From assembly GCA_021462845.1 (NCBI GenBank), contig JAJTXU010000015.1:1-38429 (forward strand): DNA of 38,429 nt. Direction: 5' to 3'. The notes beneath the pieces were generated by a model. That model was not told the origin of the DNA and did not search any database. It saw only the letters and a list, made by a program, of their open reading frames with translations. Positions 1 to 38,429 of the stretch are shown one piece after another. The position numbers and the translations under genes were made by a program. The first letter of the stretch is position 1; each line of letters begins with the position of its first letter. The stretch is from Anaerolineales bacterium (lineage in GTDB: Bacteria; Chloroflexota; Anaerolineae; Anaerolineales; Villigracilaceae).

Positions 1-1
1 A

Positions 2-478
2 TTCGCGCTCGCGCTCGCGGCAGTCTGGCTGATCTCGCAAGGCGACGGCGGATTCCACATCGGCAAACTCTCGGATTTGAAATTCCCGATCCTCGCCGGG
101 GTGGGGTTTGGCGCGTACTTCATCTTCATTCACAACGCCGCCAGCGACGCCAATGCCCTGTTGTGGCCCCTCATCCTCTCGCGCCTCGCCGGTACCCTTC
201 TCGTCCTCGCCATCGTCCTCGCGCGGCGCGAGTCGTTCCACGTCCCGCGCGATGCGTGGGGCGTGGTCGGCATCAACGCCGCGCTCGACCTCGGCGGAAA
301 TTTCTTTTTCATCCTCGCCAGCAAAGCCGGTAGGTTAGACATCGCCTCGATTTTGAGTTCGCTTTACCCAGGCGCGACAGTTATCCTCGCGTGGCTGATC
401 CTCAAGGAACGTATTTCTCACAAACAAGTCATTGGCATCGCGCTTGCGTTTGCCGCGATCTATCTGTTTACGATCTAA
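2..478 (+). CDS. EamA/DMT-type transporter, C-terminal part
   Basis: The reading frame is open from base 2, so the gene begins left of the window and only about 158 C-terminal residues are seen; an internal TTG at 77 is not a convincing start. The protein is strongly hydrophobic, with about five membrane segments. Near the end, the block LSSLYPGATVILAW followed by LKERIS and a final hydrophobic helix matches the close of an EamA domain in drug/metabolite transporters, inner-membrane exporters or importers of small metabolites. The substrate cannot be told. It is convergent with the next gene, with a hairpin between them. Confidence 0.85.
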   Translation, partial: FALALAAVWLISQGDGGFHIGKLSDLKFPILAGVGFGAYFIFIHNAASDANALLWPLILSRLAGTLLVLAIVLARRESFHVPRDAWGVVGINAALDLGGNFFFILASKAGRLDIASILSSLYPGATVILAWLILKERISHKQVIGIALAFAAIYLFTI

Positions 479-710
479 CCTTACAGCGCAAAGTCAGGAA
501 TGACGCTATATCTTACGCCCCAACCATCCGCGAATCCTTCGACAGGCTCAGGACAAGTTTTTCACGAAGAAACGAATTGGCGCCGTCCATTCGAGCATTC
601 GCGGCTTTTATTCGTGGACGGTTTGCCAGCGTAACAATCAACCTTGCGTTGTAATACTAAGCCATCTCGCAAAAATATGTACGCGTGTAGAGCAGATACT
701 TTAACGCGCC

Positions 711-742
711 GTCGGCGTTAGAGAACGCCGACTACACTTTTT
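711..742. terminator. Hairpin with T-run between convergent genes
   Basis: A perfect 9-bp inverted repeat (GTCGGCGTT, loop AGAG, AACGCCGAC, 711-732) is followed by TACACTTTTTT. It lies between the plus-strand transporter ending at 478 and the minus-strand gene ending at 778. A second ACTACACTTTTT without a full stem follows at about 757-769. This reads as an intrinsic terminator for plus-strand transcription. The rest of 479-777 holds no gene; 536-558 carries a piece resembling the TCGACAGGCTCAGGACA-type repeats common in such genomes. Confidence 0.55.
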
Positions 743-777
743 TCAAGAGAATGACGACTACACTTTTTCAAGCCCGG

Positions 778-1575
778 TCATTTTTTCCCTTTGCACGCAG
801 ACAAATACGGGTCGCGTCCCGGGAAGACAACCACCGTGCATGAAAAACGATATCCATCCTCATACTCGGCTGTGACGTCAAACCCCTCGGTTGAGTTGGT
901 CGATGGAGTTTCATATAATTTGTAGTTGGCGTTCAGGTGATTGTCAAACCCAGCCACCTGACGCAACGCGTTATCTTCATGATCTGACGCGATTTGGATC
1001 ATTCCATCCAAAAAGTGGACAGCCTCCACCGCGCGCGGAGGCATCCGCATGAACCATCCGCCCGCCGCGCTGCATGCGAATGTTGCAACTACAAGTAAAG
1101 CGCCCTTCAACATCGCGAAACGCCCCAGACGCGCGCGCGCATACTTTTCGGTCAACCAGCGGAGAGCCCACGCGAGCGGCAGGGCAAGCGCCGCCACCGG
1201 CACGAGGGTGAACGCCAGCGCGATGACCTTCATGCCCGCGGTCGCCTCGCTGGATTGCAACAACGATCCGACCAAGACGATCGAGCTTGTCGCAAGCGCT
1301 CCGTACGCCAACCCGCGCCAGGTTTCAACAGCCCAACACGTCACAAAACCGACAACGGTCAACACCGCGCTAACGATCAGCCCGTAGGTGAAAAGAAAAT
1401 CAAATTCGAACCCAAGCGATAGATCGCGATGCAAAAGCAAATCCACCCCTGACGCGGCAACGGCAAACGCCATACCGGCAACCAGCCCGAACAGGGCGCC
1501 GATCCGCGCATGTTTCATCTTTGATTCGCGCGTGTTTTCGATTTCGCCATCCAGCGAAAGCCCAAAAGCCTTCAT
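778..1575 (-). CDS. Hypothetical five-helix membrane protein with soluble C-terminus
   Basis: 265 residues. The ATG at 1575 is preceded by AGGAG five bases upstream, a clear ribosome binding site, so this start is preferred over the internal Met about 20 residues later. About five hydrophobic segments fill residues ~25-180. They are followed by a polar domain of about 85 residues containing two Cys (YRFSCTVVVF and YLSACKGKK). It is a single gene, separated from the glycan operon by the methyltransferase remnant. I do not recognise the family; an envelope location is inferred from the helices only. Confidence 0.7.
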   Translation of the reverse strand: MKAFGLSLDGEIENTRESKMKHARIGALFGLVAGMAFAVAASGVDLLLHRDLSLGFEFDFLFTYGLIVSAVLTVVGFVTCWAVETWRGLAYGALATSSIVLVGSLLQSSEATAGMKVIALAFTLVPVAALALPLAWALRWLTEKYARARLGRFAMLKGALLVVATFACSAAGGWFMRMPPRAVEAVHFLDGMIQIASDHEDNALRQVAGFDNHLNANYKLYETPSTNSTEGFDVTAEYEDGYRFSCTVVVFPGRDPYLSACKGKK

Positions 1576-1650
1576 GTACTCTCCTGAAAATTTTCGGTAA
1601 TTCTCTCACAATTCCAGCCTTTCTTCCATGCTCATAATAAAAATGTAGAA

Positions 1651-1770
1651 TCATTCCGATAGGGATGACTGTCCCCGCGTTTGGTTCGGATGATCTTCCG
1701 CGAAGGCGTCGTATTTTTCCGCGGTGCGCGAAAAGGCTTCGGCGATGGTTTCGAACGCGCCATCGCTCAT
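1651..1770 (-). pseudogene. Truncated class I methyltransferase (N-terminal fragment)
   Basis: An ATG at 1770 overlaps the stop of the radical SAM gene as ATGA and has GAGGAG upstream, so translation is coupled as in an intact operon. The 39-residue product begins with AFSRTAEKYDAFAEDHPN, typical of the N-terminus of SAM-dependent methyltransferases, but soon after HPNQTR it leaves the family and stops. The SAM-binding motif and the rest of the domain are absent downstream. It therefore looks like the surviving 5' end of a methyltransferase gene that once closed this operon. Confidence 0.6.
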
Positions 1771-3167
1771 AAATAACTCCTCAACTTCGCTTCGCTTCGC
1801 AAAAGCCCTGCAAGGTTGCGCGGAATGTTGACCAGCCCGCGCAGGGACGGCTGGCGCAGAGCCTTCCACGCGCGGAACTCGTAATGTACAAGCCCATGCA
1901 ACACGCGATAAAACTCCGTTGGGAATGGACCGCGATAGAGCATCGCCAGATCTTCCGAGTCGACCCAGTTTTGTTTTTCGCCCAACTCCAATTTCACGCG
2001 CTCGTAGAATTTCGTGCCGGGCAGAGGATACGACACCGAAATGCCGATGTCATCGGGTGAACATTCGCGCACCATCTTCAAAGTCTTTTGCACATCGTCC
2101 CACGTTTCGCCGGGGTAGCCGAACTGCAAGAAGAATCCAACCTCGATCCCATTCGCTTTCAACAAACGCGCGGCGTTGTAAATCTCATCCACCGTGTCGC
2201 CCTTGTCCATCGCGTCGAGAATTTTTTGCGAACCCGACTCTGCGCCAAGCCATACCGTTTTGCATCCTGCCTTCGCCAGCGCAGGCGCGGTCTTCTCGTT
2301 GACCAAGTCCGCGCGCTGTAAACATTTGAACGGAATGGCTGCGTTGGCTTCGATCACCATGTCGACGAATTTTTCGATCCACTTCGGCTTCAATCCCAAA
2401 ATATCATCCGCGAACCAGATGTGATCGGGCGCGAACGTTTCCTTGATCCATTTCATCTCGGCAACCACATTCTCCGGCGAGCGCGAGTTGTAACGCTGAC
2501 CCCAGATCGGTTTGGCGCACCAATTGCAGTGATATGGACAGCCGCGCGTGGTGACTATGTTCATCGAAAAATATCCGTGATGTTTCATCCACAGGCTTCG
2601 ATATTTTTCGATGTCGACCAAATCCCACGCAGGAAATGGGAGTTTGTCCAAATTCGTAATATCCGGACGACGCGAAACTTGTAACGTGTAACTTGAAGCA
2701 ACGCCAACAATCTGCCCCGTATCTTTTCCAGCCGACAGTTGATCCAGCAACTCGACCAACGTCTCCTCCCCTTCGCCGAGGATGCAGTAGTCTGCGCCAT
2801 TGGCAAGATACTCTTTGAAGTGATCGGTCGCGTCCGCGCCGCAGAGGATGACGACGCATCCGCGCGACTTTGCCATGCCGATCATGTTGAACGCGGCTTC
2901 GCGCATCCGCAAGAGGCACATCTTGGAGAGGTAATTGAAGTTATCTTCGTAAATGATCGCATAGCGTGGCTTGTGTTGATCGAGCGCGAGCGCCCACTCC
3001 TCCTCCGACTCGGCGAGCATGGCGTCGAACAGCGCGACTTCGTATCCGTGCTGGCGGAGCCAACTCGCGGTGTACAACGTGCCCAACGGCGGATAGGGTT
3101 GCATCGCTTCCCACAGTTTCGGGTCGAAGCGCAGGTAGTAGGATTGACCGAGGAGGATTTGGGTCAT
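1767..3167 (-). CDS. B12-binding-domain radical SAM protein
   Basis: 466 residues. The N-terminal ~150 residues form a cobalamin-binding-like domain (PPLGTLYTASWLRQHG near 27-41; GADYCILGEGEETL near 125-138). The radical SAM core follows, with the [4Fe-4S] ligands C210, C214 and C217 in TTRGCPYHCNWC. Such proteins use a 4Fe-4S cluster and SAM, often with cobalamin, for radical methylation or rearrangement; the substrate is unknown. The gene lies in a minus-strand operon with a glycosyltransferase and an O-antigen ligase, and overlaps the following methyltransferase fragment by four bases, which suggests modification of a glycan or lipid carrier (inference). Its start follows a repeat fragment and has only a weak ribosome binding site. 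Confidence 0.85.
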   Translation of the reverse strand: MTQILLGQSYYLRFDPKLWEAMQPYPPLGTLYTASWLRQHGYEVALFDAMLAESEEEWALALDQHKPRYAIIYEDNFNYLSKMCLLRMREAAFNMIGMAKSRGCVVILCGADATDHFKEYLANGADYCILGEGEETLVELLDQLSAGKDTGQIVGVASSYTLQVSRRPDITNLDKLPFPAWDLVDIEKYRSLWMKHHGYFSMNIVTTRGCPYHCNWCAKPIWGQRYNSRSPENVVAEMKWIKETFAPDHIWFADDILGLKPKWIEKFVDMVIEANAAIPFKCLQRADLVNEKTAPALAKAGCKTVWLGAESGSQKILDAMDKGDTVDEIYNAARLLKANGIEVGFFLQFGYPGETWDDVQKTLKMVRECSPDDIGISVSYPLPGTKFYERVKLELGEKQNWVDSEDLAMLYRGPFPTEFYRVLHGLVHYEFRAWKALRQPSLRGLVNIPRNLAGLLRSEAKLRSYL

Positions 3168-3173
3168 TTCTTA

Positions 3174-3203
3174 GCCACGAATTACACGGATTTACACGAA
3201 TTC
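3174..3203. repeat. Short GAATTCGTGTAA-type repeat fragment
   Basis: The block read on the minus strand contains GAATTCGTGTAAATCCGTG and then AATTCGTGGCTA, a degenerate member of the 'ccgcgaattacgcgaat' family seen again at 27820-27925 and 36595-36711. It supplies the last codons (Glu-Phe-Val-stop) of the nucleotidyltransferase gene that ends at 3192 and fills the gap to the radical SAM start. Confidence 0.55.
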
Positions 3204-4130
3204 TCTAATTCTCTCTTTGCTCGTTTCATGTTGTCGAGTGAGAGCATTCAGTTTCTCTTGAAATAGTTCATGAGTCCATTTTCGATGATGATGGAAGTTT
3301 CCCTGACAAACTTCGGCGGTGAAGATGGTCTCTTCGCCGAAGCCGGGTTGATTGGAGAAGCGGGCGATCTTGCGGGTCATTTCCCATGATTCAAAGTAGT
3401 CTCCGAGTTTGCCGCGAAGGGGAAATTCAAAAAAACGTTTAATTGTAGTAGCGACTCCGCGAAGCGCCCCTCTGGGGTCAGTCGCTGTTTTGGCGCGACT
3501 ATCGCAAAGTGAACTTTGCGGTACGAATTCCGCAACCCAAGAGTTAGCCTGCATAACATCTCGATACACATCCATTCCTGAAATTGGGATCATCTGAATC
3601 AACTCACGCGCGGAATACAAATCGTGCAGGGGCCATTCTAGCGCGGATTCGGAGACGATGAGATTCGGGCAAATGATGTGACCGAACAGGCGAACCATGC
3701 GATTGAACAGCAAAGCAAACGCGCGCGCTGTCCACACGCGACCTTTGGCGGCGACGAGCATGTAATCGAAGTCCGCGTTGTTGGAAATGTTCAACACGGC
3801 GAGGGATCCCGTCAACGCGACCATGCGGACGAAGGGGAGAGAGTCGAGGATCCGTCCGTAGCGCAGGGCAATGGGCAATAATTTTTTGGAACGCGCCTCG
3901 CGTTCTTTACGGATGTCAACGATCTCATCGCGCCCTGTTAGAAAATAAAAACCATCGCGATAGTTCACTTGCGCGTTGGACTCGTTCAACGCGGTTTTCA
4001 ATTCATCCGCTTCGGCGCGGATGGGCAGATAGCGATGCAACTCGTCAAAGCGCAAGGGATGGTCGAAGATGTCGGAGTAGGCGAGGGCTTCGAGGATGGC
4101 GCGGGCGAGGGAGATGGAGGCTGAGGACAT
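3192..4130 (-). CDS. Nucleotidyltransferase-fold protein with winged-helix-like N-terminus
   Basis: 312 residues. Residues ~8-70 resemble a winged-helix domain. A central segment reads ALTGSLAVLNISNNADFDYML, with the Gly-Ser and Asp-x-Asp pattern of the nucleotidyltransferase (Pol-beta-like) fold. The substrate is unknown. The gene lies 11 bases after the family 2 glycosyltransferase in the same operon. A repeat-derived peptide (RAKTATDPRGALRG region, bases 3445-3524) interrupts the C-terminal half in frame, and the last codons also come from a repeat. No strong ribosome binding site precedes the ATG. It may act in carrier activation or regulation of the glycan pathway, but this is only inferred from position. 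Confidence 0.65.
   Translation of the reverse strand: MSSASISLARAILEALAYSDIFDHPLRFDELHRYLPIRAEADELKTALNESNAQVNYRDGFYFLTGRDEIVDIRKEREARSKKLLPIALRYGRILDSLPFVRMVALTGSLAVLNISNNADFDYMLVAAKGRVWTARAFALLFNRMVRLFGHIICPNLIVSESALEWPLHDLYSARELIQMIPISGMDVYRDVMQANSWVAEFVPQSSLCDSRAKTATDPRGALRGVATTIKRFFEFPLRGKLGDYFESWEMTRKIARFSNQPGFGEETIFTAEVCQGNFHHHRKWTHELFQEKLNALTRQHETSKERIREFV
3445..3524. repeat. Palindromic repeat inserted in frame within the nucleotidyltransferase gene
   Basis: The 80-bp block contains three nested or adjacent inverted repeats: GCGACT...AGTCGC (3451-3485) enclosing CCCC-TCT-GGGG (3467-3477), then CGCAAAGT-GA-ACTTTGCG (3503-3520). It adds roughly 26 residues to the protein without breaking the frame. 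No second copy was found in this window, so repeat status rests on its structure. Confidence 0.55.
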
Positions 4131-4141
4131 GAGAAAGCCGC

Positions 4142-5647
4142 CTAGGGTGAATCAGCCGTCAATGGGCGAGGGAAGCGTCTTTGAATCGCTTGAAGGATCG
4201 TCAAGCCGGAGTTGAAGAAGAGTCCAGCCGCGAAGATCGCCGCGTATAACGCGATCAGCCAGTTTGAATTTTGAATCGCCAGCCAGACCGTCCACAGATT
4301 GAAGAGCGCGAGAACCATTTCGAATGGCACGAGCAAATCCATTTTGACGTAATAACGATTGGATGTCCAGTTTTGCGCGCGGGCGGTGATGCCGTATTTC
4401 GGCGTGCGTTCGAACGCGCCCCTGCGCCCCGCCCACACTTGCCACGCGGCGCGAAGCGTGTTGAGCATCAGCCCTGCGCCGAGCGCGGCGAGCGTGACCA
4501 TGTATGGCAGAATTGCGAACCAACGTTTGTGCAGTGATTTTTGCGCGACGGCGACCAACGCGATCGGCGCGAGCGCGGTGAAATTGAAGACGACCGCGAT
4601 GCCGAAGAGACTGATCAAGCCCGGATATCGTTCTGAAATTGCGACGACCAACGGATATAAAAACACGCACGCGAATAACAATAAATGAATCAAATAGCCC
4701 GTGAGGTGCAGGCTCGCTTGAATCTTTCGCGCGAGAGTCGCATCGGACTTCCAGATGACAGGGATATAACGAATCGCGCAATCGAATCCGCCATGCGCCC
4801 AACGATGTTGCTGGCGGCGAAATGCAGTGAAGCTCACAGGCAATTCAGAAGGCACTTCAACTTCGCCCGCATACCGCGCGCGCCAGCCGCGCAAATACGC
4901 GCGATACGAAAGATCGAGGTCTTCGGTGAGAGTCTCGGCTTTCCATCCGCCCGAATCAACGATCGCCGTTTTGCGCCACACGCCCGCCGTGCCGTTGAAG
5001 TTAAACCACAAGCCCAGTTGCGAACGCGCGAGTTGCTCCACCGCAAAATGCGCGTCGAGCGAAAGCGATTGCAAAAAGGTCAGCAGCGAATAACTTCCGT
5101 TCAAATGCCCCCAACGCCCTTGCACGAACGCGATGTTATCTTCATCGAAGTATGGAAGAATTTTTTTAAGAAAATCTGGATTGGGAACAAAGTCCGCATC
5201 GAAGACGGCGATGAACTCGCCCTTCGCCGTTTTCAATCCATCAGCCAATGCGCCCGCTTTGAATCCTTGACGGTCGGCGCGATGCAGATGCTGGATGTCA
5301 ATTCCTCTCGCTTGGATGCGACCCACGATTCTCTCGACGAGTGAAACTGTCTCGTCTGTGGAATCATCCAACACCTGGATTTGGAATCGGCCGCGCGGAT
5401 ACTCGAGCGCGGCGGCGGCTTCGATCAACCGTTCGGCGACGTACAATTCGTTGTAGATCGGCAATTGAATGGTAACGAACGGCAACGATTCCACATTGAG
5501 CGGCAAAGGTTTGGACGCAAGCGCGTCGCGTTTTTTCCACGCGTGATAGGAAAGGTACAAAAAGTTCAAGCCGTAGATGAAGAGGGTGGTGACGACGAGA
5601 AAGTAGATTATGGTGACGGGGATGAAGAGAGTGTCGAGGAGGGTCAT
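4142..5647 (-). CDS. Processive family 2 glycosyltransferase (cellulose synthase-like)
   Basis: 501 residues. One membrane helix at ~8-33 is followed by a GT-A catalytic domain with all processive-enzyme motifs: DDSTD (94-98), DAD (150-152), TED (241-243) and QQHRW (279-283). Three or more C-terminal helices then form the membrane channel region. The family polymerises or transfers beta-linked sugars from nucleotide-sugars at the inner face of the membrane. The start overlaps the O-antigen ligase stop as ATGA, so translation is coupled. The GGGAG ribosome binding site seems to come from the palindromic repeat at 5657-5690. Product identity (mannan, glucan or lipid-linked sugar) cannot be told. 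Confidence 0.9.
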   Translation of the reverse strand: MTLLDTLFIPVTIIYFLVVTTLFIYGLNFLYLSYHAWKKRDALASKPLPLNVESLPFVTIQLPIYNELYVAERLIEAAAALEYPRGRFQIQVLDDSTDETVSLVERIVGRIQARGIDIQHLHRADRQGFKAGALADGLKTAKGEFIAVFDADFVPNPDFLKKILPYFDEDNIAFVQGRWGHLNGSYSLLTFLQSLSLDAHFAVEQLARSQLGLWFNFNGTAGVWRKTAIVDSGGWKAETLTEDLDLSYRAYLRGWRARYAGEVEVPSELPVSFTAFRRQQHRWAHGGFDCAIRYIPVIWKSDATLARKIQASLHLTGYLIHLLLFACVFLYPLVVAISERYPGLISLFGIAVVFNFTALAPIALVAVAQKSLHKRWFAILPYMVTLAALGAGLMLNTLRAAWQVWAGRRGAFERTPKYGITARAQNWTSNRYYVKMDLLVPFEMVLALFNLWTVWLAIQNSNWLIALYAAIFAAGLFFNSGLTILQAIQRRFPRPLTADSP

Positions 5648-7029
5648 GATTTCTCCCTCACCCCCAGCCCCTCTCCCGCTGGGAGAGGGGAGTCAATTGC
5701 GGTAGCAACCAATCCCCACGCCAGCCATTGCCAGATTCGGCCGGGGGTGGAGAACCAGGTGTAGTAATCGAAGAAGCCGACGAGGGTGACGGCGAGCAAT
5801 AGTCCCATCGCGCCGATGACATAGGGATTCGCGCGGAGGTCAGCGCGGCGGGAGAATGTCACCCAGGGCAATATCATCAACAGAAAATAAAAGATCGCGC
5901 CGAACATGCCGGTTTCCAGCCCAACGGTCAGCAACGTGAAATGAGGCGGCTGGTAGTTGTATGTTTCGGGAAGTTGGGGGACTTCATCTCGTAATGCAAG
6001 CGGCGAAGCGGACATGCCGACTCCGGTCAATGGGTGTTTGGAAAAAATATGATTGGCAGATTCGATGAGGAACAACCGTTCCTGCACTGCTCCGCGCTCG
6101 GAGCGAACCGCCTCGAACGACCCGCCAGCATTGAAGCGCGCGCCGAAATAGTTTGAATTCCTCACGATGAACGGAAGCAAAACAATTGCTGTGCAAATGA
6201 AAAGCAACGCAAGGGATTTGAGAAATGCCCATCCGCGCGCCTTCGCTTCAAACCAGACGATGAAAATTGATCCTGCCAAAAATGCCAGCCACGCCGAGCG
6301 GGAGAAGGTCATGAGTAACGCGAGGCACATCAAAACAAAAGCAAAACCGAGAATTAGAGAATTCTTTCGTCCGCCGCGCAGATAAACGATCAACAGGATG
6401 AGGAGGCTGAAGGCGAGACATCCGCCCAAAATGTTGGGATGATCGGAAAGCCCATAAGCGCGGAGGATGCGCGTCGCCCCATCCGAAACAATGCTCACGC
6501 CCGACCAGGCTGGGTCGAGCAGATATTCTCCGATGGCTTGCAATCCCAACGAGCGTTGAAGAATGGATTGTGGAATTGCGATCACCGCTTGCAACGCGCC
6601 TTGCAGTCCCACCGCGAGAGCGATGCTAAAAACCGAAAATTGTTCATTGACGATAAAGAGATAGAAAAGAAAAAGCAGGCACAAGCGGATAGCATGATAA
6701 AGGGAGAGCGCGCTGTCCGCGCTTGAAGCAACTGAAATCAGGGCGGAGGCGGTCAATCCCGCGAGCGGAATCCAGACGAAAGCCGGTCCGAGTCGAAATG
6801 GTTTGGGATTGAATCGCCTTGCGAATCCCCATGCGATCAACATAACAAGCAACGCGATGTCGGGCAGAAAGAGGAGGAAATCGGTGTAGTCGCTGTAGAT
6901 CGCTTCGCGTGGACGCGACTGCAACAGGGTTCGTAAGCGAACGGGGGCAAGGATGAGCGTTGCGTAAAACGCGCTTCGCGCAAGTCTCTCTGTCCAATGC
7001 GATGAAGAGTGCGGGGATTTAGAAGCCAT
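5644..7029 (-). CDS. O-antigen ligase/polymerase-like membrane protein (Wzy/WaaL family)
   Basis: 461 residues with about ten hydrophobic segments. A large loop near residues 310-380 contains HPLTGVGMSASPL and later PPHFTLLTVGLETGMFG, matching the periplasmic loop (H...G.G, PH) of the O-antigen ligase Wzy_C family, which joins or polymerises lipid-linked glycans outside the inner membrane. It heads the minus-strand glycan operon. The last ~14 residues (SPLPAGEGLGVREK) are encoded by a palindromic repeat, so the natural C-terminus has been replaced or extended. A TATAAT lies 14 bases before the ATG and no ribosome binding site is visible, suggesting a very short leader. Confidence 0.85.
   Translation of the reverse strand: MASKSPHSSSHWTERLARSAFYATLILAPVRLRTLLQSRPREAIYSDYTDFLLFLPDIALLVMLIAWGFARRFNPKPFRLGPAFVWIPLAGLTASALISVASSADSALSLYHAIRLCLLFLFYLFIVNEQFSVFSIALAVGLQGALQAVIAIPQSILQRSLGLQAIGEYLLDPAWSGVSIVSDGATRILRAYGLSDHPNILGGCLAFSLLILLIVYLRGGRKNSLILGFAFVLMCLALLMTFSRSAWLAFLAGSIFIVWFEAKARGWAFLKSLALLFICTAIVLLPFIVRNSNYFGARFNAGGSFEAVRSERGAVQERLFLIESANHIFSKHPLTGVGMSASPLALRDEVPQLPETYNYQPPHFTLLTVGLETGMFGAIFYFLLMILPWVTFSRRADLRANPYVIGAMGLLLAVTLVGFFDYYTWFSTPGRIWQWLAWGLVATAIDSPLPAGEGLGVREKS
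5657..5690. repeat. CTCACCCC...CCCCTCTCCC palindromic repeat, copy 1
   Basis: The block contains CCCCTCTCCC-GCT-GGGAGAGGGG. A second copy with the same left flank lies at 29843-29875. This one encodes the C-terminus of the O-antigen ligase-like protein and lies directly before the overlapping glycosyltransferase start. Confidence 0.8.
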
Positions 7030-7043
7030 TTTTGGAAGGGGTT

Positions 7044-7051
7044 ATTATAAT
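7044..7051. promoter_or_regulatory. Divergent -10 promoter elements
   Basis: The short palindrome ATTATAAT gives a minus-strand TATAAT (7044-7049) and a plus-strand TATAAT (7046-7051) between the divergent glycan operon and the GT4 genes. The minus-strand element lies 14 bases from the ATG at 7029, implying a leader of about 8 bases. The plus-strand one would start near 7058, about 48 bases before the ATG at 7106. No convincing -35 boxes are visible. Confidence 0.4.
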
Positions 7052-7105
7052 TACGAATTGGACGTATCATGCCCGAATTTATCTTACCCACACAAACGGA
7101 CCATC

Positions 7106-8143
7106 ATGCCGCGTGACATCCTCGTCAACGGACGGTTTCTTGCGCGGCGTATCACGGGCAATGAACGATATGGCTGTGAAATTTTGCGTTGCTTCAAGAA
7201 TGGGTATCGCGTTGAGAAAACACAAGCGCAGGGAATATTGGGTCATGCGTGGGAGCAATTCATCCTGCCAACGAAGTTAAAGCGCGATTCTGTTCTGTGG
7301 TCGCCCGCGAACTCGGGCCCGCTTGCGATTCAGAATCAGGCTTTGACCATTCACGATCTGAGTCCGCTTGAACACCCTGAATGGTTCACAACAAGCTATT
7401 CATCGTGGTATCGTTTGTTCTTGCCCATGCTTGCCAAACGAGTCCGCCTCATTTTCACGCCTTCAGAATACGTGAGGCAAAAAGTGATAAAGAGGTTCGG
7501 GGTCGAGCATGTGATCGTCACACCCAATGGAGTGGAGATTGCTTCGTCGGGCTGCGCTTCGTCTTCGTTCGCCTATCGGCTCACTGCGCTCAGCGCGAGC
7601 CCTCCTCGCAATGACAGTAATTTCCCGCAGAAGTACATTTTATTCGTCGGCTCGATCCAACCGCGCAAGAATCTCGAGGGCTTGATGAGGGCATGGCATC
7701 AGATCAAAGACAAGTTCAAGGATACGTGGCTGATCGTTGCAGGAGAATGGGGACGCGTGTTTCGGTCGGTCAAGTTCTTTGCCGAGGAGCGAATCCGATT
7801 TTTGAATTATGTCGCGGACGAACATTTGCCGAGTTTGTACGCCAATGCGAAACTGTTCGTACTCCCTTCGTTCGATGAGGGCTTTGGCTTGCCTGCGCTG
7901 GAGGCGATGGCGCGCGGAACCCCGGTCATCGTTTCGGATGGCGGCGCGTTGCCTGAAACCGTCGGGGATGCGGGATTCATTTTCAGTTTAGAGGAGCCTG
8001 ATAGCCTTGCACAGGCAATCGAGAAATGTTTGAACGATGAAACTCTACGCGCGTCGCTTATCGAAAAAGGATTGGCACGAGCGAAAGATTTCTCATGGCA
8101 AAGCACGGCAGACTTGATCTGGAAGACATTGAATGAACTCTAA
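7106..8143 (+). CDS. GT4-family glycosyltransferase
   Basis: About 345 residues from the ATG at 7106. This start is chosen because the family's N-terminus begins with a VNGRFL...TG.ER pattern, present as VNGRFLARRITGNERYG; an in-frame TTG at 7058 would add an unrelated extension. The second Rossmann domain has LFVGSIQPRKN and the EX7E motif EGFGLPALE, the retaining GT-B glycosyltransferase signature that binds nucleotide-sugar. It transfers a sugar during glycan assembly at the cytoplasmic membrane face. A repeat-derived peptide (SSGCASSSFAYRL...PPRNDS, bases 7538-7617) is inserted just before the second domain, a plausible linker position. It is co-directional with the next GT4 gene. Confidence 0.88.
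   Translation: MPRDILVNGRFLARRITGNERYGCEILRCFKNGYRVEKTQAQGILGHAWEQFILPTKLKRDSVLWSPANSGPLAIQNQALTIHDLSPLEHPEWFTTSYSSWYRLFLPMLAKRVRLIFTPSEYVRQKVIKRFGVEHVIVTPNGVEIASSGCASSSFAYRLTALSASPPRNDSNFPQKYILFVGSIQPRKNLEGLMRAWHQIKDKFKDTWLIVAGEWGRVFRSVKFFAEERIRFLNYVADEHLPSLYANAKLFVLPSFDEGFGLPALEAMARGTPVIVSDGGALPETVGDAGFIFSLEEPDSLAQAIEKCLNDETLRASLIEKGLARAKDFSWQSTADLIWKTLNEL
7538..7617. repeat. GATTGCTTCGTCG...CCTCGCAATGACA repeat inside the glycosyltransferase gene
   Basis: The block begins GAGATTGCTTCGTCG and ends CCTCGCAATGACA, ends shared with the intergenic copies at 10293-10364 and 28525-28650. It is in frame within the GT4 gene and encodes a Ser/Ala-rich insert of about 26 residues. Confidence 0.75.
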
Positions 8144-8150
8144 TTTTCCC

Positions 8151-8199
8151 GGTGGTCGAGTAGTCCCGCGATGCTCGTCGCGGGACGTATCGAGACCAC
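8151..8199. repeat. GGTCGAGTAG...ATCGAGACC palindromic repeat
   Basis: Terminal GGTGGTCGAGTAG and CGTATCGAGACCAC frame a 9-bp hairpin (GTCCCGCGA-TGCTCG-TCGCGGGAC). It fills the gap between the two GT4 genes and runs almost to the ATG at 8201, leaving no obvious ribosome binding site for that gene. Related copies occur at 11892-12031 and 15922-16062. Confidence 0.8.
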
Positions 8200-8200
8200 A

Positions 8201-9298
8201 ATGAACTCTAAACCGCATATCGCCTTTGTTCTTGACACGCTCCCCTCCATCGGCGGCGGGGAGAAGGTGTTGTTCGCCGCGCTGGAGGCGTATCCACACG
8301 CGGACATTTTCACGTTGATCTACAACAAAAAAGTATTCGCCCACTCGCCGATTGCGAATCGAAAGGTGAACACCTCGTGGCTCGATTCGCTTCCGTTCGC
8401 GCATACACATCATCGCTATCTGCTTCCGCTCATGCCGTCTGCCATCGAACGGATCAATTTGCGCGAGTACGACACTATCGTTTCATTCAATTACGCAGTG
8501 GCGAATGGCGCGACGAATCACAATGCGATGCGTCACGTGTCGTACACGCACACGCCATTGCGTTACGCATGGACTGACATCAACATCAACGGGACTCGCG
8601 CACGCCGCAATTTCATCCTCGACAGATACATGCGATCCTTCCGCGCGTGGGATCAACGCGCCGCGTCGCGCGTCCATGCGATGGCGACCAACTCGCACAC
8701 CGTCCGCGAGCGGATTCGGGAGGCGTATCAACTCGAGGCGAGGGTGATCCATCCGCCCGTCGAGGTGAATCGTTTTCATCCAAGCCTGCAGCGTGAAAAT
8801 TATTTCATCACCGTCACGCGACTCGTCCCACACAAGCGAGTCGAGTTGCTCGTGGGGGCGTTCAACCAAATGAATCTTCCGCTTATCATCGTCGGCGATG
8901 GACCCGAACTGCCGCGTTTGAGAAGGATGGCAAATTCAAATATTGAGTTGATAGGTTTTCAGTCGGATGAAAATGTTGCCGAACTGTTGAGCAAGGCGCG
9001 CGCGTTCGTCTGCGCGGCGGAGGAGGATTTCGGCATCGCCATCGTGGAGGCGCAGGCGGCGGGATGTCCCGTCATTGCGTATGGCGCGGGCGGCGCATTG
9101 GAAACGGTTGAGGAGGAAGTCACGGGTTTGTTTTTTGCACAGCAAACCGAAGCGAGTCTGATCGAAGCGCTTCGTCGGTTTGAAAAAAACTATCAAGCAT
9201 TCGACTCGCGGGAAATAAAAAAACGCGCCGAGCGATTCAACAAGGCGCGTTTTCTAAACGAGTTTCGAGAATTTGTGTCGGGTTTTGCGCTTTTATAA
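8201..9298 (+). CDS. GT4-family glycosyltransferase
   Basis: 365 residues from the ATG at 8201. An in-frame ATG at 8171 lies inside the palindromic repeat and is rejected. The N-terminal domain has the Gly-rich SIGGGEKVLFAAL loop. The C-terminal domain has YFITVTRLVPHKRVELLV and the EX7E-type stretch EDFGIAIVEAQAAGCPVIAYG, so it is a retaining GT-B sugar transferase. It resembles mannosyl- or rhamnosyl-transferases used in polysaccharide assembly; the exact donor is unknown. It is paired with the preceding GT4 gene, and translation may rely on coupling because the upstream repeat displaces a ribosome binding site. Confidence 0.88.
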   Translation: MNSKPHIAFVLDTLPSIGGGEKVLFAALEAYPHADIFTLIYNKKVFAHSPIANRKVNTSWLDSLPFAHTHHRYLLPLMPSAIERINLREYDTIVSFNYAVANGATNHNAMRHVSYTHTPLRYAWTDININGTRARRNFILDRYMRSFRAWDQRAASRVHAMATNSHTVRERIREAYQLEARVIHPPVEVNRFHPSLQRENYFITVTRLVPHKRVELLVGAFNQMNLPLIIVGDGPELPRLRRMANSNIELIGFQSDENVAELLSKARAFVCAAEEDFGIAIVEAQAAGCPVIAYGAGGALETVEEEVTGLFFAQQTEASLIEALRRFEKNYQAFDSREIKKRAERFNKARFLNEFREFVSGFALL

Positions 9299-9303
9299 AA
9301 TGA

Positions 9304-9434
9304 TCGAGCAATAAACCAAAACACCGAGACACGGAGACACTGAGAAGAGCAATTAAGAAAACTCCGTGACTCACATGTCCCGATGATTTTCGGGAGTGTC
9401 TCAGTGGTTCAAAATGTAGTACAGAGATTGCTCG
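9304..9434. repeat. Nested palindromic element between convergent genes
   Basis: Outer arms CGAGCAAT (9304-9311) and ATTGCTCG (9427-9434) enclose ACCGAGACACGGAGACACTGAG and the partly complementary GTGTCTCAGTGGTT. A small hairpin CCCGA-TGATTTT-CGGG is nested at about 9379-9394. It sits between the convergent GT4 and SDR genes and may also stop transcription. It belongs to the same general type as the 'acagagatcacagag' element at 13738-13803. Confidence 0.6.
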
Positions 9435-9443
9435 GTTGAATTG

Positions 9444-10268
9444 TTAACCTTCAAAACCCAATCGGCTCGCGATGCCCGACACATCAATTTGCGCGTCCAC
9501 TGCGGGCGACCGCAACTGCGCCTCCATGCCGCCATCCACCACAAGGCGTTGACCGGTGATGTACGCGGCGTCATCGGAAGCGAGGAATGCCGCGGCAGAG
9601 GCGATGTCGGCGGGAGCGCCCGCTTTTCCGAACGGGATCGTCCGCGCGGCGGCTTCGGGGCCGGTCGCGCCGCCGAGGGCGTTATCTACGGTGATATTGC
9701 CCGGCACCACCACGTTGACGCGAATCTTCCACGGCGCGAGGTCCATCGCCATGGCGCGTGTGGCGGCTTCGATTCCGCCTTTGGTGGTGTCGTACGCCAT
9801 GAGCTGACGATGCGCGCGCATTCCGCCTCCCGAACTCATGTTGATGATCGCGCCGCCCGCAGACTTGCCCTCGGGGTTTTGCTTCACAAAGATCCGCCCG
9901 GCGCGTTGACTGCACAAGAACATGCCCGTGAGATTGATCTCCAACGCGCGAGTCCATGCGGCTTGGGTCAACTCAAGAAAATTTTTGTTCGAATCAGGGT
10001 GATGCACAAGCGCGGCGTTGTTGACGAGAATATCCAGCCTGCCGTGTTGCTCGATCATTTCTTTGAACAAATTATCCACCTGTTCGGCGTTCGACACGTC
10101 GCATAACACATACGTCGCATTGAGCTGACTCGCAAGCGTTTTCGATTTCTCCTCGTTGAGGTCGGCGATGATGATCTTCGCGCCTTCTTCGGCGAAGCGT
10201 GTGCTGATCGCCGCGCCGATCCCCTGCGCGCCGCCGGTGATGACGGCAATTTTGTTTTGTAGTTTCAT
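9444..10268 (-). CDS. Short-chain dehydrogenase/reductase
   Basis: 274 residues. It shows the classical SDR motifs: the cofactor loop TGGAQGIG (11-18), NNA (83-85) and the catalytic Ser145/146, Tyr159 and Lys163 (YDTTK). It oxidises or reduces a sugar, polyol or keto substrate with NAD(P). GGAG lies about eight bases before the ATG. The C-terminus extends about 20 residues past the usual end. The gene follows the FAD oxidoreductase with a repeat-filled gap of ~220 bp, so it may be transcribed separately; the catabolic neighbourhood suggests it acts on a pathway intermediate. Confidence 0.88.
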   Translation of the reverse strand: MKLQNKIAVITGGAQGIGAAISTRFAEEGAKIIIADLNEEKSKTLASQLNATYVLCDVSNAEQVDNLFKEMIEQHGRLDILVNNAALVHHPDSNKNFLELTQAAWTRALEINLTGMFLCSQRAGRIFVKQNPEGKSAGGAIINMSSGGGMRAHRQLMAYDTTKGGIEAATRAMAMDLAPWKIRVNVVVPGNITVDNALGGATGPEAAARTIPFGKAGAPADIASAAAFLASDDAAYITGQRLVVDGGMEAQLRSPAVDAQIDVSGIASRLGFEG

Positions 10269-10292
10269 TTTTAAATCTCCAATTGGTTATAT

Positions 10293-10364
10293 GTCGTTGC
10301 GAGCCGCCGCTCTTGTTCTTTGGCGGCGAAGCAATCTCCTAGCTAGGTGGAGATTGCTTCGGGC
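10293..10364. repeat. GCAATCTCC-type repeat
   Basis: GTCGTTGCGAGCCGCCG...TTTGGCGGCGAAGCAATCTCC is followed by GGTGGAGATTGCTTCGGG, giving two opposed half-elements (GAAGCAATCTCC / GGAGATTGCTTC). It is the same family as 7538-7617 and 28525-28650. It lies between the SDR and FAD oxidoreductase genes. Confidence 0.7.
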
Positions 10365-10420
10365 TAATTAGAAGTTATTATCAAATCTGCGCTTCGACTT
10401 CGCTCTTTGCTAATTATTTC

Positions 10421-10490
10421 CGTCCTGAGCGGAGTGAGGAGCGCAAGTTGCGACGAACGAAGTCGAAGGACGCTCCGCTCAGCGCGAAAA
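10421..10490. repeat. TCCTGAGCGGAG...GTCGAAGGA palindromic repeat
   Basis: The block runs from CGTCCTGAGCGGAGTGAGGAGCG to GAAGTCGAAGGACGCTCCGCTCAGCGCG. Related copies are at 16627-16668 (inside the TPP enzyme gene), 28539-28573 and, degenerate, 26526-26548. It lies just past the 3' end of the FAD oxidoreductase gene. Confidence 0.7.
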
Positions 10491-10492
10491 AC

Positions 10493-11869
10493 TTATATTT
10501 GTCCCGAAGCGCCCCATTGGTTCATCAATTCTTGATAGCGCGGGTCGGCATATCGGCTCAATAAAAATGCGGGAGCGTAACTTGGTAATGCCTCGCCGGT
10601 GATATGTTTCGCCAGCAAATCTCCCGCGCCACATGCGACCTGCATCCCAAACCCGCCGAAGCCGCCGATGATGTATGCGCCGTCCACAGGCAGAGGTCCG
10701 ATCAGCGGACGATTCTCCGGCGTGCGCGCGTAGTATCCGCCGTCAATGAACGGCTTGGGGAGTTGATCGAAATATTTCGACAAGCCGGGGATCACACGCG
10801 CCATGCCGCGCAACACCACCTCGGGCAATTGCGGGTCAAGCGGAATGGGATAGACCGGCTCGTCCAACGCGTCATCGTGATACGCCCACTGCAACAACAC
10901 CGAATTGCCATCGCCTTCGGGTCTGCCGTGCACACCCGCTGGGAATTGCTCCGTCAACCAGCGCGTCTCATCGTCCTCGGCAAGCGCGGAGCGTTCCTCG
11001 TCAGACCACATCAACGTCACCGGGTCGTTCCAGATGAACAAGCCCATGTCGCGCGGCACGACTCGATGATGATCGTTGAACATCATCTTAAGATGCGGTT
11101 CGCACAGGATGGGCAATTCGATGCCGATCATTTTACCAACCGATTTCTGCAACGGGCCCGCCGCGATGACAAAACTTCGCGCGGAAATTTCCTTACTGCC
11201 TTCGCTCGTCGACACTTGCACAGATTCAACTCTATTGCTTTCCACCTTCACACTTTCCACTTTCCCTTTGATAAGTTTTACTCCTCGTTCCAGCGCTTTC
11301 TCCAACATATACATGCCGAACTGTTGCGCCGCGAACCATCCGCACCGCCGCGCGTGGACGAGCGCCAGGGCATTCTCAGTGACATACGGAAAATATTTTC
11401 GGATCAACGATTGATCGAGAAATAGATCCGCTCCGGTGGGCGCATCGAACAAGCCGTGTTCACTCACAGGGACATACTCCGGGTCATCGCTGGAGTTGCG
11501 ATAGACGCGCAGATCGCCCGCGCCCAGAGCGGTGATCTCCTCCGCGTTGGCGATCATTGCGTTCACGCCGCTTGGGGCACCGGTGGCGTACAAATATCCG
11601 TTGCGGCGCATCGCCAAGCGACTCGGCGCTTCGCGGTGCAGACTCTCCATAATGTCAATACTCCGATTCATCAACCGCACCATATCGTCACCGGGACCGG
11701 GCCACCAGTTGCGATACGACTCGGACGATTTATCGCTGGTGAGCGTGAGCGGCGGCAACGGATCAACGATGACGATGTTCTTCACATCCTGTTTGACGGC
11801 AAGATGATATGCCGCCGAAATCCCGGCGATCCCCGCCCCGCAGATGACGATGTCGGCTGTGTTGGTCAT
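10493..11869 (-). CDS. FAD-dependent oxidoreductase (DAO/glycine oxidase-like)
   Basis: 458 residues. The N-terminus carries the dinucleotide-binding motif IVICGAGIAGISAAYHL (GAGIAG 11-16). The C-terminus has PENRPLIGPLPVDGAYIIGGFGGFGMQVACGAG, the second FAD-contact region of the D-amino acid oxidase/sarcosine oxidase superfamily. Members oxidise a C-N bond of amino acids or N-methylated amines. AGGA lies close before the ATG. The gene is downstream of the hydantoinase genes on the same strand, consistent with release and oxidation of an N-carbamoyl or N-methyl amino acid (inference). Confidence 0.85.
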   Translation of the reverse strand: MTNTADIVICGAGIAGISAAYHLAVKQDVKNIVIVDPLPPLTLTSDKSSESYRNWWPGPGDDMVRLMNRSIDIMESLHREAPSRLAMRRNGYLYATGAPSGVNAMIANAEEITALGAGDLRVYRNSSDDPEYVPVSEHGLFDAPTGADLFLDQSLIRKYFPYVTENALALVHARRCGWFAAQQFGMYMLEKALERGVKLIKGKVESVKVESNRVESVQVSTSEGSKEISARSFVIAAGPLQKSVGKMIGIELPILCEPHLKMMFNDHHRVVPRDMGLFIWNDPVTLMWSDEERSALAEDDETRWLTEQFPAGVHGRPEGDGNSVLLQWAYHDDALDEPVYPIPLDPQLPEVVLRGMARVIPGLSKYFDQLPKPFIDGGYYARTPENRPLIGPLPVDGAYIIGGFGGFGMQVACGAGDLLAKHITGEALPSYAPAFLLSRYADPRYQELMNQWGASGQI

Positions 11870-11891
11870 AGATTCCTTTTAGGTTTACACG

Positions 11892-12031
11892 CTGGTCGAG
11901 TAGAGCGAGCGCTCTTCTCGCTCGTATCGAGACCAGAGGTGTTCAAGAGTCCTTTTGCAACAAGGTTTTATATGCGAAGCTGTGGTCTCGATACGGGCTT
12001 CGCAAACCCCGCTCAGCCCTACTCGACCACC
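11892..12031. repeat. ~140-bp composite palindromic element, copy 1
   Basis: Two GGTCGAGTAG...ATCGAGACC half-elements lie in opposite orientation at the two ends. They flank a spacer containing GTTCAAGAGT and TTTTGCAACAAG. The copy at 15922-16062 has the same plan and spacer words. The right end supplies the TAG stop codon (12019-12021) of the hydantoinase B gene. Confidence 0.75.
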
Positions 12032-13722
12032 GCTTTCCTCTTTCGTCTTTCCTCTTTCGTCCCCTCCTCATCCACCCTCCCCTCCTCGATCACCACGCCA
12101 TATTTTTCTCGCGCGGATTCAACAGAGACGTATCCCTGCTTCACGTCTTCCAGCACGGAGGCGGGATCGCGCTCGAGGGGCGAATAAAAGCCGCCACCGC
12201 CGGGCAGGCGTAACGTCACGGTTTGACCCGGCTGGAGGGTGTAACGACTCTTCGGGTGCGGACGATAGCCGTCTGAACGTATCACTTCGCCGGGTGTGCC
12301 ATCCTGCCCGCCATGGAAACCTCGCGCTGGGAACTTCGTGCGGTCGTACATGCACGAATGAGTCGCGGGTTTGCCGGTCAACACTTCGAGGACCATCTCC
12401 TGACCCAAGCCGCCGCGAAATTTTCCCGCGCCGCCGGTGTCGGCAAGCAGTTCGCGCTTGTGCATGCGGATCGGCGCAACCGACTCGATCACCTCAGCCG
12501 GCACGCCGGTGATGCCGCTGGGGAACGCGGTGGCAGACAACCCGTCGCGGTATGGGCGCGCGCCCATGCCGCCCGCGGAAAAATAAATGTAGGCGAACAC
12601 ATCATGCGAATCTTTCAACTCGCCCTCGAACATCGTGTTCCACAAACCCGCCGAGCCATCGGCAATGACATGATCAGGAATCGGATGCGAAAGCGCGTGC
12701 AAAATCGGCTGTGAGACAAAATGTCCGATGAGATGACGCGCGCTGACCGGCGCAGGCTTGCGGCAATTGAGGATCGAACCTTCAGGCGCGATGACTTTGA
12801 TCGGACGGAACGCGCCTTCGTTATTTGGAATATCGGGCGCGACGGCGCACATCAACGTGTAGGTGGAATACGCGTGCGTGTAATTCATCACCACGTTGAT
12901 GCCGCGCCGAATCTGCGGCGACGTGCCGTCGAAATCCACGACGATATCGCGGTCGTTCACCGTGACCTTGCAGTGGATCGTGACGGGGTCGTCGAAGCCG
13001 TCAATGGTCACCGCGCTTTGATACACGCCATTCGGAATTTTTTCGATCGCGTCGCGCAATCCTTTTTCGGTGCGATCCAGAATCAGGTCCGAGAGTTCAT
13101 CGAGCGATTCGAGTTTGTACTCGTCCATCATCTCGATCAGCTTGCGGCTCCCCACCATGTTGCCCGCCTGCTGGGCATAAATATCGCCGATCACTTCCTC
13201 AGGCACGCGCACGTTGGCGCGGATGATGTCGAACAAATCTTTGTTCGGTTCGCCCGCTTTGAACAACTTCATCAACGGGATGAACAAACCCTCTTCGAAT
13301 AATTCCGTCGCGTCGCCGCCCATCGTCAAGCCGCCGATGTCCATGGCGTGACAAGTGCTCGCAAACCAGCCGATGCCTTTGCCTTTATAAAAAACGGGCG
13401 AGACAATCGTCTGATCGAACAAATGTCCCGACGCCGCCCACGGATCGTTCGTGATGATCGTGTCGCCGGGTTGCAGGGTTTCAATTGGAAATTGCTTCAC
13501 CACATGATCGCGCACGCAATTCGCCATCGTGTTGATGTGCCCCGGCGTGCCAGTCACCGCTTGCGCGAGCATTCGTCCTTGCGCGTCGAACACGCCCGCC
13601 GAAAGATCGCCCGCCTCGCGCACCAACGTGGTGAACGACGAGTGGATCAACGCCGCCGCCTGTTCGTTGACAATCGAGAGCAATCGTTTCCATAACACTT
13701 CGAGCAAAATTGAATCAATCAT
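12019..13722 (-). CDS. hyuB: Hydantoinase B/oxoprolinase family protein
   Basis: 567 residues, near full family length. Typical blocks are GDTIITNDPWAASGHLFD, the putative metal-ligand segment STCHAMDIGG and the C-terminal GGAGKFRGGLGQEMV and RLPGGGGF. HyuB works with HyuA in ATP-dependent opening of hydantoin or 5-oxoproline-like rings, or of related cyclic substrates such as acetone in carboxylases of the same superfamily. It lies about 78 bases after hyuA, with AAGGG before the ATG. The last three codons (Val-Val-Glu) and the stop come from the composite repeat, so the native C-terminus is altered. Confidence 0.88.
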   Translation of the reverse strand: MIDSILLEVLWKRLLSIVNEQAAALIHSSFTTLVREAGDLSAGVFDAQGRMLAQAVTGTPGHINTMANCVRDHVVKQFPIETLQPGDTIITNDPWAASGHLFDQTIVSPVFYKGKGIGWFASTCHAMDIGGLTMGGDATELFEEGLFIPLMKLFKAGEPNKDLFDIIRANVRVPEEVIGDIYAQQAGNMVGSRKLIEMMDEYKLESLDELSDLILDRTEKGLRDAIEKIPNGVYQSAVTIDGFDDPVTIHCKVTVNDRDIVVDFDGTSPQIRRGINVVMNYTHAYSTYTLMCAVAPDIPNNEGAFRPIKVIAPEGSILNCRKPAPVSARHLIGHFVSQPILHALSHPIPDHVIADGSAGLWNTMFEGELKDSHDVFAYIYFSAGGMGARPYRDGLSATAFPSGITGVPAEVIESVAPIRMHKRELLADTGGAGKFRGGLGQEMVLEVLTGKPATHSCMYDRTKFPARGFHGGQDGTPGEVIRSDGYRPHPKSRYTLQPGQTVTLRLPGGGGFYSPLERDPASVLEDVKQGYVSVESAREKYGVVIEEGRVDEEGTKEERRKRKAVVE

Positions 13723-13737
13723 ACTGAAACCCTTTCT

Positions 13738-13803
13738 CTGCTACAGAGATCACAGAGAACTCTGAGTAAAATCTCTTCTTTTCTCTGTGCGCTCTGTGGC
13801 TAA
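13738..13803. repeat. 'Cacagag' palindromic repeat between hyuA and hyuB
   Basis: CTACAGAGATCACAGAGAACTCTGAG and CTCTGTGCGCTCTGTGGCTAAG form an imperfect inverted repeat that fills the hyuA-hyuB gap. The TAG stop of hyuA (13800-13802) coincides with the edge of the repeat. It is a widespread type of intergenic palindrome. Confidence 0.65.
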
Positions 13804-15893
13804 GAAAACTTCGTCAACACCAAACATCCATTCACATCCACGTGCGCGGACCAATTCGGCAAAACAATTGTTGTGGACTCTGCCTCTTCGATGATCGCGG
13901 GACCTTTTGCTTGGAATGAAGAGGAAAGCGACTCGCGCCGATAGACGGGAGTCAACGTCCCGCCATCCTCGGGATTGAAAACCACGTTCCGACTCCCATA
14001 CGGCTGATTCAGTTTCTGCGACTCTTCTCCCACTTTCAGCGCCTTCCCTTCGATCTCCAGTGTGGGACCCGACACCACCACACGCCAATTCACCGCTTGA
14101 ATTGGAACGCCCTCGCACAACACGCCATAGAAACGCATGTACTCTTCTTCGAATCGTTTTTCGAGCATGCTCAACGTCTCGGCATTGATCTCATTCCCCT
14201 CGAACTCAACGCGGATCTCATAGCCCTGACGCAGATAACGCATGTCCACACTGCGTGTGACGCGAATAGCCTCCGCAGAGACGCCCGCGTTCATCACGAT
14301 CGCGCGTCCCTCGGCTTCGAGGTCGCGCAGAATTTTCATCAACAACTGCGCGTCCACTTGGTCAATGCGCGTGAGATAACTGCGCGTGAAATCAAATGAG
14401 ATCGGCGCAAGCAGAAAGCCGAAAGCGGAACCAACGCCCGCAATCGGAGGCACGATCACCGTGCGGACGTTCAACCGCTCCGCCACACCGCTGGCATGGA
14501 CAGGACCCGCGCCGCCCGTCGTCACCATCGCGTACTTTTGAATATCCAATCCCCGTTCCGCCGCATGGACTCGCGCCGCCGCCGCCATATTCTCGTTCAC
14601 GAGTTGATGGATGCCCCACGCGGCTTTGGTGGTTGAAATGTCGAGACTCTTCGCCAAGCCATCAAAGGCTTTCTCGGCGGCTGACGCGTCGAGTTGAATC
14701 GAGCCGTTCGCAAAATAATCCGCGTTGAGGTAGCCGATGAGCAGGTCGGCATCCGTCACGGTGGGATTCATGCCGCCGCGGGCGTAGCAGGCCGGCCCGG
14801 GGGTCGAACCGGCGCTTTCCGGTCCAACCGCGGGCAAGCCGAGATTGTTCACGTGCGCCACGCTCCCTCCACCTGCGCCGATCTCGATCATCTCGATCAT
14901 CGGCACGAGCAGGGGAAGTCCGCTTCCGCGTTTGAAGCGATGCACATGCGCCACTTCGGAAACCGACGTGACGCTCAACTCGGATTTGTGCGTGAGGATG
15001 GCTTTTGCGGTCGTGCCGCCCATGTCGAAGGCGAAGATGTCGTTGAAGCCGTTTTGTTTGCCCCAATAGACGCCCGCCAACGCGCCGCCCGAGGGACCCG
15101 ACTCGACGAGGCGGATCGGAAAACGCGTGGCGGTTTCGATGTCGGTTGTGCCGCCGCTGGAGAGCATCACGTTGAGCGGAGCGTTCAAGCCCGCCTGTTT
15201 CAATCCCGATTGAATGCGTTCGAGATAATTCGAGGTGATGGGCTGTACGTATGCGTTTGCCACGGTCGTAGATGTGCGTTGATACTCACGCATGGCTGGC
15301 GAAACCTGATGCGAGATGGAGATCGAAGCATTCGGCATTTCATCGCGCACGATCTCATACACGTCGAGTTCGTGGCGCGGATTGGTGAACGCATGAAGCA
15401 GGCAGATCGCCACCGACTCGATTCCCTCCGCATTCAACTTTTTACACAACTCAGCCACCGCATTCACATCGAGCGGATGCAACACCTCTCCGTTTGCCGC
15501 CATCCGTTCAGCGATGCCGAAGCGCAGACGGCGTTCCACTAGCGGCGGAGGCTTGACCAGCCCCAGATCATAAATGTCGTAGCGACCTTCGTTGCCAATT
15601 TCGAGCGCGTCGCGGAATCCTTCTGTGGCGATCAATGCTGTGCGCGCGCCTTTGCGCTCGATAAGCGTGTTGGTCACGAGAGTTGTCCCATGAATGACCT
15701 GCCGCACAGAAGCAGGGTCAATATGATGATCGTTCAATAACTGCGCGACCCCGCTCAACACCGCCTGCGACGGGTCGGGATAGGTCGTGAGCACTTTGCC
15801 GACGGCGATGTGATTCGAATCGGTATCGAACAACACAATGTCGGTGAAGGTGCCGCCGATGTCAACAGCGAGGAGGTGGGAGGGATTGGGCAT
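13800..15893 (-). CDS. hyuA: Hydantoinase A/oxoprolinase family protein
   Basis: 697 residues, full family length. The N-terminus has LAVDIGGTFTDIVLFD, the actin-like ATPase phosphate-1 loop. Later come VESGPSGGALAG, FAFDMGGTTAKA and the glycine-rich GAGGGSVAHVN block followed by GPESAGSTPGPACY. The protein binds ATP and, with HyuB, drives hydrolysis of cyclic amides or related substrates in the cytoplasm. It is upstream of hyuB on the same strand. The substrate is not determinable here; neighbours (DAO oxidase, CoA-transferase, TPP enzyme, SDR) point to catabolism. Confidence 0.9.
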   Translation of the reverse strand: MPNPSHLLAVDIGGTFTDIVLFDTDSNHIAVGKVLTTYPDPSQAVLSGVAQLLNDHHIDPASVRQVIHGTTLVTNTLIERKGARTALIATEGFRDALEIGNEGRYDIYDLGLVKPPPLVERRLRFGIAERMAANGEVLHPLDVNAVAELCKKLNAEGIESVAICLLHAFTNPRHELDVYEIVRDEMPNASISISHQVSPAMREYQRTSTTVANAYVQPITSNYLERIQSGLKQAGLNAPLNVMLSSGGTTDIETATRFPIRLVESGPSGGALAGVYWGKQNGFNDIFAFDMGGTTAKAILTHKSELSVTSVSEVAHVHRFKRGSGLPLLVPMIEMIEIGAGGGSVAHVNNLGLPAVGPESAGSTPGPACYARGGMNPTVTDADLLIGYLNADYFANGSIQLDASAAEKAFDGLAKSLDISTTKAAWGIHQLVNENMAAAARVHAAERGLDIQKYAMVTTGGAGPVHASGVAERLNVRTVIVPPIAGVGSAFGFLLAPISFDFTRSYLTRIDQVDAQLLMKILRDLEAEGRAIVMNAGVSAEAIRVTRSVDMRYLRQGYEIRVEFEGNEINAETLSMLEKRFEEEYMRFYGVLCEGVPIQAVNWRVVVSGPTLEIEGKALKVGEESQKLNQPYGSRNVVFNPEDGGTLTPVYRRESLSSSFQAKGPAIIEEAESTTIVLPNWSAHVDVNGCLVLTKFS

Positions 15894-15921
15894 GGCTGGC
15901 TTCTCGATTCATACAGACCTC

Positions 15922-16062
15922 GTTGGTCGAGTAGGGCGAAGCCCGTATCGAGACCAACTGGTATTCAAAAGTAAGTTTGCAACAAAAGTTGCTTTAGACA
16001 CTGGTGGTTTCGATACGCCCTTCGACTTCGCTACGCTTCGCTCAGGGCTACTCAACCACCGA
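15922..16062. repeat. ~140-bp composite palindromic element, copy 2
   Basis: TTGGTCGAGTAG...ATCGAGACCAA (15922-15956), then a spacer with GTATTCAAAAGT and GTTTGCAACAAAAG, then the opposed half GGTTTCGATACGCCC...GGGCTACTCAACCACC. It has the same architecture as 11892-12031. It lies between the TPP enzyme gene and hyuA, both transcribed leftward, and fills most of the 180-bp gap. Confidence 0.75.
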
Positions 16063-16074
16063 GTTAGGTTGTAA

Positions 16075-17652
16075 TTACCTATACCCTTTCGGGTCGATCA
16101 TCATTTCCAACAGCGCGGGTTTGCGTGAGGCGACGGCGTTTTGCACAGCGACATCACATTCAGCTCTGTTCGTCACACGCGCATATGAAAAATTATATCC
16201 GCGCGCGATGAATTCGTAATTCGGGTTGACGAATTCGGTGCCGAAGACTTGCAGATCCCGTTTCGTTTGCGCGAAGCGGATCAGGTCGAGCGCAGAGTCG
16301 TTCATCACGACCACGATCAACGGCAGGTCAAGTTCAACAGCCAGCGCGAGTTCGCCCAACACCATCGCCAAGCCCGCGTCGCCTGTAATGCACACTGCGG
16401 GTTCACGCGTGGCGCGCGCGGCGGCAATCGCGGCGGCGACTCCGAAGCCCATCACGGAGAGTCCGTTCGAGACAAAAAATGTATTCGGTCTCAACGCCTT
16501 CCAATTCAACGACGTGAAAATTTTATGCGAACCCACGTCGGTAGTGACGATCACTTCGGGCGGAGTATGTTGACGGACGGAGTCCAACACGTCAGCGGGG
16601 AGGATTCTATTCGGAGCAGGACGCCGCCCTGAGCGGAGCGAGTGATCGTCGAGCGAAGTCGAAGGGTCACCCCACGCCTCATCCACGCGGACGGAGGAGT
16701 CGAGCAAGGCATCCAGCAACGCGTTGAGATTGCCAACCAATTCGCACGCCGAGTCAATGTGCGGATCGTGATTCTCCCAATTGGAAACCCAGATCAACGG
16801 CTGTGGTTGCTTCCACGGTTTGACGAGTTCCACCACATCGAAGCCGATGGCAATGATGCAATCGGACGCGTCGAGAATTTCATACGCGGGATCGTTCATC
16901 GTGAGTCCCAGCGTGCCAGCAAACAGCGGATGATCCGCAGGCAACGCGCCTTTGCTCTTCGGTAGATCAATGACCGGCGCGTGAAGTTTTTCGGCAAGCG
17001 CGCGGAGTTGCGAATACGGTTTATCTGGCTCCAAGCCCAAGCCCGCCACGATGACGGGACGGCGGCTGGAGGAAAGAATTTCTTTGGCTTTGAAGATATT
17101 GTTTTCGTCAATCAATTTTGCCGTTGAAGGCGGCGGCAAGGGCAATTCTGAATTTACTTGTTGATTTGCCAACACTGCGGGGACGCTCAAATGCACCGGA
17201 CCCGGTCTGCCAGAGCGCAACAGCGCGAGGGCATGATCGAGCGTGACATTCGCCGACTCAGGCGCGAGTGTTGATGTAAATTTTGTGACCGGTTTGAACA
17301 CGGCTTGCAAGTCCATCACCTGATGCGTGTGAGCGCCGATAAGTTTTGGGTCAGATTGGGCGGTGAGCAAAAGGACAGGCGCGCGATCGAGAAAGGCATG
17401 GGCGATGCCTGCGTATGCGTTCGCCGCGCCGGGACCAAGCGTGGTGAGGGCAACTCCGATCCCGCCTGTGAGTCGCGCGTGCGCATCTGCCATGAACACC
17501 GCGCTGGATTCGTTGCGCACAAGCACGAAGTCAATGCCGCGCTTACGCAACGCATCCAACGCCTCCACGTTTTCGCCGCCGGGGAGACCGAAGACCACAT
17601 CCACGTTTGCTTCGGATAATTTCTGGGCGATGAGTTCGGAGAGGGTCGGCAT
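16075..17652 (-). CDS. Thiamine pyrophosphate-dependent enzyme (acetolactate synthase-like)
   Basis: 525 residues. The N-terminal pyrimidine-binding domain has FGLPGGEN and the catalytic glutamate E48 in VRNESSAVFMADAHARLTG. The C-terminal domain has the TPP/Mg motif GDAGLAMVLGE...VVVMND. The family includes acetolactate synthases, benzoylformate and oxalyl-CoA decarboxylases, which decarboxylate 2-oxoacids. An exact role is not assignable; the CoA-transferase across the toxin-antitoxin pair makes an oxalyl-CoA-like route conceivable. A repeat-derived insert (DPSTSLDDHSLRSGRR, bases 16627-16668) breaks the central domain in frame. TATAAT lies 6 bases before the ATG, suggesting a leaderless message. 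Confidence 0.85.
   Translation of the reverse strand: MPTLSELIAQKLSEANVDVVFGLPGGENVEALDALRKRGIDFVLVRNESSAVFMADAHARLTGGIGVALTTLGPGAANAYAGIAHAFLDRAPVLLLTAQSDPKLIGAHTHQVMDLQAVFKPVTKFTSTLAPESANVTLDHALALLRSGRPGPVHLSVPAVLANQQVNSELPLPPPSTAKLIDENNIFKAKEILSSSRRPVIVAGLGLEPDKPYSQLRALAEKLHAPVIDLPKSKGALPADHPLFAGTLGLTMNDPAYEILDASDCIIAIGFDVVELVKPWKQPQPLIWVSNWENHDPHIDSACELVGNLNALLDALLDSSVRVDEAWGDPSTSLDDHSLRSGRRPAPNRILPADVLDSVRQHTPPEVIVTTDVGSHKIFTSLNWKALRPNTFFVSNGLSVMGFGVAAAIAAARATREPAVCITGDAGLAMVLGELALAVELDLPLIVVVMNDSALDLIRFAQTKRDLQVFGTEFVNPNYEFIARGYNFSYARVTNRAECDVAVQNAVASRKPALLEMMIDPKGYR
16627..16668. repeat. CCCTGAGCGGAG...GTCGAAGGG repeat inside the TPP enzyme gene
   Basis: It begins CCCTGAGCGGAGCG and ends GAAGTCGAAGGGTC, the same family as 10421-10490 and 28539-28573. 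It lies in frame inside the TPP enzyme gene and encodes a polar, Ser/Asp/Arg-rich peptide after VDEAWG. Confidence 0.75.
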
Positions 17653-17658
17653 AGCGGG

Positions 17659-17664
17659 ATTATA
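17659..17664 (-). promoter_or_regulatory. -10 element of TPP enzyme gene, leaderless candidate
   Basis: Minus-strand TATAAT ends six bases before the ATG at 17652. Transcription would start about seven bases beyond the hexamer, at or next to the A of the ATG, and no ribosome binding site can fit. No clear -35 box is seen. Confidence 0.45.
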
Positions 17665-17681
17665 TCGCTGGAATCGTGTTA

Positions 17682-17690
17682 TGCTATAAT
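17682..17690 (+). promoter_or_regulatory. Extended -10 promoter of the AbrB/PIN pair
   Basis: TGCTATAAT (17682-17690) matches the extended -10 pattern TGnTATAAT and would start transcription near 17697, within the palindrome at 17692-17720. No -35 box is obvious, which extended -10 promoters tolerate. Confidence 0.5.
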
Positions 17691-17691
17691 G

Positions 17692-17720
17692 CCAGAAAAT
17701 CGGAAATTCTGATTTTCTGG
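17692..17720 (+). promoter_or_regulatory. Palindromic operator or leader hairpin before the AbrB gene
   Basis: CCAGAAAATC (17692-17701), a 9-base centre, then GATTTTCTGG (17711-17720) form a perfect 10-bp inverted repeat. It overlaps the predicted transcription start, and its last GG is the first half of the GGAG ribosome binding site. Position and symmetry suit binding of the AbrB-family antitoxin for autorepression. An RNA hairpin hiding the ribosome binding site is an alternative. Confidence 0.5.
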
Positions 17721-17728
17721 AGAATTCT

Positions 17729-17998
17729 ATGTCAACCGTTCAAATGCGCGGCAAAGGGACGATCACCTTCCCTGCCAAATTACGCTCGAAATACAAACTA
17801 CAAGAAGGGGAAGTTTTCACCATCATTGATTTAGGCGGCGGGTCGTTTCTATTAAAGCCAAAAGTGCTGGATGTGGATGTGTTTTCACGGCGAATCGCAA
17901 AACGAATCAAGGAAGAGAATGTTAGTCTGGATGAATTGTTGCAGGCGTTGGACGATGAGCGTAAAACATATTATCAGGAAAATTACGTCAAGAAGTAA
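17729..17998 (+). CDS. AbrB/MazE/SpoVT-family antitoxin
   Basis: 89 residues. The N-terminal ~45 residues form a swapped-hairpin AbrB domain: MRGKGTITFPAKLRSKYKL followed by EGEVFTIIDLGGGSFLLKP. The C-terminal tail (SRRIAKRIKEENVSLDELL) is helical and would wrap the PIN toxin. GGAG lies six bases before the ATG. It begins a two-gene unit with the PIN gene 18 bases downstream, the standard order (antitoxin first) for VapBC-type pairs. It probably binds the palindrome upstream to repress its own operon. Confidence 0.88.
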   Translation: MSTVQMRGKGTITFPAKLRSKYKLQEGEVFTIIDLGGGSFLLKPKVLDVDVFSRRIAKRIKEENVSLDELLQALDDERKTYYQENYVKK

Positions 17999-18016
17999 TA
18001 AGGCGGGACAGTCTCA

Positions 18017-18460
18017 ATGGCAAAACCTGATATCTTCCTCGATAGCAGCGCGTTGATCGCCGGCGCCATCTCGGAAACGGGAGCGGCTCATGCCTTGCTC
18101 CAACTTGGGGAGAGCGAAGACATTCACCTGACGGTCAGTGAGATGGTCATTGTCGAATCGGAACGCTCTATGGCTAGAAAAGTTCCGCAAAACCTGAACG
18201 ATCTACGAGTATTGATCAAAAGGTCAAAATTGAGAATCGTGGCAAACCCTTCTAAAAAGGAAGTTCAAACCCACCTCTATCTCATCAAAGATCCGAACGA
18301 TGTGCCAATCCTGCTCGCGGCGATGAAAGCCAAAGTGGATTTTCTTGCAACCCACAATCGCAAACATTTTCTCGACGACCCAAATGTCTCAGAGCAGTCG
18401 GGTATTCAAATCGGAACACCCGGTGACGCCCTTGCTTGGATTCGAGAGAAACTCAGTTAG
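18017..18460 (+). CDS. PIN-domain ribonuclease toxin
   Basis: 147 residues, whole PIN domain. Acidic metal-binding positions are D9 (FLDSSAL), E47 (VIVES), D95 (DPNDVPIL) and possibly D108. The last block reads FLATHNRKHF, with Asn at the place of the final Asp, as commonly seen in the PIN_3 branch. It is expected to cleave RNA and to be held inactive by the preceding AbrB-type protein. The pair sits between the TPP enzyme and CoA-transferase genes. Confidence 0.88.
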   Translation: MAKPDIFLDSSALIAGAISETGAAHALLQLGESEDIHLTVSEMVIVESERSMARKVPQNLNDLRVLIKRSKLRIVANPSKKEVQTHLYLIKDPNDVPILLAAMKAKVDFLATHNRKHFLDDPNVSEQSGIQIGTPGDALAWIREKLS

Positions 18461-18487
18461 ACATTAGACTCTATCCGAAATAAAATT

Positions 18488-18560
18488 GGGACGCTGATTA
18501 ACGCAGAAAAACGCAGATTTTTCTCTTTAAATCAGCGTGAGTCAGCGTTTATCTGCGTCC
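18488..18560. repeat. GGACGCTGAT...ATCTGCGTCC palindromic repeat, copy 1
   Basis: GGGACGCTGATTAACGCAG is answered by CAGCGTTTATCTGCGTCC, with inner CGCAGATTTTTCTC...AATCAGCGTGAGT. Copies lie at 19846-19921, 26625-26693 and 34827-34953. It sits between the PIN toxin and the CoA-transferase and fills most of the 158-bp gap. Confidence 0.8.
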
Positions 18561-18618
18561 AGCATAGAACTTTGGCTTATTACGGATAAAGTCTATTAAA
18601 GCTTTGGAGCATAAGAAC

Positions 18619-19827
18619 ATGCAACCTCTTCAAAACATTCGCATTCTCGATATCACCCGCGCTCTCGCGGGACCGTATTGCACGATGATGCTCGGCGACT
18701 TGGGCGCAGACGTCATCAAGATCGAACGTCCCGTCAGCGGCGACGAGACGCGCGGATGGGGACCTCCGTTCGTGGGCGAGGCGTATGGGAACTACCCCGG
18801 CGAGTCGGCGTACTTCATCGCGGCGAACAGAAACAAACGCAGCGTGACCGTCAACATCCAATCACAAGAGGGGCGGGAGATCATCCGCAAGTTGGCGGGC
18901 GTGTGCGATGTGCTGGTGGAAAATTATCGCACGGGCGATCTCGATAAACTTGGCTTGGGCTATAACGATCTGCGCAGTGTGAACTCGAAGTTGATCTATT
19001 GCTCGGTGAGTGGATACGGCCGCACGGGTCCGTACGCAGACCGCCCTGGGTACGACGCGGTCATCCAAGGGGAGGGCGGATTGATGAGCATCACGGGTCC
19101 CGTTGACGGACCTCCCTCGCGCGTCGGCATCCCGATCACCGACATCACGTCGGGCATGTTCGCCGCCACCGCCATCCTTGCCGCGTTGCGCGCGCGCGAT
19201 CTCACGGGCGAAGGTCAGCACGTGGATATTTCGCTGTTCGATTCGTGCATGGCTCTGCTGACCAACGTCGCGTCGAATTATCTCGTCGGCGGACAAGAGC
19301 CGCGCCGCCTCGGCAACGCGCATCCGAATCTCGTGCCGTATGATTCGTTCCGCGCCCGCGATGGCTGGTTCATTTTGGGCGTCGCCAATGAAAAGCAATG
19401 GGGCTTGTTGTGCGACATGATGAACCGCGCCGATCTCAAAGCCGATGAGCGATTCGCATCGAACGGCAAGCGCGTGACCAATCGCGCCGCGCTGGTGGAT
19501 GAACTCAACAAAGCCTTCGCGCAAAAAAATGTGGACGACTGGCTCGCGGACTTGGTGAAGGCGGGTCTTCCCTGCGGACGCATCAACTCGATCCCCGACG
19601 TGTTCGCGCATCCGCAAACGCAAGCGCGGGATATGATCCTGGAAACAAACCACGCCTCCGCCGGGACGGTGTGCGTGCCCGGCTTTCCTTATAAGCTATC
19701 CGCCACCCCGGCAGAAATCCAAAAGCCGCCGCCGATGTTGGGTCAGCATACGGAGGAGGTGTTGATGGGGTTGTTGGGTCGTTCGCGCGAGGACGTGGAG
19801 GTGTTACGGGGGAAAGGGGCGATCTAA
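18619..19827 (+). CDS. Class III CoA-transferase (CaiB/BaiF family)
   Basis: 402 residues from the ATG at 18619, with GGAG nine bases upstream; a TTG at 18604 would precede that site and is rejected. Family blocks are IRILDITRALAGPYCTMMLGDLGADVIKIE, DVLVENYRTGDLDKLGLGY, SGYGRTGPYADRPGYDA and ITDITSGM, where D175 is the expected catalytic aspartate that forms an acyl anhydride. The enzyme moves CoA between carboxylic acids. The acid is unknown; the neighbouring TPP and hydantoinase genes suggest activation of an organic acid during breakdown. Confidence 0.92.
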   Translation: MQPLQNIRILDITRALAGPYCTMMLGDLGADVIKIERPVSGDETRGWGPPFVGEAYGNYPGESAYFIAANRNKRSVTVNIQSQEGREIIRKLAGVCDVLVENYRTGDLDKLGLGYNDLRSVNSKLIYCSVSGYGRTGPYADRPGYDAVIQGEGGLMSITGPVDGPPSRVGIPITDITSGMFAATAILAALRARDLTGEGQHVDISLFDSCMALLTNVASNYLVGGQEPRRLGNAHPNLVPYDSFRARDGWFILGVANEKQWGLLCDMMNRADLKADERFASNGKRVTNRAALVDELNKAFAQKNVDDWLADLVKAGLPCGRINSIPDVFAHPQTQARDMILETNHASAGTVCVPGFPYKLSATPAEIQKPPPMLGQHTEEVLMGLLGRSREDVEVLRGKGAI

Positions 19828-19845
19828 AACCCTGCACAATTTTTT

Positions 19846-19921
19846 GGGACGCAGATAAACGCTGATTTCGCTGATTCAAAAGAAAGAAAATCTGCGTTTT
19901 CAGCGTGAATCAGCGTCCCGA
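19846..19921. repeat. GGGACGCAGATAAACGCTG palindromic repeat, copy 2
   Basis: TTGGGACGCAGATAAACGCTGATT...TGAATCAGCGTCCCGA, the same family as 18488-18560, following the CoA-transferase. It could also act as a terminator stem. Confidence 0.8.
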
Positions 19922-19940
19922 TTTTAAAACAAGGGGGCGG

Positions 19941-19946
19941 TATAAT
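19941..19946 (+). promoter_or_regulatory. -10 element, leaderless candidate
   Basis: TATAAT ends seven bases before the ATG at 19954, so the message would begin at the start codon. No ribosome binding site is present. It is placed directly after the repeat copy at 19846-19921. Confidence 0.4.
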
Positions 19947-19953
19947 TACTTCC

Positions 19954-20199
19954 ATGACCGCGCTCTATTCCGATACCCATCCCAAAATGGAAGCCCTGCA
20001 AATCCAAGCCATTCGGCGCATGCCTGCCTGGAAGAAAATCTCCATCGTGGACGGGCTGAACGAAACGGTGAAAACGCTGGCGATCAGCGGAATTAAGCAA
20101 CGTCACCCCGCCGCCACGCCCAAACAAGTCCAGCGCATGTTGGCAGAGTTAATGCTTGGCGCAGAATTGGCGCAAAAGGTATATGGTCGTGCAAGGTGA
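19954..20199 (+). CDS. Small helical protein, partner of the nucleotidyltransferase
   Basis: 81 residues, mostly helical: IQAIRRMPAWKKISIVDGLNETV, then GIKQRHPAATPKQVQRMLAEL...LAQKVYG. I recall this pattern (short helices, then a GI..RHP motif, then a final helix) from small uncharacterised proteins encoded next to AbiEii-like nucleotidyltransferases; I cannot name a family. It overlaps the next gene by 17 bases, so the two are made together. The role is unknown; an antitoxin-like or assembly partner is possible. Confidence 0.65.
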   Translation: MTALYSDTHPKMEALQIQAIRRMPAWKKISIVDGLNETVKTLAISGIKQRHPAATPKQVQRMLAELMLGAELAQKVYGRAR

Positions 20200-20764
20200 A
20201 GCCACTCGCATCACATTGCTTGTCACGCAAACGCTTGAACAAATCGGCATTTCCTATGCCGTAGGCGGCTCGCTTGCCAGTTCCTTGCATGGCGTCATGC
20301 GCTCCACATTGGATGTGGACATTGTGGCAGATATGCGCCTCGAACACATCCCGCCGCTGGTTGCCGCGCTCTCAAAGGAATTTTATGCCGATGATGAAAT
20401 GATGCGGGATGCCATCGAACATCACAGCAGTTTCAATCTCATCCATTATGAAACCGCCTTCAAAGTGGATATTTTCATCCGCAAATTGCGCGACTTCGAT
20501 ACGATGCAGCTTGAACGTCGCAGGGTGTCAGTCATTGCCACCGACCCTGACCGAAGCGTTTATGTCGCCAGCCCCGAAGATACCATCCTTGCTAAATTGG
20601 AATGGTATCGCATGGGCGGCGAAGTTTCAGACCGCCAATGGCGCGATATCCTGGGCGTGCTGAAAACCCGCGCGAACGAACTGGACTTGGACTACCTGCG
20701 AAAATGGGCGGGCGAACTCAACGTCACCGACCTGCTGGAACGCGCGTTGACAGAATCAAATTGA
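20183..20764 (+). CDS. AbiEii-like nucleotidyltransferase
   Basis: 193 residues from the ATG at 20183, which has AAAGG just upstream and overlaps the small gene before it; an earlier TTG at 20156 is less likely. The motif GGSLASSLHG...STLDVDIVAD (28-48) is the Gly-Ser and Asp-x-Asp nucleotidyltransferase signature. SPEDTILAKLEWYRMGG near the C-terminus is typical of this AbiEii-related group. Such proteins transfer nucleotides to RNA or protein, and some act as toxins. It is followed by a second nucleotidyltransferase-type ORF whose ATG overlaps this stop (TGATG). Confidence 0.8.
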   Translation: MVVQGEATRITLLVTQTLEQIGISYAVGGSLASSLHGVMRSTLDVDIVADMRLEHIPPLVAALSKEFYADDEMMRDAIEHHSSFNLIHYETAFKVDIFIRKLRDFDTMQLERRRVSVIATDPDRSVYVASPEDTILAKLEWYRMGGEVSDRQWRDILGVLKTRANELDLDYLRKWAGELNVTDLLERALTESN

Positions 20765-21150
20765 TGTCATTCATGAACGCCTTGCGTTTTGGCTTGAAGG
20801 AAACCACCATCCAAAAACTGTGCGGCGTGTTTGCGAAATATCCGCAAGTGAGTAAAGCCGTCATTTACGGTTCGCGCGCCAAGGGCAACTACAAAAACGG
20901 CTCCGATATTGACCACCTAACATTTTCCTTCCGACCTGCGAACGCCTCGTTCTATCGTGACCTGCTCACCTTTCTCGGGTGGCGGCTCATGTACGACAGC
21001 CCCGATACTTTCGGCATGACGAACGGAGGCGCGCTCAGCCTGCACTTTGGTCCAAACACCAAAGACGTCGCCAACAACTACGATGCGCCTATCATGTTCG
21101 AAACGCCAGACCGAATTTTGGTTGAAATCGTGTATATGGTACCGAAATAA
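20764..21150 (+). CDS. Chimeric protein: nucleotidyltransferase N-terminus joined to a shortened VOC domain
   Basis: 128 residues, start overlapping the previous stop. Residues 1-50 match a minimal nucleotidyltransferase of MNT type: KAVIYGSRAKGNYKNGSDID, with GS and both Asp. The usual continuation (LTLKG and a third acidic residue) is missing. From IDHLTF onward the sequence instead reads like a glyoxalase/bleomycin-resistance (VOC) domain: FYRDLLTFLGWRLMYD and a closing ETPDRILVEIVYMVP. The VOC part is about 78 residues against roughly 120 usual, lacking its middle. The two meet at a shared Ile-Asp. This looks like a recombination product; activity is doubtful. Confidence 0.65.
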   Translation: MSFMNALRFGLKETTIQKLCGVFAKYPQVSKAVIYGSRAKGNYKNGSDIDHLTFSFRPANASFYRDLLTFLGWRLMYDSPDTFGMTNGGALSLHFGPNTKDVANNYDAPIMFETPDRILVEIVYMVPK

Positions 21151-21164
21151 GGAATATCGCTGCA

Positions 21165-21563
21165 ATGGCACAACACACATCAATAGAGGACCGAATCAAA
21201 CAAGCCTACAAGGCTATGGCAGAAGGCGATATTGAAAAACTGCTGGATTTATATACGGAAGATGCGGTGATTCAAAACCCAAGCCAGCCGCCTATCGTCG
21301 GTATCAATGCAATCAGAAGTTTCTGGGCGGCTACCTTCGCGCAATTTGATTTGCAGGTTGTCCCTGAGGTTCAGGAAGTTTCAGACTTTGGCGATATACT
21401 CATTTTGCGAGGCGCGGCAGTTGGCAAGATAGTTCCCAAGGACGGGAGCGCTCCAGTTCAGGTCAATACTTGGTTTATGCAAGTCTACAAACGAAACGCG
21501 GACGGTCAACTTCACTTCTGGCGAGGCACAAACGGACCCAACCCTCCGACGCAAGACCAGTGA
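21165..21563 (+). CDS. NTF2-like (SnoaL/DUF4440-type) protein
   Basis: 132 residues. IEDRIKQAYKAMAEGDIEKLLDLYTEDAVIQNP is the classic helix-turn start of an NTF2-like domain. GINAIRSFW and a set of beta strands follow, ending in LHFWRGTNG. These folds bind small ligands and may be isomerases, hydrolases or binding proteins. AAGGA lies before the ATG with a long spacing of 11. It is 14 bases after the chimeric gene and probably in the same transcript. No specific function can be given. Confidence 0.8.
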   Translation: MAQHTSIEDRIKQAYKAMAEGDIEKLLDLYTEDAVIQNPSQPPIVGINAIRSFWAATFAQFDLQVVPEVQEVSDFGDILILRGAAVGKIVPKDGSAPVQVNTWFMQVYKRNADGQLHFWRGTNGPNPPTQDQ

Positions 21564-21636
21564 TTTATTTCAATTAGATCCGCGCACCGCCACTACCGCA
21601 AGGCTGTTTGGCATTGAGAATACCCAGAGGTGATCA

Positions 21637-22389
21637 ATGAAGGCGATCTATGATGAGATCGGCAACAACTATTCGGTATCGCGCCGAACTGACCCGAGAA
21701 TCGCCGAACAATTGTATACCGAGTTGCGCGGCGCAACCCGGATCGTGAATATCGGCGCCGGGAGCGGGTCGTATGAACCGGAAAACATTGAAGTCGTCGC
21801 GGTAGAGCCATCGTCTGTGATGATTTCGCAAAGGAAAGCCGGTTCGCACCGAGCAGAGCAGGCATCTGCCGAACAACTCCCCTTTCAAGACAAGAGCTTT
21901 TCGCACGCCATCACCGTATTATCCATGCATCACTGGCAGGATCGAGCGCGCGCATTCAAGGAAATCAACCGGGTGGCAACAGAAAAGTTTGTGGGCATCA
22001 CCTGGGATCCAAAAGCCGAGCCGTTTTGGTTAACAAGAGATTACTTTCCAGAAATCTATGAAATGGACAAGCTCATTTTTCCCGACTTGGATGAGTTGCG
22101 TCAGTATTTTGATGAAGTGACCGTACGTCTCTTACAAATTCCAAGCGATTGCCAGGATGGTTTTCTGGTTGCCTTTTGGAAGCGACCAGAAGCTTATCTC
22201 AGCAACGAGGTCCGACAAGCCATGTCGCCATTTGCCAAGATCAAGAACCTGTCCGAAGGGTTGCAAAAGCTGGAAGTCGATATTGCGAGCGGCGCATGGA
22301 AAAGAAAAAACCACCTGCTTCTGGATTCGTCCTTCATAGATGTTGGGTATAGGCTATTTTCCGCCAAGGTTAGAAACGCTATTCAGTAA
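21637..22389 (+). CDS. Class I SAM-dependent methyltransferase
   Basis: 250 residues. Motif I is VNIGAGSGS (37-45), the acidic motif II VVAVEPSSVM, then AEQLPFQDKSFSHAITVLSMHHW, as in Methyltransf_11 small-molecule methylases. A strong GAGGTGATC ribosome binding site precedes the ATG. The substrate is unknown. It is a single gene in an accessory stretch. Confidence 0.88.
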   Translation: MKAIYDEIGNNYSVSRRTDPRIAEQLYTELRGATRIVNIGAGSGSYEPENIEVVAVEPSSVMISQRKAGSHRAEQASAEQLPFQDKSFSHAITVLSMHHWQDRARAFKEINRVATEKFVGITWDPKAEPFWLTRDYFPEIYEMDKLIFPDLDELRQYFDEVTVRLLQIPSDCQDGFLVAFWKRPEAYLSNEVRQAMSPFAKIKNLSEGLQKLEVDIASGAWKRKNHLLLDSSFIDVGYRLFSAKVRNAIQ

Positions 22390-22512
22390 ATAGCAGTATC
22401 CGTGTTGAGAAGAAAAATGAATGAAAGACGTTCCGGGTCTGGCAAGCACATTCCAGTAGATCAATTCGTTAGGCGCTTGTCTTCTTCGTCACTTTTTCGG
22501 AAATGAAAGCTA

Positions 22513-23439
22513 ATGAATATCCCATCTCCTGAACGCAGAATCCGAGCAAGTTTGCCGATTATTCGTTTCATGCAGGCATATATGCCGCTCTCCATCGCAG
22601 GTTGGTTGATAAAGCAAGGCTTGCAACACGCGCAGTTGGGAGCCGAGGTCTCTCGCGTCGCCGTTACAGCCGATGGCGTGCCGTGCGTATGGGTCATGCC
22701 TCAAAATTGCCTGACAGACAAGGTATTGCTTTACTTGCATGGGGGCGGTTTCGTTTTCGGATTAACTTCCCAACATCTCAAGATAGGCGCATATTTGGCG
22801 CAAACGCTGAGGGCGCGGGTTCTGATGGTAGAGTATCGCCTGGCTCCAGATCATCCTTTTCCTGCCGCTTTGGATGACTGCGTAACGGCCTATCGCTGGC
22901 TTTTGAAACAGAATGTTCGGGCAGAGAATGTGGCGGTCGCCGGCGATTCGGCGGGCGGGAATTTGACGGTGACTATGTTACTGAAATTGCGCGACAATGG
23001 CGATAGGTTACCAGCCGCCGCAGCTTGTCTTTCACCTGTGACAGACCTGACAACGATAGATCACCAACGCCCCGGATTCAAAGACCCGATATTACCAACC
23101 AACGTAGTGAACTTCTATCATCAATCTTATCTCGGAGGCCATGATGCGCGCGACCCAATGATATCGCCCGTGTATGGCAATTTGCGCGGTCTGCCGCCCA
23201 TACTGGCGCATGTTGGAGAAGACGAGATCTTACGAGATGATGCAGTCCGTATAGTGAGTTTAGCCAAGTCGGCAGGCATTGACGCGCGCCTGGAAATCTA
23301 TCCGCGTATGTGGCACGTATGGCAAATCTATCTATCGTTGCCACAAACCATTAAATCACTGGATGACATTGCGCAATTTTTCCGAACGCATTGGGGATGC
23401 GTCGCGCTTGAGTCCGCGCCAAGCCAACACGAGGGTTGA
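22513..23439 (+). CDS. HSL-type alpha/beta hydrolase (esterase)
   Basis: 308 residues. The oxyanion motif HGGGF (76-80), the nucleophile S146 in GDSAGGN, and D237 (GEDEIL) with H268 (WHVW) form the catalytic triad of the hormone-sensitive lipase family. It hydrolyses short-chain carboxylic esters in the cytoplasm or at the membrane. GGAAA lies about ten bases before the ATG. The next gene, a nitrilase, follows after ~110 bases. Confidence 0.9.
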   Translation: MNIPSPERRIRASLPIIRFMQAYMPLSIAGWLIKQGLQHAQLGAEVSRVAVTADGVPCVWVMPQNCLTDKVLLYLHGGGFVFGLTSQHLKIGAYLAQTLRARVLMVEYRLAPDHPFPAALDDCVTAYRWLLKQNVRAENVAVAGDSAGGNLTVTMLLKLRDNGDRLPAAAACLSPVTDLTTIDHQRPGFKDPILPTNVVNFYHQSYLGGHDARDPMISPVYGNLRGLPPILAHVGEDEILRDDAVRIVSLAKSAGIDARLEIYPRMWHVWQIYLSLPQTIKSLDDIAQFFRTHWGCVALESAPSQHEG

Positions 23440-23552
23440 CTTAAGATTTGCAGGGCGCTGACCAGATTCGTTACTCGCCTTGGTGGATCCTTGCCCATGG
23501 ATTTGGCTGGGCATGATACGATTACAGATAACACCACGGAGGAGAAAAAAAC

Positions 23553-24518
23553 ATGACTCGTTCTTATCCCAAAGACACACTCACGGTTGGGCTGGCGCAG
23601 ATCGCGCCAGTTTGGTTGGATCGGGCGGGGACTATGTCGAAGATACTGGATCAAGTCCAAGCGGCGGGCGAAGCGGGTTGTCATCTGGTTGCGTTTGGCG
23701 AAGGCTTATTGCCGGGCTATCCGTTTTGGATCGAAAGAACAAATGGCGCGATCTTCAATTCGCAGATACAAAAGGAAATCCACGCGCATTACATGGATCA
23801 AGCCGTGCAGATCGAAGCGGGACATCTTGACCCGTTATGTGATGCGGCGAAAAAATTTGGCGTGAGTGTGGCGCTGGGATGTATTGAGCGCCCGCTGGAT
23901 CGCGGCGGTCACAGCCTGTATGCCAGCCTCGTGTTTATTGACGCGGACGGTGCGATTCAATCGGTGCATCGCAAGTTAATGCCGACGTATGAAGAACGGT
24001 TGACATGGTCGCCGGGCGACGGGCATGGATTGCGCGTGCATCCATTGGGCGCGTTCACGGTTGGAGCGCTCAACTGCTGGGAAAACTGGATGCCGCTGGC
24101 GCGCGCCGCGTTGTATGGGCAGGGTGAGGATTTGCATGTTGCGACCTGGCCCGGCGGCGCGCACAACACGCGGGACAACACTCGCTTTGTGGCAATGGAA
24201 TCCCGTTCTTATGTGTTATCGGTTTCGGGCTTGATGCGCGCCAGCGATTTCCCCACAGATACGCCGCATCTTTCATCTATCATTGCCAACGGCGAAAAAG
24301 TTTTTGCCGATGGCGGCTCGTGCATTGCGGGACCGGACGGTCAATGGGTTGTCGAACCGTTCGTGGGAGAAGAGAAGTTGATTGTGGCTACTTTAGATCA
24401 TCGCCGCGTGCGCGAAGAACGCCAAAACTTCGATCCTTCGGGTCATTACAGCCGACCCGATGTATTGAGACTGCACGTCAATCGGCAACGGCAAAGTTCG
24501 ATCGCGGTTGACGAATAA
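23553..24518 (+). CDS. Nitrilase (C-N hydrolase superfamily)
   Basis: 321 residues, normal for a true nitrilase. The catalytic set is E50 (FGEGLLPGYP), K141 and E147 (HRKLMPTYEERL), and C175 (LNCWENWMPLAR). The LNCWENW block is typical of nitrilases sensu stricto, which turn nitriles into carboxylic acids and ammonia as spiral oligomers. A strong GGAGGAG precedes the ATG. The preceding esterase could be co-expressed. The physiological nitrile is not evident. Confidence 0.92.
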   Translation: MTRSYPKDTLTVGLAQIAPVWLDRAGTMSKILDQVQAAGEAGCHLVAFGEGLLPGYPFWIERTNGAIFNSQIQKEIHAHYMDQAVQIEAGHLDPLCDAAKKFGVSVALGCIERPLDRGGHSLYASLVFIDADGAIQSVHRKLMPTYEERLTWSPGDGHGLRVHPLGAFTVGALNCWENWMPLARAALYGQGEDLHVATWPGGAHNTRDNTRFVAMESRSYVLSVSGLMRASDFPTDTPHLSSIIANGEKVFADGGSCIAGPDGQWVVEPFVGEEKLIVATLDHRRVREERQNFDPSGHYSRPDVLRLHVNRQRQSSIAVDE

Positions 24519-24673
24519 CCAATGATCCTACCAAAAAAGCGAGACTCCAGATTCATCACCGTGCGGCGCGGCGGGACTCTTCAAGACTCCGATCATCACC
24601 TGCTTGCGATTTGGACGGCTGATTGCGCGGAGCATGGTTTGCATTTCTTTGAAGAAGTACAACCGAATGACGA

Positions 24674-24846
24674 ACATCCTCCCCTCGTTCCACATGACCG
24701 CCGAGTCCGTTGTATTTGTTCGCCCACAGACGCTTCGTCGGCGCGCCTTTGAGGAGCAGGTACGAATCTCCGCGCCGCAAGAATATCGCCGTGCGGGGAA
24801 TGAGGGTGTAGCGGTTTGTGGTGACGCCTTGATCGGATTGAGGCAT
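24674..24846 (-). pseudogene. Truncated NUDIX hydrolase (N-terminal fragment)
   Basis: From the ATG at 24846 the frame reads YTLIPRTAIFLRRGDSYLLLKGAPTKRLWANKYNGLGGHVERGED, the first strands of a NUDIX domain up to the start of the NUDIX box. The required REUxEExG half is missing; the frame continues as unrelated sequence to 24556, and no other frame restores it. No ribosome binding site is present. It borders the 3' end of the nitrilase on the opposite strand and the palindromic array. A decayed gene is the best reading. Confidence 0.6.
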
Positions 24847-24926
24847 GAGGAGTCTTTGAAGTTGGTTGTTTTATATAGTTGCCTTTTTATGCCATTGCAA
24901 AAAGCTTGTGACAAGCGTATAGTAAG

Positions 24927-25070
24927 GTCAATATTCCAGATAAGCCTCCTCGGGAGGGTCATATATGGAAGTTTTTCCGTATAATACCTCAAAATGGCGT
25001 CATATATGGAAAACTTCCACATAAGACCTCGTACAGGGATGTTATACGGAAACTTTCCGTATAATACATA
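24927..25070. repeat. Array of four ~40-bp-period palindromic units
   Basis: The units are ATATATGGAA-GTT-TTTCCGTATAAT (A, ~24960-24990), ATATATGGAAAACTTCCACATAAG (B, 25001-25030) and the near-perfect TATACGGAAA-C-TTTCCGTATA (C, 25043-25063). A degenerate right arm ATTCCAGATAAGCCTC precedes them (D, ~24931-24948). The ACCTC ends of D, A and B and the matching end of C fall at 24948, 24990, 25030 and 25070, a period of 40-42 bases. The region is AT-rich and noncoding. It could be a recombinase or regulator binding array. Confidence 0.65.
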
Positions 25071-25094
25071 GTTAGCCTGCTTCGCTAAATTGTC

Positions 25095-25721
25095 ATGCAC
25101 AAAAAATATCCTGTCATGTTGAGTTTTGGAGTCGTTATATCCTTTATGTTGCTTGGGTGTACAGCGAAAGCAGAATCCAGCAACCTTCAAAATCTTTTCT
25201 TTTCAGAAAAATGTAAAAGTGCCTGTTGGATGGATATAGAGCCGCAAGTTTCCACAACTGGCGAAGCAATTAAAATTCTTGAAGAAGCCTATGGCGTTGA
25301 GAATGTAACGCAAGACTCTGGGACGATAAGTTGGAATACAAGCAATCCTAATTGGAGTAATCGCGGGCATGTGTTCATATCAGATGATATAGTAGATTTT
25401 ATTATGGTTTGGTTCCCTGAACCTTATGTAGAGGTAAAAGATATAATTTTTGAGATTGGCAGTCCAGAATCTGTTGGTCTTGTAATTTCTGGATCAGTTA
25501 TAAAATGTGCGGGAGCATCGTTACTGTATCCTAAGACTGGTTTACAAATCCATTTGTCGCCAGTTGATAAATCTGTTGGAGTTGCAGAGACTCAAATAGT
25601 AAATGGATTTGACATACATCAGCCTTGGTCATCTGGAAATTATCCTTGGACTGACACAGCGGTTGTCCCTTGGGATGGATACCATGAGTATTGTCCAGAA
25701 AAATGGCCTTGGGAAAAATAA
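25095..25721 (+). CDS. Predicted lipoprotein, AT-rich gene
   Basis: 208 residues. A signal sequence with lipobox (FMLLGCTAKA, Cys at ~22) marks an exported lipid-anchored protein. The mature part has CWMDIEPQVSTTGEAIKILEEAYG, a pattern I associate with uncharacterised Chloroflexota lipoproteins (Cys-Trp...P..TT..EAI..L). Codon use is AT-rich and unlike the GC-rich neighbours, suggesting transfer. It is flanked by the palindromic array upstream and a strong hairpin downstream. Function is unknown. Confidence 0.75.
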   Translation: MHKKYPVMLSFGVVISFMLLGCTAKAESSNLQNLFFSEKCKSACWMDIEPQVSTTGEAIKILEEAYGVENVTQDSGTISWNTSNPNWSNRGHVFISDDIVDFIMVWFPEPYVEVKDIIFEIGSPESVGLVISGSVIKCAGASLLYPKTGLQIHLSPVDKSVGVAETQIVNGFDIHQPWSSGNYPWTDTAVVPWDGYHEYCPEKWPWEK

Positions 25722-25770
25722 AACGCAGGCTACCGATGAACAGCAGTGTCAAGGGTGGGAAGGAAAACTG

Positions 25771-25820
25771 AAAAGAAGAAGTTCCGCGCCAGGCCAAGCG
25801 TCGGAACTTCTTCTTTTTCA
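25771..25820. terminator. Strong 16-bp hairpin with T-run after the lipoprotein gene
   Basis: AAAAGAAGAAGTTCCG (25771-25786) and CGGAACTTCTTCTTTT (25802-25817) are perfectly complementary, with a 15-base loop and TTTTTC at the end. It lies 50 bases after the lipoprotein stop and fits an intrinsic terminator, in both directions by symmetry. A transposon end or attenuator is possible but has no further support. Confidence 0.65.
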
Positions 25821-25957
25821 GGGTGGTTTTGAAAACCAAACCCATCGATGTTTCAGTCAATGGGCAGCCTGCCAGATCTCCACCTGCATTTTGCATTGGA
25901 GCGTGACGGTCGAACGAAAGAAGGTCTCTTCTTGACGCAGCCTGCACTACGTCAAGG

Positions 25958-25997
25958 CAGGCGACACGATTTGCCAAGCAAATCGAACCGTCGCCTG
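25958..25997. repeat. CAGGCGAC...GTCGCCTG palindrome
   Basis: CAGGCGAC-A-CGATTTG, loop CCAAG, CAAATCG-AACC-GTCGCCTG is a long stem with one asymmetric bulge. The rest of 25821-26055 contains no gene; antisense frames there have no recognisable content. Confidence 0.5.
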
Positions 25998-26074
25998 AAC
26001 TTTGTTGACCGCGCAATTATGTGCTACCATTGGGGTGTTCGCGCAATAAACGATTAGGAGAAAAAAAAAGGATC

Positions 26075-26491
26075 ATGAACGACAGACCCATTCACATCAC
26101 CCAATTCGACCTTGAGCGTTTACAGAAACTTCTGTTAGACGCTCAAGCCACCGATTACCGTAAAAGCGAGTATCTTGAGAAACTTAAACTGGAACTGAGC
26201 CGCGCGGAAGTGGTTGACCCCAAAAATATTCCGAGCGACGTGGTCACCATGAATTCCACGGTCAGTATCGAAGACCTCGACACGAAGGAAGAGGAAGTGT
26301 ACACGCTGGTGTTTCCAGAGGATGCCGATGTGCGCCAGGGAAAAATTTCGATCCTTGCGCCGGTTGGGACAGCCATGCTCGGCTACGAAGTTGGCGATAC
26401 CTTCGAGTGGGACGTTCCCGCGGGCAAACGACGATTGCTTATCAAGAAAATTATCTATCAGCCCGAGGCTTCGGGGGATTTCGACCGGTAA
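26075..26491 (+). CDS. Rnk/GreA-GreB-family transcription elongation regulator
   Basis: 138 residues from the ATG at 26075, which has AAAGGATC upstream; the longer frame from 26021 is rejected. A short N-terminal coiled coil (FDLERLQKLLLDAQ, ~11-45) is followed by the GreA/B C-terminal FKBP-like domain: VTMNSTVSIEDLD, YTLVFPEDADV and SILAPVGTAMLGYEVGDTFEWDVPAG. The N-terminal coil is short, as in Rnk (nucleoside diphosphate kinase regulator), rather than the long finger of GreA. It should bind RNA polymerase near the secondary channel. It is a single gene with a terminator after it. Confidence 0.9.
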   Translation: MNDRPIHITQFDLERLQKLLLDAQATDYRKSEYLEKLKLELSRAEVVDPKNIPSDVVTMNSTVSIEDLDTKEEEVYTLVFPEDADVRQGKISILAPVGTAMLGYEVGDTFEWDVPAGKRRLLIKKIIYQPEASGDFDR

Positions 26492-26572
26492 CGTAGCACT
26501 TCACGCAAGGGCGACATGAATGCTTGCCCTGAGTTGATCGAAGGGTCGCGTTACGGAATCTGATAAAAACAT

Positions 26573-26610
26573 GACACACCCCGAGGATTAATTTCGGGGT
26601 GTGTCGTTTT
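26573..26610. terminator. Intrinsic terminator after the Rnk-like gene
   Basis: A perfect 12-bp stem GACACACCCCGA (26573-26584) and TCGGGGTGTGTC (26594-26605), with a 9-base loop, is followed by GTTTT. A-rich sequence on the left side may allow bidirectional action with the convergent aldolase gene. Confidence 0.8.
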
Positions 26611-26624
26611 AAAACCTTTGTGTT

Positions 26625-26693
26625 GGACGCTGATAAACGCAGAAAACGCTGATTTTCGCTTTTATCAGCGTTGATCAGCGTTCATCTGCGTCC
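26625..26693. repeat. GGACGCTGATAAACGCAG palindromic repeat, copy 3
   Basis: GGACGCTGATAAACGCAG is answered by CAGCGTTCATCTGCGTCC, the same family as 18488-18560 and 19846-19921. It lies between the terminator and the 3' end of the aldolase gene. Confidence 0.8.
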
Positions 26694-26723
26694 TAATTAA
26701 ATTTGGGGGTGATCATGTTTGTG

Positions 26724-27788
26724 TTACGCAATCGTCACGCTCTTATCCAAATAGACATCCTGAATCGTGTTCAACAACTTCACGCCTTCCGCCATGGGGC
26801 GTTGGAAGGCTTTGCGCCCGGAGATGAGACCCATGCCGCCCGCGCGTTTGTTGATGACGGCGGTCGCCGCGGCTTCGGCAAAATCGTTCTCGCCCGACGC
26901 GCCGCCGCTGTTGATGAGTCCGATGCGCCCCATGTAGCAGTTCGCCACCTGATAGCGGCACAGGTCAATGGGATGATCGCTGATCAAGTCTGTGTACATG
27001 CGCTTGTCGAATTTGCCGAATGAGACGCCGTCTTTGTTGAGCGCGAGATAACCGCCGTTGTTCTCGGCAAGTTTCTGTTTGATGATATCCGCTTCGATCG
27101 TGACGCCGAGGTGGTTCGCCTGACCTGTGAGATCGGACGACACGTGATAATCCTTGTCCGCTTTGAAGGCTTTGTTGCGGAGATAGCACCACAACACCGT
27201 CGCCATGCCGAGTTCGTGAGCGAGGGCGAAGGCTTGCGCGATCTCGATGATCTCACGATGCGAATCATCCGAGCCGAAGTAGATCGTCGCGCCGACCGCC
27301 GCCGCGCCCATGTCGTATGCCTGCTTCACCGTGCCGAAAAGAATCTGCTCGAAACTATTCGGGTAGGTCAACAACTCGTTGTGATTAATTTTCACGATGA
27401 ACGGAATCCGATGCGCATATTGGCGCGACACGATTCCCAGCACGCCGAACGTCGAAGCGACGGCATTGCATCCGCCTTCGATGGCGAGCTTGACGATGTT
27501 CTCCGGGTCGAAGTAATCGGGGTTCTTGGCGAAACTCGCGCCGCCCGAATGTTCGATGCCCTGATCCACGGGCAGGATGGACACGTAGCCCGTTCCGGCG
27601 AGTCGGCCCGAGTTGTGAATCCAGCCCAAATTGCGAAGGACTCGGTTGTTCCGATCCGAATGACCGAAGACACGATCCACAGAATCAGCGCCCGGCAGGT
27701 GAAGTCTATCTTTTGAAATTTTCGGGGAGTTGAAATTGAGAAGAGATTCGGCTTTATCGCCCAGCAGGGATTGAATATCGGTTGACAT
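26724..27788 (-). CDS. fbaB: Class I fructose-bisphosphate aldolase (DhnA/FbaB type)
   Basis: 354 residues from the ATG at 27788, chosen because GGAG lies eight bases upstream and the extra 12 residues from 27824 are not family-like. The TIM-barrel blocks are [11 protein letters not shown], the strand [11 protein letters not shown], and [13 protein letters not shown]; the phosphate-binding glycines include [17 protein letters not shown] near the end. The enzyme cleaves or forms fructose 1,6-bisphosphate through a Schiff-base lysine in glycolysis and gluconeogenesis. It is a single gene on the minus strand. Confidence 0.92.
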
Positions 27789-27819
27789 GGCAATTCTCCA
27801 GTTTGAGTTATCGAACTTG

Positions 27820-27925
27820 CGCAAAACATTTTATCCGCTAATCTGCGCTAATCCGCGCGAATTTTAAGAGATTAGCGTAAATTCGTGTGGATTAGCGGAT
27901 TAAGAATCGTTCCGCGTAAGCCCTG
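27820..27925. repeat. CGCTAATC...GATTAGCG palindromic element
   Basis: CCGCTAATCTGCGCTAATCCG is answered by GTGGATTAGCGGATT, flanked on the left by TGCGCAAAAC and on the right by GCGTAAGCCC. These flanks resemble the GACTTACGCA/TGCGTAAGTC ends of the element at 36595-36711, so the two may be relatives. It fills the space between the aldolase start and the next promoter. Confidence 0.65.
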
Positions 27926-27994
27926 TTTTCTTGATTATAATGGGTTTGCGCGACTTACACCGTTCGGACTCGTATATTCTTCTTGGAGGCTCAC

Positions 27995-28516
27995 ATGGAT
28001 GATTTCTTTCAAAAAGTAACAAGTATGCAAGACCCGTTCAAAAAATTGCTCTCGTTCATCCCCGGTTTCGGCGGATACATCGAGCGGCAAAACCGCCGCG
28101 ACGCGGACAAACTCCTGCGCGACACTGTCGCTCAGCGTTTCGAGGAACAGCACAAGCGCACCTCGCAACTGCAAACCGACCTCGTCAGCGCGGGCAAGAT
28201 CGAATACGTGGACGACATGGAGAAGGCGGCGATCAAACTCCAAACGTTCATTGACAAGATCAGCCGCGCCCCGCGCGGATACTCCGGTCTGTTCGACGCG
28301 GTGAAGATCAACGAGAAAGAACTGGAGGCGATCTACCAATTCGACGCCGCGTTCTTCGATCTCGCTGAGCAAGTCGGGCGCGCGCTCGACAACGTGGAGC
28401 AATCGCTCGCCGACGATGCCGCGCTTCCCGCCGCGATCCGCAACCTCGCTACCGTAGCGAGGCTGGCGGTGGAGACCTACGAAAAACGCGCCGAAGTCGT
28501 GAACGGATCGAATTAA
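27995..28516 (+). CDS. Conserved hypothetical coiled-coil protein
   Basis: 173 residues from the ATG at 27995, with a strong GGAGG five bases upstream; the in-frame TTG at 27983 lies before it. The N-terminus has LLSFIPGFGGYIERQNRRDADKLLR, then a long helix with QRFEEQHKRTSQLQTDLV, AAIKLQTFIDKI and YSGLFDAVKINEKEL. I recall a similar layout in Chloroflexota and cyanobacterial proteins of unknown function. A TATAAT lies at 27936-27941. Cytoplasmic; no known catalytic motif. It is a single gene, separated from the molybdenum hydroxylase cluster by repeats. Confidence 0.75.
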   Translation: MDDFFQKVTSMQDPFKKLLSFIPGFGGYIERQNRRDADKLLRDTVAQRFEEQHKRTSQLQTDLVSAGKIEYVDDMEKAAIKLQTFIDKISRAPRGYSGLFDAVKINEKELEAIYQFDAAFFDLAEQVGRALDNVEQSLADDAALPAAIRNLATVARLAVETYEKRAEVVNGSN

Positions 28517-28524
28517 ATAACAAA

Positions 28525-28650
28525 TGTTGTTGCGAGGGCGTCCTGAGCGGAGCGTAGCGAAGTCGAAGGATCGCCCGAAGCAATCTCCTGTTTCCAGGTG
28601 GTTGCTTGTTCGAGGAGATTGCTTCGTCGCTTCGCTCCTCGCAACGACAT
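28525..28650. repeat. Composite of two repeat families before the hydroxylase cluster
   Basis: GTTGTTGCGAGGGCG and CCGAAGCAATCTCC are the half-elements of the 10293 family and enclose TCCTGAGCGGAGCG...GTCGAAGGA of the 10421 family; then GAGGAGATTGCTTCGTCG...CTCCTCGCAACGACA follows. One family is therefore nested in another. The element ends about ten bases before the hydroxylase start and fills the whole gap. Confidence 0.75.
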
Positions 28651-28660
28651 GATGGATATT

Positions 28661-30106
28661 ATGTGGCACACTTACATCAACGCAACCTCCATTGACGAAG
28701 TTTTACAATCGTTAAAAGAAAAAGGGGAACATGCTCGCGTCATTGCGGGCGGAACTGATCTCATTCTCGAACTCGAGCGCGGCGTCCGCAAGGGGATCGA
28801 AACCGTGATTGACGTGACGCGCATCCCCGACCTCGACAAAATCACAATAGACGAAGACGGCATCATCCATCTCGGTCCGCTCGTCACGCACAACCATTGC
28901 GTCGAATCGAAATTGATCCGCGAACGCGCCTATCCGCTCGCCCGCGCGGCATGGGAAGTGGGCGCGCCGCAGATTCGCAATCGCGGCACGATCGCGGGCA
29001 ACCTCATCACCGCTTCGCCCGCCAACGACACGATCACGCCGCTGATGGCGCTCGGCGCATCGGTCACTTTGCGATCTATAAATCAAACACGCACAGTTGC
29101 GCTCAAGGATTTTTACACCGGCGTCCGCAAGACGGTGATGCAACCTGACGAAATGCTCGTGGACATTTCCTTCCCCGCGATGAAGACTACCCAGCGCGGC
29201 ACGTTCATCAAACTTGCGTTACGCCGCGCGCAAGCGATCTCCCTCGTGGACGTTGCGATTCTTCTCGACCTTGATTCTGATTCTGTTTCCTCAGCCTCCA
29301 TCACGCTTGGAGCCGTCGCCCCGACGATCATCCACGCGCCCGAAGCGGAGAAATATCTCGAGGGCAAAAAACTGACGGACGATGTCATTGCCGAAGCCGC
29401 GCGCCTGACGATGGACGCATCCAAGCCAATTGACGACATTCGCGGAAGCGCGGCATACCGGAAAGAAATGATTCGCGTCTGCACAGCGCGTGGATTGAAA
29501 TCCATCCGTGACGGCAAAGAACGAGACGGAATGCCCGACGATGCGGTCTTGCTGTGGGGCAAGCAGACGATGGACGCTGGACAATTGACGATTCGCGAGT
29601 CGTCGAATTCAATTGACGCAACAGTTAACGGCAAAAAATATTCACTGAAGAACGGTCACGAAAAAACATTGTTGCGATTCTTGCGCGAGGATGTCGGCTT
29701 GACCGGCACAAAAGAAGGCTGCGCCGAGGGCGAATGCGGCGCGTGTACCGTGTTCCTCGATGGTAAAGCAGTGATGGCATGTCTCGTCCCTGCGCCGAGG
29801 GCGCATGGCGCGGAGGTTATGACGATTGAGGGATTATCTGACCTCACCCCTGCCCCTCTCCCTGAGGGAGAGGGGATTCTGCACCCAGTCCAAGAAGCGT
29901 TCATTAAGCATGGCGCGGTACAATGCGGATATTGCACGCCGGGCTTCATCATGTCGGCGGCGATGTTGATGGAAGAAAAAGAAAATCCGACCAAGAATGA
30001 GATCGAACAGGCAATCACCGGCAACCTGTGCCGATGCACAGGCTATTACAAGATCGTGCAAGCCATCGAAGACGCCCAAGCGATGGCGGAGGTGAGACAT
30101 GGGTAA
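28661..30106 (+). CDS. Molybdenum hydroxylase FAD/[2Fe-2S] fusion subunit
   Basis: 481 residues from the ATG at 28661; the frame is open from 28598 but that part is repeat DNA. An ATG at 28649 is an alternative. Residues ~1-290 are the FAD-binding subunit: VIAGGTDLILELERG, then AAWEVGAPQIRNRGTIAGNL. Residues ~320-480 are the ferredoxin-like subunit, with C354/C359/C362 in GCAEGECGACTVF, then the distal cluster ligands QCGYC (~425) and NLCRCTGYY (~457). The fusion passes electrons from the molybdopterin subunit to FAD. A repeat-derived insert (LTPAPLPEGEG, bases 29843-29875) lies between the two cluster regions. Confidence 0.92.
   Translation: MWHTYINATSIDEVLQSLKEKGEHARVIAGGTDLILELERGVRKGIETVIDVTRIPDLDKITIDEDGIIHLGPLVTHNHCVESKLIRERAYPLARAAWEVGAPQIRNRGTIAGNLITASPANDTITPLMALGASVTLRSINQTRTVALKDFYTGVRKTVMQPDEMLVDISFPAMKTTQRGTFIKLALRRAQAISLVDVAILLDLDSDSVSSASITLGAVAPTIIHAPEAEKYLEGKKLTDDVIAEAARLTMDASKPIDDIRGSAAYRKEMIRVCTARGLKSIRDGKERDGMPDDAVLLWGKQTMDAGQLTIRESSNSIDATVNGKKYSLKNGHEKTLLRFLREDVGLTGTKEGCAEGECGACTVFLDGKAVMACLVPAPRAHGAEVMTIEGLSDLTPAPLPEGEGILHPVQEAFIKHGAVQCGYCTPGFIMSAAMLMEEKENPTKNEIEQAITGNLCRCTGYYKIVQAIEDAQAMAEVRHG
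29843..29875. repeat. CTCACCCC...CCCCTCTCCC palindromic repeat, copy 2, inside the hydroxylase gene
   Basis: CCCCTCTCCC-TGA-GGGAGAGGGG preceded by CTCACCCCTG, matching the copy at 5657-5690. It is in frame and encodes LTPAPLPEGEG, which sits between MTIEGLSD and ILHPVQEAF, a loop between the two iron-sulfur regions. Confidence 0.85.
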
Positions 30107-30521
30107 ATACACAACTCAGGTAAAACAAAAAGAGACTGTGCGCGTGCGCGGCGTGCATCCCGTCATGAAAGGATTGGGATGCTTCATCATGATCCTCCTG
30201 CCGGTCCTTTCATACGGTGTAGCGATGCTTCTGGTCAATTATGGCATTGGGCAACGCTGGCCCATCCCTGTGGAGTGGCTGGGCACGCCACAGTTCCACC
30301 CGTGGTTGTGGAAAGCGCGCGGGCTGGCTTCCATCTTCCGGTTCTTGCAGACTCAAACCAACCTGTATGCCAACGTTGTTTTTGCGCTCGGAGTTTGGGT
30401 GGTGATCGGCGGATTCATGGCGATCTTTTTCGGCTATTTATACCGTTTTCTTGGTCCTTCGGAATACGGTCCCATGGATGTGCCTCCGATCCGCGCGAAA
30501 GTGAAACGGTATAAAAGGTAA
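30099..30521 (+). CDS. Small membrane protein inside the molybdenum hydroxylase operon
   Basis: 140 residues. It overlaps the fusion subunit by eight bases (ATGGGTAA), and the molybdopterin subunit starts nine bases after it. There are two membrane helices, CFIMILLPVLSYGVAMLLVNYG (~28-49) and NVVFALGVWVVIGGFMAIFFGYLY (~92-115), with a basic N-terminus and a C-terminal tail ending in RAKVKRYKR. No motif for cofactor binding. Its place between the two enzyme subunits suggests it may anchor the enzyme or take up electrons (inference). I do not recognise the family. Confidence 0.75.
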   Translation: MGKYTTQVKQKETVRVRGVHPVMKGLGCFIMILLPVLSYGVAMLLVNYGIGQRWPIPVEWLGTPQFHPWLWKARGLASIFRFLQTQTNLYANVVFALGVWVVIGGFMAIFFGYLYRFLGPSEYGPMDVPPIRAKVKRYKR

Positions 30522-30529
30522 TCGTTGCA

Positions 30530-32719
30530 ATGACTGTTCAAACGATCGGCAAATCCCTGCCCCGCGTGGATGCGCGCGGAAAAGTGACCGGTAGTTCTCC
30601 GTATTCAGGCGATCTGTCGATGCCGGGTATGCTACACATGAAAATGCTGTTTGCCGGGCGACCACATGCCCGCATCCTGAGCATCGACACATCCAAGGCG
30701 GAAGCCGCGCCCGGTGTGGTGGCTGTATACACGGCAAAGGATGTGCCGGTCAACGAGTATGGCTTGCAATGGCAGGATCAACCCGTGTTGTGCGGACCCG
30801 GCTCCGCAAAGCCCGGCGCGGATGTGGTCCGATTCGTCGGCGACCAGGTTGCGGTGGTGGTGGCAAACACCGAAGCCCAAGCCGCGTCGGCGGTGAAACT
30901 GATCGAGGTGGAGTATGCAGACCTCCCCGTCGTGATAGACGCGGAAGAGGCGATGAAGCCCGGCGCAACGCGCATCCATGAACATATCGGCGATTCGAAT
31001 ATCTGCGTCCATTACAAGATCCGCCGGGGAAATGTCGATGAAGCGTTCCAATATTCGGATGTGATCGTCGAAAGCGAATATCGCACGCCGGTGCAGGAAC
31101 ACGCGTATCTGCAACCCGAGGCGGGGCTGGCGTACATCGACGAGGCGGGGTTGATCACGATCGAATGCGGAGGGCAGTGGACACACGAAGACCAGCATCA
31201 AGTGGCGCACGCGCTGGGTATGCCAGACGAGAAAATTCGCGTTGTGTACCCTGCCATCGGCGGCGCGTTTGGCGGGCGCGAGGATATGTCGGTGCAGATC
31301 GCGCTCGCGCTGGCGGCGTGGAAGTTGCAGAGACCGGTGCGCATCATCTGGTCGCGGCAGGAATCGATGATCGGGCACGGCAAACGCCACGCCACGGTCA
31401 TCCGCGCCAAATGGGGTGCGACAAGTAACGGGAAAGTAAATGCAATTGAAAATGTGATCATCGGCGATGGCGGCGCATACATGTACACGTCGAATAAGGT
31501 GTTGGGGAATTCCGCCATCACATCAACGGGTCCGTACTTCATCCCAAATGCAAAAACCGATGTGTATGGCGTGTACACCAACAACGTGCCCGGCGCGGCA
31601 TTCCGCGGGTTCGGCGCGCCGCAGGCGTTGTTCATGGCGGAAATGCAAATGGACAAACTCGCGGAAAAACTCGGCATGGACCCGGTCAAATTTCGCTTGA
31701 AGAACGCGTTACGCGATGGCGATCCGCTGGGTGTTGGCACTCCTTCGCCAAGCCCGGTCAGTGTTGTGCAATGTATCGAAGCGGCAAGGGATCGGTTTGG
31801 GTGGGAAGATGGAAAGTGGAAAGGGAAACATGGCACTTCGCATTTGAGGCGCGGAAGAGGATTTGCCGCAGGGTTCAAAAACATTGGCTTTTCCTTCGGC
31901 TATCAAGAGAACTGTTGGGCGAAGATCGAACTGCATGGCGCGACCAAGATCGAGCGGGTGGTCTTGTATCACTCCGGCGCGGAGGTCGGACAAGGCGCGC
32001 ACACGGTCATGATGCAAATGGCGGCGGAAGCGATCGGCGTTCCCTTCGAGAAAGTGAATCTGGTTGCATCCGACACGGTCAAAACAGGAAACTCCGGTTC
32101 GGTATCCGCTTCGCGCATGACGTTCATGTCTGGCAACGCGATTCGCGGCGCGGCTGAGCTGGCTCTGAAAAAATGGGAGGCAGAAGAACGCCCCGCCATC
32201 GCTGAATACAAATACCTCGCGCCGCTTACCACGCAATTCGACCACGACACCGGCTATTCCACACCAAATTTTGCCTACGCTTTCGTGGCGCAAGCCGCCG
32301 AAGTGGAAGTGGATACCGAAACCGGTCATGTGCGCGTGATCCGCATCGTCTCTGCCGATGATCTTGGCAAGCCGATCAATCCCGCTCTCGTGGAAGGACA
32401 GATCGAAGGCGCGGTTGTGCAAGCCCAGGGCTACACCCTGCTTGAAGATTACAAAACCAAAAACGGGCGCGTGCTCACAGATCAATTCAGTACCTACCTC
32501 ATCCCTACCGTTTGGGATATTCCTGAAAAAGTGGAATCGGTCATCCTCGAAATCCCCGACCCCAACGGACCGTGGGGCGCGCGCGGCGTGGGCGAACTGC
32601 CCTACCTTGCGGTAGCCCCCGCCATTGCGTCCGCGATCCACGACGCTACCGGCGTATGGATCGATGAATTTCCATTCACACCCGAACGCGTGCTGAGGGC
32701 GCTGGGCAAAATACTCTAA
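30530..32719 (+). CDS. Molybdenum hydroxylase molybdopterin-binding subunit (XdhA-like)
   Basis: 729 residues. The start LPRVDARGKVTGSSPYSGDL is typical of the aldehyde oxidase/xanthine dehydrogenase large subunit. Cofactor-binding blocks are GGAFGGRED (~243), AFRGFGAPQ (~357), and GQGAHTVMMQMAAEAIG (~490); the catalytic glutamate is in GARGVGELPYLA (~689). AFRGFGAPQ replaces the AYXCSFR loop of CO dehydrogenase, so this is not CoxL. It hydroxylates an aromatic, purine or aldehyde substrate using water. Nearby yqeB hints at a selenium-containing cofactor. Substrate unknown. Confidence 0.93.
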   Translation: MTVQTIGKSLPRVDARGKVTGSSPYSGDLSMPGMLHMKMLFAGRPHARILSIDTSKAEAAPGVVAVYTAKDVPVNEYGLQWQDQPVLCGPGSAKPGADVVRFVGDQVAVVVANTEAQAASAVKLIEVEYADLPVVIDAEEAMKPGATRIHEHIGDSNICVHYKIRRGNVDEAFQYSDVIVESEYRTPVQEHAYLQPEAGLAYIDEAGLITIECGGQWTHEDQHQVAHALGMPDEKIRVVYPAIGGAFGGREDMSVQIALALAAWKLQRPVRIIWSRQESMIGHGKRHATVIRAKWGATSNGKVNAIENVIIGDGGAYMYTSNKVLGNSAITSTGPYFIPNAKTDVYGVYTNNVPGAAFRGFGAPQALFMAEMQMDKLAEKLGMDPVKFRLKNALRDGDPLGVGTPSPSPVSVVQCIEAARDRFGWEDGKWKGKHGTSHLRRGRGFAAGFKNIGFSFGYQENCWAKIELHGATKIERVVLYHSGAEVGQGAHTVMMQMAAEAIGVPFEKVNLVASDTVKTGNSGSVSASRMTFMSGNAIRGAAELALKKWEAEERPAIAEYKYLAPLTTQFDHDTGYSTPNFAYAFVAQAAEVEVDTETGHVRVIRIVSADDLGKPINPALVEGQIEGAVVQAQGYTLLEDYKTKNGRVLTDQFSTYLIPTVWDIPEKVESVILEIPDPNGPWGARGVGELPYLAVAPAIASAIHDATGVWIDEFPFTPERVLRALGKIL

Positions 32720-32727
32720 ATGCGGCA

Positions 32728-33609
32728 ATGCTATTCCCTGTCCGTAATGAAACGAAAGAGATGAATGCCGACGCCCGCAACTCAGCGGGCGGTTCTTTCA
32801 TACAACTTCCCGGCGGCATTACCCATTACGAAGCGGGCGGGAACGAATCAAGCGAACTTGTCGTTTTAGCGCATGGCTTTTCCGTGCCCTATTTTATTTA
32901 CGATCCCACGTTTGAATTTCTTTCACGCTCAGGGTTTCGCGTCATACGATACGACTTGTTCGGTCGCGGCTACTCGGACCGCCCGCAAGCCAAATATGAT
33001 ATCGACTTCTTCGTCGACCAACTTGCGGATTTACTGGACGCCCTGCGCATCACCTCCCCAGTGAGTTTGGTCGGGCTATCCATGGGCGGACCCATCGCCT
33101 CGACGTTTACCGTCCGTCACCCGGAGCGGATTCGCAGTCTCGTGCTGATCGACCCCGCCGGCGCCAAGCCCATCGCCATGTCTCCCCTGCTGAGGGCGGC
33201 GAAACTGCCCAAGGTGGCAGAGACAATCTTACGTCTGGTTGGAAGCGATTTCATGGTCAAAAGTATCGCCGACGATTTTTTCGATCCCGCGCTGGTGGCG
33301 CATTTTCAAGAAAGGTACAGAGTCCAGATGCAATACAAAGGATTCATGCGCGCCATCTTAGCCACGATCCGCAATGGGATGCTCGATTCGTTTTTGGATG
33401 TGTACCGGCAACTCGGCGCCATGGGGGGGCGCGTGCTATTATTGTGGGGACGCAACGACTACACGGTTCCTTTTGAACACAGCGCGTTGATTCGCGCGGC
33501 AATTCCAAACGTGGAATTCCACGCGATCGAAGGATGCGGGCATCTTCCGCATTACGAAAAGCCCGAACTGGTGAACCCGATCCTGTTAGAGTTTTTGAGG
33601 CGAGCATGA
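32728..33609 (+). CDS. Alpha/beta hydrolase
   Basis: 293 residues. The fold and triad are clear: oxyanion-region HGFS (49-52), nucleophile S118 in GLSMGG, D244 in WGRNDYTVP and H272 in GCGHLPHYEKP. RYDLFGRGYSDRP is the usual strand-5 loop. It hydrolyses an ester, lactone or C-C bond of a small molecule. It begins eight bases after the hydroxylase subunit and overlaps the next gene as ATGA, so it belongs to the same transcript and might act on the hydroxylated product. The start lacks a strong ribosome binding site; the Met codon at 32761 is an alternative. Confidence 0.88.
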   Translation: MLFPVRNETKEMNADARNSAGGSFIQLPGGITHYEAGGNESSELVVLAHGFSVPYFIYDPTFEFLSRSGFRVIRYDLFGRGYSDRPQAKYDIDFFVDQLADLLDALRITSPVSLVGLSMGGPIASTFTVRHPERIRSLVLIDPAGAKPIAMSPLLRAAKLPKVAETILRLVGSDFMVKSIADDFFDPALVAHFQERYRVQMQYKGFMRAILATIRNGMLDSFLDVYRQLGAMGGRVLLLWGRNDYTVPFEHSALIRAAIPNVEFHAIEGCGHLPHYEKPELVNPILLEFLRRA

Positions 33610-34310
33610 TCCGCAAATTGATCGATTATTTTTCTCACAACAAATACCGCCTGACGATGTTCGCCCTGCTGGCTGGGGCAACTATCATCTCAGTCGCCAT
33701 CTGGCGTTTCCGCGTGGAGTACAGCGGGAGCGGCAATTACACGTTTCTGATTTGGAATCTGTTCCTGGCATGGATTCCGTTCCTCATTGCCTACTTCACA
33801 TACACGCTTACCTTATCGAGGCGCTGGGTTTATGTGATCGTGCCGATCACCGCTTTCTTCTGGCTGATCTTCTTTCCGAACGCGCCGTACATCCTGACCG
33901 ATTTTCAACACCTGGATTACTGGCACGACGTGCCGGTCTGGTACGATGTGATGTTGCTGGTCTGGTTCGCGTTCACCGGGCTGTTGCTGGGAATGGTTTC
34001 GTTGTTCCTCATGCAAGAGATCATTCGGCGCGAGTTTGGGCGTTGGGTCGGCTGGGGGTTTGTCGCCCTCGTCGCCGGGCTGAGCAGCGCGGGCGTGTAT
34101 GTGGGTCGCTTTCTGCGCTGGAATTCGTGGGACATTTTTTACAACCCCGCCGGGATGGCGCAATACGCCTTGCAAAACATGCAAGACCCCAGCCTGCAAT
34201 CCATCGGCTTCACCAGCCTGTTCGGATTGTTCTTCCTGTTCTTATACATTACACTATATACGTTCGGGCATCTTTTATTGGAGCGGCAGGCGAACTTACA
34301 AGGACAATGA
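33606..34310 (+). CDS. DUF1361 membrane protein, first copy
   Basis: 234 residues from the ATG at 33606, which overlaps the hydrolase stop; the longer upstream frame is not used. About six membrane helices; the blocks IWNLFLAWIPFLIAY, FFPNAPYILTDFQHL, VWYDVMLLVWFAFTGLLLG and RFLRWNSWDI mark DUF1361. Function unknown. A related gene lies at 35001-35759. It is translationally coupled to the hydrolase and to the DinB-like gene. Confidence 0.88.
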   Translation: MIRKLIDYFSHNKYRLTMFALLAGATIISVAIWRFRVEYSGSGNYTFLIWNLFLAWIPFLIAYFTYTLTLSRRWVYVIVPITAFFWLIFFPNAPYILTDFQHLDYWHDVPVWYDVMLLVWFAFTGLLLGMVSLFLMQEIIRREFGRWVGWGFVALVAGLSSAGVYVGRFLRWNSWDIFYNPAGMAQYALQNMQDPSLQSIGFTSLFGLFFLFLYITLYTFGHLLLERQANLQGQ

Positions 34311-34864
34311 TGAACAAACAAGACATGCAATTCCTCTTCCAATACAACCAGTGGTCGACGAAAAAAATTCTCGACGCCGCGTCGAACCTGACACAGGATC
34401 AGTTCCTCGCGCCCGCAGATTTCCCGCAGGGAGGTTTGCGCGGCACGCTCACCCACGCCTTGTTCGCAGAGTGGATCTGGCGGAATCGCTGGGAGGGAAC
34501 ATCGCCCGCGCAGCGCATCAAACCCGAAGAGTTCCCAACCTTCGAATCTCTCCGCGCGCGCTGGCTGGAGGAGGAAAGCCTCCTGCTAACGTTTGTGGAT
34601 GGTCTCACCGACGAGAAGCTGAGCAACGCCTTCAGTTACACAAACACCGAGGGCAAGGCGTTAACGAGAATTCTGTGGCAATCCATGGCGCACGTGGTTA
34701 ACCACGGAACACAACACAAAACAGAAGCCGCGGCGATCCTCACCGCTCTCGGTCACTCGCCGGGCGATATCGATATGATCTGGTTTGCGGCGGAATATAA
34801 AGAACGTGAATTCGGGTTAGTGAATTGGGACGCAGACACCTGCACTTGCGTCAGGTGCAAGTGA
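34307..34864 (+). CDS. DinB/YfiT-family protein with repeat-derived C-terminus
   Basis: 185 residues from the ATG at 34307, which overlaps the DUF1361 stop (ATGATGA) and follows AAGGA. It is a four-helix bundle with typical blocks FQYNQWSTKKILDAASNL, GTLTHALFAEWIWRNRW and HVVNHGTQHKTEAAAILTALG; the His residues of HALFAE and NHGTQH are the usual metal ligands. Such proteins are thiol-S-transferase- or hydrolase-like. The last ~12 residues (DADTCTCVRCK) come from the palindromic repeat that follows, so the native C-terminus was replaced and gained three Cys. Confidence 0.88.
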   Translation: MMNKQDMQFLFQYNQWSTKKILDAASNLTQDQFLAPADFPQGGLRGTLTHALFAEWIWRNRWEGTSPAQRIKPEEFPTFESLRARWLEEESLLLTFVDGLTDEKLSNAFSYTNTEGKALTRILWQSMAHVVNHGTQHKTEAAAILTALGHSPGDIDMIWFAAEYKEREFGLVNWDADTCTCVRCK

Positions 34865-34953
34865 AAACGCTGATTCACGCTGATGAAAAAGAAAAAATCT
34901 GCGTTTTCTGCGTTCACACCGCACTTGCGTTCGGTGCAAGTGTCAGCGTCCAA
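34827..34953. repeat. GGGACGCAG...CAGCGTCC repeat, copy 4, with two nested hairpins
   Basis: The host repeat is of the 18488 family (GGGACGCAG...AAACGCTGATTCACGCTGAT...AAATCTGCGTTTTCTGCGT...CAGCGTCC). Two related hairpins are inserted: CACCTGCACTTGCGTCAGGTGCAAGTG (~34836-34862) and CACCGCACTTGCGTTCGGTGCAAGTG (~34917-34942). Confidence 0.8.
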
Positions 34954-35000
34954 AAAGATGGACTAATCCTTATCTCGAACTGACGTTAAATAATTCAACA

Positions 35001-35759
35001 ATGGCTTCTTTGAAAAATCGTTTTCGCAATTTCCTCATCCGCAATCGGTACAATCTGGCGGTCTTTACCCTGCTCAACGTGGCCTGCGCCATGTGCATTG
35101 CGCTCGTCGGCGCGCGGGTGGCATACACCGACTCTGGGCGGCGGCTGGACTTGATCTGGAATTTATTCCTCGCATGGATTCCCTTCATCCTCGCTTACAT
35201 TGCGCACGCCTTCTCGTGGCGGCGATTGACGTTGTACATCTTGATTCCCTTCGTCTCTTTCCTTTGGCTGATCTTTTTCCCCAACGCGCCGTACATGCTC
35301 ACCGACCTGCAAGACCTTGCGCGCGGCTCCTTTGGCGCGCCGCTCTGGTACGATGTAATCATTGTCGTCTGGTGTTCGTGGACAGCGATGTTATTGGGCG
35401 TGGTCTCGCTGTATCTGATGCAGGATATCGTCCAGCGGACGTTCGGGCGGTTCATCGGCTGGATATTCGTCTTCGTCATTTCTGCCTTGAGCAGTTTTGG
35501 AATCTACATCGGGCGATTCGTCCGTTTGAATTCGTGGGACATTCTGCAAAACCCGGCAGAAACCGCTATGGGAATTCTCGGTTTGGTCATCGACCCAAGT
35601 CGGCGGCTGGCGGCATTCACTTTACTCTACGCGGTTTTCTTTATCTACATATATCTTCTCTTGTATTCATTTAGCCACATGTTGCAAACGCAAAACTTGA
35701 AAGCCAACGAAACGCCCGAGCAATTGGCAGGGACTCAACCATCCGATGCGCGGCGATAA
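35001..35759 (+). CDS. DUF1361 membrane protein, second copy
   Basis: 252 residues, about six or seven helices, clearly related to 33606-34310 in the same positions: IWNLFLAWIPFILAYIAH, FFPNAPYMLTDLQDL, LWYDVIIVVWCSWTAMLLG and RFVRLNSWDILQNP. The C-terminus has an extra ~20 polar residues. It overlaps yqeB by 14 bases. Its separation from the first copy by the DinB gene and a repeat suggests an old tandem duplication with later insertion. Function unknown. Confidence 0.88.
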   Translation: MASLKNRFRNFLIRNRYNLAVFTLLNVACAMCIALVGARVAYTDSGRRLDLIWNLFLAWIPFILAYIAHAFSWRRLTLYILIPFVSFLWLIFFPNAPYMLTDLQDLARGSFGAPLWYDVIIVVWCSWTAMLLGVVSLYLMQDIVQRTFGRFIGWIFVFVISALSSFGIYIGRFVRLNSWDILQNPAETAMGILGLVIDPSRRLAAFTLLYAVFFIYIYLLLYSFSHMLQTQNLKANETPEQLAGTQPSDARR

Positions 35760-36567
35760 CGCGGTTTTAATTCGAGGCGGCGGAGACCTCGCCACAGGTG
35801 TCGCTCTGCGCTTGCATCGGTCGGGCATACGCGTTGCGATCGCCGAACTTCCGCAGCCGTTGGCGGTGCGCAGAACGGTCTCATTCTGCGAAGCGGTTTA
35901 CGAGGGGGCGCACAAAGTGGAGGGCGTTGAATCAAGGCTGGTCGAAGCGAATCAACTGTCCACGTGGGATGAAGCGGGCTGCATCCCCGTGATCGTCGAC
36001 CCGGATGCGAATCTGCTCAGGGTGATTCAATTTGCGGTCGTTGTCGATGCGCGGCTTTTGAAAAGTCCGCCGGCGCCGCTCCCAGCCCCCGCCCCGCTTC
36101 ACATCGGACTTGGACCTGGTTTCACAGCGGGGAGCGATTGCGACGCCGTCATCGAAACCCGCCGAAGTCACACGCTCGGGCGCGTGTATTGGTCGGGATC
36201 GACCCAGCCTGATTCCGGCGAACCCGAAGGCGACCCGCGCCGCGTGCTTCGGGCTCCTGCCGGTGGTGTGATCGCTGGCATAAAAAATATCGGTGAGTAT
36301 TGCATGGAAGGCGAAGTGATTGCTGTGATCGACAACCAACAGAACGTAATTAGCCCATTTGGCGGTATGTTGCGCGGCTTGATCCGCTCCGGCTTGCGGG
36401 TGACCAAAGGGTTGAAGATCGGCGATGTGGATGTTCGAAATGATCCCAGCGCGTGTTTTCTCGCCTCCGATAAATCGCTCGCCATTGGCGGCGGCGCGCT
36501 GGAGGCGATCCTCGCTAAGCCTGAGATCAGGTCAAAAGTATTTCCCCCAAGTCATTATTCAGAATAA
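35746..36567 (+). CDS. yqeB: YqeB-family selenium-dependent molybdenum hydroxylase accessory protein
   Basis: 273 residues. It opens with a Rossmann-like VLIRGGGDLATGVALRLHRSG. Then LHIGLGPGFTAGSDCDAVIETRRSHTLGRVYWSG, LRAPAGGVI, GLKIGDVDVR and SDKSLAIGGGALEAIL make it a clear member of the YqeB (EF2563) family. The family is linked by genome context to molybdenum hydroxylases that need labile selenium and may help insert selenium into the cofactor. It closes a cluster that begins with the hydroxylase subunits, so a functional link is likely. The start overlaps the previous gene. The SPPAPLPAPAPL stretch may be an expanded loop. Confidence 0.88.
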   Translation: MRGDNAVLIRGGGDLATGVALRLHRSGIRVAIAELPQPLAVRRTVSFCEAVYEGAHKVEGVESRLVEANQLSTWDEAGCIPVIVDPDANLLRVIQFAVVVDARLLKSPPAPLPAPAPLHIGLGPGFTAGSDCDAVIETRRSHTLGRVYWSGSTQPDSGEPEGDPRRVLRAPAGGVIAGIKNIGEYCMEGEVIAVIDNQQNVISPFGGMLRGLIRSGLRVTKGLKIGDVDVRNDPSACFLASDKSLAIGGGALEAILAKPEIRSKVFPPSHYSE

Positions 36568-36594
36568 CCTTGAATTGTAATGTTGGAGACACAT

Positions 36595-36711
36595 GACTTA
36601 CGCAGATCGAAAACCTTTTGCCGCGAATTTCACTAATTCACGCGAATTTTTTAATAAATTAGCGGAAATTCGCGTAATTCGCGGCTTGGTATTGGGGTTT
36701 TGCGTAAGTCC
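36595..36711. repeat. MITE-like element with GACTTACGCA/TGCGTAAGTC ends
   Basis: Perfect 10-bp terminal inverted repeats, GACTTACGCA (36595-36604) and TGCGTAAGTC (36701-36710), enclose GCCGCGAATTTCACTAATTCACGCG and the partly complementary CGCGTAATTCGCGGC. The element is noncoding. A related palindrome with degenerate ends lies at 27820-27925. A half-element (GGACTCCGCGGATTTCACTGATT) follows at 36733-36765. No other content is seen in 36568-36800. Confidence 0.65.
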
Positions 36712-36801
36712 TATTAACTTCATTTTTGAACACGGACTCCGCGGATTTCACTGATTTTCACGGATCATCCGCATCGGGGGCTTGCAACGAACGTACATCC
36801 G

Positions 36802-37731
36802 TTGTATGCTTGCAAAATGACGCTCGCGCTTTCGCTTCGACGGTCGATCTCTCTTCCTCGTGAGATTTCTACGGGCAATGGTTCGCCTCGAAAGGTCCAT
36901 TGGGTTGGAGGCAAAACGCCCGTTGAGCCAAAGCAAAATCATGCGCAACACGGGGGTGACGATTCGGGTCGGAGGTCTTCAGGCGTTTATCACAGCCTTT
37001 CAGAGATCAAACTTGGAGAAGTCCACCAGGCATATCGCAATTTCCAGCCCCTTATCGTTCCAAGTGATACGCCCGGCTGGGTTGCGCCCGGTTATTTCTG
37101 TTCCATTCCCCTCGCGCAGGCGGTTGAATATCGCCCTTCGGCAATTTTTGGGCGGGTGAAAGCCTGTTACCCTTCAGATGGTTATGTTCAAAATATCCGC
37201 GAAATGGAGTTGTTGTTTCCCAAGCCGGGGAGCGAGCCGCTGGAATTGAATATTCGCCGTCACGATATCGATTTTGAATCCGGTGCGCTTGCGCAAAGTT
37301 ATCACGCTAAAATAAAAATCTTCGTCACGCCCGCCGAGCAGACAGACTTTGGGCATTTCGAGACTATTTTCCTGCAACACGGGTACGCTCCCGAGTTCAT
37401 CAACCGCTATGTCGATCTGGTGGATGTGAACGAATTCAATCACAATGATTTTCCCGATGTGGTGATCGTCAGTTCACGCTGGTTTGAGTTCGCCAGTGAA
37501 GTATCTGGCGGACAGGTGTATGAGAAACTACATCAACTGATCAAATGGAACAAAATCGTTGCGAACTATCATCCCTTGAATACTGAAAATGAGGTCCGTA
37601 CCCTGAACCGTATATTTGGATTCAAGCATGGGTTTACCGACACCGTCCTGATCGAACCGGAGACGCCCGCGCAAACCCTTGAGTTCGTATCGCGGACGTT
37701 TGATAGAATTTTCATGCAAGGTATGAGATAA
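36802..37731 (+). CDS. Hypothetical protein, N-terminus doubtful
   Basis: The open frame gives 309 residues, but the first ~75 (Arg/Ser-rich, no structure) look unlike a natural start; the convincing part begins near YRNFQPLIVPSDTPGWVAPGYF (about 37040). Later blocks are IFLQHGYAPEFINRYVDLVDVNEF, DVVIVSSRWFEFAS and KIVANYHPL. No membrane helix. DVVIVSSRWFEFAS resembles the C-terminal soluble parts of some membrane mannosyltransferases, but this is weak. It could be the 3' part of a larger, broken gene. Not recognised. Confidence 0.5.
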   Translation: MYACKMTLALSLRRSISLPREISTGNGSPRKVHWVGGKTPVEPKQNHAQHGGDDSGRRSSGVYHSLSEIKLGEVHQAYRNFQPLIVPSDTPGWVAPGYFCSIPLAQAVEYRPSAIFGRVKACYPSDGYVQNIREMELLFPKPGSEPLELNIRRHDIDFESGALAQSYHAKIKIFVTPAEQTDFGHFETIFLQHGYAPEFINRYVDLVDVNEFNHNDFPDVVIVSSRWFEFASEVSGGQVYEKLHQLIKWNKIVANYHPLNTENEVRTLNRIFGFKHGFTDTVLIEPETPAQTLEFVSRTFDRIFMQGMR

Positions 37732-37738
37732 TCCCATT

Positions 37739-38350
37739 GTGACTGCGGAACAGGAAGATATCGCATTAGCCAACCGCCCAAGAGATTACGCCGGACTCTT
37801 GTGGATCTTTGCCGCCAGCATATTGGGGTTCAGTATGTTTTGCGCCACCTCTGCCATCGCGCTTTCCGACCCCACCCTGCCTACCCCCATCGTGATCGAA
37901 GCGCGCGATATTCCCAACCTGGCATTTTCGAACTTAAATACCGCCGCCGCGCAAACCGCGCAAGCGTTCGCCCAATTAGTTGCTACCGGCACGCCCACCA
38001 ACACATTCACACCCAGCCCGACATGGACCTCTTCGCCAACTGCAACAATGACCGCATCCAAAACACATGCAGTCCCCACAAGAACCGAGACGAAAGAGTC
38101 TAATCCCCAACAGCCAACAGCGATTCTCCCAACCGCCACCCGAAAACCGACAAATCTTCCCCCAACGAAAACGGCTGTGGTGATTGTTACATACACCGGC
38201 ACCGCCATTTCAACAGAACCGCCAACAGAAACTCCTGTTCCAGAACCCGCAACGGAAACCCCGGCGCCTCCGCCTTCCACAGACACTCCGGAGCCGCCTC
38301 CCACAGACACTCCCGCGCCACCATCAACACCTTATAGACAAAGTAGTTAG
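37739..38350 (+). CDS. Membrane-anchored Thr/Pro-rich surface protein
   Basis: 203 residues from a GTG at 37739. One N-terminal helix (LLWIFAASILGFSMFCATSAIAL, ~20-42) is followed by a segment to ~90 and then a long Thr/Pro/Ser tail with repeated TPTNTFTPSPT-like units, ending in PPPSTDTPEPPPTDTP. Such mucin-like tails are frequent in Chloroflexota exported proteins and probably span the envelope or carry glycans. The ribosome binding site is weak. The DNA of the tail is repetitive (CCNACN). Confidence 0.75.
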   Translation: MTAEQEDIALANRPRDYAGLLWIFAASILGFSMFCATSAIALSDPTLPTPIVIEARDIPNLAFSNLNTAAAQTAQAFAQLVATGTPTNTFTPSPTWTSSPTATMTASKTHAVPTRTETKESNPQQPTAILPTATRKPTNLPPTKTAVVIVTYTGTAISTEPPTETPVPEPATETPAPPPSTDTPEPPPTDTPAPPSTPYRQSS

Positions 38351-38368
38351 AAGTCGTACAATAGGTGA

Positions 38369-38429
38369 ATGGCAAAGCGAAAATTCAAGTTGACTGACGA
38401 AGAACGGAAAGAACTATTGCGAGCGTACC
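38369..38429 (+). CDS. IS630-type transposase or helix-turn-helix protein, N-terminal part
   Basis: ATG at 38369 with AGGTGA directly upstream; 20 codons are seen before the window ends. The start MAKRKFKLTDEERKELLRAY is typical of the helix-turn-helix head of IS630/Tc1-type transposases. The left end of the element would lie in 38351-38368, but no inverted repeat can be confirmed without the other end. Confidence 0.5.
   Translation, partial: MAKRKFKLTDEERKELLRAY

Follow-up and report, generated by a model that had tools for sequence, protein, structure and literature searches.

Passages of PMC9312934 treat SelD, YqeB and YqeC together as the marker set for selenium-dependent molybdenum hydroxylases, a group that includes the nicotinate dehydrogenase of Eubacterium barkeri (Haft and Self 2008). 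The entry of labile selenium into these hydroxylases is described in the cited part of PMC11448449 as the least understood selenium pathway, with the mechanism of YqeB not known. The main holders of the selenium-cofactor trait named in the relevant section of PMC5322559 are Firmicutes and Enterobacteriales, and Chloroflexi are mentioned there as having selenocysteine decoding. The main texts of PMC5029168, PMC9312934 and PMC2432076 do not contain the word Chloroflexi (the spelling Chloroflexota aside). We analysed a 38,429-nucleotide stretch of DNA (the window) from an uncultured Anaerolineales bacterium of the Chloroflexota, and compared it with related genomes. Our main reading, to which we give a probability of about 0.55, is that an operon in the window specifies a selenium-loaded molybdenum hydroxylase, tethered by the small membrane protein TM2 and acting on a substrate other than xanthine. 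A widespread and for the most part uncultured group would thereby join the holders of the selenium-cofactor trait, and close members of the enzyme family with and without selenium genes offer a direct comparison.

A sequence-only reading of the window had described a co-directional cluster (28661-36567) in which a fused FAD/FeS subunit, a molybdopterin subunit and YqeB are accompanied by an alpha/beta hydrolase, two DUF1361 proteins, a DinB-like protein and an embedded two-helix protein. All of these were found, on the forward strand (Table 1). The coupling of their codons was also borne out: genes overlap by 8 bases at 30099 and by 14 bases at 35746, and are joined by ATGA at 33606 and ATGATGA at 34307. 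Relatives keep this gene order, which is not expected by chance, and the observation is therefore real. The conserved unit starts upstream of 28661 and takes in a gene for a 177-aa protein. In most loci of the family to which the window belongs, this gene precedes the FAD/FeS gene by approximately 0.6 kb, and it had no match in the loci of other families. The match of its product to NF047596 is weak (46.7 bits, cut-off 210). The partners had been called unusual; they are present, but they are not equally old. TM2 lies beside the operon in several families, as does the hydrolase (f1, f7, f8, f9 and f12). When loci were compared across families, by contrast, the genes for DUF1361, DinB and the 177-aa protein were near the operon only in the window's own family. 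The DUF1361 and DinB genes look like family-level additions.

Table 1. Genes of the conserved unit in the window, with the domain or model matches of their products.
Feature	Position	Strand	Matches and remarks
177-aa protein	27983..28516	+	upstream of operon; TTG start listed, ATG at 27995
FAD and double [2Fe-2S] fusion subunit	28661..30106	+	PF00941 5-173, PF03450 184-280, PF00111 321-371, PF01799 388-470
TM2, candidate membrane tether (two-helix membrane protein, 140 aa)	30099..30521	+	without family match
Molybdopterin (catalytic) subunit, 729 aa	30530..32719	+	PF01315, PF02738, PF20256
Alpha/beta hydrolase, GLSMGG motif	32728..33609	+	PF00561
DUF1361 membrane protein a	33606..34310	+	PF07099, 144 bits
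DinB-superfamily protein	34307..34864	+	PF05163, 57.7 bits
DUF1361 membrane protein b	35001..35759	+	PF07099, 138 bits
YqeB, selenium-dependent molybdenum-cofactor protein	35746..36567	+	TIGR03309, 275.5 bits, cut-off 220

The enzyme retains the domains of the xanthine oxidase family, with the catalytic Glu and the cofactor motifs intact, and the translated FAD/FeS subunit shows the eight cysteines of its two FeS motifs. Residues Q216, E251, N327, R359 and Q488 of the molybdopterin subunit were kept in 87/87 orthologs, and E689 in 86/87. We take Glu802 and Arg880 of the bovine xanthine dehydrogenase to be the residues that hold the purine. The window enzyme keeps the first as Glu251 but has Asn327 at the arginine position, as do all 87 orthologs, so it lacks the purine-holding pair expected of the xanthine dehydrogenase substrate class, and xanthine is probably not its substrate. 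Apart from the hydroxylase itself, none of the ten window proteins scanned (27983-37728) matched a family of the purine pathway. The best solved-structure matches of the alpha/beta hydrolase were esterases and meta-cleavage-product hydrolases; these are generic, and an inference of the substrate from the hydrolase was rejected.

The cluster had also been read as the signature of a hydroxylase with labile selenium, with SelD, YqeC and molybdenum-cofactor maturation genes named as those to look for in the genome. SelD and SelB were both present above cut-off, and the Cys/Sec motif of SelD contains an in-frame TGA. YqeC also exceeded its cut-off and is fused to a MocA-type domain, a molybdenum-cofactor maturation function. 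Since YqeB passes the TIGR03309 equivalog cut-off, all three markers co-occur in the host. SelD probably serves selenocysteine there as well, so its presence is unspecific. In the tree built here the large subunit was not placed in a selenium-free clade; it clustered with the selenium-dependent xanthine dehydrogenases (Se-XDH) of E. faecalis and Collinsella and with a second hydroxylase of its own genome, the C179 enzyme (support 1.0). This genome encodes six MoCoBD_1 proteins.

Among relatives, YqeB lay at most approximately 6.2 kb downstream of the large subunit in 57 of the 78 genomes holding both; they were not together in the other 21, some of which are cut by contig ends. YqeC was matched in 80/80 YqeB genomes, over cut-off in 78, and in 49 it was no more than 3.5 kb away from YqeB. 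SelD was then searched for in the genomes of a separate set of loci, classed by the genes seen behind the subunit. Ten of 80 named loci (L175, L177, L181, L182, L183, L186, L187, L191, L223 and L241) were omitted because their contigs equal in length contigs of the 101 relatives, and further overlap is possible. The search covered 50 of the remaining 70, leaving out 20: all 10 with MocA alone, all 8 with YqeC but without YqeB, 13 that had none of these genes and 19 YqeB loci picked for readable sequence. A tblastn score of at least 55 bits counted as presence of YqeC, a threshold that a diverged YqeC domain may escape. SelD exceeded its cut-off in 18/19 genomes with YqeB behind the subunit versus 3/10 with MocA alone (p=0.0005, uncorrected for kinship); with kinship allowed for, the median p was 0.0625 and the contrast is only suggestive. 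In two loci of the MocA-alone class (L232 and L236) the contig stops less than 0.8 kb beyond the subunit, and both genomes contain SelD.

Selenium use is not a constant trait of the enzyme family. The ortholog is retained, at 53-62% identity, in nine relatives in which both YqeB and SelD are missing over cut-off, and by our own criterion the enzyme family is thus not confined to selenium-using genomes. The proposed selenium link is thus partly supported: it agrees with the presence of SelD and the position of the large subunit in this host, but does not hold family-wide. No alignment column divided the orthologs from YqeB genomes from those lacking both YqeB and SelD, a dividing column being one whose main residue occurs in 90% or more of the 76 former sequences and in no more than 2 of the 7 latter ones, after five of 92 sequences (<640 aa) were dropped. 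We read the enzyme from these comparisons as probably selenium-loaded in this host and not in every relative. A broader proposal, that gaining or losing a YqeB-YqeC cassette switches the chalcogen atom of a membrane-tethered Anaerolineae hydroxylase from one element to the other, selenium or sulfur, while the catalytic subunit is unchanged, is tentative and rather doubtful; if true, the relatives would make up a natural series in which one enzyme exists in paired selenium and sulfur forms.

The persistence of orthologs without SelD would also fit an arrangement in which YqeB serves other hydroxylases, chiefly the Se-XDH-like C179 or the XdhD-like C113 enzyme, with the window enzyme a sulfur form and the linkage reflecting shared regulation or MocA. 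The C179 enzyme is indeed nearer to the Se-XDH model TIGR03311 than the window large subunit (748 versus 487.2 bits, both below the cut-off of 830.45) and keeps the Glu/Arg pair, while C113 scores best against TIGR03313, and in one relative (G063) YqeB is near a C113-type enzyme instead. However, a close homolog of C179 likewise persists without YqeB and SelD in three genomes (G071, G084 and G096), so such persistence is not peculiar to the window enzyme. The linkage of YqeB with the window-type subunit extends over 10/15 families, and in G066 (91% complete), which has YqeB, YqeC and SelD, the window ortholog is the sole MoCoBD_1 protein. We consider this arrangement unlikely. Very unlikely, in our view, is a sulfur-type enzyme whose YqeB has another, selenium-independent maturation role. 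YqeB (HP1) homologs were noted in organisms without SelD in the cited part of Zhang et al. 2008 (PMC2432076), and SelD was below cut-off or absent in 8/80 YqeB genomes; six of these eight are, however, less than 90% complete, and one (G018) holds a SelD fragment. The window YqeB itself exceeds a cut-off linked to selenium, and a C. difficile yqeB deletion grew like selD mutants according to the portion of PMC11448449 used here.

The tether was weighed separately. The structure model of TM2 (pLDDT 83.1) has long helices at 21-52 and 89-118. No family was matched in Pfam or NCBIfam, and a fold assignment was dropped because it had a single PDB match (E=8.1). TM2 could be a general membrane protein that travels with the FAD/FeS gene without tethering anything, which we rate somewhat below an even chance and which is compatible with either of the other alternatives. 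TM2-like proteins do occur in three genomes devoid of MoCoBD_1 matches, and TM2 is absent from 9/84 FAD/FeS loci, one of which (G003) is a broken FAD/FeS match with TM2 present. Against this, TM2 directly follows the FAD/FeS gene in 75/84 loci, and does so in G028 and G049 although the molybdenum subunit is elsewhere; it was matched in 87/101 genomes, in 85 of them as a single copy. Membrane tethering of the enzyme through TM2 is possible.

From the gene content, conserved order, intact catalytic residues and the presence of SelD, SelB, YqeC-MocA and YqeB in the genome we infer the following for the selenium-loaded, tethered hydroxylase. The FAD/FeS and molybdopterin subunits would form a molybdenum hydroxylase of the xanthine oxidase family, with the cytosine-dinucleotide form of the cofactor supplied by the MocA-type cytidylyltransferase. 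YqeB, YqeC and selenophosphate made by SelD would put labile selenium on the molybdenum in place of sulfur. TM2 would anchor the FAD/FeS subunit at the membrane, and electrons may therefore flow from FAD to a membrane acceptor, e.g. quinone. Instead of xanthine, a small heterocycle or an aldehyde would be the substrate, and the hydrolase may work on a substrate or product.

Of the described systems, the Se-XDH of E. faecalis and Collinsella is the one with which the window large subunit groups. E. faecalis carries xdh with XdhC, mocA, selD, yqeC and yqeB, and XdhC, YqeB and YqeC-MocA flank the operon in many Anaerolineae loci. The window enzyme differs in its TIGR03311 score, in the asparagine at the arginine position and in having FeS fused to FAD and not to the molybdenum subunit. 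Its FAD domain leads and FeS follows, whereas in the R. capsulatus xanthine dehydrogenase (1jro_A) the FeS part is at the chain start. The E. barkeri nicotinate dehydrogenase (3HRD) also belongs to the xanthine oxidase family, and the large subunits align with 281 bits. Its large, medium, FAD and FeS chains are separate, however, and it has Leu and Arg at the positions of Glu251 and Asn327; the window enzyme, with an undivided molybdenum subunit and a fused FAD/FeS subunit, falls outside that type. In E. coli, yqeB-yqeC-mocA lies with xdhD and xdhABC as an accessory set in one region, similar to relatives with YqeB and YqeC-MocA behind the molybdenum subunit, although XdhA and XdhD are on the opposite side of the tree from the window enzyme (support 0.99).

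The sequence-only reading had proposed a co-directional cluster of hydroxylase genes and YqeB, and this cluster is real, with a gene order that is conserved in relatives. Most likely it specifies a hydroxylase that is loaded with selenium in its own organism, as predicted from the genes present. The window is contig C57 of a draft genome of 4.17 Mb (94.57% complete), and overlaps of a few bases join several adjacent genes of the cluster.

Genes of the hydroxylase/YqeB cluster in the window
Feature	Position	Orientation	Basis
FAD/[2Fe-2S] fusion	28661-30106	co-directional	family match; FAD domain N-terminal to FeS
TM2 (two-helix protein), 140 aa	30099-30521	co-directional	no family match
Molybdopterin (Mo) subunit	30530-32719	co-directional	family match
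Alpha/beta hydrolase	32728-33609	co-directional	family match
DUF1361, two copies	33606-34310 and 35001-35759	co-directional	family match
DinB protein	between the two DUF1361 genes	co-directional	family match
YqeB	35746-36567	co-directional	TIGR03309, 275.5 bits (cut-off 220)

Downstream of YqeB, a 309-aa protein (36802-37731) had no Pfam or NCBIfam match, and its operon-adjacent tblastn matches were in the window's genus only. A short inverted pair (CGAAGCAATC / GATTGCTTCG) lies at 28576-28626, between a 177-aa gene and the FAD/FeS gene, and recurs at 10326-10361; it looks like a dispersed repeat.

Other genes for the proposed selenium chemistry are present in the genome. SelD scored 350.9 bits against a cut-off of 125; its single in-frame TGA sits within the motif CAG-TGA-ASKLS, at the position of SelD's catalytic Cys or Sec. 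YqeC was present at 157 bits (cut-off 73). SelB scored 363 bits (cut-off 242). SelD and SelB together point to selenocysteine use in this genome also, and SelD is therefore no orphan here. YqeC is fused to a MocA-type domain, and on contig C117 a second MocA-like gene follows the fusion; both MocA-type matches, at 147 and 161.5 bits, fell short of the cut-off of 186 for TIGR03310. Because the excerpted text of PMC2432076 already notes fusions of YqeB- or YqeC-type proteins to neighbours, for example MobA-related ones, we do not claim the YqeC-MocA fusion as new.

Linkage was surveyed in the own genome plus 100 relatives (101 genomes, 15 family codes). YqeB was matched in 80 genomes (78 over cut-off) and YqeC in 83 (81 over cut-off), SelD exceeded its cut-off in 82, and an ortholog of the Mo subunit, taken at ≥50% identity, was found in 92. 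All 80 YqeB genomes had a YqeC match, over cut-off in 78, and YqeB and SelD co-occurred over the 101 genomes (p=7e-5, uncorrected for kinship). Of the 78 genomes with both YqeB and the ortholog, 57 had YqeB on the same strand, starting no more than about 6.2 kb further downstream than the subunit; it was not seen at that position in 21, the view being cut by contig ends in some. Linked pairs occurred in 10 of the 15 families. Outside the window's family there were 15 linked loci, and in all of them YqeB started 2.2-2.4 kb from the subunit start, directly behind it, so that the genes separating the two in the window seem to have been added locally. Of the 80 YqeB genomes, 49 had YqeC no more than 3.5 kb from YqeB, none of the 17 from the window's genus among them.

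Two further arrangements were seen in these relatives. At about 4800-8900 of locus L115, SelD (over cut-off), YqeC and YqeB cluster with a gene resembling XdhC by eye; the genome concerned, G097, lacks a window-subunit ortholog at ≥50% identity. In several other families the operon also contains a conserved protein of roughly 570 aa starting MERTVPxTAS, in the stretch that separates the FAD/FeS or TM2 gene from the place of the Mo subunit (L145, L151, L107, L156, L264).

A second sample comprised the best 80 of at least 525 relatives of the large subunit, whose titles name Anaerolineales and other Anaerolineae or Chloroflexi groups, with the exception of one Chlorobiaceae locus (L208). Within the stretches fetched for these 80 loci, matches were found to FAD/FeS (66), YqeB (33), YqeC (31), TM2 (31, E≤1e-3), XdhC (23) and the hydrolase (15). 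The fullest order was XdhC, FAD/FeS, TM2, Mo subunit, hydrolase, YqeB and YqeC-MocA, with parts missing in places. A MocA domain stood behind the subunit without a YqeB or YqeC match in 10 loci. At eight others YqeC lay behind the subunit with no YqeB nearby (L209, L237, L240, L245, L246, L247, L252, L254), and MocA was matched as well in four of the eight; L194 would be a ninth but is truncated by its contig end.

SelD was sought genome-wide for 50 of the 80 loci. It was over cut-off in 18 of 19 genomes with YqeB behind the subunit, whereas only 3 of 10 with MocA alone had it (p=0.0005, Fisher's test, uncorrected for kinship); the figures were 4 of 8 for YqeC without YqeB and 9 of 13 where YqeB, YqeC and MocA were all missing there. 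To address kinship, a FastTree tree was built from 137 subunits, 87 of them from relatives and 50 from named loci, the state scored at named loci being YqeB beside the subunit rather than anywhere in the genome. This state changed at least 14 times. Supported branches gave nine independent contrasts; on average, SelD changed in the same direction as YqeB in 4.9 of them, in the opposite direction in 0.2 and showed no difference in 3.9 (sign test, median p 0.0625, range 0.031-0.69). That SelD follows YqeB once kinship is allowed for is thus suggested, not proved. In G085, G137 and G143, SelD occupies TGA-free open frames 743-750 aa long, possibly a fusion protein, beside a second SelD with TGA.

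The own genome encodes six MoCoBD_1 proteins, so YqeB could serve another enzyme. In G066 (91% complete) the single MoCoBD_1 protein found is the ortholog, and YqeB, YqeC and SelD are all over cut-off, with enzyme and YqeB on separate contigs; if this genome, part of whose sequence is missing, uses the selenium cofactor at all, the ortholog is the sole candidate seen. On the other hand, YqeB of G063 lies near an XdhD-like FeS-Mo hydroxylase not of the window type (L095, 13096-18890). YqeB may therefore serve several hydroxylase clades, which counts against exclusivity for the window enzyme. In C. difficile, according to excerpts of PMC11448449, on xanthine and on uric acid a yqeB deletion resembled selD mutants, and deletion of yqeC by itself gave no obvious phenotype.

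Selenium genes vary among relatives within this hydroxylase family, which argues against selenium being a constant feature of it. Nine genomes (G068, G070, G071, G081, G082, G084, G093, G095 and G096) keep the ortholog, at 53-62% identity, with neither YqeB nor SelD over cut-off. Seven of them fall at three places in the ortholog tree among YqeB-bearing genomes, the orthologs of G082 and G095 being too short to include; YqeC is retained in G070 and G095. Five ortholog-bearing genomes have SelD without YqeB. SelD was not over cut-off in 8 of the 80 YqeB genomes, six of these eight being less than 90% complete; the YqeB genome G018 holds a SelD fragment, and in G049, a YqeB genome 100% complete, no SelD over cut-off was found.

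Both ends of TM2 are basic, and the protein carries an HPxWRGxG motif and two long helices. In 75 of 84 loci it comes after the FAD/FeS gene, lying at most 60 bases from the end of the FAD/FeS match in 63 of these; the same holds for G028 and G049, where the Mo subunit is elsewhere. In G003, one of the nine loci without it there, TM2 is present and the FAD/FeS match is broken. We infer that TM2 is a tether for the FAD/FeS subunit, and the hydroxylase is possibly membrane-held. TM2 was matched in 87 of the 101 genomes, exactly once in 85. Three TM2-bearing genomes (G061, G075, G088) gave no MoCoBD_1 match, and the wider TM2 family is thus not confined to the window-type enzyme.

Phylogeny of the large subunit (FastTree, 23 sequences, midpoint root for drawing) agreed with the selenium assignment, the window family joining two selenium-dependent xanthine dehydrogenases (Se-XDHs) and another hydroxylase of the own genome, on contig C179, with support 1.0. 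For the nicotinate dehydrogenase of E. barkeri (N-terminal stretch only), the support for joining is 0.69. The opposite side (0.99) comprises XdhA and XdhD of E. coli, the pair from H. marismortui and the own enzyme on contig C113. Cohesion of the window family is weak with a distant member from family f10 (0.2) and 0.98 without it. All 87 orthologs examined keep Gln216, Glu251, Asn327, Arg359 and Gln488; Glu689 is conserved in 86 (one gap) and Phe358 in 84. When aligned to R. capsulatus XDH, Asn327 occupies the position of the substrate-binding arginine, a residue that the E. faecalis and Collinsella Se-XDHs and the C179 enzyme retain. Xanthine is therefore an unlikely substrate of the window enzyme.
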